Virus record (IMG/VR): IMGVR_UViG_3300006735_006281
Span: 1 to 55,476 of that record
Direction: 5' to 3' (one strand)
Length of the DNA stretch: 55,476 nt
From: a virus
Under the pieces are notes generated by a model. It was not told the DNA's origin, did no database searches, and worked only from the letters and a program-made list of their open reading frames with translations. The translations under genes and the position numbers were made by a program. Shown here one piece after another: positions 1 through 55,476 of the stretch (position 1 is the stretch's first letter; each line of letters begins with the position of its first letter).

Positions 1-1
1 A

Positions 2-706
2 ACAGAAAGAAAACTAAGAGCTACTTGGTCTCCTGAACTTGCACAAGACGTGTCTGCATTCCACAACATTGATGCTGAGGCTGAATTAACAGCTTTATTA
101 TCAGAACAAGTTGCGGCTGAGATCGATAGGGAAATCCTTAAAGACCTTAGAAATGGTGCGGCTTGGTCATTGAGATGGGACGCTAACGGATGGAGAAGAG
201 CTAACGCTGGTTCTGGTTACAATGCTTATACACAAAAAGATTGGAATCAAACGTTGATTACTTCTATCAACCAATTATCTGCTCAAATTCATAAATCAAC
301 ACTTAGAGGTGGTGCTAACTGGGTCGTTTGTTCGGCTGAAGCTTCTGCTATCTTTGATGATTTAGAGTACTTCCACGTTTCTAACGCGGCACCAGAGCAA
401 GATTCTTATAACATGGGTATTGAGAAGATTGGTTCTTTATCAGGTAGATATACTGTATATAGAGACCCTTACTTCCCAGCTGGAAAAGTGTTAGTAGGAC
501 ACAAAGGAAAATCATTACTAGATACTGGTTATGTTTACGCTCCTTATGTACCGTTACAACTTACACCAACTATGTATAACCCATTCAATTTTGCTCCTAT
601 CAAAGGAATCATGACCAGATACGCTAAGAAGATGGTTAACAACAGATTCTATGGTACGATCACGATTGATGGAATACAAACATTCCCAATTGGAGAATTG
701 AAGTAA
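2..706 (+). CDS. gp23: Major capsid protein, gp23-type (5' truncated by window edge)
   Basis: This is the C-terminal 234 residues of a T4-type major head protein, the shell-forming HK97-fold subunit. The frame is open from base 2 with no start, so the gene begins outside the window; a GTG at 50 lies inside the conserved block and is not the true start. The segment RKLRATWSPELAQD followed by IDAEAELTALLSEQ and EIDREIL is the hallmark block of T4-like gp23 proteins, and the end (RYAKKMVNNRFYGTI) also fits the family C-terminus. It is followed within 30 bases by a strong hairpin terminator and by a convergent minus-strand gene. Family assignment is very secure; the missing N-terminus includes the prohead-protease cleavage region, which cannot be judged here. 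Confidence 0.96.
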   Translation, partial: TERKLRATWSPELAQDVSAFHNIDAEAELTALLSEQVAAEIDREILKDLRNGAAWSLRWDANGWRRANAGSGYNAYTQKDWNQTLITSINQLSAQIHKSTLRGGANWVVCSAEASAIFDDLEYFHVSNAAPEQDSYNMGIEKIGSLSGRYTVYRDPYFPAGKVLVGHKGKSLLDTGYVYAPYVPLQLTPTMYNPFNFAPIKGIMTRYAKKMVNNRFYGTITIDGIQTFPIGELK

Positions 707-730
707 GCTTATCGCTACTCTTTAATATTA

Positions 731-760
731 AAAACCCCTCTTTTCGAGGGGTTTTTTTTT
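731..760. terminator. Bidirectional rho-independent terminator
   Basis: A perfect six-base-pair GC-rich stem (CCCCTC at 735-740, GAGGGG at 746-751) with a five-base loop is flanked by AAAA on the left and a run of nine T on the right. It can stop transcription of the capsid gene on the + strand and, because of the upstream A run, also that of the convergent cysteine-synthase-like gene, whose stop codon at 759-761 lies in the T tract. Confidence 0.9.
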
Positions 761-1670
761 ATAAACAACTTAGGTATCTATCTCCTCTATCACAGAGAAT
801 TGTTACGGCATCGGTTTTATCATTATCTCGTAACCATTCGAAAGCGGCTTTAACATTAGAACCCGCACTTATACCAACAAATAAACCGTGTTTAAGTGCC
901 AGATGTCTAGCAATTTTTTTTGCACAATTAGTATGGACGGTTCTAACCTCATCAACTGAATCTAAATCCACCAAAAATTTACTCCCATCACCAATTCCTT
1001 GTATCCCGTGTAAACCTGGTTCACCACCAGACATAACTGGACTTTCTTCTGGTTCTACTGCAACTATTTTTATATCTTCCCATTTTTCTTTTAGAAATTT
1101 ACGAGTACCCATCAGTGTACCTCCTGTGCCAGTACCTGCCACAAAAACTGCCGGAGAATCATATCTTCTATAAGTCCCTTTTATTTTAGGTAAAGACCAT
1201 TCCTCATAGATTTCTGGTCCAGTAGTTTGGTAATGTGCCTCAATATTTAAGGGATTGTGGAATTGATTACAATTAAACCACCCTTTAGCCTTACACAAAT
1301 CATCCCTCATTTCTATAGCACCATCAAAGTCTCCTTCCTCTACTTGTATTAATTCAGCCCCATAGTACTTAAACATTTGTTTACGTTCTTCTGACATATT
1401 AGATGGCATGATAATTTTCATCTTATAACCTCTTTCGGCAGCAATCATAGAAAAAGCAATACCACTATTACCTGAAGTTGCTTCACAAAGAGTGTCGCCT
1501 TTTTTAATTAATTTTTTTTCTTCAGCATTGTTAATAATATAGGTTGCCATACGGTCTTTTACAGAACCTGAAGGATTCATAAATTCTGCCTTACCCCATA
1601 CGGTTAGATTACCTAAAGTAATAGGTATAAGAGGGGTGTTTCCGGTGTAGTGAGATAGTTTTCTTGTCAT
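759..1670 (-). CDS. cysM: Cysteine synthase-like PLP enzyme (fold type II)
   Basis: A 303-residue protein of the O-acetylserine sulfhydrylase / cystathionine beta-synthase family, which makes cysteine (or a related amino acid) from an activated serine and a sulfur donor using pyridoxal phosphate. Visible motifs are NPSGSVKDR with the Schiff-base lysine K38, the substrate loop TSGNSG at 65-70, the glycine-rich phosphate-binding loop GTGTGGT near residue 180 and the SAGSN segment near 270. Length is close to a normal cytosolic CysK/CysM and all core motifs are intact, so it should be active. The SGSVKDR form of the lysine motif is closer to CysM/CBS than to classic CysK, but substrate cannot be fixed. 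It is the last gene of the long minus-strand block, separated by 44 bases from the virion gene before it. It is an auxiliary metabolic gene rather than a virion gene. Confidence 0.88.
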   Translation of the reverse strand: MTRKLSHYTGNTPLIPITLGNLTVWGKAEFMNPSGSVKDRMATYIINNAEEKKLIKKGDTLCEATSGNSGIAFSMIAAERGYKMKIIMPSNMSEERKQMFKYYGAELIQVEEGDFDGAIEMRDDLCKAKGWFNCNQFHNPLNIEAHYQTTGPEIYEEWSLPKIKGTYRRYDSPAVFVAGTGTGGTLMGTRKFLKEKWEDIKIVAVEPEESPVMSGGEPGLHGIQGIGDGSKFLVDLDSVDEVRTVHTNCAKKIARHLALKHGLFVGISAGSNVKAAFEWLRDNDKTDAVTILCDRGDRYLSCL

Positions 1671-1714
1671 AGGTTAATGATAAGAAAAAAAATGTATAAT
1701 GAAAATAAAATTAG

Positions 1715-3424
1715 TTATGTAATTATTCTCTTTTTCAGATTGTCAGGAAGTCCTTGATTTTTTACAATAAACCTTAATTTTTGGTCATAAGTCATGACCC
1801 TTTCATTGGAGGTTAATCGTAAATCAATATAATAGGTATTAGGTATCAACCAAGAAGTATCTATCACAAAATAGTTTCTTGTGGGAGTTCTATTTACGTC
1901 AGTATAGTCAATTACAGTATATTCACTTGTACCATCTTTTATATAAAGTCTATACTTAAGAGAGTCAATTACTTGTGTTTGATTTACTGTATATGGTACA
2001 CGAGCACTTACCATTACTTTACGATAATCTCCTCTTTTTATTGTTTCGTCATTTTTTATACCAGAAAGAGATAAACCATAAGAACGTGGTAAGTCTGTAT
2101 CAGTACCAATATTATAATACTGATTTTGTTCTCTAATTGTTATATAATTTGTTACATTATCAAGACTTTGAGTCACTCCATTTTTTGTTATTGTCATTCC
2201 TGACCAAACATCACTATATTGTACAAGTGGACAGGCACAGGTAGTAGGAACCGTTAAATCAATACAATATATTCCTTTAGTGACGTGTTGCACACTGGTA
2301 TATGGGGTATATTGTGAAGCATTTTGATGATCAGTATTAACCGAAAGAAATTGTTGATATACATCTCCATCAGAATCATAGACTACAGCCCCAGGAAGAT
2401 TATCCAAGTTGGTTGGTTCACTACCAACATTAACATATAAACATATTCTGTTTTGTTTTCCCATATAAAATTTTTCCCTATCATCTATTACTGTGTCGTA
2501 ATAAGTGGTCTCTATATATGGTTCAAAAAAAGTATTTGTATTTTCATTAAAAAAACCAACATATCTTTTTTCGTCTGTTTTAATAACTTCATAGAAAGGA
2601 TTAAAGGCAATTCCCATTCCATAATTTTTAACACCAGTTAAAAACTCTGCTGGGTCGGCACAACCTACTGTACCATAACATCCTTGTACAGAATCTGTAA
2701 CTAACCCTCCCGTGGGAGTTGTTGACCCATTTAATGCGGTTGTTGTACCAGTTAACATATCATTTATAACATCTGTTATGTCCATTTCAACATCCTCATT
2801 ACCCCTTGAAAAGTGTTGTGTAGCAACCATAGTAGTTGCCGTGGTGTTAGTCATTGCAGTATATGGGAATAATGCGTATCTTGAATATTCTGAAGATGTT
2901 AATGAACTACTACCGGTATACACACCACAAGTAGAAAGTGGAGTTTCATAAGTTCCTCCTGTCCATGGTAAGTTGGTTTTTCTAAAACACCAATTACTAA
3001 CCCCCTGACTACTAAATTTAGTTCCCGCATCCCAATCTTGTCCTAGTTTGAAAGCCAATAAATCGAATGAGTTTGCTCTAGACGCTGCATTAAATAAAGT
3101 ATCTTTTCCTAATAGGGCATCATTGTTAAAAATAGTGTTGGTCATTTTTAATGTGTGTACAGCTTTACTCTGTAACCCACTTGATGCACTAAACCCACTA
3201 AGGGTAATTCTTTTTTCATTTATTCTTGAAACTAACCCTGAAAGGTCAAAGTTAAAGATAAATCTACTATAATTAGTTCTTTCTACTGTAGTACCAGTAC
3301 CCGCACCATAAAATAACTCAACCACAGGGTTTAGTGCTCCGTTACTTAACGCTTCAGTGGATCCTGTTGAAAATCCCTTAACTAAAGTATTACTATCAGT
3401 AAAATATGTTTTATAAATTCCCAT
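1715..3424 (-). CDS. Putative virion structural protein, beta-rich (unrecognised)
   Basis: A 569-residue protein not confidently assigned to a named family. It is rich in Thr, Ser, Asn, Tyr and Gly with few charged residues, the composition of phage fibre or baseplate appendage proteins. The first 250 residues carry a pattern (SRFIFNFDLSGLV, then DVEMDITDVINDML) resembling DNRLRE-type beta-sandwich domains, in which a protein's edge strands pack a long jelly roll; the last 150 residues look like repeated immunoglobulin-like beta strands. There is no signal peptide or membrane segment. It lies directly downstream of the gp5-like hub gene with a 22-base gap that contains a TATTTATT element on the minus strand, so it probably has its own late promoter. 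A baseplate or tail-side structural role is inferred from context. Confidence 0.6.
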   Translation of the reverse strand: MGIYKTYFTDSNTLVKGFSTGSTEALSNGALNPVVELFYGAGTGTTVERTNYSRFIFNFDLSGLVSRINEKRITLSGFSASSGLQSKAVHTLKMTNTIFNNDALLGKDTLFNAASRANSFDLLAFKLGQDWDAGTKFSSQGVSNWCFRKTNLPWTGGTYETPLSTCGVYTGSSSLTSSEYSRYALFPYTAMTNTTATTMVATQHFSRGNEDVEMDITDVINDMLTGTTTALNGSTTPTGGLVTDSVQGCYGTVGCADPAEFLTGVKNYGMGIAFNPFYEVIKTDEKRYVGFFNENTNTFFEPYIETTYYDTVIDDREKFYMGKQNRICLYVNVGSEPTNLDNLPGAVVYDSDGDVYQQFLSVNTDHQNASQYTPYTSVQHVTKGIYCIDLTVPTTCACPLVQYSDVWSGMTITKNGVTQSLDNVTNYITIREQNQYYNIGTDTDLPRSYGLSLSGIKNDETIKRGDYRKVMVSARVPYTVNQTQVIDSLKYRLYIKDGTSEYTVIDYTDVNRTPTRNYFVIDTSWLIPNTYYIDLRLTSNERVMTYDQKLRFIVKNQGLPDNLKKRIIT

Positions 3425-3437
3425 AATTTCCTTTTAT

Positions 3438-3445
3438 AATAAATA
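3438..3445 (-). promoter_or_regulatory. Candidate late promoter element (TATTTATT)
   Basis: Read on the minus strand this is AAGTATTTATTATAAAAGG, ending 13 bases before the ATG of the 569-residue virion gene. The same extended sequence occurs before the first tail sheath gene on the other strand. Part of a recurrent element described in the findings. Confidence 0.5.
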
Positions 3446-3446
3446 C

Positions 3447-4460
3447 TTAATTAATTCTAATATTTTGATTTTTCAATTGTTCTAGATTAAACTTTAATAT
3501 CTCATCTATTTTACCCACACCAGTTATTGGTCCTTCTTCCGCTCCTTTATGTTCATGACCCTTAACATATTGTTTAATTAACTCTAAAAAATAAACTAAT
3601 TTATCTCCATATATTAGAGGTTCACTTTCCTGTGTTAAATACGTATCGATTGAGCCACTAGGTAGATCTTTTAATAATCCGTCATTAAAACCATTACTAG
3701 AAAGTTTATTATAACTAAGTCCTCGTCCCCCTTTACCTACGACATCCGGAGAACCTATTGAAGAATCGTAAGTAATTAAATGAATTTTATTTGAATAAAT
3801 ATTGGTTGCACTATTATTTTCATTAACCATTTTGATTTGAATACGCGGTGGGTTCTTTTTATTTAATTGTAGGTTTTTTTGATCCCTCCCAATATTCATG
3901 TTTGGTAAAAATGAACCCGCTCTTATGTTTATCTCTTGTTTTGTTAATATAATATCTGCGTTTTGTCTACCTTGTACACTAATATACTCTGGTTTTGGGT
4001 ATATTAAATGACCTTCTCTTCCATTACCTTTTTTATATGGATTATATGATTCAGGTTCATTACCAATACTTGATGATAAACCCATCGCTTCTCGTTTTTT
4101 CTGTTGATGTAAGTATTGTGGTTGACTAATTAAAGGTCCAATATAAGCCCTATTCAAACCAATGGTACTTTGATTTGACCCATTATCAGATGTCCACATA
4201 ATTATTCTCACTGCCTCCCCTATTTTAGGAACAACATTAAAAAATTTCGGTAGTAACGGGTAAGCCCACGGTAAATTATCAGGATTAACTTGTCCTCCAT
4301 CATCTCTATAATCCTTATCAAGATTCATAATTTCAACTTTAATTCTACCAGCACCGTCTGGGTCATTAGTACTTACAACCTCACCATAGTAATAGACATG
4401 AGCTCTTTCGAAATCTCCTTGAAATCCTCTTTTATTATATTTTCCGTAAGCTTCGTTCAT
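3447..4460 (-). CDS. gp5: Baseplate central spike/hub protein, gp5-like OB-fold
   Basis: A 337-residue protein whose first 120 residues match the OB-fold that begins T4 gp5 and VgrG spikes: AHVYYYGEVVSTNDPDGAGRIKV, then NLPWAYPLLP, then PKIGEAVRIIMW. This domain sits at the tip of the contractile tail under the hub and helps the spike dock. The middle contains a segment listing Asn, Ile and Lys residues, and the end has GHEHKG, a histidine-rich piece common in the C-terminal part of such spikes. The lysozyme domain of T4 gp5 and a long beta-helix are both absent, so another gene must provide cell-wall digestion and the needle. It is followed at a 22-base gap by a structural gene and preceded, almost touching, by a 61-residue coiled-coil gene. 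Assignment as gp5-like is good for the N-terminal half and inferred for the rest. Confidence 0.8.
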   Translation of the reverse strand: MNEAYGKYNKRGFQGDFERAHVYYYGEVVSTNDPDGAGRIKVEIMNLDKDYRDDGGQVNPDNLPWAYPLLPKFFNVVPKIGEAVRIIMWTSDNGSNQSTIGLNRAYIGPLISQPQYLHQQKKREAMGLSSSIGNEPESYNPYKKGNGREGHLIYPKPEYISVQGRQNADIILTKQEINIRAGSFLPNMNIGRDQKNLQLNKKNPPRIQIKMVNENNSATNIYSNKIHLITYDSSIGSPDVVGKGGRGLSYNKLSSNGFNDGLLKDLPSGSIDTYLTQESEPLIYGDKLVYFLELIKQYVKGHEHKGAEEGPITGVGKIDEILKFNLEQLKNQNIRIN

Positions 4461-4646
4461 TTATTTAGATAGTTGATTTCTTTTTCTTAATTCTTCTATA
4501 ATTAAATTATATTCAGATTCCACAGAGTCTAGATTTTTAAGTTTTTCCATTATTTCATTTTTAAGAGAAATATGTTTTTCTTTTAATGTATCCATTAACT
4601 CACTTAACACTTTATTACTTTTTTTATTTACTTCCATTTTTAACAT
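4461..4646 (-). CDS. Small coiled-coil protein, unknown
   Basis: A 61-residue, highly charged protein that is almost entirely predicted helix, with heptad-like spacing of Leu, Ile and Met (LSELMDTLKEK, LKNEIMEKLKNL). No family is recognised. The stop codon abuts the start codon of the gp5-like gene (4458-4460), and the start overlaps the end of the preceding gene by seven bases; a second ATG at 4635-4637 (starting MEVNKK) would remove that overlap and may be the true start. Its place inside the baseplate cluster suggests a tail assembly or scaffold helper, but that rests on position only. Confidence 0.6.
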   Translation of the reverse strand: MLKMEVNKKSNKVLSELMDTLKEKHISLKNEIMEKLKNLDSVESEYNLIIEELRKRNQLSK

Positions 4647-5125
4647 AATGCTGAAGAACCAAATACTGGAATAGTTGTTGTACCATAACCTACAAGAGGT
4701 CCACCCCCGTTGGCTCCTGAAACTACAACAGATTGTCCTGGTAGAGTACCTGTTGTTACTCTTAAATTTCTTGTTATTTCTCCCATATACTCTTCGGCTC
4801 TAATAACTTCTAACATTTCTCTTTGGGATATTGACCCGTCAGGACGAGGACCCACATCAGCACCTGCTTCTTCAAAACGAGAAATTACATTTCCTGCTAA
4901 TCTCTTAGCACTAACTCCACCTCTTTGATTTCCCAGTAAAGTTACCGGAGGAGGTATAGGTGGAGTCGGTATTGAGTCTAAATTGGCTAATGCCAGTATT
5001 GCTTCTAATACACTTAAAGCTACTCCAAAGTTTATCCCACCTTCATCTTCTTCTGTTTGAAAAGCTCCAGTGTTAGTTCCTCTTATCCCCAATTCTGAGG
5101 GTTTATATGTCATTCCACATCCCAT
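4640..5125 (-). CDS. Putative baseplate-region protein with proline-rich segment
   Basis: A 161-residue protein of unknown family. Visible features are a short hydrophobic helix (FGVALSVLEAILALANL, around residues 33-50), immediately followed by a proline-rich stretch PTPPIPPPV, then a charged helix region (ISQREMLEVIRAEEYMGEITRNL) and a Gly/Thr/Val-rich C-terminal tail. The start ATG overlaps the stop of the 497-residue gene upstream by one base, the signature of translational coupling. It is most likely a virion or tail assembly protein because it is embedded between a large structural gene and the gp5-like hub gene. Confidence 0.6.
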   Translation of the reverse strand: MGCGMTYKPSELGIRGTNTGAFQTEEDEGGINFGVALSVLEAILALANLDSIPTPPIPPPVTLLGNQRGGVSAKRLAGNVISRFEEAGADVGPRPDGSISQREMLEVIRAEEYMGEITRNLRVTTGTLPGQSVVVSGANGGGPLVGYGTTTIPVFGSSALC

Positions 5126-6618
5126 TATAAAATTCTTTTTGTTCTTTGTGCTATTTTAGCCTTTCCTCTTAAAAGAGTGGCTTTTATCGAAGCAGTCCAA
5201 ATGTCTAACTTCTCTTTTAATATTTTAATCGCAATGTCCGCCATTAATCTTTGTACAAAATAACTTAAGTGTTGGAAAAAATCCTTTACTATTAGTTCAT
5301 ATAATATTTTAACGATTTCTCTAATAGAACCCCTTAACTCACCAAAAATTTCTAACCTTTCGGGTCCTATGTCTATTTTTTTAGGTTGACCAGCTCCTTG
5401 ATCTTCTAATTCACTATCATCAACTAACGCATAACCCACTAATAATAACATAACAAGTGTCTGAGGAGTAAGTGCTTGTTTTAAGAAAACATTTTTTAAG
5501 TGATCTAATATAACTTTAATTATATCATTTTTTATTGTTGCATCATCCGTGTCTACCGGTACTGAAGATACATTAGCAATTGATCCATTAATTGCTAAAT
5601 CAGTTAATTGGTTAATCATGTTACCAATTGCATTAACTCTTTGTTGTTGAGTTAGTGTAACGTCTGCGTAAAGTGAACTATATTGATTTACGAGTATCAT
5701 TGCTTCTTCTTGATCAACTTTAGTCACCAAAGTTCCACAATTTAGATTTAATACAACGGCACCTTCAAGAGCATTTTTTGCATTATATCTAAATAACTCC
5801 ATTTCATTTCTATTATATTTGAAAAAGGCTATTTCTTCATTTACAACTTCACCACAATCTGTATCCGCCATTCTATTAGCGGTAGCGTTAATTTGTTGAA
5901 GTTCAACAAGAGTCTCGTAACTCTTACCTGATTTTTTATCGAATATTCCTGTTAGTAAATTAACAATTTCATTTACGATTGCTTCAACAGGGAATAATTT
6001 GAGGTTATCAAAGTAATCATCAATAAAATTCTCTACAGTTTTATTTGTGTAATCTATACCAATTTCAAATATAAAACCACCACCAGTATAAGTGACTTTA
6101 GCTATTTCTTTACCAGCTATAGTCATACCTTTCGCTTGGTTTAATTCATCGACTGCCTCCATTATTTTTCTATTAAAATCGTCTACGTCTCCTAATACTT
6201 GATTTGCATATGGTGCGGCAATACCCCCCATTCCTTGGACTGTCTTAAGAAAATCAAAAATATCTAAATTGATTAAATTAATTTCTAGACCTCCTCCACC
6301 TAACCAAGCGGGAAATCCAGAATTTAATACACTTTCACCACATTTAGCCTTTAGACCATCCCTTAAACTATTACGAACTTGTTGGTCTATTTCATTTAAT
6401 TTTGTTCCCAGTAAATTTTTTAGTATATCCTCGAGAGATTTTCCTCCGGCAAGCATAGAAATAATATCCATTAGAAATGGAATCAGGTCTTTTTTTCTTG
6501 TTCCAAAACCATCGACCCCTAATTGTCCTGCTAAATCTAAAGCTTGTGACTGATTAATTACTTTAAGAGTACTTAATATTTTCTTTAAGGTGCCTTTTCT
6601 TTTACTTACGTCAGCCAT
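5125..6618 (-). CDS. Putative baseplate/tail structural protein, helical (unrecognised)
   Basis: A 497-residue mostly helical protein with no family I can name. The N-terminus is basic (SKRKGTLKKILSTLKV), there are amphipathic helices throughout, a glycine-rich AWLGGGGL near residue 110, and a strongly hydrophobic segment LVMLLLVGYALV near residue 395 that could be a buried helix or a membrane-active region. The end is again basic (KATLLRGKAKIAQRTKRIL). No signal peptide. It is translationally coupled to the next gene (one-base overlap) and begins 12 bases after the end of the preceding 124-residue gene. Since it sits in the gp5-like cluster, a baseplate or tail-tip role such as delivery of a hydrophobic helix is a reasonable guess only. 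Confidence 0.6.
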   Translation of the reverse strand: MADVSKRKGTLKKILSTLKVINQSQALDLAGQLGVDGFGTRKKDLIPFLMDIISMLAGGKSLEDILKNLLGTKLNEIDQQVRNSLRDGLKAKCGESVLNSGFPAWLGGGGLEINLINLDIFDFLKTVQGMGGIAAPYANQVLGDVDDFNRKIMEAVDELNQAKGMTIAGKEIAKVTYTGGGFIFEIGIDYTNKTVENFIDDYFDNLKLFPVEAIVNEIVNLLTGIFDKKSGKSYETLVELQQINATANRMADTDCGEVVNEEIAFFKYNRNEMELFRYNAKNALEGAVVLNLNCGTLVTKVDQEEAMILVNQYSSLYADVTLTQQQRVNAIGNMINQLTDLAINGSIANVSSVPVDTDDATIKNDIIKVILDHLKNVFLKQALTPQTLVMLLLVGYALVDDSELEDQGAGQPKKIDIGPERLEIFGELRGSIREIVKILYELIVKDFFQHLSYFVQRLMADIAIKILKEKLDIWTASIKATLLRGKAKIAQRTKRIL

Positions 6619-6630
6619 ATTGAGTCTGGT

Positions 6631-7005
6631 TTATACATCATATTTGATGTTATCCCCGTCACCCACTTTTTCAGATTGTTTAATCATATCTTCGATAAGT
6701 TGTTTATCTTCATCGCTGATATTAATTGATGAGGTTTCACCTTCGTCACCAGATTTAACTAAAGTTATTTGAAGTTTAACTATATCTAATTTTTTGGATA
6801 TTGAGGAGTCTATTATTCTAAGTAATTCATTATTGATTTTACCTACTTGTTGTATGTCGGCATTATCATTTACGTCTCTTAGTTGTTTATTTAACATTGA
6901 TATAGCCTTTGTACGATTTTCGCAAGCCTCATTATAACTCTCTTGGAGAAGTTGTTCAATACTTTCCTTTTCTAATGCAACGTTTTTTCTTTTAGGTCTA
7001 GGCAT
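6631..7005 (-). CDS. Small coiled-coil protein; possible small terminase-like
   Basis: A 124-residue protein starting MPRPKRKN, then two long helices (KESIEQLLQESYNEACENRTKAI and IQQVGKINNELLRIIDSSISKKLDI) and an acidic tail. The pattern of a basic N-terminus, a helix rich in Asn/Arg/Lys and a coiled coil with NNELLRIID resembles the T4 gp16 small terminase subunit, which binds DNA and activates the gp17 packaging motor; T4 gp16 is 164 residues. The match is by pattern only, no large terminase is seen nearby, and an assembly chaperone or DNA-binding helper is equally possible. A TATAAATA box (TATTTATA read on the minus strand) lies 14 bases upstream, so the gene probably starts its own late transcript. 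Confidence 0.5.
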   Translation of the reverse strand: MPRPKRKNVALEKESIEQLLQESYNEACENRTKAISMLNKQLRDVNDNADIQQVGKINNELLRIIDSSISKKLDIVKLQITLVKSGDEGETSSINISDEDKQLIEDMIKQSEKVGDGDNIKYDV

Positions 7006-7018
7006 ATCATTTCTTTTA

Positions 7019-7741
7019 TTATAAATATTCTGAACTAAATTTATCTCGAATACCTTTGTATATCTTTTTATATCTTCTCATCCCGTTTCTAATTTCTTTA
7101 GTCGAAAGAGAGGTCATCTCTCTAATGTTATGTAAAACTAAATTTTTATTAAATTTATTATTACCATTTGTATCACTAAAAATTATCTCCCAGTTTTCAA
7201 ACATATAAACTAATGACTCCCCCACAGAAATCTCATTCTGCGTTAACTTAGGGTTTTTTAATTCTTCATTTATTTCACCAATAATATTTGACATTAATTT
7301 TTTAAGAATCGCCTCTTTTTCATAAACTTCCTTACCTTGGTGGACAACCATGTCATCTCTTTGTTCTAAATCTGTTGCATAATCTTCGTAAGATAACAGA
7401 CTCTTCTTTTTCTTTGTATCTTTTATTAATTGTCCTAATAGGTAATTTTTACATATTGTACCAAAATAAGAATAAGCTTTTTTACCTTTTTCTGGTTTGA
7501 ACTTATCGCATTTTGTAATTAAAAAGGAAAGAGTGTCGTTATGGGTATTTATAAAACTCATATCATCTCGATAGAGTTTATATTTTCTTATAATACTTTC
7601 GACCATTTTATTTAACGGATCCTTAAGATACTGATTATATACCCTATTTTTTTCGTCGTAAGTTGAGGCGGTTAAAAATTTAAGTACTGCAGATTCTTGC
7701 TCTTGACCAAAATACGGTTTTTTTCCTTTAATTCTTGGCAT
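7019..7741 (-). CDS. gp55: Late-transcription sigma factor, gp55-like
   Basis: A 240-residue protein resembling T4 gp55, the minimal sigma factor that directs host RNA polymerase to late promoters together with the sliding clamp. The region KPEKGKKAYSYFGTICKNYL followed by KKKKSLLSYED lines up with the sigma region-2-like block of gp55 (NPHAYITQACFNAFVQR and KKERKE), with the aromatic-rich helix that contacts the -10 element and a basic patch after it. The final third (STKEIRNGMRRYKKIYKGIRDKF) reads like a helix-turn-helix and is extra compared with T4 gp55 (185 residues), which lacks region 4. It is placed with two-base spacing after the glycosyltransferase gene. If correct, it would serve the TATTTATA elements seen through the window. 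Family is inferred from pattern and should be tested by profile search. Confidence 0.72.
   Translation of the reverse strand: MPRIKGKKPYFGQEQESAVLKFLTASTYDEKNRVYNQYLKDPLNKMVESIIRKYKLYRDDMSFINTHNDTLSFLITKCDKFKPEKGKKAYSYFGTICKNYLLGQLIKDTKKKKSLLSYEDYATDLEQRDDMVVHQGKEVYEKEAILKKLMSNIIGEINEELKNPKLTQNEISVGESLVYMFENWEIIFSDTNGNNKFNKNLVLHNIREMTSLSTKEIRNGMRRYKKIYKGIRDKFSSEYL
7020..7027 (-). promoter_or_regulatory. Candidate late promoter element (TATTTATA)
   Basis: On the minus strand the sequence is GAATATTTATAATAAAAG, 14 bases before the ATG of the 124-residue gene. It overlaps the last codons of the gp55-like gene, so it would restart transcription inside the operon for the baseplate genes. Confidence 0.5.
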
Positions 7742-7742
7742 C

Positions 7743-8531
7743 TTATATAAGTGTTACTTGTATTTCTCTATCCTCAGTAAAGAAATATTCTTTTTTGGCA
7801 GACTCCAACCAAAATTTTCCTTCCTCTCCTTCTATAAGGTAATCTGGATGGTTTTTATAATTATAAAACAAAGAACCCTCTCTCATATTAAGATGTTTAT
7901 ACCCTACTTTAGGGATTGTCATTATTTTAGCATCCATAAAGACAGAACGTAATAAAAATTCATAAACAAAAGTTAATTTCATATTCTTTTTTAATCCTCC
8001 GATGTCTTGAAAAAACTCACAATTCATAACCATTCCATCAATATTGAAGTTTGGGTATTGTAATAAAGCATCCAAATCTAGAAATCCAATCTCTTCGGTG
8101 AATCCCATTGCCCAAACAGGTTCATTACTCCAACCAATAAATTTATTAGAGGTGTCAACATTTGTTATAAGAGGGAGAAAAACATCTACATCTTCATTTT
8201 CTTTCATGTATACTTTTACCTGCTCAATCCAAATACTAGAAAGTTCATCATCTAATTCTAATATGCAAAAGTATTCGGTATTACATGAATCTACTGCAAA
8301 ATTAATTTGAGATGCGAAATCATGGTATTCCGAATCATTAACTAAAATTCTTTTATTTATATCACCAAAATCTAGTTTATTTAGTTCTTTTTCTAACTCT
8401 TTAGTACAAACTAAAAGTAATTCTTCAGGTTTAGTTTTTTGGTCTTTTACACTAGACAACGCAGTTTTTATTAAATTGATTTCATCGTTGTCAATAGTGT
8501 GGATTGGTATAATTACTGTAATATCTTTCAT
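7743..8531 (-). CDS. GT2-family glycosyltransferase
   Basis: A 262-residue GT-A fold protein. It opens with ITVIIPIHTIDNDEINLI and has KTALSSVKDQKTKPEELLLV, the standard first strand-helix-strand of family 2 transferases. The acidic nucleotide/metal site is seen as EYFCILELDDELS near residue 95, and there is a Trp/Asn-rich acceptor side further on. Family 2 enzymes move a sugar from a nucleotide donor to an acceptor with inversion. Length fits a single catalytic domain without a membrane segment, so it is probably a cytosolic enzyme. It is the last sugar gene before the sigma factor. Donor and acceptor cannot be deduced; it may use the sugar made by the upstream pathway. Confidence 0.82.
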   Translation of the reverse strand: MKDITVIIPIHTIDNDEINLIKTALSSVKDQKTKPEELLLVCTKELEKELNKLDFGDINKRILVNDSEYHDFASQINFAVDSCNTEYFCILELDDELSSIWIEQVKVYMKENEDVDVFLPLITNVDTSNKFIGWSNEPVWAMGFTEEIGFLDLDALLQYPNFNIDGMVMNCEFFQDIGGLKKNMKLTFVYEFLLRSVFMDAKIMTIPKVGYKHLNMREGSLFYNYKNHPDYLIEGEEGKFWLESAKKEYFFTEDREIQVTLI

Positions 8532-8544
8532 TTTATTATTTTAT

Positions 8545-9666
8545 TTATTTTTTTGCAGTTTCAGGGTATTTCTCCTCCATAGCTGTTATTTCTTTATTTA
8601 GTACTTGTACTAACTCATTAACTCTTTGTTCAAATAGTTCTTTGTAAAATGTGGCCACTTGTTCAGCCGCTACCTTTTCATTGTATATCTCCGCAGTTTT
8701 TTCCATCTCGTCGTATATGTCTTGAGGAATACTATTTTCCAACCAATTTTTCATAACACCCGCTGCTGTATCTACCATAGTTAATTTATTATTACTCCAC
8801 ACACCATTTTTTTCAGTTAACCATTCAGGTGTTAAATCTGGTACCAAACCTACTACAGGTACTTTACTTTTCATACATTCTATAGGGAATGTACCAAAGG
8901 AAGCAATAGGGTCGATCCATACCGCAACAGCACATTCATCTAAAGCTTGTGAAAATTCTGAACGACTCATACCCCTCATATCTCTAAAAGTAATCCATTT
9001 TAGGAAAGGGTGTTTTATATAAAAAGTTTTAATAAAATTAGACGTTTCTCTAGGGTCTCTTGATAGGATTGCTATAAAAGGTTTTTTAAGTTTAATTTTA
9101 GAATTAAAATAGTTAGGAATACTTGGTTGTATAACACTAGTTTCAATTGTAGGAAATAAATTCTTTATATAATTTTCTTGAGATTTTGAATTGGTAATAC
9201 ATTTTCTAACTCCGTGAGGTCCCCACGTTTCTCCTGGCTTCATTAATTCAAATATATAGTCATAGGATTGAGAGAATATAATTTTTTCACAATTAGCGCT
9301 ACTAAGTTGTGAAAGTATTCCCCCATAAACTTCGGGAATTATAATAAAGTCTTGTGGTCCGATAACTGCCCCACCATCTTTTTCTTCTGCTCCGGCAGTT
9401 TCGTGAGGTATCTCATCATATTCTTCACCCATCCAACTACCAGGTTTAGTGTAATCCGCCTTTTCTGTTAGTATAATTGCGTTATAACCTAATTCTCTAA
9501 GTATTTTAGCGTGTTCGTAAATTGTAGCAATTGCTGCCATAGCGGATCCTTTTGAGTCCATACAAAAGAAATATATTTTATTTCTTTTCCCTTCAAGGGT
9601 GCTTAGTGCGTCCTTTATAAGTTTTACATTTGTATTATTAAATGTGGTGTCTTTTCTTTCTTCCAT
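8545..9666 (-). CDS. GT-B type glycosyltransferase
   Basis: A 373-residue protein with the two-domain layout of GT-B glycosyltransferases. The N-terminal half begins with KIYFFCMDSKGSAMAAIATI and carries LGYNAIILTEKADY, the usual first Rossmann strands. The C-terminal half has KPFIAILSRDPRE and then ASFGTFPIECMKSKVPVVGL, the E-containing nucleotide-sugar binding loop typical of this fold. The final 40 residues are charged helix and may be an extension. It is separated by only 13 bases from the next GT2 gene and three from the degenerate HAD gene upstream. Substrate is unknown. Confidence 0.75.
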   Translation of the reverse strand: MEERKDTTFNNTNVKLIKDALSTLEGKRNKIYFFCMDSKGSAMAAIATIYEHAKILRELGYNAIILTEKADYTKPGSWMGEEYDEIPHETAGAEEKDGGAVIGPQDFIIIPEVYGGILSQLSSANCEKIIFSQSYDYIFELMKPGETWGPHGVRKCITNSKSQENYIKNLFPTIETSVIQPSIPNYFNSKIKLKKPFIAILSRDPRETSNFIKTFYIKHPFLKWITFRDMRGMSRSEFSQALDECAVAVWIDPIASFGTFPIECMKSKVPVVGLVPDLTPEWLTEKNGVWSNNKLTMVDTAAGVMKNWLENSIPQDIYDEMEKTAEIYNEKVAAEQVATFYKELFEQRVNELVQVLNKEITAMEEKYPETAKK

Positions 9667-9669
9667 TTT

Positions 9670-10263
9670 TTAGTTTAATTCTTTATAGTCTACCTTTTTG
9701 GTATTTATTATTTGGTCAAGATAACCCTCTTCAAAAAATTCTTTAGAACTTTTAAGTTCATAATCGGATTCCATACCTTTGTTATAGTTCCGTTCTACTT
9801 TTACTAGTATTTTATCTTTAGGTTTGTTTTTATTAAAATGAGGAAAAGTTGTTAAAAGTAAATCACATTCTTCCCACATTTCGTCATAACTACGTACAAA
9901 TTTTATATTTTTACACATACAGCTACTTTTTGATAGAAAAAATAATGTAGATGGTATGGCTCTCCCACACTCCCTTGTTAATAAAATAACTTCATGAGTT
10001 TCTAAATTTTCGGTAATAAAGGAATTGAGTTTTGTAATAATGTGGTCCTCTATTTCATCGGCCCCACCATAAATCTCTAAAGAACAATCCTCGTATAAAA
10101 ATTTTTCTAAACTCTCATCATTCTCAAAAGTAAAATATTTTTCTAAATCATAATCAGTTATCTCCTTTATATCAATTTCAGATTTATAATATTTTTTATG
10201 TGTAGAAATAGCCTTGTTTAGTATATTTCTTAATATTCCATCTATATTTATTCCTATTCTCAT
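9670..10263 (-). CDS. HAD-fold protein, catalytic residues degenerate
   Basis: A 197-residue protein that begins MRIGINIDGILRN, clearly derived from the HAD motif I of small phage 5'-nucleotidase-like proteins (normally IDIDGVLR). Here the nucleophilic first Asp is Asn, and the region where the terminal acidic motif would stand reads ECDLLLTTFPHF, without the usual pair of Asp. Motif II-like Thr (ILLTRE) is present. The protein therefore keeps the HAD fold but is unlikely to be a phosphatase in the normal way. Its place between PhoH and a glycosyltransferase gives no strong clue. It could bind a nucleotide or phospho-sugar, or act as a regulator; that is speculative. Confidence 0.65.
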   Translation of the reverse strand: MRIGINIDGILRNILNKAISTHKKYYKSEIDIKEITDYDLEKYFTFENDESLEKFLYEDCSLEIYGGADEIEDHIITKLNSFITENLETHEVILLTRECGRAIPSTLFFLSKSSCMCKNIKFVRSYDEMWEECDLLLTTFPHFNKNKPKDKILVKVERNYNKGMESDYELKSSKEFFEEGYLDQIINTKKVDYKELN

Positions 10264-10300
10264 AATATTGAAATTTAGGGTTAACTTACACTAAAGTAAA

Positions 10301-10966
10301 TTACATTCCGTTTAATAATTCAAACACCGCATCAATTGCTTCGTGTCTATGATTATCGGTCAATAAAGCCTTATAAACAAATTTAGAAGAAGATATCTTA
10401 GCAACTTCATGAATTGCGGAATAATTTCTATCTTTAAGATCAATTTGTTGGTTATCCCCGGTAAATATCATTGTTGAATTTTTACCTAATCTACTTAGTA
10501 CCATTGATAGTTGCGACTTCGTTAAATTCTGGAACTCATCAATTATACACACGCTATCCTCAAAAGTTCTACCTCTAAAATGAGCTAATGATACCAATTC
10601 AATTTGCTCCTCACTCTCCATTTTTTGTAGAACAAGAGGTTTATTATAAACTTTACGCATATTAGATCTGATAGGAACTAACCAAGGTTCCATCTTTTCT
10701 CTTTCTGAACCAGGAAGAAAACCATTATCTTCAGTAGAAACAGTAGGTCTAGTTATAATGATTTTATTACATTGTCTTTTGAAAAATTGATCTAAAGCTA
10801 TTTGTACTGCTAATAACGTTTTACCACTTCCAGGTTTACCAACAACAAAATTAAAAGGATGTTTTAGTATTTCAGTTTTAGCCTTTTTTTGTTCTGGGGA
10901 TAATGAAAGTGAAAATCTTATTGCTCCTTTTGGGGGAGTTTTATCTTTATTATTTCTTGTTGCCAT
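10301..10966 (-). CDS. phoH: PhoH-like P-loop ATPase
   Basis: A 221-residue PhoH family protein. Walker A is GKPGSGKT at residues 43-50 and Walker B is CIIDEFQNL near 140, followed by the GDNQQID sensor motif. These are the signature features of PhoH, an ATPase related to superfamily 1 helicases and common in marine T4-like phages, where it is used as a marker gene. Its function is uncertain; roles in phosphate-starvation response or RNA metabolism have been proposed. The start ATG overlaps the end of the epimerase gene by 17 bases, so it is translated as part of the sugar operon. Confidence 0.93.
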   Translation of the reverse strand: MATRNNKDKTPPKGAIRFSLSLSPEQKKAKTEILKHPFNFVVGKPGSGKTLLAVQIALDQFFKRQCNKIIITRPTVSTEDNGFLPGSEREKMEPWLVPIRSNMRKVYNKPLVLQKMESEEQIELVSLAHFRGRTFEDSVCIIDEFQNLTKSQLSMVLSRLGKNSTMIFTGDNQQIDLKDRNYSAIHEVAKISSSKFVYKALLTDNHRHEAIDAVFELLNGM

Positions 10967-11972
10967 CTATAAATTTTTTTATTGTGTTTATTATTATCTC
11001 TGAGGGTTTTCCATTTTTCATATAAAAATCTTTTATTCTTTCACTTTTAGTATGGACTAACCACTCTATAGGGTTAATCAGGTTTTTATATCTTACTCCA
11101 TAGTCCGCTGACTCAACTTCTGTCCACTCAATATTATCTCTCATAACTATACATTTCTTTCTAAAAAAGGGACATGTCTTCATTAGACCACCTGAGTCTG
11201 TAATTATAAATCCACAACTTGATAAAGCATCTATCATTTCACTATATTTTGCTGGGGGTTTAACGGTAATATTAGTTGGAAGGACGATATCGTTATTTTC
11301 GATAAATGATTTGGTACTGTGGTGCAAGTAAAAATCAATAGGTTCATTGTATTTTTCACAAAAAGAAAGAATTTTAGAAAAACTCTTAATATTTAGATTT
11401 TCTCTTCTATGAATTGTCATAATGGCAGGACCCATAAAATCGATCTCTTTATCATAATATCTATTAAGTAATTCATATTCTAAATCACCACAAACTACTT
11501 CATTGTTAAAGTAATCTTGTATTTTTCCTGTTTCTTTAGGAGTGAATTGAATCTCTGATGTTAGGTCGGCCACTATCCTATTTAGTTCTTCTGGTACTTT
11601 TATGTCATTACATCTTAACCCGGCTTCTATGTGGGCAAAAGGTATTTTTTGTTTATAACAAACTAATGAAGAAGATAATGTACTATTTGTATCGCCATAT
11701 ATTAAAACAAAATCAGGACTTTCTTTTTTTAGTATTTCACTAAATTTTTCCATTGTTTCTGTAATAAAAGTGACTTCATCATTATTAGATGTTCTTAAGT
11801 CATGGTCTATAACTAAAGAAAACTCCTGTATAAAATAATCAGAAACATTTTCACTATAGTGTTGATTGGTGTCAACTATTACATGATTGATATTATTTTC
11901 ATTACAAAAATCAAAAATAGGTTTAATCTTGACGTACTGGGGTCTCGTCCCTATGATGCTCAGTATTTTCAT
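10950..11972 (-). CDS. wbpI: UDP-N-acetylhexosamine 2-epimerase (WbpI/WecB family)
   Basis: A 340-residue non-hydrolysing UDP-sugar 2-epimerase. Motifs are the N-terminal GTRPQYVKIKP, HIEAGLR and ELNRIVADLTSEI in the first half and the HRREN loop plus ITDSGG in the second half, as in WecB and WbpI. These enzymes invert C2 of UDP-GlcNAc (WecB) or of UDP-GlcNAc(3NAc)A (WbpI), giving the manno form. Because the other four genes of the WbpA-B-E-D series lie next to it in order, WbpI-type specificity is inferred rather than ManNAc synthesis. The start codon lies inside the end of the dehydrogenase gene (50 bases overlap), in another frame. Confidence 0.85.
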   Translation of the reverse strand: MKILSIIGTRPQYVKIKPIFDFCNENNINHVIVDTNQHYSENVSDYFIQEFSLVIDHDLRTSNNDEVTFITETMEKFSEILKKESPDFVLIYGDTNSTLSSSLVCYKQKIPFAHIEAGLRCNDIKVPEELNRIVADLTSEIQFTPKETGKIQDYFNNEVVCGDLEYELLNRYYDKEIDFMGPAIMTIHRRENLNIKSFSKILSFCEKYNEPIDFYLHHSTKSFIENNDIVLPTNITVKPPAKYSEMIDALSSCGFIITDSGGLMKTCPFFRKKCIVMRDNIEWTEVESADYGVRYKNLINPIEWLVHTKSERIKDFYMKNGKPSEIIINTIKKFIDGNKK

Positions 11973-12768
11973 TTTTTCTCATTTTGTTTCTTTCACTTAT
12001 TGTGGCACCTAATACTTCACATATACTTCCATTTTCTAACATTGTTCCATATAGTGCTTGGGTATCTTTAGGAAAACACGCCCCTCCATAACTTAGTTTA
12101 CCATCCGGTCCTGGTACAGTGGTGTGCATCGGATTTATCCACCCATTCTTCAACATAAGACTAATAACTAAAGAATAGTCCGAATCTAACTTTTTACACA
12201 AATCAAACATTTCATTAAAGAATTGTACTTTAACTGCATAGAAGGAGTTCGCGAATATTTTCATAAGTTCAGATTCAGTAGAGGTACTGGTTGATATTTC
12301 TGCGTCGGGAAAACTTTCCTTATATAAACTTTTTAATTCACCTAATTGTTCTTCATTCTCTGTATATCCTAAAACAATATGTTTTTGATTGGCAAAATCT
12401 TCTTCACTTGTTCTTGCTGTTAAAAACTCGGGATTGTGTACAATGTTTAATTCACTATAGAGATAGTGTAAATTCATTATTGTTTTTGGTTGAGTGGTGC
12501 TTTTTATAACAATAGTACCCTCATAATTTGAGTTTTGTAGTTTTTCTAAAGTTTCATGTAAAGCACTATAGTCATATCCTCTTAACTCGGTTGAAAATAA
12601 AGTAGGTAGACATAAAAACATTATATCAGAGTCAAGAGTTTCTTCAAATGAATTAAAACTCTTAAACTTATCGTATGACCTAACGGTGTATTGTTTATTT
12701 GTAAACCATTTGGCAACGGCGTTTCCAACAAACCCCATTCCTATAACACCTATAATTTCTTTTTTCAT
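11923..12768 (-). CDS. wbpA: UDP-sugar 6-dehydrogenase (WbpA-like), C-terminally short
   Basis: A 281-residue member of the UDP-glucose/GDP-mannose dehydrogenase family, which oxidises the C6 hydroxyl of a nucleotide sugar to a carboxylate with two NAD. Visible are the Rossmann GVIGMGFVG at 7-15, IVIKSTTQP, VHNPEFLTA, the central KIFANSFYAVKVQFFNE helix and the catalytic cysteine C231 in GACFPKDT. The normal enzyme is about 390-430 residues; the C-terminal UDP-binding domain (roughly 100+ residues) is missing here and the protein ends soon after the catalytic loop. I start it at 12768 rather than at an upstream in-frame ATG (12849), because the upstream 27 residues are encoded by the end of the acetyltransferase gene and the Rossmann fold begins at MKKEIIGVIG; that leaves a one-base gap. 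Confidence 0.8.
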   Translation of the reverse strand: MKKEIIGVIGMGFVGNAVAKWFTNKQYTVRSYDKFKSFNSFEETLDSDIMFLCLPTLFSTELRGYDYSALHETLEKLQNSNYEGTIVIKSTTQPKTIMNLHYLYSELNIVHNPEFLTARTSEEDFANQKHIVLGYTENEEQLGELKSLYKESFPDAEISTSTSTESELMKIFANSFYAVKVQFFNEMFDLCKKLDSDYSLVISLMLKNGWINPMHTTVPGPDGKLSYGGACFPKDTQALYGTMLENGSICEVLGATISERNKMRKNENTEHHRDETPVRQD

Positions 12769-12769
12769 A

Positions 12770-13174
12770 TTACTTAAATTTTTTAGCTGGAACCCCAACC
12801 CAAGTCTCATCGTTAGGTACATTTTTTGTGACCACAGAACCAGCACCAATTTTACATTTATTTCCTAATGTTATATTTGGTAATATTGTGGAGTTTGCAC
12901 CTATTGACGCACCTTCTTTAACAACTGTAGGTGGTTCATCCCTCCAAGCACCGTGTGAAGGAGGATTTTTATCATTTGTAAAAACAGTGTGCGGCCCAAC
13001 AAAAACATTATCCTCAATAATAATATTTTCAGGTATAAAAGAACCACATCCGATTCTACAATTTTTCCCTATTTTAACTTTATGTCCTACTTCAACAAAG
13101 GCACCAATTCTAGTTCCTTCTCCTATTTCCGCACTATCATAAATGTTACTATTTTTATGTATGTAAGTTTCCAT
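12770..13174 (-). CDS. wbpD: Left-handed beta-helix N-acetyltransferase (WbpD/WlbB-like)
   Basis: A 134-residue hexapeptide-repeat acyltransferase. Repeats such as SAEIGEGTRIGAF, VKIGKNCRIG, VKEGASIGANSTILPNITLGNKCKIGAGSVVTKNVP form the left-handed parallel beta-helix, and the segment GPHTVFTNDKNP is the loop typical of WbpD/WlbB, which acetylates the 3-amino group of UDP-GlcNAc(3NH2)A using acetyl-CoA. The family is usually about 190 residues, so this is a compact version lacking some N-terminal coils. It sits between the WbpB-like and WbpA-like genes with spacings of four and one bases, which fits its position in the pathway. The likely active form is a trimer in the cytosol. Confidence 0.82.
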   Translation of the reverse strand: METYIHKNSNIYDSAEIGEGTRIGAFVEVGHKVKIGKNCRIGCGSFIPENIIIEDNVFVGPHTVFTNDKNPPSHGAWRDEPPTVVKEGASIGANSTILPNITLGNKCKIGAGSVVTKNVPNDETWVGVPAKKFK

Positions 13175-13178
13175 ATTT

Positions 13179-14102
13179 CTAAATGTAAAAAGTTTGACCG
13201 TCTAATTTAACTTCTTTTTGTCTTAAACCGTCGATTAATTTTATTGTAGGTTCAACATCTTCTAGGGTAAACCCATTCCCTTTTAATATTTCTTCATAAC
13301 TTACTTTATGTAAGTCTGTAAACCCTGTTGAGAATTCTAGTTCTTCCCCATCTATCTTAATTGATCTAAAAGGTTTCCAGTCGTCCCATGGAAGGTCCTC
13401 TTTCATTATACTTAGATTATAGGTTACCTTGGCCTTCTCAAGGTGTAAAACACCCTTACATCTCTTCCCTGTGGTTTCTACCTTATAAGCAAGAACCTTA
13501 CCAAATATCCAAATTAACATATCAAAAAAGTGTACCCCAATGTTTGTTACAACTCCACCAGATTTATCTGAGTCACCTTTCCACGAATAATCATACCAAA
13601 CACCTCTTGGTGTTATGTAATCTAATGTAACTTCATGTGGACGTAATAAGTCATTACTATTTTGGTATTTTTCTTTGAGTTGTTTAATTAATGGGTGATG
13701 TCTAAGTTGGAGTATATTATATATTTTTTTTCCAGTTTCTTTTTCTAATCCTTTTAATGATTGTAGATGTTTGTCTCTTAGAACTAATGGTTTTTCACAT
13801 ATAACATCGCATCCATTTCTAAGAGAAAGTCTTATATGTGCATCGTGTAAATAATTAGGACTACATATTGATACAAAATCAATACTGTCTTTATTCCTAT
13901 AGAGGTGTCGGTCAAATCTCTCAGATTCTCTAAAATAAGATGCGTAAGGAAAATATTTATCAATATACCCAACTCCATCATAAGGGTCGAGAAGTGCCAC
14001 CAAATCATTATTAGTGTCTTTAATTGCTTCAACATGACGAGGGGCAATATATCCCCCGGCACCTATAAGTGCAAATCTTTTTTTATTATTGTTTGAACTC
14101 AT
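13179..14102 (-). CDS. wbpB: UDP-GlcNAcA 3-dehydrogenase (WbpB/WlbA-like)
   Basis: A 307-residue Gfo/Idh/MocA family oxidoreductase. The Rossmann loop is GAGGYIAPRH (14-23), followed by ICSPNYLH and the signature EKP at 103-105. Downstream, LRHHPLIKQLK, DYITPRGVWYDYSWKGD and NIGVHFFDMLIWIFG match the conserved blocks of WlbA/WbpB, which oxidise the C3 hydroxyl of UDP-GlcNAcA to a ketone, in a cycle in which the NADH is reoxidised by 2-oxoglutarate. The match is closer than to generic family members. The start codon lies 17 bases inside the end of the aminotransferase gene, so expression of the two is coupled as expected for consecutive steps. Confidence 0.87.
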   Translation of the reverse strand: MSSNNNKKRFALIGAGGYIAPRHVEAIKDTNNDLVALLDPYDGVGYIDKYFPYASYFRESERFDRHLYRNKDSIDFVSICSPNYLHDAHIRLSLRNGCDVICEKPLVLRDKHLQSLKGLEKETGKKIYNILQLRHHPLIKQLKEKYQNSNDLLRPHEVTLDYITPRGVWYDYSWKGDSDKSGGVVTNIGVHFFDMLIWIFGKVLAYKVETTGKRCKGVLHLEKAKVTYNLSIMKEDLPWDDWKPFRSIKIDGEELEFSTGFTDLHKVSYEEILKGNGFTLEDVEPTIKLIDGLRQKEVKLDGQTFYI

Positions 14103-15204
14103 TTATACAAGTTGTTATCGTTTTTAATTCATTTTCACTAAGGTGTGGAGAGATTGGTATATGTAAAACCTCTTCACATCTTTTTTCGCATTCTGGTAAA
14201 GATTGGTCTCCAAAAATCTCTTGGTATATTGGTTGTTTATGTAGCGGAATTGGCCAATAAACAAAGGTTTGTATACCATTATCAGTTAGGTGTTTTTGAA
14301 GTTCATCTCTCCCATTTACTATTATAGTATACAAATACCAACTATGATTGTCAAGAGTATCAGTAGGATACGGTAGTGTAACCATAGGATTTTTAATGTT
14401 TTCAAAGTAGTACTCTGCGTTTTTTTGTCTTTTATTTAACCACTCATCTGACGCACCATTTAGTAGTACCGTTAAAAATCTGGCTTGTAACGCATCCAAT
14501 CTTAAATTACCACCAACCATTTCATGGTAATATCTTTTCTTAGAACCATGTGCCCTAATCATTTTTATTTTATTATATGTGTCTTTATCATCTGTTATAA
14601 CAATTCCACCATCACCTAAACAACCTAATGTTTTTGCAGGAAAAAAACTGAAAGAAGCTGCCAAGGATCTCGTACCTGAGTGTCCACCTTCTGGGTAATA
14701 AGACCCAAAAGACTCGGCGGCATCTTCAAAAAGAATCGCATTTTTAGAGTCACATAATTTTTTTAATTTTTCTATTGAGGGTGTTTCCCCAAATAGATGT
14801 ACAAACATAACGGCTTTTGTATTCTTAGTCCAAGATTTTTGAAATTGTTCTACTGAAGGGTGAAAAGACCCGGGAGCGTTATCAACAAATATAGGGTTTA
14901 GACCTGCAACTAATATCGCTTCTGAACTGGCAATAAAAGTATATGAAGGTACTAATACATCTGAACCTTTTGGTAAATCTAAAGACATTAAAATGGCCAA
15001 TAGACCATCAGTCCCACTAGAAACACCAATGGCATATTTTGAACCTGTGTACTTAGCAAATTCTTTTTCAAAACGACTAACGGCATCTCCATTTATAAAA
15101 ATTCCATCATCTAGAGATTTATCTAATTCATTGTGTAGATAGTCCCTATAAGGAGATAAAAGTTTAGGATAGTCAAAAAATTTAATAGTTTCTTTTGTTT
15201 GCAT
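14086..15204 (-). CDS. wbpE: DegT/DnrJ/EryC1 sugar aminotransferase (WbpE-like)
   Basis: A 372-residue PLP-dependent nucleotide-sugar aminotransferase. The N-terminus has INGDAVSRFEKEFAKYTG, then the PLP-phosphate site SSGTDGLLAIL, HLFGETPSIEKL with the acidic DAAESFGS (the Asp that binds the PLP nitrogen), and the catalytic lysine in FFPAKTLGCLGDGG. The end carries WPIPLHKQPIY and RCEEVLHIPI, standard for the family. WbpE/WlbC transfers an amino group from glutamate to the 3-keto sugar made by WbpB, so pairing with the adjacent WbpB-like gene is the main reason for this specificity; the fold alone would also fit a 4-aminotransferase. Confidence 0.86.
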   Translation of the reverse strand: MQTKETIKFFDYPKLLSPYRDYLHNELDKSLDDGIFINGDAVSRFEKEFAKYTGSKYAIGVSSGTDGLLAILMSLDLPKGSDVLVPSYTFIASSEAILVAGLNPIFVDNAPGSFHPSVEQFQKSWTKNTKAVMFVHLFGETPSIEKLKKLCDSKNAILFEDAAESFGSYYPEGGHSGTRSLAASFSFFPAKTLGCLGDGGIVITDDKDTYNKIKMIRAHGSKKRYYHEMVGGNLRLDALQARFLTVLLNGASDEWLNKRQKNAEYYFENIKNPMVTLPYPTDTLDNHSWYLYTIIVNGRDELQKHLTDNGIQTFVYWPIPLHKQPIYQEIFGDQSLPECEKRCEEVLHIPISPHLSENELKTITTCINEFKQ

Positions 15205-16315
15205 ATTTTAAGTAAAAGCTTTTAGGTACTAAATTTAATTTATATAAGACATAAAAGAAAGGTCTCAGACGTTCAAATAATCTTTTGTATGTTGGGTAGT
15301 CGGTATAATCTTTCTTTTCATTAGACATCATTTTATTAAACTCTTCATCTGTTAAGTCTAATCTTTTTTTCATTTCAACAACTAAACTCTCATCCATTTC
15401 TTTTTCTTCACTCATTTTAATTAGTGCTAGTTTTCTAGTCATTTGTCCTGACCTAATTAAAGCAGAGTACTCACACTTTCTTAAATCGATACCAAATTTA
15501 CTAGGGAGATAAAAGTTATTTACGAAATAAGCCGAACGATTTTCCATGTGATGACCACCGTACCATTCCCACCCATATTCGTTGTGTAAGAATTTTTTAA
15601 TTTGTTCTTTATCATAATCCATATAATAAAGAGGTCTAATTCTTTTAATTCTTTTTACTAATAGTTGTCTCATCCATGGCCAAAAATCCATCAAAGGTAA
15701 ACTAGTTAATTTAGTTTTACCAAATAATTTATGTATAGACCTTACGTATTTAGCATCTTGATAAAACCATCCTTGAGGTGAGATCCCCTCGGTTCTAAAT
15801 GAGTGACCATTCCATATCCATTTTATATTGTGCTCTTCAGCGGCCTTATAAAGAGTTGCGCCAATTGCTAAATCAGTCCCAGAATCTAAATCAGGAACCG
15901 AAGCTAAAAAGAATGAACGAACTAAATCGTTGTACTCGTGATTATCAACCACGTGAGTGTAAAGGTCAACATCTAAAGAAGTAATCATTCTTTCTATATT
16001 TTCTACAGCTATTTTAGAATTCCAAGTGTTGTCAAAATGAACGGCTAGAGGACGTAATCCCGATTTAACGGCTAAGTGTAATAGAAACGATGAATCGCAA
16101 CCACCACTAATACCAACAACTACATCGTAGTTATTTCCCTTCCCATCTTTTTTCATTTTGGTAATTAAATCATTTAGTATTTTACCACCTTCTTCACCAA
16201 CAGGGTATTCCTTATTTAATTCAACATCTCTTTCACAATAGTTACACACCCCTTTCTCATTAAATTCAATATGAGGGATGCTTTCATCGTAGATACAGTT
16301 ATTACATATTTTCAT
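15182..16315 (-). CDS. wbpG: N-acetyl sugar amidotransferase (WbpG/PseA family)
   Basis: A 377-residue PP-loop ATPase. It begins with a zinc-ribbon-like pair (C4, C7, C24, C27) and has the ATP-binding SGGCDS loop at 70-75 followed by LRPLAVHFDNTWNS, which are hallmarks of the WbpG/PseA group that converts an N-acetyl on a sugar into an N-acetamidino group, using ammonia and ATP. The family needs ammonia from the partner HisH/HisF-type subunits, which are the next two genes upstream, so this trio forms one amidotransferase complex. Its start overlaps the HisF-like gene by 14 bases and its stop overlaps the aminotransferase start by 23. Confidence 0.88.
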   Translation of the reverse strand: MKICNNCIYDESIPHIEFNEKGVCNYCERDVELNKEYPVGEEGGKILNDLITKMKKDGKGNNYDVVVGISGGCDSSFLLHLAVKSGLRPLAVHFDNTWNSKIAVENIERMITSLDVDLYTHVVDNHEYNDLVRSFFLASVPDLDSGTDLAIGATLYKAAEEHNIKWIWNGHSFRTEGISPQGWFYQDAKYVRSIHKLFGKTKLTSLPLMDFWPWMRQLLVKRIKRIRPLYYMDYDKEQIKKFLHNEYGWEWYGGHHMENRSAYFVNNFYLPSKFGIDLRKCEYSALIRSGQMTRKLALIKMSEEKEMDESLVVEMKKRLDLTDEEFNKMMSNEKKDYTDYPTYKRLFERLRPFFYVLYKLNLVPKSFYLKYANKRNY

Positions 16316-17063
16316 AATTTTTTATAATTTTTTCAATCTCATTTTGTTTCGGGAATCTAATTAGTACCCCCATATTTTTTTTAGAGTATACACACATACT
16401 CCCTAATGCCACACCAGAACTACCATTCCAAATAGAGTCTTTAATATCTTCTAGTTTACCGACTCCACCACAGGATATTACTGGAAGAGAAGTTCTTTGA
16501 CAAACTTCTTGAATTAACTCATCATCCATACCTTCCCAAGTCCCATCCTTATCTACAGAATATAATAAAATTTCACCAACACCTAATTTTTCTAACGACT
16601 CAATATACTCTGTAGGAGATAAATTTAAGGTTTTTTTATTAGAATGTCTATAAATTTTATGTTTCCCCCAAAAATTCTTTTTTACATCAACCGAAGCTAC
16701 TATACTTTGACTTCCGAAAAGTTTTATGGCTTCCTTTATAACCTGTGGGTTTTCAAATAGAAGAGTATTAACGATAATCTTTTCTATCCCCAACTGAAAT
16801 AGTTTTCTCATGTCTTCTATTGTTCTTACACTACCCCCATAACATAATGGCATGAAACATTCTCTTGTGATCTTACGTATAACATCAAAAGGAATATCTT
16901 TTTTAGATATATCAATTAGGACTAACTCATCCACTTCCTTCCCGTTAAATATTTTTATTGCGTTTACTGCATCACCAACATAAGAAGGATTATCGAACTT
17001 AGTGGTTTTAACCAAAGAACCATCTTTGAGTAATAAACAGGGCATAATTCTAGGTCTTAACAT
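16302..17063 (-). CDS. hisF: HisF-like cyclase subunit of the sugar amidotransferase (HisF2 type)
   Basis: A 253-residue (beta/alpha)8 barrel homologous to imidazole glycerol phosphate synthase subunit HisF. Alignment by eye with Thermotoga HisF gives MLRPRIMPCLLLKDG for MLAKRIIACLDVKDG: the general acid/base Asp at position 11 is Leu, while the second catalytic Asp (here D126, in ASVDVKK) is present. The phosphate loops (CGGVGKLED, ALGSMCVYS) are partly kept. Loss of Asp11 argues against histidine synthesis and for the HisF2 role in channelling ammonia to WbpG. Neighbours support this: HisH on one side (7-base overlap), WbpG on the other. No other histidine gene is in the window. Confidence 0.86.
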   Translation of the reverse strand: MLRPRIMPCLLLKDGSLVKTTKFDNPSYVGDAVNAIKIFNGKEVDELVLIDISKKDIPFDVIRKITRECFMPLCYGGSVRTIEDMRKLFQLGIEKIIVNTLLFENPQVIKEAIKLFGSQSIVASVDVKKNFWGKHKIYRHSNKKTLNLSPTEYIESLEKLGVGEILLYSVDKDGTWEGMDDELIQEVCQRTSLPVISCGGVGKLEDIKDSIWNGSSGVALGSMCVYSKKNMGVLIRFPKQNEIEKIIKNYENM

Positions 17064-17656
17064 GTTATAAATTTTTCCATTAATTTCATTCCATATTTAT
17101 GGCTTTTTTCAGGATGAAATTGTACACCAAAAATATTATCTTTAGAAACTCCAGATGTAAATTTAATACCATAGTCTGTCTCCAACATAATGTCTTCTTT
17201 GTTTTTACACTCAACATAATAAGAATGAACAAAGTAAAAACGAGAATCTTCTTCACATAAATCTGATTTTATTGGTTTTACCTCATTCCATCCCATATGT
17301 GGAACTTTCAACTTGGTGTCATTAAAGTTGAATTTTTTACATTCTCCTTTTATGAATCCCAATCCTGCTCGGTTTCCCTCTTCGCTCTTTTCCATTAGTA
17401 ATTGCATCCCAAGACAAATCCCTAATATCGGTTTGCGTTTTTCTATTACGTGATGTTGTAATTCCCCTAACCACCCGGAATGAATTATATTACTCATTCC
17501 ATTATCAAAAGACCCAACTCCTGGTAAAATAATTTTATCAATTAATTTTAGTTCTTCTGGAGATTTAATAATTTTAGTTTTATGATATCCTAAAAAATTT
17601 ATCATCGATTCAACAGAACCAACATTACCCATTCCGTAGTCAACTATACCTATCAT
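17057..17656 (-). CDS. hisH: HisH-like glutamine amidotransferase (class I)
   Basis: A 199-residue class I glutaminase that releases ammonia from glutamine. The oxyanion strand LPGVGSF, the catalytic nucleophile C81 in LGICLGMQLL and the His-Glu pair in FHPEKS (H181, E183) are all intact, so it should be active. It is the usual length for HisH. In the Pseudomonas O5 cluster the equivalent pair HisH2/HisF2 supplies ammonia to WbpG for acetamidine formation, and the same three genes are consecutive here. The four-base overlap with the preceding acetyltransferase is ATGA-like, showing translational coupling. Confidence 0.9.
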   Translation of the reverse strand: MIGIVDYGMGNVGSVESMINFLGYHKTKIIKSPEELKLIDKIILPGVGSFDNGMSNIIHSGWLGELQHHVIEKRKPILGICLGMQLLMEKSEEGNRAGLGFIKGECKKFNFNDTKLKVPHMGWNEVKPIKSDLCEEDSRFYFVHSYYVECKNKEDIMLETDYGIKFTSGVSKDNIFGVQFHPEKSHKYGMKLMEKFITC

Positions 17657-18180
17657 TTTCTTATTCTTATTAATTTAGCAGGGACTCCTGCGATTACACT
17701 ATATTCTGGAAAATCTTTAGTTACCACCGCACCTGCACCAACTTGAGTTCCTTTTTTAATTGTAACACCTGGCATAATTACCGAGTTGACTCCTAGATCA
17801 GCATCGTCTTCAATAACGACTGGTTTGAATTCTAATTCTTCGTGTAGTATTGGTTTTTTTATATTTGTGTCTTTGTGGTAACTTGTTAATATTTTAACGC
17901 CTGGACCTATACCTATATTTTTATCTATTTTAATACCACCAGCAGAATGAAAAAAACACTGTTGTCCAATCCATGTTCCCTCTTCTATTATCATTTCATT
18001 TTTATAGTAACCTTTTAGAATTGTATTGTGTCCGATATAGACGTTATCATGAATAGAAATATTTTCAGGATGGAATAGAAGGACTCCTTCCTCTAGGACA
18101 GTTTTTTTACCTAGTTTTTTAAGGTGTTCTGTGTTGTAATAACCTTTTTCATTTAATTTACCGTTTCCGTGACTCTCCAT
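17653..18180 (-). CDS. Hexapeptide-repeat acyltransferase (LbH)
   Basis: A 175-residue left-handed beta-helix acyltransferase. Repeats such as [28 protein letters not shown] and the end [33 protein letters not shown] are diagnostic of the nodulation/maltose/WbbJ type acetyltransferases, which O- or N-acetylate sugars from acetyl-CoA. The catalytic His loop appears as TSYHKDTN. It is a different gene from the 134-residue WbpD-like protein and has no obvious step in that pathway, so it may act on another sugar or on the finished glycan. The start overlaps the end of the SDR gene by 28 bases in another frame. Confidence 0.78.
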
Positions 18181-19124
18181 TTGTCTTTTATGTATTTTGC
18201 TGTTTTTAATATTCCTTCTTCTAAATCTATTTTAGATGTGAAACCTAAAACTTCTTTTGCTTTTTCTACACTAGGTATTCTAATTGCAACGTCTGCGGAT
18301 AACGGAGGGTCAAAAACAATCTTAGATTTAGAATTTAGTACTCTACAAATTGTTTGTGCTAACCCTAAAATAGTAATTACTGCTCTTGGATTTCCTATGT
18401 TAAAACTTTCACCAATAGCTTTTGGATTGGTGATACACTCCTCTAAACAATCAACAAAGTCATCAACATAACACCAGGCTCTTATTTGATTTCCATCCCC
18501 ATCAATATGAATATCCTCCCCTCTTAAGGCTTTTTCAATAAAAATTTGTAAAGCCCCATTCGCCGATTGTCCTGGACCATAAACATTAAAAGGTCTAATA
18601 GTCACTACTGGTAAGTTGTACTGAGTGGTGTAAGCTTTAGCTAAGTGTTCTCCAGCTAATTTACTAACAGCATAAACCCACCTAGCTTCACCAGCAGAAC
18701 CAGCTACCGTTTGGTCTTCTTCTTTAGATTTGAACGCCATTGATCCAAAAACTTCTGAAGTAGAAAATTCTACGACTCTATCTTTAATTCCTAGTTCTTG
18801 ACAAACCTCTAATACATTAGCCGTACCTATCATGTTAACCCTCATTGTTTTTACTGGATATTTTATAACTGTATCTATACCAGCGATAGCGGCAGCGTGG
18901 ATGACAATATCAGGTATATTAGAACTCATAGAGTCAAATAGTTTGTCGTAATCTAGAATATCACCTTTAATAATTGTTAAATTCTTATGATTTCCTAAAC
19001 CACTAGAAGACAATGTATCCCTTTCAAAATTATCGTATACAATTATTTTGTGTGTCTCCACAAATCTTTTAATTATAGTGTTGGCGATAAAACCAGCACC
19101 CCCAGTTATAAAAATTTTTTTCAT
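18153..19124 (-). CDS. NAD-dependent nucleotide-sugar epimerase/dehydratase (extended SDR)
   Basis: A 323-residue extended short-chain dehydrogenase. The NAD loop GGAGFIAN at 8-15, the catalytic series STSEVFGS and YAVSK (Tyr-X-X-X-Lys), and the substrate-domain blocks [28 protein letters not shown] and NIGNP are all standard for UDP-glucose 4-epimerase, 4,6-dehydratase and UDP-glucuronate decarboxylase relatives. Ser, Tyr and Lys of the triad are intact. Which of these reactions it performs cannot be read from the sequence. It ends 28 bases inside the acetyltransferase gene and starts four bases inside the glycosyltransferase gene, so it is one operon with them. Confidence 0.83.
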
Positions 19125-20407
19125 ATTAATACTTCTTTTTCAAATTTAGTTGCAACCGCCTTATGAGTTGATGTTTCATAATACCACTCTAGACTTTTAT
19201 GTGCTATTTCTTTTAGTTCTTCTATTGGTTTTTCCAACGTTAATTTTAGGATGTCCCTAAATTCTTTTGGGTTTTCACCTAAATGTATAACAGGACACAA
19301 AGAAGATTTTATGTTTTTATTTGCTGCCTGCATCGCATCAAGTGTAAAATTATTTATAGTTGCGAAGGTAACATTACCACTCATTAATCCCTCTACCGTA
19401 CTACCACCAAAATACCCAACTTGAGGGTTAAACTCATCTACATAAATGTGAGCCATTTCTTTTATTTTCATAATTTCACTATTAGGTATCCACCCCGTTT
19501 CTGGATCCATTAAATTTTTAGTTGGCTCATAGGTTTCCGGTGTAATAAACTCAAACTCTAAATCAATACCCATGCGTTTATTTTTTCGGTTTATTTGACT
19601 AACTAATCCACTAACAACGGCAGTTATTATATCTGTACCTTTCATTTCCTTACTTGTAGGTGCGTGGAAAATAATTATTTTTTTAGTATCAAACTTTGTG
19701 TTAATTAGTTTGGTGATTTTTTCTTTTTCATTATCCTTATCATAAGAAGTGTATATTGCTAAGTTTTTTTCTGGATTATACTTAGAGGTTACTCCTAGTA
19801 AATTTTGTTCATCATTAGTTAAATTATTCCAGGATAACCGATATAAATCAACCCCATGAATTATTTTATTAAAATGGGTAGTACCAATAAGATTAAAGAT
19901 ATCAGATTGACTCCTATAAACTGTGCCAGTGTGATAAAGATGTAAGTTATTATCTTTACCCGCTTTAGTGTCTTTTATTATATCCATTTTTAAGATATTA
20001 GAAAATATATCTCTTATTGTACGTAGAGAATCATTAGGATTCATTTGTGAACATTCTTTCATGGCCTCTAGTTGCCAGTTTTGTCCAAATTTTTCATAAT
20101 AATGTCTAGGTTCGTTAGCCATTTGAGGTCCCTTTTCTTCACCTATAATAATATGAGAACACTCCTCCAACCATTTCTTAGATAATTCTATCTCTTTTTC
20201 ATTTCTTACCCACTCATCTTTTGATTCATTATATGTTAATAGATCGTAATCGTGCTTTGTTTCAAAGTCGATTGGGTGAGAACACTCACAAATAACTTTA
20301 GATTCAAATCCATCACAGTGTTTATTAATAGATTTTGAATATTCTGTCATTACGTTGGCATAATCCTTGTATCCTATGAACGCTATTTTATTTACTTTAT
20401 TCCCCAT
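19121..20407 (-). CDS. GT-B-like glycosyltransferase (putative)
   Basis: A 428-residue protein with two Rossmann-like halves. The N-terminus starts [21 protein letters not shown] and the C-terminal half has [17 protein letters not shown] and [22 protein letters not shown], a Gly/Glu-rich loop of the kind that binds the nucleotide in GT-B enzymes. No exact family is claimed. I place the start at the ATG at 20405-20407: an in-frame ATG 63 bases further up would add 21 residues that overlap the preceding gene and lack any similarity to the fold. With that start the overlap with the upstream gene is 11 bases. Confidence 0.65.
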
Positions 20408-21149
20408 ATACGACTTTTGATACCTCTTGTAATTTTTGTACATACTTCCAATACTTTGTTTCTCTAACATCTGTTAAATCTTCCTTAGGCCATATCCAAT
20501 TATTTCTTTCCCCTTCAAGATAGTGAGAACCGTGACCTGGAGGTTCACCATTAGACCAGGCTTTTCTTCGTCTTTCTAATGTTTCTTCTCTTTGTTCTTT
20601 TGTTTTAGTGTTACCATAATTAATCATCATCCCTTCTATAATACCTAATCTTTGACCAGGAAAAGAAACATCATCCGCTAAATAACGTAAAACAGGATTG
20701 TATTTGTGTATCATATTAAATTTATTAAGGGTTCCATAGTGGAAATAAGTGTTAAAAGGGTCTTTTCTTCCTCTCTCTTCACCTGTATTGAAAAAGTTAA
20801 CACATTCTATTTGTGCGAGATTAAAACCTCTCCTATCTAGTCTAGCTAAAGCATCGTGTAACGGCTCTATTGTAACCGGAAAAAGATCACAACCATTATA
20901 AATTGCCCAATCTGGTTTTTCACGATGAATTGTTTTAACAATATCATCTTGTAACATTCTCAAATCAAACGAATTATCAGTATCTAGTCTATGGGAAGGA
21001 ATTTTATGTTCTTGTAAATATTCCCAAGAACCATCCGTAGACATATTATCTATGATATACGGTTCTAATTTATTTTGTTTACAGTATTCTAATTTTAGTG
21101 GGAGATATTCTCTCTCATTCCACACTGTTAATATACACATTACTCTCAT
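20397..21149 (-). CDS. GT2-like glycosyltransferase
   Basis: A 250-residue protein of the glycosyltransferase 2-like group. It begins CILTVWNEREYLPLKLEYC and continues with YIIDNMSTDGSWEYL, the typical start and N/D-S/T-D-G motif of this superfamily. A later acidic position (YNGCDLFP) and a Trp-rich end (NNWIWPKED, TKYWKYV) would contribute to the donor and acceptor sites. It is cytosolic, with no membrane segment. It overlaps both neighbours by a few bases. The sugar transferred is unknown. Confidence 0.74.
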   Translation of the reverse strand: MRVMCILTVWNEREYLPLKLEYCKQNKLEPYIIDNMSTDGSWEYLQEHKIPSHRLDTDNSFDLRMLQDDIVKTIHREKPDWAIYNGCDLFPVTIEPLHDALARLDRRGFNLAQIECVNFFNTGEERGRKDPFNTYFHYGTLNKFNMIHKYNPVLRYLADDVSFPGQRLGIIEGMMINYGNTKTKEQREETLERRRKAWSNGEPPGHGSHYLEGERNNWIWPKEDLTDVRETKYWKYVQKLQEVSKVVYGE

Positions 21150-22699
21150 TGTACCACATTTATAAATTGTCCTATTATTGCTCCTTTACGATTGTCTCCT
21201 AACGCTTGTCCAATATATGGAAAAAGTCTCTCCATATAATCTTTTTGTAATCTATTAAGTTTTTCATCATCCTTATCTCTTGTTTTACTTTCATAATGAT
21301 AAGCCACAGCATCACTTACAAATAAATTCACTCTACCTTCTAATAGAATGGCAAAGTTTAACTCCGCGTCTTCAAAACACTCAATGTAGGTAGGGTTAAA
21401 TCCACCCACTTTTAAGAATAAGTCTTTTTCTACTAATAGAAAAGCCCCAGTATTCCCTACTACGGGGGCAACACCTTCATAGGAATGTTTATAGGCTTGT
21501 CTTAAGTTATAGTGAGATATTTCAATCCTACTTAAACCTCTTTCACTTAACCATTCTTTTTTTAACCAAAGTAACATACCACCATGTTGTACGGTATTAT
21601 CACCAAAATGTAATCTAGCACCAACAGTACCAACCTTTCTTCTGTTCTTAATCCAAGTAGAAACCATTCTACTAATGGCATCATTAATTAATTCAATATC
21701 ATTGTTGCAAAATAATAGTAATTCAGTATCTTCAGAAATATAGTCATAAACAACTTCATTATTAATTTGTGCAAAGTTATAGTAATCAAACTTAACTAAT
21801 TTTATTTTTTCATTTGTTTCACAAAAATTTTCTATTTCTTTTAGATTTTTTTCTGTACTACCAGTATCTGCAACAACAATTTCATAATTAGTGTAATTAG
21901 TTTTATTTAAGATAGAATTAAGACATGTAAAAAGAATTTCTATATTATCTTTTGTGGGTATGATTATTGAGAGTTTCGGTTGTTTTTTAATCTTAATTTC
22001 TTTTTTTGGGTAAAAAATTTCGACATCAACCTCTGAGGGTAAATTTTTAGAATGTCTTTCCACAAATAACTTACGATTTTCTTCCCACTCTTCATTAGTT
22101 TCTCCTACGGATTTATGTGTTATTCTAATGTTAGTCATAACACCAACTTTTACACCTTCTAGATGATTAGTAAAGGTAAAATCAACATCATAAAAATGAA
22201 ACCCACTAACCTCTTCATTAAAGTTTTTAACTATTTTTTTTCTATTTACTGCAAAAAATAATCCATCTAACATAACAACAGGTATTACATTATTAATAAA
22301 TGGTCTAGAGTATTTAGACTCCCAGGTTCTTCCTTCGTTTGAGTGATTAACTATTCCTACCATATTACTTAAGGATTGGTTAATATCGTCCCACCATCTA
22401 CCGCTTTCAGGTAGTTTTCTTGTGCCGGCTAAACCTAATATACCAAAGTCTGTTTCACTAAAATGTTTTAATAATCTTTTACCCCATTTTTTTGTGTTAA
22501 AAATAATATCGTCGTGACAAAATAAAATTATGTCATTTTTTGCTTCTTTTAATGCTTTATTATAAATTTTAGTTAGTGATTCACCGTTGGGGTTTTCATA
22601 ACAAAGTACTTCTACATTTCTAATTCCAGAAGTTTCTTTTAACTGTTGGATGTAAAGTTCCTCTTTTTTTCTAGTACTAAAGGCTATTGTTAAGTTCAT
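21146..22699 (-). CDS. Tandem-domain GT2 glycosyltransferase
   Basis: A 517-residue protein with two GT-A domains in one chain. Domain 1 (about 1-240) shows NDIILFCHDDIIFNT with its metal-site acids and VVMLDGLFFAVNRKK. Domain 2 (about 245-517) opens LSIIIPTKDNIEILFTCL, has VADTGSTEKNL and the acidic site LLLFCNNDIELI, then GNTGAFLLVEKDLF and ECFEDAELNF, as in O-antigen/rhamnan-type transferases. Two active sites suggest that one enzyme adds two sugars in turn. The start at 22697-22699 (MNLTIAF) fits best: it leaves one base after the dUTPase stop, while an ATG 21 bases further up falls inside the dUTPase gene. Confidence 0.82.
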   Translation of the reverse strand: MNLTIAFSTRKKEELYIQQLKETSGIRNVEVLCYENPNGESLTKIYNKALKEAKNDIILFCHDDIIFNTKKWGKRLLKHFSETDFGILGLAGTRKLPESGRWWDDINQSLSNMVGIVNHSNEGRTWESKYSRPFINNVIPVVMLDGLFFAVNRKKIVKNFNEEVSGFHFYDVDFTFTNHLEGVKVGVMTNIRITHKSVGETNEEWEENRKLFVERHSKNLPSEVDVEIFYPKKEIKIKKQPKLSIIIPTKDNIEILFTCLNSILNKTNYTNYEIVVADTGSTEKNLKEIENFCETNEKIKLVKFDYYNFAQINNEVVYDYISEDTELLLFCNNDIELINDAISRMVSTWIKNRRKVGTVGARLHFGDNTVQHGGMLLWLKKEWLSERGLSRIEISHYNLRQAYKHSYEGVAPVVGNTGAFLLVEKDLFLKVGGFNPTYIECFEDAELNFAILLEGRVNLFVSDAVAYHYESKTRDKDDEKLNRLQKDYMERLFPYIGQALGDNRKGAIIGQFINVVQ

Positions 22700-22700
22700 A

Positions 22701-23318
22701 TTATTTTCCTGTTGATCCAAAACCGTCGGTTCCTCTATCAGTCTTGGTTGTTATTTTTTCATTATTTATTAAGTCTATGTATTCTCCAGTAACTACTGGA
22801 CATAAACAAGCTTGTGCAATTCTGTCACCTTTTTTTATTTGCCTTGTCTCATTACTAAAATTGGCTAAAATAATCTTAATTTCACCAATGTATCCTTGGT
22901 CTATAGTTCCAGGTGAGTTTAATACAAACAAACCTTCTTTTAAGGATAGTCCAGAACGACTTCTAATTTGTACCTCAAACCCTACTGGTATTTCTAAACT
23001 AATTCCAGTCGCGATTAATGCTACTTCTTTTGGTTTTATTTCTGTTTCTTCAGCGGCACTTAAATCAAATCCACTATCTAATTTATAAGCAAAAGAAGGA
23101 TTTTTATTTTCTGATGAATTTGTATAACGTAATTCTATTTTAAGTTTTTCATTAAAGGGTGATTTTGATCCTTGTTGTTGTTGTGTGTATTGTTCATTCG
23201 CGGCGTTTATTTCACCAGTTAATGCCGTTAAATCTTCTAAGGAGGCGTCGTCAGAAAGAGACTCGTATTTATCTACCAACTTACCAAATACCTTTTCTAA
23301 ATCATTAATATTATCCAT
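22701..23318 (-). CDS. dut: dUTPase (trimeric dUTP diphosphatase)
   Basis: Converts dUTP to dUMP and pyrophosphate, which protects DNA from uracil and feeds thymidylate synthesis. All five dUTPase motifs are visible in order: DSGFDLSA, RSRSGLS, GTIDQGYIGEIKI, GDRIAQ and RGTDGFGSTGK. The catalytic Asp of motif 3 is present. The family core is about 140-150 residues, and this protein has an extra N-terminal region of about 60 residues that is acidic and Gln-rich (QYTQQQQG), of unknown use. It sits upstream of the tandem GT2 gene and downstream of an exonuclease, so phage DNA metabolism and the sugar operon share one transcript. Confidence 0.95.
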   Translation of the reverse strand: MDNINDLEKVFGKLVDKYESLSDDASLEDLTALTGEINAANEQYTQQQQGSKSPFNEKLKIELRYTNSSENKNPSFAYKLDSGFDLSAAEETEIKPKEVALIATGISLEIPVGFEVQIRSRSGLSLKEGLFVLNSPGTIDQGYIGEIKIILANFSNETRQIKKGDRIAQACLCPVVTGEYIDLINNEKITTKTDRGTDGFGSTGK

Positions 23319-23319
23319 T

Positions 23320-24018
23320 TTATAAACTTTTAACTTTTTTTATTATTTTAATTAATGAACTTACGTCTTTTTCACAATAAGACATAATTTCAGTCTTTTT
23401 ATCATTATACCAAGATTCATGTACATTTTCTCCAGTAACTTCTCCTTCTTTAGATGAAGGTATGCCCATTACAGAAGTAACTAAATGTAAAGAAGAAAGA
23501 CCTTTATAGGAACCAAAATTCCACATTTCCTTAGTATCCAATGCTTTTATTTCCCAGGGTTTGGTGTCGTGAGATGGTAATAATGTAGGTGGATTAATGT
23601 TATTAATTAACATTCTTTTACCTAGGTAGGGTAAATCAAAATTCTTAATATTGTGCCCACATAGGGTAAAATCTAAACCTTTTATTTTATTGAGTAGTGT
23701 GGATAACTGGATAAGGTCTTCTTTTTCATTACCAGTGCAAAAAGATTGTATTTTTTCTTCACCTCCATTTATAAAACCCACACTAACACAAACAATTTTT
23801 CCAAATTCAGGTAATAAAGCGGAATATTTCTTATAAAGAAAATCACAATCTTTTTCTGAGTCCTCTGAGTAATGTCTTCTAAAATAAGAACAACCAATAG
23901 TATCCCACAAATCCCAAAGTGTAGGATTCATTTTTTTTAATTCATAAGAATCTTTATATGAACCTACGGTCTCTATATCGATAAACAATAATTTATTTTT
24001 ATTAATATTCTCTAACAT
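23320..24018 (-). CDS. 3'-5' exonuclease, DnaQ-like (DEDDy type)
   Basis: A 232-residue RNase H-fold exonuclease. Exo I is LLFIDIETVGS (DxE), Exo II is GHNIKNFDLPYL, and Exo III is MSYCEKDVSSL with the Tyr of the DEDDy subgroup, so the metal-binding acids are all there. It resembles the stand-alone exonucleases related to the proofreading part of family B polymerases. Its likely role is DNA trimming or proofreading support for replication; the window's polymerase already has its own exonuclease motif. It precedes dUTPase by one base. Confidence 0.83.
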   Translation of the reverse strand: MLENINKNKLLFIDIETVGSYKDSYELKKMNPTLWDLWDTIGCSYFRRHYSEDSEKDCDFLYKKYSALLPEFGKIVCVSVGFINGGEEKIQSFCTGNEKEDLIQLSTLLNKIKGLDFTLCGHNIKNFDLPYLGKRMLINNINPPTLLPSHDTKPWEIKALDTKEMWNFGSYKGLSSLHLVTSVMGIPSSKEGEVTGENVHESWYNDKKTEIMSYCEKDVSSLIKIIKKVKSL

Positions 24019-24029
24019 TCTTCCTTATT

Positions 24030-25226
24030 TTATTTATTAACAATACTTCTATACCATTCTGCTCTAGTTTTTGTAACTTCTTTAATGTGATATTTTTGAA
24101 CATCTTCATAAAGTTGTTCACCTAAATCTTTTATCATATTTGGATTATTGATTAAAGTTTTAATGTGTTTGTACCATTGTTTATGGTTTTTTGATGTTGG
24201 AACCAATAATGAATTTTTTCCATGGACACAGTCGATAGCATAAGGACCAAAATCCTGCGCAATCAAAGCTTTTTTATGGAATCCAGCTTCGATGACTTTT
24301 AATTGAGATTTAACTCGATTAAACGTAGTTTCTTTTAGAGGTGCTAAAGAGACATCCATCAAATTATAATTTGTGGCATATGTTGTTATAGGTTTTGTCC
24401 AAACCCTTCGATAATTATCGTCTGTTGATTTTGGTATTCCTTTTTTGAATTGTAATAATTCATCTATATCTTTTTTATTATTGATTATGTCATAATCTCC
24501 ACTCATTATTTGTTCATAGATATACCAAACAGATTCTTTTGGTTCTATTTTTCTAGTGTGTTTTGTCCCATCGGGACCAATTGTAGTCATCGACCCTCTT
24601 GTGTCAAAACCACATAAAACCATCTGATACTTATTTTTAAGTGTTGGATCGGCTTTTAATTTTTGTATATTTCCCCTTAAGATATCTAAGTCGTGTAAGT
24701 GGGAAGAACCACCTAACCACCCGATTCTAACTACATCAGAATCTTCTGGTTTAGGGGTAAATTGTCGTTTACTAGGGTCAATCGCATTAGGGAATGTTTC
24801 AACATTTTTATTATACGGTATAATTTCTTTAACAAATTCTTTAGTTGTAGTGGTAACATACTCTGCGGCTTTTACATTTTCGATTATTCTAAGATTAATT
24901 TTTTCTTCTACAATCATTGTATGGGCAGGATGTTCTGGACCAGGCATCCAAAAATCATCAATATCCATTATTGTTTTTATTCCCCACTTTTTACAGTCTT
25001 TTAATAATCGAAGACAATTACCCCAATCACCCATACCTCTATGGAAGTGAAGAATATCAAAATCTTGCCAATAAGTGTCCCTATTTTTCCATGGGTCATA
25101 ATTTATTTCAACCCTAAATTCATCAGGATAATATTTTTCTAAGGCAGTGTGAGGATCTATTGACCTAAACGATCCAACACCTGTTCTATCTGAAGGTACT
25201 ACTAATACTTTTATTTTTTTAGACAT
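24030..25226 (-). CDS. GT-B glycosyltransferase
   Basis: A 398-residue protein with GT-B characteristics: the N-terminal VLVVPSDRTGVGSFRSI opening and DILHFHRGMGDWG, the linker around FPNAIDPSK, VVRIGWLGGSSHLHDL starting the second domain, and the donor-binding part SLAPLKETTFNRVKSQLKVIEAG with the usual Glu. No membrane helix. It is the first gene of the long minus-strand operon and is followed at 11 bases by the exonuclease. The acceptor is unknown; together with the other five transferases of the block it would assemble or attach a glycan. Confidence 0.78.
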   Translation of the reverse strand: MSKKIKVLVVPSDRTGVGSFRSIDPHTALEKYYPDEFRVEINYDPWKNRDTYWQDFDILHFHRGMGDWGNCLRLLKDCKKWGIKTIMDIDDFWMPGPEHPAHTMIVEEKINLRIIENVKAAEYVTTTTKEFVKEIIPYNKNVETFPNAIDPSKRQFTPKPEDSDVVRIGWLGGSSHLHDLDILRGNIQKLKADPTLKNKYQMVLCGFDTRGSMTTIGPDGTKHTRKIEPKESVWYIYEQIMSGDYDIINNKKDIDELLQFKKGIPKSTDDNYRRVWTKPITTYATNYNLMDVSLAPLKETTFNRVKSQLKVIEAGFHKKALIAQDFGPYAIDCVHGKNSLLVPTSKNHKQWYKHIKTLINNPNMIKDLGEQLYEDVQKYHIKEVTKTRAEWYRSIVNK

Positions 25227-25340
25227 ATAACTTTTATTTTAGATAATAATAATAAACAATTTTGAGAATTAAATCAAATAACTACAGTATATTAAAATAC
25301 TTATGAACCTAAATATATTTATCTATATAAAATAAATCAA
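25227..25340. promoter_or_regulatory. Divergent intergenic region between the minus and plus blocks
   Basis: This 114-base AT-rich gap separates two divergent blocks, so it must hold at least one promoter in each direction. On the + side there is TATTTATC at 25316-25323, 17 bases before the fibre gene ATG, close to the late element used elsewhere. On the minus side no exact copy of that element is seen, only a run of TTATTATTATTA; the minus operon may therefore have an early or middle promoter that I cannot identify. Confidence 0.5.
25316..25323 (+). promoter_or_regulatory. Candidate late promoter element (TATTTATC, variant)
   Basis: A seven-of-eight match to the recurrent TATTTATA element, ending 17 bases before the start of the 1302-residue fibre gene. 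Its spacing matches the copies at 35758, 38263 and 53255. Confidence 0.4.
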
Positions 25341-28300
25341 ATGGCGATACACAATTATGCTTTTAATAATCTAGATGCTAAGATTAGTAATGACTCATAT
25401 TGGGATTTCTTTCTATCTTCAGATCAAAGAGACTTCAACCAAGAAGTAATTTATTCAACTGAGATAATGAGTTATAGTGCTCAGACAGCTCTATTCGGTA
25501 ATACTTTCTATTCAACTAGATTACCTGTTTATATGGATATAAATGACCCTCAGTGTAGTGAACAAATAGAAATGCATAATTTAGAAAGTCTTGGTGGTAT
25601 AACTGGAGTTACTTTTAGTGGGGCGGATGTAAATAGAACCGAAGGTAACTACTATATTTATTCCAACTGTCCTAAACCAGGAGAATATAATATAACTAAT
25701 AATTTTCCAACAATACAAGGACATAGTAACTATAATTGTGATAGTAATTACATGAATTACATAAATTCAACTACTAATAAACCAGTAGTAGGACAAGAGG
25801 CTGATTTTTATGTACACGTTGATAATACCGGTGCTATTACATTAAGTGCGTCTACTGCTTATTTTACCGCAATAAATGGGGGATATAATTACGAGATTAA
25901 TGACCAATTAGTTATACCCGATTCCAGTTTAGGTGGAGGAGGAGCTGCAGATGTTTTGGTTACTGTCACAGGTGTTAATTATGGTCAAATTAATAATGAA
26001 GGTAAATTTTATTCTGGTAATACATTATTAAGTAAAATGGGTTGGTCTTATGCATCGGTTACCGATTCACAAGAAATTAATGATATTGGTTTAACTGGGA
26101 TTGATAATGGACTTAGTCAAACCATGACCGGTGATACTCTATATTTAGCAACTAGTATACCAACAACACCTGACGATAAAACTTTTGATCCTAAGTGGGT
26201 GGATTACAGAATGAAAATGCATCAGGTAAGTGGATTCACTGCCAAATGGGATAGATACGCACCAGGTAAGTTGGTATCTTTTGGGACGATACAGGGAAAT
26301 ACGAATCCAAATAGGGCGGCAGGGACCTATATTATTAAAACTGATTTTAGTGGGGTGACGGTATTAAGTCAATCTGTTCAAACCTTTCCTATTGAATTGA
26401 AAATAACTGTTGATTCTACTGGTACAACCAATTCTTCGGACATTGAAATTATAAATCCTGGAAATTGGTGGTCGATAAATGATACAATATCTATACCAAG
26501 TGCTTTACTTGGTTATCCTCCAGGGGTTGCGGATTACTTAATACTAACTATTAATGCTGTAACTGGAATAGATAACGCAACAGGAGTTATGGAATCACCA
26601 ATTACTTACGGAATGAAATCAGACTATGATAGAAGTGGGTTCTATTATGATTTATATGGAGGATTTTTCCAAGGGTTTTATGATCTATTTAGTTACGGAT
26701 ATCAAGTATTACCTAAACGAGTTGATAAAGGTTGGACGGTTGAGTGTTTGCTAAAAGTTAGGTCTTCGGGCTCTAGTTGGAATAACCAAGTTGGGACCAC
26801 CTTAAATACGGCTTACCCAAGTAATGAAGGTCTCTTCTTTTATCTTGGTGCTCGTTCAGAAAATAAATTTTATAATTGTTTTAGTGGTGAAACTGGTTAT
26901 ACTACTTCCGATAACCAAACCGATTTATATAATTGTACTGGTAGTTGTGTTTATACGGGATTGTCAGCAGACACCTGTCAAAGTGCGGTAAATTATGCGT
27001 GTGAGGATGGAACTTGTACCGACGAGGCAAGTTGTATCGACCCAACTCAGTGTAATTCATCATGGGTTAGTTTAGGTACTAATACTGGATGGACATATGA
27101 TGACCAAGTATTTAATGGTAATTTTTACACAAGTGCACAAACAGAATACCAAATAATGAGTAATAATTTTGCTCTTAGGTTAAGTGGTGGTCCAGAATAT
27201 GGAGGGTATAAATTAGGTTATAGGGTTTTAAGATTTACAGGGGATACTTCAGTTACTGGTACAAGTGATAGTTTTGCTTGTTCTGGTGGAACCTACGCAA
27301 CAGGATACACAATAGAAGAGTCCTATTCATCACATCCTATATGTACAGGATTAACTCAAGATTCTTGGATTAAGGTGGACGCGGTATTTAAGCGTAATAA
27401 CTTTTACGCGACAGATTTACAAAAACTTTGGAAGGGTGGGACAAATCTAATAACAACTTTAACTTGTGAGGAAGAAACTGTAGCAATGTCAGGATCTAGT
27501 GCAACAACAACAAATATAATAGAAGGAGAAAAACTATTTTTACAAAACATAGCTTGGACTGGTGATAGGAATAATAGAGTGGGGGATCTTACTTTATATG
27601 TTAATTCTAGACCAGTCCTAAAAGTTCCAAATTTTGAGGAAGTAATACCTAGAAGACTAAATGAGCTTCCAATGAAACAACTAACCGAACCATACTCAAT
27701 GTCATGGGGAGGTGGTTCCCAAGGTTTGTATGAATCTTTAACTTTAAGTGGTAGTCCAGGCGAATCAGCCATTCTACAGTCTCAACTATTAACAGAAGTA
27801 ATATCGGCTAATGCTAATAAAATGTGGACTCCTATATATATTGGTGATATTTGGCAATGGGAAGGGCAACCAGCTTGTGCGGTAAATTACTGTAGTCCAA
27901 CATGGACTAACGCTGCGGTTGGTGGTATTTTTCAACAATCTGATTTTGTCTATAATGGGTCGTATGGAACGGGTTCACAATGGTTGTGGAATTTCTCCAC
28001 AGCAGGGGCTAATTACATAGCAAATGGATCAGTAAATACCTTAAACGCGTCGCCATTTGATTATGGACAATCTTATGATGTAGGTGATACACTTACTCTA
28101 CCGAATGTCGCAACAGGATGGAACCAACCGGCAAGTCCCTACACTCCATTCGTTGCAACAATTACACAAACAGGTACCGCAACTATTACAGATGATTTAA
28201 CTACCGGTAGTGTTACAATTAACACAACAACAAATGCGCTAAGTGGGGTGGTACAAAGAGGTACTTTATACTATAAAGAACAAGATTACAAGCACCCTGT

Positions 28301-29249
28301 AGTTTCTGGTGAAACTTATGATGTTTTTGTACAAGCATATAAAGTAAGTGGAAACACCACTTTAGATATGGGTATTTCTGCAACTACAGCTAGTACATCT
28401 TACTTTAATTTATCTCCTAATGGTCCTGAGGTTAGATATTTTTGGCAAAATCAAGAATTAAATCCTTCATCAGGTAATACACTTTTATATTATTCTTATA
28501 AGGCCACTTTAACTGGAGATTTATTTATAGGACCAACTCCTGGTACTGTTGGGGAAATGGTTATTGAAAAAGTGGTATTTTCTAAACAGGTTTATAGACG
28601 AGACGTTGCCGATGAAAGTATGTTAATACAAAGAAATTTTGGAGGAAGTTATATGGGAGGGATTTCGCAAATGCGTTTTTATATAGAACCACTAGATGCA
28701 AGTGAACTTATACATAATTACTATGTTAATATGGAAAGATATGGGTTGGAGGATTGTATATGTGGAAACGCTAATTTCCCAGTTGAGGGATGTGATGCAG
28801 AATACGGAATATATACTTTTCCTGTGGGTATTGACACTATTTCATTAGATTTTAGTTATAGAATGATTAGGTGGGATTATGAAGAAACAGTAAACGTTAC
28901 TTCTTATTCTGGTACAACAAACAATCACGATTTACCATTACTCTATAGTTCACAGGAACCTTACTGTACAGACCAAACTACAATACAACCTTTCTTAAGT
29001 GAATTAACCGCACCTTATGGTGGTAGACCTATTACCCATAAATGTTTTACTCAAGCAGATTGTGTTGGAACTGGATTTGGTCAATGTGGTGGAACATGGC
29101 ATGATGATGGAACATCAGGTACGGCGGTACCACCTAGAATAAAGTTTCCTTTTACCATTGTTCCTAATGAACCATTAACAATTAGTATAACTCGTGTAAA
29201 CCCAGCACAAGAGGCTAAAATAACATTTACCGGAAAAAGGGTAAGGTAA
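25341..29249 (+). CDS. Large virion adhesin/fibre protein
   Basis: A 1302-residue beta-rich protein with Thr/Gly/Ser/Asn-rich composition and no signal peptide, typical of phage tail or capsid appendages. Three copies of a short motif appear: GGYNYEINDQLVIP, NWWSINDTISIP and QSYDVGDTLTLP, each followed by a Val/Thr-rich strand, near residues 180, 380 and 915. The middle part (KGWTVECLLKVRS and later GDLTLYVNSRPVLKVPNFEEV) resembles a concanavalin/LamG-like sugar-binding sandwich. A cysteine-rich segment lies near residues 515-575 (NCTGSCVYTG, CEDGTCTDEASC). The protein is much larger than a T4 neck or whisker protein and was not matched to a named gene. It starts a plus-strand block of fibre genes and is followed 23 bases later by a small virion gene, so receptor binding is the likely role. 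Confidence 0.65.
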   Translation: MAIHNYAFNNLDAKISNDSYWDFFLSSDQRDFNQEVIYSTEIMSYSAQTALFGNTFYSTRLPVYMDINDPQCSEQIEMHNLESLGGITGVTFSGADVNRTEGNYYIYSNCPKPGEYNITNNFPTIQGHSNYNCDSNYMNYINSTTNKPVVGQEADFYVHVDNTGAITLSASTAYFTAINGGYNYEINDQLVIPDSSLGGGGAADVLVTVTGVNYGQINNEGKFYSGNTLLSKMGWSYASVTDSQEINDIGLTGIDNGLSQTMTGDTLYLATSIPTTPDDKTFDPKWVDYRMKMHQVSGFTAKWDRYAPGKLVSFGTIQGNTNPNRAAGTYIIKTDFSGVTVLSQSVQTFPIELKITVDSTGTTNSSDIEIINPGNWWSINDTISIPSALLGYPPGVADYLILTINAVTGIDNATGVMESPITYGMKSDYDRSGFYYDLYGGFFQGFYDLFSYGYQVLPKRVDKGWTVECLLKVRSSGSSWNNQVGTTLNTAYPSNEGLFFYLGARSENKFYNCFSGETGYTTSDNQTDLYNCTGSCVYTGLSADTCQSAVNYACEDGTCTDEASCIDPTQCNSSWVSLGTNTGWTYDDQVFNGNFYTSAQTEYQIMSNNFALRLSGGPEYGGYKLGYRVLRFTGDTSVTGTSDSFACSGGTYATGYTIEESYSSHPICTGLTQDSWIKVDAVFKRNNFYATDLQKLWKGGTNLITTLTCEEETVAMSGSSATTTNIIEGEKLFLQNIAWTGDRNNRVGDLTLYVNSRPVLKVPNFEEVIPRRLNELPMKQLTEPYSMSWGGGSQGLYESLTLSGSPGESAILQSQLLTEVISANANKMWTPIYIGDIWQWEGQPACAVNYCSPTWTNAAVGGIFQQSDFVYNGSYGTGSQWLWNFSTAGANYIANGSVNTLNASPFDYGQSYDVGDTLTLPNVATGWNQPASPYTPFVATITQTGTATITDDLTTGSVTINTTTNALSGVVQRGTLYYKEQDYKHPVVSGETYDVFVQAYKVSGNTTLDMGISATTASTSYFNLSPNGPEVRYFWQNQELNPSSGNTLLYYSYKATLTGDLFIGPTPGTVGEMVIEKVVFSKQVYRRDVADESMLIQRNFGGSYMGGISQMRFYIEPLDASELIHNYYVNMERYGLEDCICGNANFPVEGCDAEYGIYTFPVGIDTISLDFSYRMIRWDYEETVNVTSYSGTTNNHDLPLLYSSQEPYCTDQTTIQPFLSELTAPYGGRPITHKCFTQADCVGTGFGQCGGTWHDDGTSGTAVPPRIKFPFTIVPNEPLTISITRVNPAQEAKITFTGKRVR

Positions 29250-29261
29250 TAAAATATAAAG

Positions 29262-29269
29262 TATTTATA
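29262..29269 (+). promoter_or_regulatory. Candidate late promoter element (TATTTATA)
   Basis: Extended sequence AAGTATTTATAAGT, ending only three bases before the ATG of the 133-residue virion gene. If it is a -10 type element here the transcript would be leaderless or start inside the gene. Confidence 0.4.
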
Positions 29270-29272
29270 AGT

Positions 29273-29674
29273 ATGGACTTTTACATTAGAAAAAACTCAA
29301 CAGAACCAATCCTTAAAATGAAAGTTATTGAGGATGGTAGGAATGATTATAATAACCTTCACGATAAATTGGCAAACTCATCTATAAAATTTTCGATGAA
29401 GGATAATAATACTGGAGTTTATAAGATACTAAATAGAAGTGGAGGTATTGTTTCTTTAACAAATGTAGATGTGAACGCACCAACAGAATATTATATATTT
29501 TACAGGTTTAGAGAACAAGATACAAATACACCAGGAAGATATCAAGGAGAGTTCAGTATTTATCTTAATGATGATTGTGCAGAATTAATTGTACCAATCA
29601 GAGATAATTTATTTATAAACATAAATGACAGTTTTGCGAGAAGTAATTGTGCAAACTGTGTAGATAATTCATAA
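29273..29674 (+). CDS. Small virion protein, BppU-N-like fold (putative)
   Basis: A 133-residue protein with the pattern FYIRKNSTEPILKMKV, then SSIKFSMKDNNTGVYKI, then IVSLTNVDV and a closing EQDTNTPGRYQGEFSIYL. This is the layout of the small beta-sandwich (BppU N-terminal type) found at the attachment end of phage baseplate and fibre proteins, where a chain of such domains links the fibre to the virion. The end has two Cys (NCANC). It stands between the 1302- and 890-residue fibre genes, so it probably joins one of them to the particle. Family match is by pattern and moderate. Confidence 0.55.
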   Translation: MDFYIRKNSTEPILKMKVIEDGRNDYNNLHDKLANSSIKFSMKDNNTGVYKILNRSGGIVSLTNVDVNAPTEYYIFYRFREQDTNTPGRYQGEFSIYLNDDCAELIVPIRDNLFININDSFARSNCANCVDNS

Positions 29675-29685
29675 AAAAGAAAAGA

Positions 29686-32358
29686 ATGGCTTGTAAATGT
29701 ACTCAAACAACATCAAACGCTACTGGAGGAGGAGCGATAACATCAGCACTTAGTGCTTGTACATATCCTTTATGGATAAATCATGTAAGTGGATGTACTG
29801 GTTCCGCATTAGATATACACGTAGGTAACCCAAATGCTAATATTTTATTTAATATTGGACAAGCCACACAAAATAGAACATATGATGTTGATAACATCGG
29901 AATAAATAAACAAGACCCGTTACACACCCTTTCATTATCTGGAACAGTTGATGTAGAAAATTTCATGCATTTTGATGATGTGGGTTACGGATCTAAACTT
30001 ACCACGTCAGGTACTGATCCAGGTTCTAATTCTTCTGTTTATTTAGGATTTGGTGCTGGGAAGACAAGAGCCAACAACGCTAATAGTGCATATAATGTTG
30101 GTATTGGGGCACAAAGTTTAGGTTCTAATGGAGTTCTAAACGCAGCATCTCTTAACGTAGGGATAGGATATGGAACACTTTATAATCTAACCTCAGGTGA
30201 CAATAATACTGCACTTGGATTTGCCTCGGGCCAAGCTTTAACTTCTGGTCAATATAATACTCTTCTTGGTTCCAGTGCTGGTCCTTCTCTTACTACACAA
30301 GATGGAAATGTGTTTATTGGTTATGGACAAGGAAGTCAGTCTACAGAATCTAACACTCTAAGAATTGGTAATAAACCACAAGTGGCTGGAGGCGCGTCTA
30401 GACCATTAATATTAGGAGATTTTTCAACTTCAGCGGCAACAATAAACGGAAATCTTAGAATAACGGATACACCACCTCAATTAAATATTGGATTATTAGG
30501 TGTTGATACCGATGGTTTTATTAAAGAAACTAAAGCTGTACTTAAAGAACAGTTAGTACCACTATCATATGCAAATACAGGGGTATGGACGGCAAACACA
30601 ATTGACGCTGCTGGAGAACCTTTTGGAGATATTGGATATAGGTCGGTTTCAATTTCAGGAGGTACAAATCCAAATGATGATGGAACGACATATTATAGTA
30701 CCCGAGTTGGTATTGGTACAGACAAACCTGAAGTTCCTTTACACATAAAAGGTAAGTATAGTTACTTTTACACCCAATCTGTAGGAGGGGGTGCATCATA
30801 CATCGCATCAATAACAGATTCAACTATCGCTTATTTAGGGGCCGGTGCAGGTGGAGGTGTAAAATCAGGGGCTACAACTTGGCGTTTTCAAGCAACAACT
30901 TCAGACCAATCCATGCCGTATCCCGATGGTGTAGGTAGATTTGTTGGTACGGGATTTTCTCTTTCTGTTTTTTCTAGAGAAGTAGCAGGAGACCCGGCTA
31001 CACAAACAGTTAGAAAACCATTTGCGGTTCTTGGAGATATAAATGAAATAGGTGGTTCAGCTTTAGTTATAAGAGGAGACGCCGCAGGAATTGGACCCGG
31101 TGGTGTTACAAAAGGAGTAGGTATATTTACCCCAACACCAAATAAAGAAGTAACCATTGTTGGTGGTTTAAGTGCCACAGGGGCAATACACTCAACGGAC
31201 TATATTAAAATGAATGGGAATGGGGCCGTTAGGTCTACATATATTGGTTATGGTGCAGGTAGTGGTGGTACAACAGATATTGACAATACTGCGCTTGGGT
31301 ACCAAGCTTTACAAGATCTAAATGGTAGTGGAGCATATGGGAATACTGCAGTTGGTTTTTGGGCAGGTGCTAGTGTTCGAAGTGCTGCTGATTTTAGGAA
31401 TACATTTATCGGTGCTGAGTCAGGAGCTATAGCAGGTGCTGGTGGTGGTGCTGGTAATTCTTTTGATAACACTTTTGTTGGATCCAATACTTACAGAAAT
31501 AATTCTCAAGGATATAGTAATACCGGATTGGGAAGATGGGCAATGTTTTGGCATAATACAGCCCAAATGGGAAATGTCGCTATTGGAGATAGGTCAATGC
31601 AGGCAACTCGTTCAGGTGCTCACAATGTTTCTGTTGGTAAAGACAGTGGAGGTGGTACCACGTGCCAAAATTGGGGACACTCAAACATAAGTATTGGGTC
31701 TTATGTTGGAAACAACTCCGTCAATGGTGATAATAGTGGTAGAGTTTTTATAGGACACGGAGTAGGAACAGCGGCAACACAAGTTAATGATGTAATTGCA
31801 ATTGGGTATAATGCACAACCAAGAAATTATGAGTTTATGATGAATATCGGAAACTCAATATATGGAATGGACAGGTATGGGGCCGGAGCAAGAAAAAATA
31901 TAGGAATAAATAAAATATCAGCACATACTGCTTTAGATGTAGTACACGACCAAATACCTAATATAGGGAATAACGCAGGAGGTGGTTATGATATTGTTAC
32001 TTTTGGGGATGCGGGAGTAGGATTCGAAAAAGGTTTTCTTGTCCAACTAAGAGGAGCTTCTAACTGGGTTAAAGCCGACGCAGATCATACATCACTCCAA
32101 GGAAACTTATTAGGTCTTGCATTAGGTCCTGAAGTTACTGACGGAATTTTATTAAAAGGATATTTCAAAATAGACGCAGCTGATGATGTTGCTGTTGCAT
32201 CGGCAGGTCAACAACTTTATGTTTCAACCAATGAAGGTAAAATAACTGATTCTCTCGCAAGTCACTCTGTTAATGATTATGTAAGAGTTGTAGGTAATAT
32301 GACATCTACTGAAAATGTTATATATTTTAATCCAGATAACACTTTTGTAGTAATATAA
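29686..32358 (+). CDS. Tail fibre with YadA-like head repeats
   Basis: An 890-residue fibre. Two blocks of short repeats of the form N-T-A-h-G-[YF]-x-[AS]-G (about residues 120-230 and 510-720, such as NTALGFASGQAL, NTAVGFWAG, NTFIGAESGA) are the left-handed beta-roll repeats known from YadA-type adhesins and many marine phage fibres. Between them lies a longer beta-rich region. The C-terminal 130 residues (FLVQLRGASNWVKAD, GLALGPEVTDGILLKGYF, QQLYVSTNEGKI) look like a DUF2190-type beta sandwich used as a fibre tip or capsid decoration. The protein is expected to be a trimer and to bind a receptor. Coupled tightly to both neighbours. Confidence 0.78.
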   Translation: MACKCTQTTSNATGGGAITSALSACTYPLWINHVSGCTGSALDIHVGNPNANILFNIGQATQNRTYDVDNIGINKQDPLHTLSLSGTVDVENFMHFDDVGYGSKLTTSGTDPGSNSSVYLGFGAGKTRANNANSAYNVGIGAQSLGSNGVLNAASLNVGIGYGTLYNLTSGDNNTALGFASGQALTSGQYNTLLGSSAGPSLTTQDGNVFIGYGQGSQSTESNTLRIGNKPQVAGGASRPLILGDFSTSAATINGNLRITDTPPQLNIGLLGVDTDGFIKETKAVLKEQLVPLSYANTGVWTANTIDAAGEPFGDIGYRSVSISGGTNPNDDGTTYYSTRVGIGTDKPEVPLHIKGKYSYFYTQSVGGGASYIASITDSTIAYLGAGAGGGVKSGATTWRFQATTSDQSMPYPDGVGRFVGTGFSLSVFSREVAGDPATQTVRKPFAVLGDINEIGGSALVIRGDAAGIGPGGVTKGVGIFTPTPNKEVTIVGGLSATGAIHSTDYIKMNGNGAVRSTYIGYGAGSGGTTDIDNTALGYQALQDLNGSGAYGNTAVGFWAGASVRSAADFRNTFIGAESGAIAGAGGGAGNSFDNTFVGSNTYRNNSQGYSNTGLGRWAMFWHNTAQMGNVAIGDRSMQATRSGAHNVSVGKDSGGGTTCQNWGHSNISIGSYVGNNSVNGDNSGRVFIGHGVGTAATQVNDVIAIGYNAQPRNYEFMMNIGNSIYGMDRYGAGARKNIGINKISAHTALDVVHDQIPNIGNNAGGGYDIVTFGDAGVGFEKGFLVQLRGASNWVKADADHTSLQGNLLGLALGPEVTDGILLKGYFKIDAADDVAVASAGQQLYVSTNEGKITDSLASHSVNDYVRVVGNMTSTENVIYFNPDNTFVVI

Positions 32359-32359
32359 C

Positions 32360-32917
32360 ATGGGAGTATTAAGATCTTTTTTATGGTCCCCAGCAAACGA
32401 CATTAATGGTACGTTTTGTGGTAGTGTGGCAGATGGGATCGCATATACTAGTAAAGACACAAACTATATATTTCGTGATTCACATGGATATGTCATACCT
32501 AGAGCGGGTATAACTTCGATAAACGGTTTGAATGCAAGTGTATCAGACTGTGACTGGAAAACGGTCCAAGTATTTGGTCCATATTCAAACCAACCTGATG
32601 CTTGTGCTTCAATTGCAAATCGACAAACGATTCTTCTTACTGAAATTACACAAATAGGATATGTTATGCCTATGTCAGGTGAAGTACGTCCAGGGACAGG
32701 ATTACCAGGGGATGAGATGTGGTTCGATGGAAAAGATTTTTATGCGACAAAAGAAAGACCTGTTGGGAATACAAATGACTTTCCTTGGCCCGCAGGTCAC
32801 TATATTATATGGCCAAGAAATGGGGTAGACGCAGGAGGTGATATGTGGCAATATGCTCAGTTTAATGGAATAGGTCAATTTCCAGTGACAATAGGAGTAC
32901 AAGGACAAGGGTGTTAA
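32360..32917 (+). CDS. Small virion/fibre-associated protein, unknown
   Basis: A 185-residue protein directly after the fibre gene (one base apart). It is rich in Gly, Trp, Asp and Tyr, with GYVIPRAGITSING, RQTILLTEITQIGY and PAGHYIIWPRNG. Six cysteines are visible, at low density. No known family is recognised and no catalytic motif stands out. Its position makes it a candidate fibre tip, cap or head-decoration protein. Confidence 0.55.
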   Translation: MGVLRSFLWSPANDINGTFCGSVADGIAYTSKDTNYIFRDSHGYVIPRAGITSINGLNASVSDCDWKTVQVFGPYSNQPDACASIANRQTILLTEITQIGYVMPMSGEVRPGTGLPGDEMWFDGKDFYATKERPVGNTNDFPWPAGHYIIWPRNGVDAGGDMWQYAQFNGIGQFPVTIGVQGQGC

Positions 32918-32957
32918 TAGAAGTACCTTTTTAGTTTTATTTTTCAAAAAATTTTAT

Positions 32958-32965
32958 TATATTTG
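32958..32965 (+). promoter_or_regulatory. Weak Bacteroidetes-like -7 promoter candidate (TATATTTG)
   Basis: In the 72-base gap before the DNA polymerase gene, TATATTTG matches the TAnnTTTG -7 box of Bacteroidetes sigma-ABfr promoters. It lies 24 bases before the ATG. The matching TTTG near -33 is not obvious, so the call rests on one box; the gap has no TATTTATA element, which would fit an early rather than a late gene. Confidence 0.3.
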
Positions 32966-32989
32966 TTGTAAATTTTAATACAAAACTTT

Positions 32990-35716
32990 ATGCCAATAAA
33001 ACACGATAAAATACCACATATTGACCAAGAAACAATTTCAGCCTTTCTTGAGGGTAGAGATCCACAACAATATATTACCGCTCTTGAATACGAAGCCGCT
33101 AGTAATTACATACATTTAGTTATTGACGACCCAAATAAAGGAAAGTTTACCACAAGAAAAAAATTAAAACCTTTTCTTTGGTGTAAAGAAGACGTTTTTA
33201 CTTCTGAACAAATTAATTTTTACGGAAGAGATAAAAGAAGAATTAGAAACGCTATGAAACAATTTGGTATTAAGATGAAAAAGTTAAATACTGTGGGAGA
33301 TAGTAGACTAGAGAATGGGTTTAAGTACTTAGTATATACAAACCAAGGTTTTTACACCCTATTAAAGTTTTTTGGTGATGGTGGAATACAACCCTACAAA
33401 AACAGAGAGTATTTTGAATTAATTTCACCGGTTGAACAATACATGATATCGACAGGTAAAAGATTGTTTAAGGGTTTTGAAAATTATGAAGATGTTCATA
33501 GAATGGTTTTTGATATTGAAACTACGTCTCTTGAACCATCGGATGGTACTATATTCTCTATTGGTATTAAAGATAATAGAGGATTTGAGGTTGTTTTGGA
33601 TGCCAATAATGAGGATGAGGAAAAAGAAATGATTATAAACTTTTTTAAGGTTATTGATTATGTTAGACCTTCTATTATTGGAGGATATAATTCAGAAAAT
33701 TTTGATTGGTACTGGATTGTGTCTAGATGTGAAATGTTAGGACTAGACATAAAAGAAATAGCTAAGACTTTGGACCCTAAGAAAAAATCTAAATTTAGAA
33801 GAAGGGAGAATATCTTAAAGTTGGCTAATGAAGTAGAAAAGTTTGAACAAACAAGTATGTGGGGTTATAATATTATAGATGTGATCCATTCAGTTAGAAG
33901 AGCAATGGCAATTAACTCTAATATTAAATCAGCCGGTCTAAAATATATTTGTAAACAACAAAGAATTGCTAAAGATAATAGGGTTTATGTTGACCATGAT
34001 AGAATAGCTAAATTAAGATTTGATAAAAATCCTTATTGGATTAATATATCTACCGGTGAGTGGTCCGAATCTTCAGAAGAAAAAATTCCGGAAGGTTGGG
34101 AGGAAATCACAGGTAAGGAAATAGTGGAAAAGTATCTATTAGATGATATTTGGGAAACTTTAGAGGTTGATAATAGTTTCAATCAGTCCTCTTTCTTGAT
34201 GGCAAAAATATTACCAACAATATACGAACGTGTATCAACAATGGGAACTGCGTCTATATGGAAATTATTAATGTTATCTTGGTCTTATGAAAACAGTATT
34301 GCAATCCCAGAAAAAGGAGAAAAAAGAAGTTTTACTGGTGGGTTGTCTAGAATACTTAAGGTTGGATATTCAAAAGATATAGTTAAATTAGATTATGCCT
34401 CACTTTATCCGTCAATCATGATTACTCATGGTGTTTATCCAGAATGTGATGTTTCAGGAGCAATGCACGCTATGTTACAATATCTATATGACACTAGAAA
34501 TAAATACAAATACATGGCTAACGAATGGGCAGAAAAAGGTGATAAGAAAAAGGCTTCGTTTTTCAAAGCTAAACAATTACCAATTAAAATTATTAATAAT
34601 TCTATGTATGGTTCACTAACAGCACCACAAGTTTTTAACTGGGGAGATGTTATGAAAGGAGAAGAAGTTACTTGTACTGCTAGGATGTATCTTAGATTAT
34701 TAGTTAGGTTTTTTGAAAATAGGGGGTTTATACCTCTTGTATTAGATACTGATGGATGTAATTTTAGTGTACCGGAGTCAACAAAAAAATATACTTATGT
34801 AGGAAAAGGAATACATCATTTTGTAAAAGAGGGTAAGGAGTATAGTGGTACACCCGCAGTGGTTGCTGAGTTTAATGACACATATATGAGAGGTGTTATG
34901 GGGTTAGACATAGATGGTTTTTGGAAATCCTCAATAAACGTATCTCGTAAAAATTACGCTGATTTAACAGAGGATGGTAAAGTAGATATTGTTGGAAACA
35001 CAATTAAATCTAAGGCCCTACCAGATTACATTAAGGAGTTTATTGATAATGGTTTGGAGATGTTATTAAATGGTAAAGGACCAGAGTTTATAGAATACTA
35101 CTATGAACATTTACAAAATATCTATGATTGTAAAATACCACTTAGTAAGATAGCATCTAAATCCAGAGTTAAAAGAACAGTTAAATCCTACATTAATAGA
35201 GGTAACAATAAAGCCGGAAATCCTCTTCCTTCACAAGCACATATGGAATTAATTATAAAGAACAATCTTAGAGTTAGTTTAGGTGATACGATTTTCTATG
35301 TAAACAATGGTACTAGGGCGTCTCATGGGGACATACAAAAGAAAAAAGGAGAATTAACTTTTAATTGTTATCTGTTAGATAAAGACCAAATGGAAAAAAA
35401 TCCCACATTATTAGGAGAGTATAATAAAGCTAGATACATATCCAATTTTAATAAAAGAGTTAAACCGTTGTTGGTTTCTTTTGAACCAGCGATAAGAGAT
35501 AATGTATTAAAGGCGGTAGATAAAAAAGGTTTATTAGAACCAAGAGAATATTATACCAAAACACAAATGTCACTAATATCTGGAATTCCTTTTGCAGAAA
35601 AAGACCAAGATACTATGGAGGATTTGATGAAAATGGATGAAAGAGAAGTAGTGTTTTGGTCAGATATTAAAAGTTCCCCTAAAGAACACCTAATGTCGGT
35701 TTTAGAGATAAAATAG
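32990..35716 (+). CDS. gp43: DNA polymerase, family B (gp43-like)
   Basis: The replicative polymerase, 908 residues, close to T4 gp43 (898). An N-terminal domain is followed by the 3'-5' exonuclease with Exo I at FDIETT near residue 175 and Exo II in IIGGYNSENFDWYW. The palm has motif A LDYASLYPSIM (Asp near 468), motif B KIINNSMYGSL, and motif C VLDTDGCNF with the two metal-binding Asp near 586-588; the third residue of motif C is Gly where T4 and most family B enzymes have Ser. All catalytic acids are intact. It stands inside a run of virion genes, unusual for T4 itself but seen in marine relatives, and has its own possible promoter in the 72-base gap before it. Confidence 0.95.
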   Translation: MPIKHDKIPHIDQETISAFLEGRDPQQYITALEYEAASNYIHLVIDDPNKGKFTTRKKLKPFLWCKEDVFTSEQINFYGRDKRRIRNAMKQFGIKMKKLNTVGDSRLENGFKYLVYTNQGFYTLLKFFGDGGIQPYKNREYFELISPVEQYMISTGKRLFKGFENYEDVHRMVFDIETTSLEPSDGTIFSIGIKDNRGFEVVLDANNEDEEKEMIINFFKVIDYVRPSIIGGYNSENFDWYWIVSRCEMLGLDIKEIAKTLDPKKKSKFRRRENILKLANEVEKFEQTSMWGYNIIDVIHSVRRAMAINSNIKSAGLKYICKQQRIAKDNRVYVDHDRIAKLRFDKNPYWINISTGEWSESSEEKIPEGWEEITGKEIVEKYLLDDIWETLEVDNSFNQSSFLMAKILPTIYERVSTMGTASIWKLLMLSWSYENSIAIPEKGEKRSFTGGLSRILKVGYSKDIVKLDYASLYPSIMITHGVYPECDVSGAMHAMLQYLYDTRNKYKYMANEWAEKGDKKKASFFKAKQLPIKIINNSMYGSLTAPQVFNWGDVMKGEEVTCTARMYLRLLVRFFENRGFIPLVLDTDGCNFSVPESTKKYTYVGKGIHHFVKEGKEYSGTPAVVAEFNDTYMRGVMGLDIDGFWKSSINVSRKNYADLTEDGKVDIVGNTIKSKALPDYIKEFIDNGLEMLLNGKGPEFIEYYYEHLQNIYDCKIPLSKIASKSRVKRTVKSYINRGNNKAGNPLPSQAHMELIIKNNLRVSLGDTIFYVNNGTRASHGDIQKKKGELTFNCYLLDKDQMEKNPTLLGEYNKARYISNFNKRVKPLLVSFEPAIRDNVLKAVDKKGLLEPREYYTKTQMSLISGIPFAEKDQDTMEDLMKMDEREVVFWSDIKSSPKEHLMSVLEIK

Positions 35717-35757
35717 ACAATTCAAGATAAAATCCTAAACGTTTTATTATGGTTTGA

Positions 35758-35765
35758 TATTTATA
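35758..35765 (+). promoter_or_regulatory. Candidate late promoter element (TATTTATA)
   Basis: The extended sequence GATATTTATAGTATAAAAC ends its core 16 bases before the ATG of the 194-residue gene. It is nearly identical to the copy at 53255. Confidence 0.55.
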
Positions 35766-35781
35766 GTATAAAACAGATACT

Positions 35782-36366
35782 ATGAAAAAGAAAAACTTAG
35801 AGGAGTTGATAGATTCGACTGGAAGTATAATTTCAGGTGACTACACTATTAATCATGATTTTGGTAGTGACAAAACTTCTGATCAATACGAAAAACTTAC
35901 TAGACAAGGAGCTTCTAATTTTTATGGTTATCTTAGATGGTGGGGAGAAGATGATGAAAACAAACCGTATTCAAAACTAGCAGATAAACTACAACACAAT
36001 CCAAGAAAATTTTATGAAATTCTAAAAAAGAACAATAAACAAAGTTCTTTTGAGGATTATTTTGCTAAAGATAAGATGCAGGAATCTGAAGAACTAATGA
36101 AAGATATGTTGGAGGATATAGTTAAAAGTGGTCCATATAATGATATTATTCCTAATAATGAAGAAACTAATATAATGAGTTTATCAGAATATTCGGATGA
36201 GGACCCTATATTAGTTAAGTGGGTAATGTTAGTTAAAGAATTATGGAATGAAAGAGAAAACAATGAAAGGTTAATAATTTTTAATGATTTAATTAATGAT
36301 ATTGATTTTACTTCGGTTCCACAAAATATAAAAGATGAGTTAACAAGAATGATAAATGGCGAATAG
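35782..36366 (+). CDS. Hypothetical protein
   Basis: A 194-residue acidic protein (rich in Asp, Glu, Asn, Lys) that I do not recognise. It has a Trp/Gly region (YGYLRWWGEDDENKP), helix-forming stretches in the middle (KMQESEELMKDMLEDIVKSG) and an acidic-aromatic segment near the end. There is no membrane segment or known motif. It is the first gene of a five-gene run of small genes ahead of the neck gene and it overlaps the next one by 11 bases. With a late-type element before it, it is probably expressed late, as a virion or assembly protein. Confidence 0.6.
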   Translation: MKKKNLEELIDSTGSIISGDYTINHDFGSDKTSDQYEKLTRQGASNFYGYLRWWGEDDENKPYSKLADKLQHNPRKFYEILKKNNKQSSFEDYFAKDKMQESEELMKDMLEDIVKSGPYNDIIPNNEETNIMSLSEYSDEDPILVKWVMLVKELWNERENNERLIIFNDLINDIDFTSVPQNIKDELTRMINGE

Positions 36367-36832
36367 TGATCTTTATGGAAATAAATGGACTGTACCTAAT
36401 AATGTCATTAATTCATTAAACTCGGAATTAAAAAGAAATGATAAAAATATAAAGGGTTATAAAAGAGCTCAAAATATTGTTTCGGATAAAACTATGACTT
36501 ATTCTATGTTAAAAAGGATGAAAAATTTTTTTGATTCTTTTTCTGGAAATAAAACCGATAGAGAATATTTAATAGCGGGGGGTGAGTCAATGGAAAAGTG
36601 GGTAAACTCAACTCTAGAAAAATCTAGAGGAAGTGTTACCAGAGAAAAAAGGTCTAAGGCCGACGCTGGTATGAAAAATCAATTCAAAAAAACCCACACC
36701 AAAGACAGAGACAATAAAAATGTAACAAAAAGTAATGTGGCGAGAATAACTGGTAATTCTCGTGATATAATGAATAATAGGGCAATATATAAAGAAATGA
36801 CCACAATAATAAATAAATTAATTAAAGAATAG
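36356..36832 (+). CDS. Hypothetical basic protein
   Basis: A 158-residue protein with a high content of Lys and Asn. The N-terminus has WTVPNNVINSLNSELKR, the middle a cluster of basic residues (REKRSKADAGMKNQFKK) and the end an amphipathic helix (RAIYKEMTTIINKLIKE). It has no known family. The positive charge and position between other small virion-block genes could mean nucleic acid binding or scaffolding, which is only a guess. Coupled to the previous gene by an 11-base overlap. Confidence 0.55.
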   Translation: MANSDLYGNKWTVPNNVINSLNSELKRNDKNIKGYKRAQNIVSDKTMTYSMLKRMKNFFDSFSGNKTDREYLIAGGESMEKWVNSTLEKSRGSVTREKRSKADAGMKNQFKKTHTKDRDNKNVTKSNVARITGNSRDIMNNRAIYKEMTTIINKLIKE

Positions 36833-36836
36833 AATT

Positions 36837-37172
36837 ATGGCACAAACATTAGATGAAGTAGCAAACGCAAAAAGAGACGAAGCGTTCGCATTAAATCAAA
36901 GTAAATTTGGTTACGACGAAACAGTAGCTTATAGCTACAACCACCCAAATGCACAAGCAGATGGAGATGCGAAAGGTAGAGGAAACTCTAATTTTGCAGG
37001 TGGTGCGGTTGGTGGATATGCAGCACCTTCAGATGCACAAGTTGGTACAAGTATAGATGTAGAAAAAAGAGATGAGGCTATCTCATACAATGGAACATTA
37101 ACTGGAATGTCTCCTGAAACACCTTATACTGGTCCAGAATTATCTGAATATCCATATCAGTCTAACCCTTAA
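36837..37172 (+). CDS. Hypothetical protein with internal repeat
   Basis: A 111-residue protein rich in Ala, Gly, Asn and Tyr. A short element recurs: ANAKRDEAFALNQSK near residue 10 and VEKRDEAISYNGT near residue 75. The centre is glycine-rich (FAGGAVGGYAAPSDAQVG) and the end proline-rich (SPETPYTGPELSEYPY). It could be a virion or prohead component, since such low-complexity proteins are frequent in heads, but nothing proves it. The start is coupled to the preceding stop (TAGAATTATG junction). Confidence 0.5.
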   Translation: MAQTLDEVANAKRDEAFALNQSKFGYDETVAYSYNHPNAQADGDAKGRGNSNFAGGAVGGYAAPSDAQVGTSIDVEKRDEAISYNGTLTGMSPETPYTGPELSEYPYQSNP

Positions 37173-37184
37173 AACTAATAAATA

Positions 37185-37553
37185 ATGAAGTTAACTTCTG
37201 TATTTAAGGATATAATCTTAGAGGCGGTAAATAGAAATCAAATAATTTCCGCAATAAACAATCGTAATGTGTGTACAATATATTATGAGGGGGACACAAT
37301 TTCCAATCCTGGTTATAGAGAAATAGAACCTTACGTTTACGGATTATCAAAAAGAGAAAATCCGGTAGTTAGGGCGTATCAGTTAGAGGGTAAAACAGAT
37401 TCCCCAGAAAATATGCCTGGTTGGAGATTATTTAGAGTGGACAGAATGGTTGACTTTGTGAATAGTGGTGATATATTTAATGAAGCAAAACCTTTATATA
37501 ACCCTAGTGGAGATAAGGATATGACAAGAATATACGCACAAGCAAAATTTTAA
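37185..37553 (+). CDS. WYL-like domain protein
   Basis: A 122-residue protein built as a single WYL-type domain: ISAINNRNVCTIYYEG forms the first strand-helix, GYREIEPYVYGLSKR the second, VVRAYQLEGKT and GWRLFRVDRMVDF close it. In bacteria WYL domains sense ligands or nucleic acids in regulators and defence systems, usually fused to a DNA-binding domain; here there is only the small domain. The role in the phage is unknown. It lies in a run of small genes that are linked by very short junctions and probably share a transcript with the neck gene block. Assignment is by motif layout and moderate. Confidence 0.6.
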   Translation: MKLTSVFKDIILEAVNRNQIISAINNRNVCTIYYEGDTISNPGYREIEPYVYGLSKRENPVVRAYQLEGKTDSPENMPGWRLFRVDRMVDFVNSGDIFNEAKPLYNPSGDKDMTRIYAQAKF

Positions 37554-37555
37554 TT

Positions 37556-38143
37556 ATGGCAGAAGCACCAGTAGATATAAGACAATTAGCAGGAATTCTA
37601 AATAAATCTAAATCAGTATTAGATAAAGTAGAATCACAAATGGGCCCAAGTGGAAACGGAGGAGAGTATTCCCAAAGGGGTATTAATGAAAATAATGCAC
37701 CTTTACCATCAGGTATGATTGACTCTTCACAAATGTTAACAAGTTTACCTCCAGGAGCCGCTCCTAAAATGACAAGTGACCCAACACAACCTATAAGAAG
37801 AACTCTTAAAAACGCAAAAACAACTAGAATGCCAAAAGAGATAGTAGAGGCTATGATTAATAACACTGTGGCTGACCCAACTAATAACACCGCTGATTTA
37901 GATCCAGAATTAGTAAAAATGATTAATCCAAACTCTGGAAATAAAAAAGAAGTTATACAAGAAAGGGTTGAGCAACCTCAAATTAATACATCAAATACAC
38001 AAGAACTTAAAACTTTAATTAGAGAAGTTGTTGAAGAAATTATTGTTGAAAGGAAAGTTGATGAACAGGTACAAATACGTGTCGGTGATACTATCTTCAC
38101 GGGAAAAATAACAAAATCTAAATCTATAAACAAAAAATCTTAA
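37556..38143 (+). CDS. Hypothetical head/assembly protein with conserved C-terminal segment
   Basis: A 195-residue protein, mostly low complexity in the first two thirds (Asn, Pro, Ser, Thr), with a folded C-terminal piece: TQELKTLIREVVEEIIVERKV followed by VQIRVGDTIFTGKI. That last pattern recurs in T4-like phages of marine origin without an assigned function. Pro-rich and disordered N-terminal parts are typical of scaffold or assembly proteins. It is coupled to the WYL-type gene (two-base gap, TAATTATGG junction). Confidence 0.5.
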   Translation: MAEAPVDIRQLAGILNKSKSVLDKVESQMGPSGNGGEYSQRGINENNAPLPSGMIDSSQMLTSLPPGAAPKMTSDPTQPIRRTLKNAKTTRMPKEIVEAMINNTVADPTNNTADLDPELVKMINPNSGNKKEVIQERVEQPQINTSNTQELKTLIREVVEEIIVERKVDEQVQIRVGDTIFTGKITKSKSINKKS

Positions 38144-38145
38144 TT

Positions 38146-38223
38146 ATGGAAAATTCTTGTAAAGGAAAAAAAGGTGGATGTTTGGCAACTAGTGATACAG
38201 GTAGTACCGCTTCAGAAAAATAG
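38146..38223 (+). CDS. Tiny cysteine-containing protein (25 residues)
   Basis: An ATG two bases after the previous stop opens a frame of 25 codons: MENSCKGKKGGCLATSDTGS and a short end. It has two Cys and many Lys and Gly. The junction TAATTATGG is the same as at the start of the preceding gene, so re-initiation is plausible. Being so short it may not be a real gene; conservation of the two Cys in relatives would decide. Confidence 0.4.
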   Translation: MENSCKGKKGGCLATSDTGSTASEK

Positions 38224-38262
38224 AAAACCCTAACTTATACATCCGTTTTATTATATTCTTAA

Positions 38263-38270
38263 TATTTATA
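38263..38270 (+). promoter_or_regulatory. Candidate late promoter element (TATTTATA)
   Basis: The extended sequence TAATATTTATATAAAAAG has its core 18 bases before the ATG of the neck gene. It is in the 65-base gap after the small-gene run, so it can start a new transcript for the neck block. Confidence 0.5.
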
Positions 38271-38288
38271 TAAAAAGAATATACCACT

Positions 38289-39410
38289 ATGGCAACAAAT
38301 ATTACTCCGGATGATAGAACCGACTTATTTACTAAAACTAGACATAGATTAGGGGCTCCAGTTAGAAAAGTAGAAGTAACTAATGACCAATTGGACACAC
38401 TCCTCTCAATTGCAGTTGAAGACTATGTACAGTACCAATACGAGTGGTTAGTGGACAATCAATGGCCGTCATTAATTGGTTTAGATGTTAGTGAAACTGA
38501 TACCGCGATAAACTTAACAACAAGAGATTTCGATTACGAAACTCAATTTACATACGCTTACTCCAAAGCGGTAGGATTACAATCAAGAGGTCCTTGGGAA
38601 CTTAAAACTGATTTTGTCGAATTAGTATCCAATCAACAACAATACTTAATACCAGCAAATCGAGAACTTAATGAAGTTTTATGGTTTACACCACCTAGTT
38701 TGGACCAAGCGGTTATCGACCCATTTATGGGAATTGGTGGGGCTTTTGGTGCAGGATTTGGTGGAGAAGGTGGTTTGGCACAATTTGGTATGGGTTCTTA
38801 TTACGTAATGCCAGCTTTTGATGTGTTATTAAGACAGTCTGATAGAAATCTAAAAAATAGACTTATTAGAGGTGATTTAACTTATAAGGTTACTGCAGCT
38901 CCAAGTGGACAACGATATCTTTGGATCATGCCAGTTCCTGGGGGGTCTTATGATTATGGAAACACTTCATTATATAAAGGAAAAGTATGGTATAGATATT
39001 ATGAGATTGTACCAGAAAATGAGGAACAGGACAGGGAAGCTTGTTTACAAGCAAACACTGATGTAATTAAACTACCATCAGATGTTCCATTAGATTCAAT
39101 TGATTATTCGTCATTAAACTTACCTTCTAAGATTTGGGTTCGTAGATATCTTTTAGGGTTAGCAAAAGAAACCTTAGGACGTATTAGAGGTAAATTTTCA
39201 GGATCATTAGACGTACCAGGTGCAGAAGTTTCTATGGATTACCAATCTTTATTAGATGAAGGTAAGGATGAACAGTCTAAACTTATTGAGGAACTTGGGG
39301 AAAGATTAACAAGTATGAGTAACTTTGGACAAACGGAACAAAGAGCAAGTGAGGCTGAATCGATAAATAAATCTCTACAATACAGACCACTGGGTATGTA
39401 TGTAATATAG
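38289..39410 (+). CDS. gp13: Neck protein, gp13-like
   Basis: A 373-residue protein that resembles T4 gp13 (309 residues), which forms part of the neck between the portal and the tail. The opening RTDLFTKTRHRLGAPVRKVEV and VTNDQLDTLLSIAVEDY is the familiar start of gp13 relatives, and the end KIWVRRYLLGLAKETLGRIRGK, with VPGAEVSMDYQSLLDEG, is the conserved C-terminal helix-loop. The middle holds a long Gly/Phe-rich loop (GIGGAFGAGFGGEGG). It is followed by an S74-type fibre and then, after the minus-strand helicase, by gp14- and gp15-like genes, which fits the usual T4 order 13-14-15-18-19. Identification from pattern and order. Confidence 0.68.
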   Translation: MATNITPDDRTDLFTKTRHRLGAPVRKVEVTNDQLDTLLSIAVEDYVQYQYEWLVDNQWPSLIGLDVSETDTAINLTTRDFDYETQFTYAYSKAVGLQSRGPWELKTDFVELVSNQQQYLIPANRELNEVLWFTPPSLDQAVIDPFMGIGGAFGAGFGGEGGLAQFGMGSYYVMPAFDVLLRQSDRNLKNRLIRGDLTYKVTAAPSGQRYLWIMPVPGGSYDYGNTSLYKGKVWYRYYEIVPENEEQDREACLQANTDVIKLPSDVPLDSIDYSSLNLPSKIWVRRYLLGLAKETLGRIRGKFSGSLDVPGAEVSMDYQSLLDEGKDEQSKLIEELGERLTSMSNFGQTEQRASEAESINKSLQYRPLGMYVI

Positions 39411-39416
39411 TTTCTT

Positions 39417-40631
39417 ATGGCATTTACAACATTAGTTGATTATTCTAGACAGTTAAGACAATTCCAAGATACAAGTGCTGAGTTTTCTGGTAATACAAAA
39501 ATTTTAGGTACTCTTGAGTTGGGGGCTGTAATTACCGATGGGGACATTGTTGGTTATCCTTATTATTCTAAATTTTATATGAGTTCTAGTACTGTCACTA
39601 CAACTCCTTATATGAGATATAGTCCAGTTACAAGGGCTTGGGAATTTACAATGCCGTATCCTAATAACAGTAGTTCTGTTTACGAAGTTAATAGAATGAA
39701 ATTTAATCTTAACGATAATGGATTAAACGGTCAGTACGGAGTGTTTTCACAACAAACAGTTTTTAGGTATAAATCCAGTGATTGGACAAATATCGAAAAT
39801 GGGGGTTATCATAATCCAGCCACTGTTATGATTATAGGTAGTGGTACTACAAGTGCTAGTACCGCATTTACAGTTTCAAATTACGACGCATCTACCGGTA
39901 TTGGGATGACTGGTTTAACTATTGACGATGGAATGAATATTAGAATTGGTGATCGAAGACCATATGCTAATGTTGACTCAAACACATGTCAAGTTTTTCT
40001 AGGTCCAGGGGGAGTGTTAAATAACGTAGAACTTTTTGATACTTTGAAAATTGGTTCCGAAGGACTTGTTGGTACAACCGCTTCCTTAAGGCACTTAAAA
40101 ATGAACATTGATTATGAATACGATAGTTCTTGGGTTTATAATCTAAAACCGGCACAATTTGAGTTTAAGAAGTTTCCAGGAAATGTACAATATGGTCTTA
40201 TAGCGGAAGATGTTAACGACATTAATCCTAATTTCGCTAAATTTAATAGTGATGGTACATTAAGAGGGGTAAAAGATGAACTATTATCTTCTGTTATTCT
40301 TAAAGAATTAATTGAGTTAAGAAAAAAAGTTGATCCGGATTTCAGAAAAGATTATGAAGAAGATAAAGTAAAAGTGATATCAAGCGACTATGATATTATT
40401 CATGATGGTACAATAATTGCTCGTGGTGGTAATGAAATTAAATTAAATATTTCTGAGTCTTTATCAGGAATAGTTAGGATTAAATCTTTGGCGAATGTTA
40501 CAGTAAGTTCTAGTAGATTAATAGATGAAAAGTGGGAAGAAATGCAATTAGAAAACGGTAGTAGTATTAGTTTATTGTGTCATGAAGAATTTATTTACAT
40601 ACTTTCTTCAGACGGAGACAAGATTAAATAA
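39417..40631 (+). CDS. Fibre protein with S74-type intramolecular chaperone domain
   Basis: A 404-residue protein. Residues 1-210 are beta-rich with a Thr/Ser/Asn composition. Residues about 220-300 match the S74/intramolecular-chaperone domain: SLRHLKMNIDYEYDS, VYNLKPAQFEFK, YGLIAEDVNDI and the closing LKELIELRKKV. Such domains trimerise a fibre and are often cut off afterwards at the Ser-Lys start. Here an extra domain of about 100 residues follows the chaperone, which is unusual because the chaperone is normally C-terminal. The gene is next to the neck gene, so the fibre may belong to the neck (whiskers) or the tail. It ends eight bases inside the convergent helicase gene. Confidence 0.72.
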   Translation: MAFTTLVDYSRQLRQFQDTSAEFSGNTKILGTLELGAVITDGDIVGYPYYSKFYMSSSTVTTTPYMRYSPVTRAWEFTMPYPNNSSSVYEVNRMKFNLNDNGLNGQYGVFSQQTVFRYKSSDWTNIENGGYHNPATVMIIGSGTTSASTAFTVSNYDASTGIGMTGLTIDDGMNIRIGDRRPYANVDSNTCQVFLGPGGVLNNVELFDTLKIGSEGLVGTTASLRHLKMNIDYEYDSSWVYNLKPAQFEFKKFPGNVQYGLIAEDVNDINPNFAKFNSDGTLRGVKDELLSSVILKELIELRKKVDPDFRKDYEEDKVKVISSDYDIIHDGTIIARGGNEIKLNISESLSGIVRIKSLANVTVSSSRLIDEKWEEMQLENGSSISLLCHEEFIYILSSDGDKIK

Positions 40632-42399
40632 AACTTAACTGGTCAATTAAACTCTCCACAATATCATCTTGGGAGTACTCACCCATTATAGTGTCGATAT
40701 TTTTTTGTTTACTCTTAAGTGATTTATATATAATTTCTTCAACTGTCTTATCAAAAATAGGGTAGTAAACATTAACTTTTTTATTTTGTCCAATTCTATA
40801 AGCTCTGTCTTCGGCTTGAGAGTGAGATTTTGGTACCCAATCTAAACTATTCATTATAACTACTTCTCCTTCTGTTAGAGTAATACCAACACCAGCGGAC
40901 ATTATATTACCAATAAAAACTCTTACTTTGTTGTTTGTTTGAAATGACTCAACACTTTTTTCTTTTTCTTCTAATGACATAGAACCATTATGTCTAACAG
41001 CAACTTTTTTGAATTGGTCAAATATAATTTGTTGTTCATTGTTAAAATTTGTAAAAACTATTACTTTTTTACCTTGTTCGACTAAATCTTTTATAAATGG
41101 AATTGTGTGTCTTGTTTTCTCTTCTGCTAAAAACTTTCTAAGAGTTACTAATTTAGTCATGTGTTGTGCTAAATTGGCATGACCGTGTTTAAGAGACCAG
41201 GATTTGTATTCTCCCATTATTTCTTGATATCCTGAAGCGTTTTCGAGTTGGTGATATATTGGTGATACTATTTTTGGTGGTAAATCTATAATATCTTCTT
41301 TTTTTCTCCTAAGGATACAATCTTGAGTATATTCATGAAGTTCTTGTAAATTTGAGGCCCCTTTTGTGTCCCATATTAATCTTCCTCCCTGTCCTCTAAA
41401 TCTTTTAGCATCACAATACCTTTTAACAAAATGTACCCAATCCTGACTAATTGTAGTTCTACATATTTTTAATAAGTTATAAAAATCTATAGGTCGATTT
41501 GCAACTGGGGTACCAGTCAATAACCACACTTTTTTAATTTTTTTAACAAAATCCATAACAATTTTAGTTCTTTTAGATGTTGTGTTCTTAATAGCGTGAG
41601 CTTCATCAACTATAACAAGATCAAAATCAGAATTTGTAATTACACTTTTTGTTGTTTGTGACACCCCCTTATTTTTTGTAGGTAAAAAGTGAAAGTTTTT
41701 AAGAATATCAAAATTAATTATATTCCATTTTTTTGTTTCCCCCCATTTTTTTCCATTTATAATATTAATATCTTCTTCACTATCATAGTTACCAATTTCT
41801 TTTTTCCAATTTAACTTTAAGGAAGAGGGACATACCACTAATATTCTTTTTGCCCCACTTAATTTAGCACCTATTACTGCGGATGTAGTTTTACCTAATC
41901 CCATGTCATCAGATAATATAAACCTATCGTACTCTAATAATTTTATAATAGCTTCTCTTTGATGAACCATTGGTGGACGATGTGAATACTCCTTATAATC
42001 TATTACACCTACTTCATTTTTTACCCTTTCTTTAACAATGTGTTTTTTAGGTATCCATACCATAGTTGGGGAATTTTGGTTTTTACTAAATTTAGCCATT
42101 ACATGTAAGGTATCCTTCATATTTGATAGGATTTTAACTATGTTAAATTTTAATGGGGTTTTAACTAAAAGGTGTTCTTCTTGTAGTCTTGTGGCAAAGT
42201 AATTACTGACACATATCTCTTTATCCACCTCTACAGGAATTTTTCTATAGTTATGTTGGATATACTCAATTTGTTTTTGGGTAGGTTTAATACTACTTGA
42301 ATTCTTAAATCTGGCTTTAAGAGTTAGTAAATAGTCGTTCTTACCTTCGTAAGTCTTAACTAAAGATATGTAATCTTTTATACGGTTTGGATCCAGCAT
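40624..42399 (-). CDS. SNF2-family DNA helicase/translocase
   Basis: A 591-residue SF2 ATPase of the SNF2 group. Walker A is DDMGLGKTT near residue 165, the Walker B box is VIVDEAHAIKN, motif III is LLTGTPVAN, and the second RecA domain ends with EDRAYRIGQNKKVNVYYPIF, motif VI with its Arg finger. The short N-terminal part (VKILSNMKDTLHVMAKF) resembles the HARP-type annealing domain of SMARCAL1-like proteins, enzymes that reanneal DNA and move replication forks. Its role in the phage is probably recombination or fork repair, equivalent to T4 UvsW. It is the only minus-strand gene in this block and converges with the fibre gene by an eight-base overlap. Confidence 0.9.
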   Translation of the reverse strand: MLDPNRIKDYISLVKTYEGKNDYLLTLKARFKNSSSIKPTQKQIEYIQHNYRKIPVEVDKEICVSNYFATRLQEEHLLVKTPLKFNIVKILSNMKDTLHVMAKFSKNQNSPTMVWIPKKHIVKERVKNEVGVIDYKEYSHRPPMVHQREAIIKLLEYDRFILSDDMGLGKTTSAVIGAKLSGAKRILVVCPSSLKLNWKKEIGNYDSEEDINIINGKKWGETKKWNIINFDILKNFHFLPTKNKGVSQTTKSVITNSDFDLVIVDEAHAIKNTTSKRTKIVMDFVKKIKKVWLLTGTPVANRPIDFYNLLKICRTTISQDWVHFVKRYCDAKRFRGQGGRLIWDTKGASNLQELHEYTQDCILRRKKEDIIDLPPKIVSPIYHQLENASGYQEIMGEYKSWSLKHGHANLAQHMTKLVTLRKFLAEEKTRHTIPFIKDLVEQGKKVIVFTNFNNEQQIIFDQFKKVAVRHNGSMSLEEKEKSVESFQTNNKVRVFIGNIMSAGVGITLTEGEVVIMNSLDWVPKSHSQAEDRAYRIGQNKKVNVYYPIFDKTVEEIIYKSLKSKQKNIDTIMGEYSQDDIVESLIDQLSFI

Positions 42400-42511
42400 G
42401 CATTAATTATATTATATTGATCAATTAAATAATTATTAGTTATTAATAGTTATTAGTGGCGTGCTTAATGCTAAAGATTAATTATAACTAAGTCAAGAGT
42501 ATTTATAGTAT
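42400..42511. promoter_or_regulatory. Divergent intergenic region with repeats
   Basis: A 112-base AT-rich gap between the SNF2-like gene (minus) and the gp14-like gene (plus). It contains two direct copies of TAGTTATTA at 42437-42445 and 42447-42455, exactly ten bases apart (one helical turn), and a GCATTAA/TTAATGC inverted pair at 42400-42406 and 42465-42471. A TATTTATA element is at 42500-42507 on the + side. A repeat spaced by one turn may be an operator for a small dimeric regulator. Confidence 0.4.
42500..42507 (+). promoter_or_regulatory. Candidate late promoter element (TATTTATA)
   Basis: The extended sequence AGAGTATTTATAGTAT has its core four bases before the ATG of the gp14-like gene, another case where a real -10 box would give a leaderless message. 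Confidence 0.45.
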
Positions 42512-43045
42512 ATGGAAAATAAACAAAACCAGCAGACTAAAGTACCTATTACCAGATTAAATAAATTCTTTGATGATCAAGATTTTGATTTAGAAGTTGA
42601 TTTTGGTAGGGAATATATGGAGGGAGACCTTCATATGTCCGTTGTATTATTTAGTATAGACATTGAAGAAACAGATACTGATGATGTCTACAAAGAAGTT
42701 AATGCAGAGAATGTTAGATTTTTTCCACCTGTAGAATTATTAGTTAATTTAGAATTAGCGGTCGGTGAAAATGCAACTTATAACCCTAATGGGTCATTAA
42801 GATATAGAGATTTTGGTAATTTAACATTTAATGTATATGAAAAACAATTACAAGAAAAAGAAGTTGATATTAAATATGGTGATTATATTGGATATCGATA
42901 TACTGAAAGTGATATGAAGTTTTGGGTTGTTGTTAATGATGGTAAAATTAATGCGGACAATGAACATACTATATTTGGTTATAAAGGAGCGGTTAGAACA
43001 ATTGAATGTACTGTTGCCGACCCTAATGAATTTACAGCAATTTAA
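42512..43045 (+). CDS. gp14: Neck protein, gp14-like (putative)
   Basis: A 177-residue protein with patterns shared with proteins called gp14 in marine T4-like phages: FFDDQDFDLEVDFGREY, VRFFPPVELLVNLEL, SLRYRDFGNLTFNVY and DIKYGDYIGYRYTES. T4 gp14 (256 residues) joins the neck and the head-tail connector; this is shorter. The order here (gp13-like, fibre, helicase, this gene, gp15-like, sheath, tube) agrees with the T4 order 13-14-15-18-19. Identification is by recalled pattern and synteny, not by a strict alignment, so a related tail-completion protein cannot be excluded. Confidence 0.5.
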   Translation: MENKQNQQTKVPITRLNKFFDDQDFDLEVDFGREYMEGDLHMSVVLFSIDIEETDTDDVYKEVNAENVRFFPPVELLVNLELAVGENATYNPNGSLRYRDFGNLTFNVYEKQLQEKEVDIKYGDYIGYRYTESDMKFWVVVNDGKINADNEHTIFGYKGAVRTIECTVADPNEFTAI

Positions 43046-43047
43046 TA

Positions 43048-44178
43048 ATGGGAATACCTAAGAAATTTTTGAAAAACGTAAAACTAAAGGAACGAGCTCG
43101 TAATCACGAGAGGAGATTAGAATTATGGGAAGAAGGATGGAATGCTAGTGGTACTTTTGTACCTAAAGGTGTTTTATATGAAGATATGGATAGGGATTTT
43201 ATTAAATTCGTGGAAGAAGACCTAATTTTAACTTTAGATGGTAAAAGAGTTCCTGTATTTTTTTTAACAATACAAAGATGGGCTGAATTTGCAAGAACGT
43301 GGCAATTTACAGATAAGGATAGAAATGTACAAATTCCATTTGTTACGATAGTTAGACAACCAGACATACAATTTGGAACAAATCCAGTTACTCAATATAC
43401 AATACCACAAAAACAAAGATTTGACTATATGAAAGTTCCCAACTACGATGGTGACTCAGTAGGTGTTGATGTTTATAAAATTCCCCAACCTATAGCTGTT
43501 AATCTAACATATGAAGTTAGATTCTTTTCGTATAGAATGAGAGAGATAAACAAATTTAATAAAATTGTAATGCAAGCTTTCCAGTCAAGACAAAAATACA
43601 TTAATTGTAACGGACACTATTTTCCAATTATATTAGAAAGTATTGGAGATGAAAGTACAATAGATCAGTTTGAACAAAAAAGATTCTATGTCCAAAGTTT
43701 TGAAATGCAACTATTAGGTTATATTATGGATGAAGATGATTATGAAGTTACACCGGCTATTAAAAGAGTTGTTACTTTATTTGAAACAGAACCACAAGTA
43801 GTACCTAGTCTTAATGTAACAGACGGATTAGATTCTGGAAGAAATACAGAAGAATATGACATAACAATGTTTTGGGAAGTTGGTATGTCAGACAATTTCC
43901 CTGGTATAACCACACTATCAAATCCAGTTAAAGTAACAAGTAGTGCTTTACTTACCACAGCCACTCTTCAAAATGTCAGAGATTGTGAAACGATAAATAG
44001 TGATTGTAGTGCTCATAGTCCTAAAATTTACATTAGTACGGATAATGGGGTTAGTTTTATGGGTCAACCATTACCAATACAAGTATTACCAGATTATCTA
44101 CTTTATTTTAATGGATTAGTAATAGATGAAGAACAGGACGCTAGTGTAACTCTACGTGGTTACATAAATAAAATCTAA
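43048..44178 (+). CDS. gp15: Tail sheath stabiliser/completion protein, gp15-like (putative)
   Basis: A 376-residue protein starting with a basic N-terminal helix (KKFLKNVKLKERARNHERRL). The middle block VQIPFVTIVRQPD, then VNLTYEVRFFSYRMREINKFN and MQAFQSRQKYI, mirrors T4 gp15 (272 residues), which caps the tail and stabilises the contracted sheath: strand, inserted loop, then a strand-helix unit containing FxxRxxEIxKFN. The C-terminal 120 residues (after LLGYIMDEDDYEV) are extra, with a beta-rich domain. Two bases separate it from the gp14-like gene, and the ribbon-helix-helix gene converges on its end. Moderate call from pattern and gene order. Confidence 0.5.
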   Translation: MGIPKKFLKNVKLKERARNHERRLELWEEGWNASGTFVPKGVLYEDMDRDFIKFVEEDLILTLDGKRVPVFFLTIQRWAEFARTWQFTDKDRNVQIPFVTIVRQPDIQFGTNPVTQYTIPQKQRFDYMKVPNYDGDSVGVDVYKIPQPIAVNLTYEVRFFSYRMREINKFNKIVMQAFQSRQKYINCNGHYFPIILESIGDESTIDQFEQKRFYVQSFEMQLLGYIMDEDDYEVTPAIKRVVTLFETEPQVVPSLNVTDGLDSGRNTEEYDITMFWEVGMSDNFPGITTLSNPVKVTSSALLTTATLQNVRDCETINSDCSAHSPKIYISTDNGVSFMGQPLPIQVLPDYLLYFNGLVIDEEQDASVTLRGYINKI

Positions 44179-44348
44179 TCATCATATAAGTCATCTTTTT
44201 TATTGTAACGAATATTAGAACAAGTTTGTCTAATTAACTTTTCTACAAAGGCAAACATTTTTAGACCATTCTTTTCACAATAACTTTTTAATATAGAATG
44301 AGTCTTAGTGTCGATTTTAAGGTTTTTATTACGTTTTAGTTTATCCAT
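44175..44348 (-). CDS. Small ribbon-helix-helix protein (57 residues)
   Basis: A frame of 57 codons on the minus strand, from ATG at 44346-44348 to a TAG at 44175-44177. The protein reads MDKLKRNKNLKIDTKTHSIL and continues as a helix KSYCEKNGLKMFAFVEKLIR, then a charged end. The arrangement of a short strand (LKIDTKTH), a helix with SILKSYCEKNG and a second helix with KMFAFVEKLI is that of the ribbon-helix-helix (Arc/MetJ/CopG) fold, DNA-binding dimers that use the strand to read the major groove. It stands opposite the sheath operon and overlaps the end of the gp15-like gene by four bases. A repeat array lies just upstream of it and is a candidate operator, so it is probably an auto- or sheath-operon regulator. 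No homolog search was possible. Confidence 0.68.
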   Translation of the reverse strand: MDKLKRNKNLKIDTKTHSILKSYCEKNGLKMFAFVEKLIRQTCSNIRYNKKDDLYDD

Positions 44349-44349
44349 A

Positions 44350-44357
44350 TATAAATA
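44350..44357 (-). promoter_or_regulatory. Candidate promoter element for the RHH gene (TATTTATA)
   Basis: Read on the minus strand the element is CTTATTTATAT directly before the ATG of the 57-residue gene, with a single base between core and start. If it is the promoter the message is leaderless, as may also be the case at 29262 and 42500. Confidence 0.35.
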
Positions 44358-44388
44358 AGTATGAAAAAAGTATGATTCTTTTCATACT
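44357..44388. promoter_or_regulatory. Candidate operator array upstream of the RHH gene
   Basis: Two direct copies of AAGTATGA at 44357-44364 and 44368-44375, spaced 11 bases, are followed by an inverted TCATACT at 44382-44388. The outer pair gives a perfect ten-base inverted repeat, AGTATGAAAA at 44358-44367 and TTTTCATACT at 44379-44388. Repeated half-sites at about one helical turn are the usual targets of MetJ/Arc/CopG-type dimers. The array lies between the RHH gene and the first sheath gene. Confidence 0.5.
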
Positions 44389-44426
44389 AGACATAAAAAC
44401 CCTTCGTACTTTGCTAAAAGCAAGAG

Positions 44427-44434
44427 TATTTATT
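44427..44434 (+). promoter_or_regulatory. Candidate late promoter element (TATTTATT)
   Basis: The extended sequence GAGTATTTATTATAAAACC matches that before the 569-residue gene (3438-3445) over most of its length. The core ends 43 bases before the first sheath ATG. Confidence 0.5.
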
Positions 44435-44477
44435 ATAAAACCAAAGAATAATAAAAAATTATAAAAAAGAGTAAAAC

Positions 44478-47309
44478 ATGGCAAATCAAGTAGTAGTATC
44501 ACCAGGAGTTTATACATCAGAGAAGGACCTTTCGTTTGTTGCTTCTAGTGTTGGTATAACACGTTTAGGTATGGCGGGTGAAACATATAGAGGACCTGCG
44601 AACCAACCAATATTCGTAGGAGACTATGATACATATAAAACATATTTTGGACCACAAAAAACAGAACAATATTGTTTATCACAACCTTGTGCAGCGGGTT
44701 CAACAAAACACCCAAGATATGAAGCAACATATATAGCTAGAGCTTATTTAAGTGAGTCAAATAATTTATGGACTACACGTATATTAGGTAGTACAGGTTA
44801 TGATGCAACAGAGGGTTTAGTAATTAATTTAGGTATTGGTACAACTAATACTGGTGCGGCAGGACAACAAGTACAGTCAACAAGAAGACTGTCAGCAACA
44901 ACGGCTTGTGTAATTAGAGCTAGAAAATATTACGGGGCGTCAACATTCAATCAACCAAATATTCATATTGGTGTAGTACCAACACAAGGTTTTGACACTT
45001 ACGCTAATAACGCAGCTTCACCTACATACGCAGCTAATGGATTTATGATTGGTGGTAGTGGTACGGCAGGAGCATTAATCGCAGGAGGTGCGTGGGCAAA
45101 TGCAACAGGAGACTTTACAATCGCAGCTAAAAGACAAGCTTTCGCAGGTGTAGGTGCAGCAGACGATAGATACTTAGTTAGTTTTAACCCAAATAGTAAT
45201 AACTATATTACAAAAGTTCTTGGAACTAATCCTTACTATGACCAAAACAACCCAGACCAAAGACTTTACGTTGAACAAATTTATATTAACGCAGTTAAAC
45301 AAATGGGTAAAGAATGGGGTGGTTCAGCGGCTAACAACTATTTAGATGTTATTGAAGATATGTCGTTCTTTAATCTACAAACTACTTGGAAAAACTATAC
45401 GGACACTTGGCAACCAACAGCAACACCAGATGGACCACAAACTCCGTGGATTTATTCTGAGGTTAGAGGTACTGAAATAGTTAAATTATTTAGACTTATT
45501 CTAATATCAGATGGTGATACAGCTAACGACTTCTTAAAATTCTCAATTCTTAACATAGACATTGATAATAAAACATTTGATATTGCGATTAGAGCTTATG
45601 GAGATTCTGACGCTAAACAAGTGATATACGAACAATATAAAAATATAAGTCTTAACCCTATCAGTCAAAATTATATAGGTAAGAAAATTGGTACATTAAA
45701 CGGAGAGTACGCATTAAGATCACGTTATATAATGGTTGATATTGATGAAAATTGTCCAGTAGATGCAGTACCTGCGGGTTATGAAGGATATCCAACAACA
45801 AATTCTTCAGGTAACTTTGGTAACTTAAGTGGAAGAACTCAATCTCAAGGAACAGGTGCGGCTGACGGATTAGCACTTCACTCAAGAGTAGAACCTTTTG
45901 CTTATTATAATGTTTCTTATGATTTAGTTGCTGATAATATCAGAAAGACTTATCTAGGTTTAGGAAGTAAAATGGGTTGGGACCAAGATATGTTCGATTA
46001 TCATGGGTGTGCGACTAACGGTACAAACTCAGGTGGAGACAGAACATTATGTGCGGCGGCTTGGTCAGGTAAAACTTATGGTTTCCATATGGATACTAGA
46101 GCTTCTGGTAGCACATTCTTACAAAATACAAATGCTGGAGATTACAGAGTATGGTTCTCAGGTTCTGTTGGAACTTTCCCATTCTATGCAACTTCATCAC
46201 AATATACTGTAAACGGATATTACGGACCTAATAGTTCAAATTCCGCAACATCAGCTAAAAATGTTTACTATAATAAAAAATATAGAAAATTCACTGTATT
46301 CCCTTATGGGGGACATGATGGATGGGAACCATATAGATCAGTACGTAGTAATACGGATTTATGGAAAGAAAACGCAACTTATTACACTGCGGGATACGGT
46401 TCAGGAGCAACAGCAGTAGCGGCTTCAGGAGACTTCCAGTTTAATAAAACTTCTGATTGGTACGCTTTCCAAACAGCTATTCATAAATTTGCTAATCCAG
46501 AAGAAACTGATATAAATCTATTTGCAAGCCCAGGTATTGATTATACTAATAACTTAACTTTAGTTAACGATACTATTGAAATGGTTGAAGATGATAGAGC
46601 AGATTCTTTATATATTGTTACATCACAAAACTATAAAGACCAAGGAGTTGAAAATGCAGTTGACGCTTTAGATGACGCAGACATTAATAGTAATTATGTG
46701 GCAACATATTGGCCTTGGATACAATACAATGATACAGAAAATAACGTTAGACTATATTTACCACCAACTTGTGAAGTATTAAGAAATATGGCAATTACTG
46801 ATAATGTTGCTTTCCCATGGTTTGCGACAGCAGGTTATAACAGAGGAATTGTTAAGGCTAACAAGGTAAGAAAAAATCTGACACAAGATGATAGAGATGA
46901 TTTATATGAAGCTAGGATTAATCCAATTGCAACATTTACAGCAACAGGACCTGTTATTTGGGGTAATAAGACCTTACAAACAGCAATGTCTGCACTTGAT
47001 AGAATTAATGTTAGAAGATTACTTCTTAGAGCAAGAAAATTAGTATCAGCAGTTGCGGTTAGATTAATATTTGAACAAAATGACGAAATAGTAAGACAAG
47101 AATTCTTAAGTTTAGTTAATCCGATTCTTGAAGATATCAGAAGAGATAGAGGTTTAACAGACTTTAAGGTGGTTCTTTCTAACGACCCAGAAGAAATTGA
47201 TCAAAACAAGTTGACAGGTAAGATTTTTATTAAACCAACTCGTTCATTAGAGTTTATTGAAATAGAATTTAATATTACACCTACCGCTACAAGTTTTGAT
47301 GATATATAA
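44478..47309 (+). CDS. gp18: Tail sheath protein 1, gp18-like
   Basis: The contractile sheath subunit. It opens with the classic VVVSPGVYTSEKDLSFV, and the C-terminal third holds the most conserved part: NYVATYWPWIQYNDTENN, FPWFATAGYNRGIVKA, NPIATFTATGPVIWG, SALDRINVRRLLL and the last strand LEFIEIEFNITP that inserts in the neighbouring subunit. It is 943 residues, compared with 659 for T4 gp18; the extra length lies in the outward-facing middle (residues about 100-250 and 480-640), rich in Gly, Thr and Ser. A second, related sheath gene follows after 24 bases. A late-type element and a candidate RHH operator lie upstream. Confidence 0.93.
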   Translation: MANQVVVSPGVYTSEKDLSFVASSVGITRLGMAGETYRGPANQPIFVGDYDTYKTYFGPQKTEQYCLSQPCAAGSTKHPRYEATYIARAYLSESNNLWTTRILGSTGYDATEGLVINLGIGTTNTGAAGQQVQSTRRLSATTACVIRARKYYGASTFNQPNIHIGVVPTQGFDTYANNAASPTYAANGFMIGGSGTAGALIAGGAWANATGDFTIAAKRQAFAGVGAADDRYLVSFNPNSNNYITKVLGTNPYYDQNNPDQRLYVEQIYINAVKQMGKEWGGSAANNYLDVIEDMSFFNLQTTWKNYTDTWQPTATPDGPQTPWIYSEVRGTEIVKLFRLILISDGDTANDFLKFSILNIDIDNKTFDIAIRAYGDSDAKQVIYEQYKNISLNPISQNYIGKKIGTLNGEYALRSRYIMVDIDENCPVDAVPAGYEGYPTTNSSGNFGNLSGRTQSQGTGAADGLALHSRVEPFAYYNVSYDLVADNIRKTYLGLGSKMGWDQDMFDYHGCATNGTNSGGDRTLCAAAWSGKTYGFHMDTRASGSTFLQNTNAGDYRVWFSGSVGTFPFYATSSQYTVNGYYGPNSSNSATSAKNVYYNKKYRKFTVFPYGGHDGWEPYRSVRSNTDLWKENATYYTAGYGSGATAVAASGDFQFNKTSDWYAFQTAIHKFANPEETDINLFASPGIDYTNNLTLVNDTIEMVEDDRADSLYIVTSQNYKDQGVENAVDALDDADINSNYVATYWPWIQYNDTENNVRLYLPPTCEVLRNMAITDNVAFPWFATAGYNRGIVKANKVRKNLTQDDRDDLYEARINPIATFTATGPVIWGNKTLQTAMSALDRINVRRLLLRARKLVSAVAVRLIFEQNDEIVRQEFLSLVNPILEDIRRDRGLTDFKVVLSNDPEEIDQNKLTGKIFIKPTRSLEFIEIEFNITPTATSFDDI

Positions 47310-47333
47310 CATAGATTAAAACTTTTAATATAA

Positions 47334-50300
47334 ATGGCGAATCAAGTTTCATTGTCTCCAGGAGTATATATTTCTGAAAGAGAACTTACATTTAGTACAC
47401 CAACTGTAGGAGCTACAACTTTAGCTACTGTGGGTGAGACCTTAAGAGGTCCGGCTCAACAACCTATTTTTGTACAATCATATGATGAATATAAAACCTA
47501 TTTTGGTGGACTAGACACAACAATCTTTTCAGGGACATCAATCCCAAAATACGAACAATCTTATATTGCTAAAGGATTCCTAAGTGAATCCAACTCCCTA
47601 TTTGCGGTTAGACCTTTAGGTTACGCCGGATATAACGCAGGTAACGCTTGGAACCTAATTGTAAGTTATGTACCAAATTATGATAATGTAATGAGGGCAT
47701 ATGGAGGTGGATGTACGGCTGGACAATGTGGTGAAGTAAGTGCCAATCAATTTGGGGGAACAGGAATACCAATGTTAGATCCAGATGGTAATGCAATAAG
47801 TTCAACAGTACCATCAATATATGCAGGGGCTGGACCAGCCGCTCAACCAGGTATGTTAAGTGGAGGAACTTGGGGTTATTTAATGTCTGATAACAATGAA
47901 GGATATGTAAATGGGGCACAATTTACAAATGCAGATGCGGCAGGTGCCGGTCAAGGATATATGTTCGATTATCCTTCATCACAATCAATGATGATAATTT
48001 ATTCTGCTGACACTTATGGTGGACCAGGAAGAATGGTTTTAACTGGTAGTACTGGAGGTAACTGGCACACACAAGGAGGTAAACCTTGGGTATCAGGTAT
48101 ATTACCTTACCCAATGAATTTAATGAGTGGACAAACATTTGTTATCACATCAAATGAATCTACAGGAGGTGCTAGAAGTATTGCAGGTACATTACAAACA
48201 AATGGTCAAAATGGTTTTGAAGTACCAAGAGTTATGTCTCAAACAAATGCAACAACTTACCCGAATATTAATTGGGGACCAGCAGTTTCTGTATATGACC
48301 CAGCAGATACTTCAGAATCACCTTTATCACCAACTAAATTAATACATGCGGGAGATGACGGAACCAGAGACATACAACCAATAGGTTACCCAGCTACAGG
48401 ATACACAGTAGAATTTAACTGGAAATTTGGTAATCATATTGGATACCATACTGGGGGTACTACAGGTTGGACTGCACAAACCTCTGGTACAGTTTACACT
48501 TGGAGTGGAAAAACTCAAGAAATGGTAGTTGCCACATTAAGAAGTAGAGGAAAATATGCAGGAGATGTATTCTCTGCAAATGTTGCGGGAGATCTAAATC
48601 CTCCAGGTGTTACAGATTTCCAATCACCTTCATTTGGTGTTAGAAATACTGTATGTGACGGTACTGTGGCTACATGTCCGGAACCAAGAATTGTTGATAT
48701 TAATACAACTAACTATAAACAAGATTTTTATCTTTCTGGTTATACTAACACAACAGGGGGTAATTTTAATTATGAAGTTAATTTAGACGCCAATTCACAA
48801 AAATATATAACAAAAGTTTTAGGTACCAAAAAATTTGATAAAAACACTCATATGTGGGTGGAAGAAAATTATCCTAATACTTTAAGCCAATTAGCAGCGT
48901 CTGCTGTTACGGTTTCTAATCTTAGATTTGGACAGGTAGGTAGTAATATATCAGCAGGGGCATCCTTTTCAGATTATACTGAAGATTGGCAACCATTAGG
49001 TGCAGTTGAGGGACCAGCTACACCTTATATTGTTTCAGAAATAAGAGGTGAAAATATATTTAGATTATTTAGATGTATTTTAATAGCTGATGGAAACACA
49101 GCAAATAACTCAGTTAAAATATCAATCCAAGATATTGATGTTAATAATAAAACTTTTACATTAACAGTAAGAGAATTTTCTGACACAGATACAAATCAAA
49201 GAATAATAGAAGCTTATACCCAATGTACCCTTAATCCAGAAAGTCAAAATTATATAGGTAAGAAAATTGGTACAGAAAACGGAGAATATGCGGTTAGGTC
49301 AAAATACATAATGTTAGAGTTTGATGAAAACTGTCCATTAGATGCTTTACCAGCAGGGTTTGAAGGTTATTTAATTAGAAATTACAGTGGGTCTACATAT
49401 GCAGACACTACATATATGAATCCACCACTAGAGGCAACTATAACAGAACCATCTGGTTGGTATGGTAATATTGCAGCTAAACCATTTTATAACTTAAAAT
49501 ATGATATTGTTGCGGATGATATAAAAAAGACATATTTAGGATGGTCCTCAAAAACAGGTATTGACCAAGACTATGTGGACTATAAAGGTTTGAATGGTAC
49601 TTTAACACAAACATCACCATATAAATGTAGTGCAAACGGTACGTTATGGACCGGTAAAACAAAAGGTTTCCACTTTGATAAAAGAGTTTCAGGTTTAACA
49701 TCTAGTGATGTCGTACAATACAATGTAGGTTCTTATAATTTCTATACTAGTGGAAATACACTACTTGGAGATGTTGGTAATTATTATACAAATAAAGATT
49801 ATCTTAAGTTTACAGTATTACCTTATGGAGGACATGATGGATGGGACGAATACAGAATAACTAGAACCAACAGTGATTTATATGTAATAGGTAAAACAAA
49901 TTATAATACATTTTGGTATAACCAAAGTTTCACCAATATAAGTTGTGAGGTCACAGATTACTATGCTTATTTTGATGCAATGAGAAAGTTATCTAATCCT
50001 GAGGAAACACCTAGTAGTTTATTTACTACTCCAGGTATTGATTATACCAATAACTTAACTCTAGTCAATAAAGCTATTCAAATGATAGAAAATGATAAAG
50101 GAGACTCACTTTATGTAGTAACCTCATCTAACCCAGCTAATCAAACTGTTGACGGGGCAATAACAAATTTAGAAAATGCAGCGTTAAGTAGTAATTATGT
50201 AGCAACATATTGGCCTTGGACTAGATATAAAGATACTGAGAATAATGTTAGACTTTATATGCCACCAACAACAGATGTGGTAAGAAATATGGCAAGAACA

Positions 50301-50813
50301 GATAATATTTCTTTCCCATGGTTTGCAACAGCTGGTTACAGTAGAGGTATGATGAATGTGGATAGAGCTAGAATTAAACTAACACAAATAAACAGAGACG
50401 ATTTATACGAATCAAGACTTAACCCAATCGCAACATTTAATGGGGTAGGTGTTGTTATATGGGGACAAAAAACCTTACAAACAACAACTTCAGCTTTAGA
50501 TAGAGTTAATGTTAGAAGATTATTATTGTACTTAAAAACTAGAATTAAAGATGTTGCAATACAACTATTATTCGAACAAAATGACGATATAGTAAGACAA
50601 CAATTCCTAACTCTAATCAACCCAATTTTAGAAGATGTAAGAAGAGATAGAGGTTTGAACGATTTCCAAGTTAGACTTAGTGATACGGCAACAGAACTAG
50701 ATACTAATAAGTTAACAGGTAAAATATTCATAAAACCAACTAAAACACTAGAATTTATCGAAGTAGAATTTAACATTACACCATCTAGTGTTTCATTTAA
50801 TGATATAGGTTAA
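47334..50813 (+). CDS. gp18: Tail sheath protein 2, gp18-like paralog
   Basis: A second sheath protein, 1159 residues, sharing both ends with the previous gene: VSLSPGVYISERELTF at the start and SSNYVATYWPWTRYKDTENN, FPWFATAGYSRGMM, NPIATFNGVGVVIWG, SALDRVNVRRLLL and LEFIEVEFNITP at the end. Relative to copy 1 it has a large extra region in the N-terminal half (roughly residues 105-450) rich in Gly, Thr, Ser and Asn, likely surface-exposed on the tail. A stretch of 33 bases is identical between the copies (45663-45695 and 49242-49274). The two proteins could form a mixed sheath or one may be an alternative decoration. Confidence 0.93.
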   Translation: MANQVSLSPGVYISERELTFSTPTVGATTLATVGETLRGPAQQPIFVQSYDEYKTYFGGLDTTIFSGTSIPKYEQSYIAKGFLSESNSLFAVRPLGYAGYNAGNAWNLIVSYVPNYDNVMRAYGGGCTAGQCGEVSANQFGGTGIPMLDPDGNAISSTVPSIYAGAGPAAQPGMLSGGTWGYLMSDNNEGYVNGAQFTNADAAGAGQGYMFDYPSSQSMMIIYSADTYGGPGRMVLTGSTGGNWHTQGGKPWVSGILPYPMNLMSGQTFVITSNESTGGARSIAGTLQTNGQNGFEVPRVMSQTNATTYPNINWGPAVSVYDPADTSESPLSPTKLIHAGDDGTRDIQPIGYPATGYTVEFNWKFGNHIGYHTGGTTGWTAQTSGTVYTWSGKTQEMVVATLRSRGKYAGDVFSANVAGDLNPPGVTDFQSPSFGVRNTVCDGTVATCPEPRIVDINTTNYKQDFYLSGYTNTTGGNFNYEVNLDANSQKYITKVLGTKKFDKNTHMWVEENYPNTLSQLAASAVTVSNLRFGQVGSNISAGASFSDYTEDWQPLGAVEGPATPYIVSEIRGENIFRLFRCILIADGNTANNSVKISIQDIDVNNKTFTLTVREFSDTDTNQRIIEAYTQCTLNPESQNYIGKKIGTENGEYAVRSKYIMLEFDENCPLDALPAGFEGYLIRNYSGSTYADTTYMNPPLEATITEPSGWYGNIAAKPFYNLKYDIVADDIKKTYLGWSSKTGIDQDYVDYKGLNGTLTQTSPYKCSANGTLWTGKTKGFHFDKRVSGLTSSDVVQYNVGSYNFYTSGNTLLGDVGNYYTNKDYLKFTVLPYGGHDGWDEYRITRTNSDLYVIGKTNYNTFWYNQSFTNISCEVTDYYAYFDAMRKLSNPEETPSSLFTTPGIDYTNNLTLVNKAIQMIENDKGDSLYVVTSSNPANQTVDGAITNLENAALSSNYVATYWPWTRYKDTENNVRLYMPPTTDVVRNMARTDNISFPWFATAGYSRGMMNVDRARIKLTQINRDDLYESRLNPIATFNGVGVVIWGQKTLQTTTSALDRVNVRRLLLYLKTRIKDVAIQLLFEQNDDIVRQQFLTLINPILEDVRRDRGLNDFQVRLSDTATELDTNKLTGKIFIKPTKTLEFIEVEFNITPSSVSFNDIG

Positions 50814-50818
50814 AGATT

Positions 50819-51595
50819 ATGAGTAGGAGATTATTATTTGAAATAACAATGAGGGCCTACAGTTTTGACTGGGATGACAATATTCTACATATGCCAACTA
50901 TGGTACATATGGAAAAAAAAGTTGGTAATAATTGGGAAAAAATAAAAATTACCACATCTGAATACGCTGAAGTTAAGGGGGAACCAAATTATAGATACCC
51001 AGATGAGGATATAAGAAAGGCTTTTGTTGAGTTTGATGACAATGATTTATTTTTAGACAATGTTAGTGAAAGTTTAAGGAATAAAGACTTTGCGCCGAGT
51101 TTTGAAGATTTTAAGGAAGCTTTAATAGATGCAAAAACAATATCTATCATTACGGCACGACCAACATCGCCAGAGACCATTAAAAAAGGTATTTTAATGG
51201 TAATTGACGAAGTATTTACTCCAGAAGAAAAGGAGGAAATGATAGAAAATATAGAAGATAACTTTGATTTTGAGGGAGAGGATGTCATAAAAAAGTATAT
51301 AGATTCTAATTATTATTATCCAGTGTCTTTTAGAAATAGAACTACTGACATTAAGAAAGGTAAAACAAATGCATTAGATAATTTTGTTATGAATGTTAAA
51401 AAATCTTTTGAAAAAATGGATAAAACTAAATATAATAAAATGGCTATAGGTTATAGTGATGACGATCTTGAAAACATTGAGGGAGTGATAGAAAAAATAG
51501 AAAAAGAACTTTCTAAAGAGTATCCAGACATTAAGTTTTATGTTTATGATACTTCTGAAAAGGGTAAAAATAAATTAATAGTACATACTACTTAA
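50819..51595 (+). CDS. HAD-family hydrolase/phosphatase
   Basis: A 258-residue protein with the HAD nucleophile motif in YSFDWDDNILHMPT, motif II in SIITARPTSPET and the acidic end KMAIGYSDDDLENI. All acids expected in the active site are present, unlike in the HAD gene at 9670. Substrates of such phage enzymes include nucleotide or polynucleotide phosphates. An upstream GTG-free ATG at 50819 is used here; the second ATG, at 50849, begins MRAYSFDWDDN, lies right before the catalytic motif and may be the real start. It is placed between the sheath and tube genes, five bases after the sheath stop. Confidence 0.75.
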   Translation: MSRRLLFEITMRAYSFDWDDNILHMPTMVHMEKKVGNNWEKIKITTSEYAEVKGEPNYRYPDEDIRKAFVEFDDNDLFLDNVSESLRNKDFAPSFEDFKEALIDAKTISIITARPTSPETIKKGILMVIDEVFTPEEKEEMIENIEDNFDFEGEDVIKKYIDSNYYYPVSFRNRTTDIKKGKTNALDNFVMNVKKSFEKMDKTKYNKMAIGYSDDDLENIEGVIEKIEKELSKEYPDIKFYVYDTSEKGKNKLIVHTT

Positions 51596-51614
51596 ATAAT
51601 TTTATATTTCGATA

Positions 51615-51622
51615 TATTTATA
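51615..51622 (+). promoter_or_regulatory. Candidate late promoter element (TATTTATA)
   Basis: The core lies 41 bases before the tail tube ATG in a 68-base AT-rich gap (GATATATTTATAGATGTATT). Distance is longer than in most copies, as for the first sheath gene. Confidence 0.45.
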
Positions 51623-51663
51623 GATGTATTCAAAATATAATACAAACTAAAAAAAAATAGAAA

Positions 51664-52152
51664 ATGGCAGATTTACTAATGAAAATGCCGGTTCCTTACG
51701 AACCAAAGAGAAAGAATCGGTTTATAATGAAATTTCCATCTGACTTAGGTATAGCAGAGTGGATAGTATCTAGTGCGGCTAGACCATCAATAACAATTAA
51801 TGAAGTTGAAATTCCGTTTCTTAATACTAAAACATTTGTTGCTGGTCAGTTCCAGTGGGAGACTATTGACGTAACATTCAGAGACCCTATTGCTCCATCA
51901 TCATCTCAAGCATTAATGGAATGGGTAAGACTACACGCAGAGTCAGTAACTGGTAGAATGGGTTACGCTGCAGGTTACAAGAAAAAAGTAGACCTATTTA
52001 TGCTAGACCCAACAGGTGCGATTGTTGAAAACTGGGAATTAAGAGGAACTATGTTAACTAACGTTAATTTTGGTGACTTAGATTACAGTGGAGATGATTT
52101 AGCAGATGTGTCAGCTACTTTAAGATTTGATAGAGCAATCTTAAAATACTAA
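51664..52152 (+). CDS. gp19: Tail tube protein, gp19-like
   Basis: A 162-residue protein, practically the length of T4 gp19 (163), which stacks in hexamers to form the inner tail tube. The conserved pieces are KRKNRFIMKFPSDLGIAEW, SAARPSITINEVEIPFL, WETIDVTFRDPIAPSSSQAL and the final LADVSATLRFDRA. The gene follows the sheath block as in T4, with its own terminator and possible promoter, which fits the need for high expression. Confidence 0.93.
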   Translation: MADLLMKMPVPYEPKRKNRFIMKFPSDLGIAEWIVSSAARPSITINEVEIPFLNTKTFVAGQFQWETIDVTFRDPIAPSSSQALMEWVRLHAESVTGRMGYAAGYKKKVDLFMLDPTGAIVENWELRGTMLTNVNFGDLDYSGDDLADVSATLRFDRAILKY

Positions 52153-52179
52153 TTCATTATAAAAGAAAATATTAAATTT

Positions 52180-52210
52180 ATTAAGGGCCTATTTAGGTCC
52201 TTAATTGTTT
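52180..52210 (+). terminator. Hairpin terminator after the tail tube gene
   Basis: A stem of about eleven pairs (52180-52190 with 52195-52205, containing one G-T pair) with an ATTT loop, followed by TTGTTT. The T run is interrupted, so termination may be partial. It would reduce reading from the abundant tube message into the gp26-like gene. Confidence 0.65.
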
Positions 52211-52271
52211 ACAATGGCGAATGTTGTACTATTTTTAGTAAATAAACTGCATTAAAAAAAGAAAAAAAGTT

Positions 52272-53051
52272 ATGTCAGAACAACCTAAAACAACCAAACA
52301 AGACACAAGTGTCTTTACAGTCCCTTTTGATGTTATAGAACTACCTTCTAAAGGATTACTATATCCTAGTTCGGACGGTAATCTAAAAGTTGAATATATG
52401 ACCGCAGAGGATGAAAATATCCTAACCTCACCAAACCTAGTACAATCAGGAAAAGTTTTAGATGTTTTAATTGAACGTAAAATTAAAGACGATCAATTAA
52501 AAGCTAAAGACTTATTGGTAGGTGATAGAAACGCAATTATGGTATTTTTAAGGTCTACTTCTTATGGAGAAATGTATCCAGTTAAACTAACAGATCCTGA
52601 AACAGGTGAAGAGTTTGAAACAGAAGTCGACTTATCAAAATTACCAGTTAAATCAATAGGAGCTTCACCAAACGAAGAGGGATTATTTGAATTCAACCTA
52701 AAAAGGATGAAAAAAGATATTAAATTTAGATTATTAACTTCACAAGACGAGGAAAATCTAATTAAAGCCGAAGAAAAAAGAAAAAAACTACTAAAGACAC
52801 AAGTTTCTAAACTATTAACTAATAGATTAGTTACTCAAATTGTCGAGGTAGACGGTAATAGAGATAAAAGTTATATCGAACAATTCGTTAACTACCTTCC
52901 AGCGGGAGATTCACTAGACTTGAGAAAGTATATAGATGATATCGAACCTGGTATAGACCTGAGGGCAGACGTGGAGTCACCTTCAGGTGCCGTGTTTCGC
53001 AGTCTCGTTCCAATTACAGTCCAATTTTTTTGGCCTAACGTCAGACTATAA
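52272..53051 (+). CDS. gp26: Baseplate hub/tail assembly protein, gp26-family (T4_baseplate)
   Basis: A 259-residue member of the T4 gp26 family. The family signature is in the first half: DVIELPSKGLLYPSSDGNL, VEYMTAEDENILTSPNL and DLLVGDRNAIMVFLRSTSYG. The end, FFWPNVRL, is a hydrophobic tail. The gene follows the tail tube and overlaps a second short frame that lies one base ahead. In long-tailed phages, the position between tube and tape measure is held by the tail assembly chaperone pair, in which the longer form is made by frameshifting; this gene may play that role as well as, or instead of, a hub role. The last 65 bases overlap the next frame, and a run of seven T at 53025-53031 lies there. 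Confidence 0.82.
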   Translation: MSEQPKTTKQDTSVFTVPFDVIELPSKGLLYPSSDGNLKVEYMTAEDENILTSPNLVQSGKVLDVLIERKIKDDQLKAKDLLVGDRNAIMVFLRSTSYGEMYPVKLTDPETGEEFETEVDLSKLPVKSIGASPNEEGLFEFNLKRMKKDIKFRLLTSQDEENLIKAEEKRKKLLKTQVSKLLTNRLVTQIVEVDGNRDKSYIEQFVNYLPAGDSLDLRKYIDDIEPGIDLRADVESPSGAVFRSLVPITVQFFWPNVRL

Positions 53052-53229
53052 AACAGAGTTATATAAACAAATATATATCTTAGTTAAGCATTGTGGTTTT
53101 ACGAGAGCAGACGTGATGGTCATGCCAATATATGAAAGAACTATTTATATTGGTGAATTAGAAAGAGAATTAGAAGAAAAACAAAAAGCCCATAAGGCCG
53201 CAGAAAGAAAAGCTAAATCAAAGAGGTGA
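52987..53229 (+). CDS. Short second-frame protein after gp26 (tail assembly chaperone C-part?)
   Basis: An open frame of 80 codons that lies one base ahead of the gp26-like frame and begins inside it. From about residue 20 it has TELYKQIYILVKHCGFTRADV, then VMPIYERTIYIGELERELEE and a basic helix; this MP-aromatic-R-x-x-Y/I block looks like the short proteins that follow gp26 in marine T4-like phages. The first start is a GTG at 52987; there is no ATG before the conserved part, and the nearest (53116) would cut it. So the protein is either started at the GTG, with GGAG ten bases before, or made as an extension of gp26 by frameshifting at 53025-53031. Either way its stop overlaps a terminator stem. 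Confidence 0.6.
   Translation: MPCFAVSFQLQSNFFGLTSDYKTELYKQIYILVKHCGFTRADVMVMPIYERTIYIGELERELEEKQKAHKAAERKAKSKR
53025..53031 (+). other. Possible programmed frameshift site (seven T)
   Basis: Codons of the gp26-like frame are CAA TTT TTT TGG; sliding forward by one base on the T run gives GGC CTA ACG, the second frame. A +1 (or -2) shift would join the two proteins into one. A single T lost in sequencing or assembly would give the same fusion, so the signal is ambiguous. Confidence 0.4.
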
Positions 53230-53246
53230 TAACACCTCTTTTTTTT
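53222..53246 (+). terminator. Rho-independent terminator
   Basis: A perfect seven-base stem (AGAGGTG at 53222-53228 with CACCTCT at 53233-53239), a four-base loop and a run of seven T after it. The stem begins in the last codons of the short second-frame gene. Confidence 0.85.
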
Positions 53247-53254
53247 ATGTTAGA

Positions 53255-53262
53255 TATTTATA
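53255..53262 (+). promoter_or_regulatory. Candidate late promoter element (TATTTATA)
   Basis: The extended sequence GATATTTATAGTAAAACA stands right after the terminator and 16 bases before the TTG start of the 548-residue gene, so it most likely starts a new transcript. It is close in sequence to the copy at 35758. Confidence 0.6.
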
Positions 53263-53278
53263 GTAAAACAATAGTATC

Positions 53279-54925
53279 TTGAAAACTGAAGAAAGACGAC
53301 ATAAACGTATTAAAGAATTAATGGGCATTAAACCTAAATTGATTTCTGAACAAGGATATGATGATAGTGTGGCCGACTATTTAGCCACTGGACTTGAAAC
53401 TGGTGAAACAATTGGAAGAAGTTTATTTGGTAGAACATCCAGCCCCAACGATTGGAAATTAGACCCTAGTGATGGGGTAACACCCGGTGGGATTGATGTA
53501 ACAGATGCAGCAACAAGTGCAGTAGATGCAAGATTAGCAACACAAGCCGCTAGAGACCTACTAGGTAATACACCAATATCACAAGGATTTGTAAATCATG
53601 TAGTTTGGAAATACTTTGACGATACAGGACCTTTTGGGTTTACTTATTCCTTCACAGAAGATGTAGTTATTGGTGAGACCAGAATATTAGCCGATAAAAG
53701 TCACACAACCAAAAATGCGGAGTATATTAAATCAACAAATACTATTGTAATAGATGATATTGAGGTAGATAAAACTGAAAATGATGAAACAGTAACAGGA
53801 GACACAACTACAGTTAAAAATAGAAACCAAAAAATAGTAGATCTTTTTAATAAAGTGGGGATAAAATTAGACACTAAACATCCTTTGGTTATATATTTTA
53901 GGAAAAATATACGTCCAGTGTTGAGAAGAATGAAAAAAGAATTTCCTGAGTATAAAATAAATTTTACTGACCAAGCAACTAAATGGGAAGGTGAAGAAGT
54001 TGTGGTAGACCATTTTTTAACAACCAAAGACATATTACTAGAAGGGTATAAGGAAACATTAACTCAACTCATGAAATTAAAAGCGGCCAAAAAAGCACAG
54101 AAAAAAGATAGTAAAATGATTGGTGTGCTAGATAAAGAAATAAAAAAAGAAACACAAAACCTACTAAAAATAATAAAACCTAAAATACAAAACATTTTCA
54201 AAGAATCGAGTAAATCGATTAAAGATATAGAAATGGTTAGGTTTGTTATATACCTAAATGCCTTTCTATCACAATTAAAAAAGGACTATCCACAATATAG
54301 TATAACTTATGGTGATTTAGTCTTAAAAGAACAGGAAGAAACTAAAGAAAAAATAGGAATATCAATAACTTTAGCAAAAGGACAGGATGAGGTATACATT
54401 GGTAGAACCTATCCATGTACAGTTAAAGTTGGTGGAAAAGAAGCTGGTAGTAATAATGTAACAATACTTGATGTCGATTCTAAATTTGTAAATAAAGGTA
54501 ATAAGGGTAGTGGTCCAGTAAAATCTAATATAGATGGTAAGGAAGACAAAGTTGAAGAAGAAAATTCATACACATTCCCAAAAGCTGGTTCAAATTATGG
54601 AGATAAAGGTAAAAGATTTTGGGTAACAATGACAATAGATGTAGAACCTGTGAATTATTTATTAAATAATGCGGCGACAAATAAACTGAAAGCTTATAAA
54701 GAATATGTTTATGTTGTTGAAATGTTATTTAATGGTTTTAGAATACAAAGAATAAATAGTAGTGACTTTTTAGACCAAAATTTTGGGGCAGAAGATATAA
54801 AATTCTTATTCGACGATGATGTAAACACAGTAACATTCCAAAAACCTTATCAAATAGAGGTTCTTGCTGGTGATAAGTCATTAGGTAAGTTAAACATAAC
54901 AGTAGATAACATAGAAAGAAAATAA
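53279..54925 (+). CDS. Putative tail/virion protein, unknown (548 residues)
   Basis: Not recognised. It starts at a TTG (53279), as the first start codon after an in-frame stop at 53264; the next residues KTEERRHKRIKELMGIKPK form the basic opening often seen in virion proteins. The first 130 residues are followed by a long Lys/Glu-rich helical region (about 185-340) and a beta-rich C-terminal part (about 350-548) with VYIGRTYPCTVKVGG. Its place, between the gp26-like gene and the coiled-coil protein cut by the window, points to a tail role. The start codon choice is not certain because TTG starts are rare. Confidence 0.55.
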   Translation: MKTEERRHKRIKELMGIKPKLISEQGYDDSVADYLATGLETGETIGRSLFGRTSSPNDWKLDPSDGVTPGGIDVTDAATSAVDARLATQAARDLLGNTPISQGFVNHVVWKYFDDTGPFGFTYSFTEDVVIGETRILADKSHTTKNAEYIKSTNTIVIDDIEVDKTENDETVTGDTTTVKNRNQKIVDLFNKVGIKLDTKHPLVIYFRKNIRPVLRRMKKEFPEYKINFTDQATKWEGEEVVVDHFLTTKDILLEGYKETLTQLMKLKAAKKAQKKDSKMIGVLDKEIKKETQNLLKIIKPKIQNIFKESSKSIKDIEMVRFVIYLNAFLSQLKKDYPQYSITYGDLVLKEQEETKEKIGISITLAKGQDEVYIGRTYPCTVKVGGKEAGSNNVTILDVDSKFVNKGNKGSGPVKSNIDGKEDKVEEENSYTFPKAGSNYGDKGKRFWVTMTIDVEPVNYLLNNAATNKLKAYKEYVYVVEMLFNGFRIQRINSSDFLDQNFGAEDIKFLFDDDVNTVTFQKPYQIEVLAGDKSLGKLNITVDNIERK

Positions 54926-54931
54926 TAAACT

Positions 54932-55476
54932 ATGGCAGAAGGAGCTACAGGTGCGGAAAGAATAAAAGAACTCGAACAACAACGAGCCCTACTTCAATGG
55001 ATGATAGACAACCAAAGAAGGGTTAACAATGGGGTAAAAGAACATCTTAAAGCTAGACAACAATTACTGGCGGTTGAAGAACAAATTGCTTCAGCCGAAA
55101 AACTTGTTATCGAAACCAAAAAAGAAATTGCCAAATTAGAAAAAGAAAAAGAAACAGCTAATAAAAAGAGACAAAGGGCGATTAAGAAAGAAATTCGTTT
55201 TCTAAAAGAATTTAATGCAGAAAATGAACGTACCGTTGATATACAAAAAAAGGAGAGAGACGAATTAAAAAAGACACTCAGTCTTAAAAAGGCAATAGGT
55301 AATGAAGTTAAGAAACAAGTTATTGCCCTCAACAAAGAATTATTCAATGTTAAAAAACTTAAATCATTTTATCTAGAAATAGATAAAGGAGTTAGGTTAA
55401 CCACAGAATCCTTAGGTTTATCGGCAGGTTCTTCAGACATTCTTAGACAAAATTTATTAGATGCTTCACAATACGC
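54932..55476 (+). CDS. Coiled-coil protein, possible tape measure (3' truncated)
   Basis: The first 181 codons of a gene that continues past the window end, starting at ATG 54932-54934. The protein is almost wholly helical, with long Lys/Glu/Gln-rich repeats (RIKELEQQRALLQWM, EEQIASAEKLVIETKKEI, RAIKKEIRFLKEFNAE) in heptads that suit a coiled coil. Tail tape measure proteins (T4 gp29 type) begin this way and follow the gp26-like genes in related phages, but without the rest this is a guess. It is coupled to the preceding gene with a six-base gap. Confidence 0.6.
   Translation, partial: MAEGATGAERIKELEQQRALLQWMIDNQRRVNNGVKEHLKARQQLLAVEEQIASAEKLVIETKKEIAKLEKEKETANKKRQRAIKKEIRFLKEFNAENERTVDIQKKERDELKKTLSLKKAIGNEVKKQVIALNKELFNVKKLKSFYLEIDKGVRLTTESLGLSAGSSDILRQNLLDASQY

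Follow-up and report, generated by a model that had tools for sequence, protein, structure and literature searches.

The gene on the minus strand at positions 759–1670 of the window, the whole virus record of 55,476 bases analysed here, which also holds DNA polymerase and DNA helicase matches, encodes a 303-residue protein of the cysteine synthase family (CysK/CysM-like, fold-type II PLP enzymes) and is a real, maintained viral gene. This conclusion follows from its relatives in IMG/VR, its occurrence in 12 types of gene neighbourhood, a dN/dS of about 0.1 and the existence of gene-less sister contigs. On balance, it is probably an auxiliary metabolic gene through which the phage makes a functional cysteine synthase, a member of an exchanged lineage whose acceptor is likely not to be O-acetylserine. 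Following the catalytic cycle of the family, PLP would be bound to K38 in an internal aldimine, α-aminoacrylate would arise from an activated serine and the addition of sulfide would yield L-cysteine. The acceptor would be O-phosphoserine (or free serine) and not O-acetylserine from CysE, and cysteine, hence the supply of protein, Fe–S and thiols, would be topped up during virion production. The lineage has been swapped several times between phages and Bacteroidota-type bacteria. As a wider and tentative proposal, which may well prove wrong, a CysE-independent lineage (O-phosphoserine or serine as acceptor, with a distinct D-G-S-K loop) would form a movable cassette in hundreds of viral contigs, those of T4-like phages included, and would be the sole enzyme dedicated to cysteine synthesis in some Flavobacteriales, which may owe part of their copies to phages.

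The open reading frame starts with ATG and contains no internal stop codon. Its product matches the Pfam PALP domain (PF00291) over residues 6–294 (6.4e-66) and the top NCBIfam model is cysKM (TIGR01136; 296.5 bits), in agreement with the original prediction of a full-length CysK/CysM-group PLP enzyme, which gave no strand. The protein belongs to the cysteine synthase family, yet it falls below the curated cut-offs for cysKM (344.15 bits), cysK (TIGR01139; 278.7 bits, cut-off 350.95), cysM (TIGR01138; 242.6 bits, cut-off 394.2) and CBS (TIGR01137; 185.6 bits, cut-off 510.25); its score with PRK11761 CysM is 248.5 bits. Two cellular genes of the same clade that were scanned with TIGR01136 are also under the cut-off (299.3 and 309.1 bits). 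A threonine synthase-type enzyme, named in the original prediction as the contrary outcome, is rejected by the HMM scores, which reach at most 59.3 bits for threonine synthase models among the 25 families listed of 36. The full-length PALP domain is accompanied by the PLP lysine, the TSGN loop and a serine near the pyridine nitrogen, roles that we presume for these residues. K38 aligns with K42 of Escherichia coli CysK (Met counted) and is kept in 95 of 97 phage rows of the alignment (94 from IMG/VR, the window, L209 and L087), the remaining two being gapped, and T65-S66-G67-N68, Q136-F137 and S268 are kept in all 97; the lysine and the substrate loops are thus intact, as had been claimed. Across 81 viral sequences including the window, 94 of the 303 positions show at least 98% conservation. 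The AlphaFold2 model (pLDDT 85.1, pTM 0.86) has one loop, residues 212–227, with a pLDDT below 50.

The clade to which the protein belongs carries the signature HGIQGIGDG[SG][KR], and the segment H221-G-I-Q-G-I-G-D-G-S-K231 is invariant in the 97 phage rows. Among 38 cellular rows of the clade, 14 of which are second copies, the Asp is present in all 38, the next variable position is Ser in 27 and Gly in 11, and the last is Lys in 35 and Arg in three. Fifty more distantly related cellular rows all show gaps in the S-K columns, and 19 of them have Asp at 228. E. coli CysK has A-G-F where the phage protein has D-G-S-K-F, at a position that we take to lie in the loop helping to bind the CysE tail. 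The status of S-K depends on the aligner: MAFFT renders it as an insertion, and HMMER pairs the Ser with Phe against the Staphylococcus aureus and Thermotoga maritima enzymes. The terminal motif of the phage protein is C-D-R-G; about half of the cellular rows have S-D-R-A.

Gene content in the cellular carriers bears on the identity of the acceptor. CysE was called where TIGR01172 scored more than 100 bits, a limit fixed once the scores were known; the curated cut-off of 210.65 bits was reached by none of 46 bacterial genomes, CysK genomes included, and by eight of 14 named controls. By this call CysE is missing from all 18 cellular carriers that lack canonical CysK (best 76.1 bits), a count that does not represent 18 independent losses, as the carriers are partly close relatives. 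Both carriers that also have canonical CysK (G008 and G012) possess CysE, and their cysE adjoins the canonical cysK. CysE was likewise called in 19 of 20 genomes of the order of carrier G001 with a CysK-like gene (the miss being G041), and in 18 of the 19 it lies within about 1 kb of that gene. These 20 were drawn from 26 genomes of the order whose best gene scored 209–280 bits with the A1 profile. Six of the 26 (G072, G079, G083, G088, G092 and G097) were not used; each measures about 0.6 Mb, a size shared by three that were used (G055, G064 and G102). None of six genomes of the order with only CBS-like hits has CysE by the same call, and missing CysE is therefore not peculiar to carriers of the clade gene. 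No CysE match over the cut-off was found in nine large phage records. In carriers G004 and G009, weak matches to CysE (L210 and L212) lie beside ORFs that read by eye as glycosyltransferase- or sulfotransferase-like and were for this reason taken for polysaccharide acetyltransferases, not CysE.

O-Phosphoserine is made by SerC. A SerC match is present in 14 of the 18 carriers (14 of 15 Bacteroidota and none of three Neomarinimicrobiota), three being over the cut-off and the rest at 365–443 bits, and Cys/Met-metabolism enzymes (PF01053) were found in all 12 cellular carriers tested. Owing to these two counts, genome incompleteness is unlikely to be the sole cause of the lack of CysE. All cellular carriers except G015 (19 of 20) have another member of the family, mostly CBS/CapA-like. 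The 324-residue member in G001 and G003 is nearest to CapA cysteate synthase (463 and 460 bits; cut-off 600) and scores 413 and 421 bits against CBS (cut-off 510). In three carriers (G008, G012 and G017) one gene exceeds the cysKM cut-off. Canonical CysK was counted for G008 and G012: L177 passes the cysK cut-off (423 bits) and L178 pairs with L177 in the tree. The G017 gene, L179 (347 bits), was counted as CBS-like because its tree partner L180 passes the CBS cut-off. PAPS_reduct is over its cut-off in six of 12 cellular carriers and in none of five large phage records (19.7 bits in G021). Given the CBS/CapA-like members and the PF01053 enzymes, reverse transsulfuration could supply the carriers with cysteine and the clade enzyme could act otherwise.

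Since the clade enzyme occurs without a supplier of O-acetylserine, gene content suggests that the acceptor may be O-phosphoserine or free serine rather than CysE-derived O-acetylserine. The available text of one study links the choice of O-phosphoserine to R210 of OASS-B, matched to G230 or Ala231 of OASS-A (PMC3805590). All 97 phage rows have G227 and D228 at the R210 position and thus lack the Arg expected of an O-phosphoserine sulfhydrylase; judged from these residues, G227 and the acidic D228 would argue against O-phosphoserine, unless the nearby K231 compensates. Campylobacter CysM is described, in the available text, as using O-acetylserine and not O-phosphoserine (PMC9855970).

An ordinary O-acetylserine sulfhydrylase, for which the host CysE would supply O-acetylserine and the phage enzyme would add capacity, as is assumed for other viral cysK genes, is possible, if on the unlikely side. 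It would account for cysKM and cysK being the best models, for the S. aureus CysK O-acetylserine sulfhydrylase structures being the closest solved folds to the model (TM about 0.89) and for the retention of Q136-F137 and Q224, all found in E. coli CysK. It fits poorly with the contrast in CysE between the 18 carriers without canonical CysK and the 20 genomes with a CysK-like gene, and with D-G-S-K replacing A-G-F in the loop that would help to bind the CysE tail. Gene content in the cellular carriers thus argues against plain O-acetylserine, while being compatible with it, and the phage's own host, whichever it is, may possess CysE. If the acceptor is not O-acetylserine, the 'cysK' annotations of viral genes in this lineage name a pathway that does not apply, and cysteine synthesis in infected Bacteroidota could escape the feedback control of CysE; if it is, the lineage is a well documented new group of a known auxiliary gene.

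We regard as improbable a related β-replacement or β-elimination role, such as the breakdown of cysteine to sulfide, the removal of sulfide, the formation of S-sulfocysteine from thiosulfate or that of another β-substituted alanine. The family is catalytically broad, with O-ureidoserine synthase and β-cyanoalanine synthase among the solved neighbours of the phage protein, and the second family member in most cellular carriers would also agree with such a role, as would the position of nine Bacteroidota homologues among molybdenum-hydroxylase-like genes. As far as the available texts go, the phage cysK of Kieft et al. is placed under sulfide production from cysteine degradation (PMC12713726), and E. 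coli CysM, with which the C-D-R-G end motif is shared, is a good user of thiosulfate (PMC12895370). The protein scores only 56.4 bits with the Cds1 desulfhydrase model and 150.3 bits with cysteate synthase, however, against 296.5 bits with cysKM, and its 221–231 loop is CysK-like, not CysM-like.

The surroundings of the gene are those of a phage. It is convergent with a T4-type gp23, the two gene ends being 52 bp apart. The gp23 major capsid protein gene (positions 2–706, plus strand; PF07068, 8.8e-56; phrog_138, 1.5e-45) is truncated by the start of the window, and its complete homologues in L002–L004 have 637–652 residues; the original prediction had rightly placed the gene beside a capsid gene. 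A terminator-like hairpin at 730–756 (11 pairs, loop of 5; computed on the plus strand) is preceded by an A run and followed by a T run and is thus able to serve both convergent genes. Four terminator-like sites were found in positions 1–6000 against 2.6 expected from shuffles, a count that is not significant alone; the CCCCTC/GAGGGG arms of the hairpin recur at the same position in L002–L005 and in the gene-less L251 and L252. Upstream by 44 bp, a 569-residue gene (1715–3424, minus strand), the product of which has no Pfam or PHROG match, is possibly co-transcribed with the cysteine synthase gene; this order is the same in L002–L005, and the 569-residue gene also lies upstream of a truncated cysteine synthase gene in L067. 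The same minus-strand block contains a baseplate hub/tail lysozyme-like gene (3447–4460, minus strand; phrog_430, 3e-7, residues 23–71 only). The gene had been assigned to a late-type block, with which the gene content (gp23 and the partial hub/lysozyme match) agrees; TATAAATA, the T4 late-promoter word, is not enriched (14 found, 14.35 expected). Sigma-70-like promoters in positions 1–6000 are not enriched either (25 found, 25.6 expected).

Shine–Dalgarno four-mers precede four of 43 ORFs in the window (1.6 expected; the 43 include spurious ORFs), none of 60 in five window-like loci (1.2), none of 24 in carrier cells (0.5), three of 120 in the cyclophilin group of loci described below (6.1), five of 79 in another phage group (2.0) and 12 of 30 in an E. 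coli stretch (5.2). The pattern would weakly suit a Bacteroidota host; the window itself is slightly above expectation. Elsewhere in the window, a phage-borne nucleotide-sugar cluster (10950–19124, minus strand) comprises a UDP-GlcNAc 2-epimerase, a Gfo/Idh/MocA oxidoreductase, a DegT/DnrJ aminotransferase, a weak PP-loop ATPase match (below cut-off), a His_biosynth protein and an NAD epimerase, and presumably resembles the WbpG/HisH/HisF amidino-sugar pathways. A 1302-residue ORF (25341–29249, plus strand), which has no PHROG match, lies where the minus-strand and plus-strand blocks diverge.

One scan with the protein yielded 105 IMG/VR relatives, the best 80 of which were fetched (58–84% identity), and just two peptide patterns, with a profile from a 20-row alignment, gave 309 tblastn-confirmed IMG/VR relatives (best 80 listed). 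Matches were also found in 77 phage records, the best being an uncultured phage of 634,780 bases (60% identity); the other 59 among the best 60 of the 77 are at most 44% identical, and some of the matching records, being in many fragments, look bacterial. Viral records of 210–298 kb carry the gene as well. The window gene and its nearest relative, L002, differ by a dN of 0.109 and a dS of 1.051 (dN/dS about 0.1), and 51 of 600 random viral pairs with usable synonymous divergence have a median dN/dS of 0.10 and a maximum of 0.26; the gene is under purifying selection. If loci are grouped whenever they have a gene family in common no more than two genes away, the 81 loci (the window and L002–L081) fall into 12 neighbourhood types, six of which are single loci. 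The type of the window has six members (the window, L002–L005 and L067). In a large group of 32 loci (around L009–L041), a cyclophilin, a DHH-type protein, a lysozyme and a glutamine synthetase, families named from one member each, occur in 28, 26, 22 and 15 members, respectively; DUF192 also recurs beside the cysteine synthase gene in this group. Further types adjoin replication or recombination-type genes.

A search with the upstream 569-residue gene returned eight loci: L250, on the contig of L005; five distant ones (29–31%); and L251 and L252, which are near-identical here. The last two retain gp23 (92%) and the upstream gene (79%) together with the hairpin, but the cysteine synthase gene is replaced by 75 bp; neither of the two contigs, which are short (10.6 and 15.2 kb), has a copy of it at another position. 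These and the window-type loci form a presence/absence pair at one site, compatible with gain or loss, and the gene is a self-contained cassette that has a tail-block gene on one side and the gp23 terminator on the other. Its presence between viral flanks in viral genomes, purifying selection and cellular relatives together mark it as an auxiliary metabolic gene of phages.

That the protein descends from a cysteine synthase but has a structural or regulatory, non-catalytic role is very unlikely. In the lineage of the window the gene does belong to a block of structural genes, moonlighting of CysK is known and the CdiA-CT/CysK complex 5j43 is among the structural matches, but practically all phage rows retain the catalytic residues and the 12 neighbourhood types imply no fixed tie to structural genes. 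Contamination by host DNA or misassembly, to which the relatives in bacterial chromosomes might point, was rejected as practically negligible on conserved synteny and the gene-less site, both phage flanks being common to L002–L005 and the upstream flank to L067, with sister phages having the locus without the gene, the 634,780-base and 210–298 kb records carrying it and a GC content (0.37) near that of the window (0.33).

One scan of genome contigs gave 149 relatives, the best 80 of which were kept. They include Bacteroidota (L082–L086, L089–L099, L101 and L104–L106) and Neomarinimicrobiota (L100, L102, L103, L107 and L142). The nearest chromosomal homologues among those kept are from Bacteroidota/Flavobacteriales (L082–L086 and L106; 65–70% identity), presumably marine from their isolate codes, and the neighbours of L082 include RecG- and UvrC-like genes; other Bacteroidota and Neomarinimicrobiota homologues are 51–59% identical. 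In nine Bacteroidota loci (L089, L093, L095, L096, L098, L099, L101, L104 and L105) the homologue is flanked by a xanthine-dehydrogenase-like large-subunit gene and a putative FAD-subunit gene, ahead of a hisC-like aminotransferase gene (families searched in L089). In Neomarinimicrobiota L102, L103, L107 and L142 it follows pabB-like and class IV aminotransferase-like genes and precedes a putative DNA ligase gene (searched in L102). L087, binned as a Nitrosopelagicus MAG, and L088, from a Flavobacteriaceae MAG, have genes in common with phage loci and look like mis-binned phage contigs; such mis-binning could mislead inferences of transfer.

The phylogeny with CysK, CysM and CBS-like rows that had been proposed was run as a tree without threonine synthases; the protein falls into a separate clade with Bacteroidota and Neomarinimicrobiota genes. 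In the 108-row tree this clade has 79 rows (SH-aLRT 98), namely 53 phage rows, 25 cellular rows (one a duplicate) and L087, and excludes E. coli CysK, E. coli CysM and the CysK of Lactococcus phage P087. A single clade for all 54 phage rows is rejected (p-AU 8.47e-07): L090/L097 are the partners of the 634-kb phage, and the main phage group stands apart from L079/L080 and from L078. As the phage rows are not monophyletic, the gene has crossed repeatedly between phages and cells. This quick tree placed the Flavobacteriales genes (L082–L086 and L106) within the main group of phages. A more careful tree of fewer rows unites L082 and L083 with phage L061 (95/92) and splits the cells in two. The likelihood was nevertheless better when the 50 main phage rows were constrained to group together (p-AU 0.622), so that phage-to-host transfer is only one possible direction for these six. 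A one-locus presence/absence pair combined with repeated exchange with cells makes a clean case of auxiliary gene movement.

Phage cysteine synthase genes are already known, and the present lineage is widespread. The original description of the gene as uncommon does not stand in view of the 309 IMG/VR relatives and of the viral cysK genes in print, going by the available texts (PMC13037316, PMC8725595 and PMC10134843). One of these suggests a thaumarchaeal origin of viral cysK (PMC8725595); L087 shows a phage contig apparently hidden in a thaumarchaeal bin and may, by analogy, bear on that proposal. The titles and opening abstracts of the literature searched contain no description of the clade or of its missing CysE; as far as they show, the delimitation of the clade with its signature is new, as are the site without the gene and the distribution of CysE.

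The phage protein resembles CysK (E. coli CysK, S. aureus 8t2c and T. maritima 1o58) in its fold, PLP lysine, TSGN loop, QF motif and HxIQGIG loop, but scores 278.7 bits with a cysK model on which E. coli CysK reaches 485.8 bits; relative to the latter it has C-D-R-G for P-S-S-G and D-G-S-K-F for A-G-F, and it lies in a separate clade. With E. coli CysM it shares the end motif C-D-R-G-[DE]-R-Y, whereas its HGIQGIG loop is of the CysK type (gapped in CysM) and it has no equivalent of Arg210. The P087 gene, annotated 'putative cysteine synthase', and other INPHARED phage cysK/cysM genes are also phage-borne members of the family, but P087 CysK, which is 39% identical, exceeds the cysK cut-off with 417.7 bits and does not belong to the clade. 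A CysE-independent function may be held in common, as far as gene content goes, with the O-phosphoserine sulfhydrylases (Aeropyrum OPSS and Mycobacterium tuberculosis CysM); the phage protein has no Arg at the OASS-B R210 position, which is tied to the choice of O-phosphoserine. The chromosomal homologues of Bacteroidota and Neomarinimicrobiota share its clade and signature at 51–70% identity, and differ in being cellular, in having S-D-R-A for C-D-R-G in about half of the rows and in having Gly for Ser in 11 of 38.
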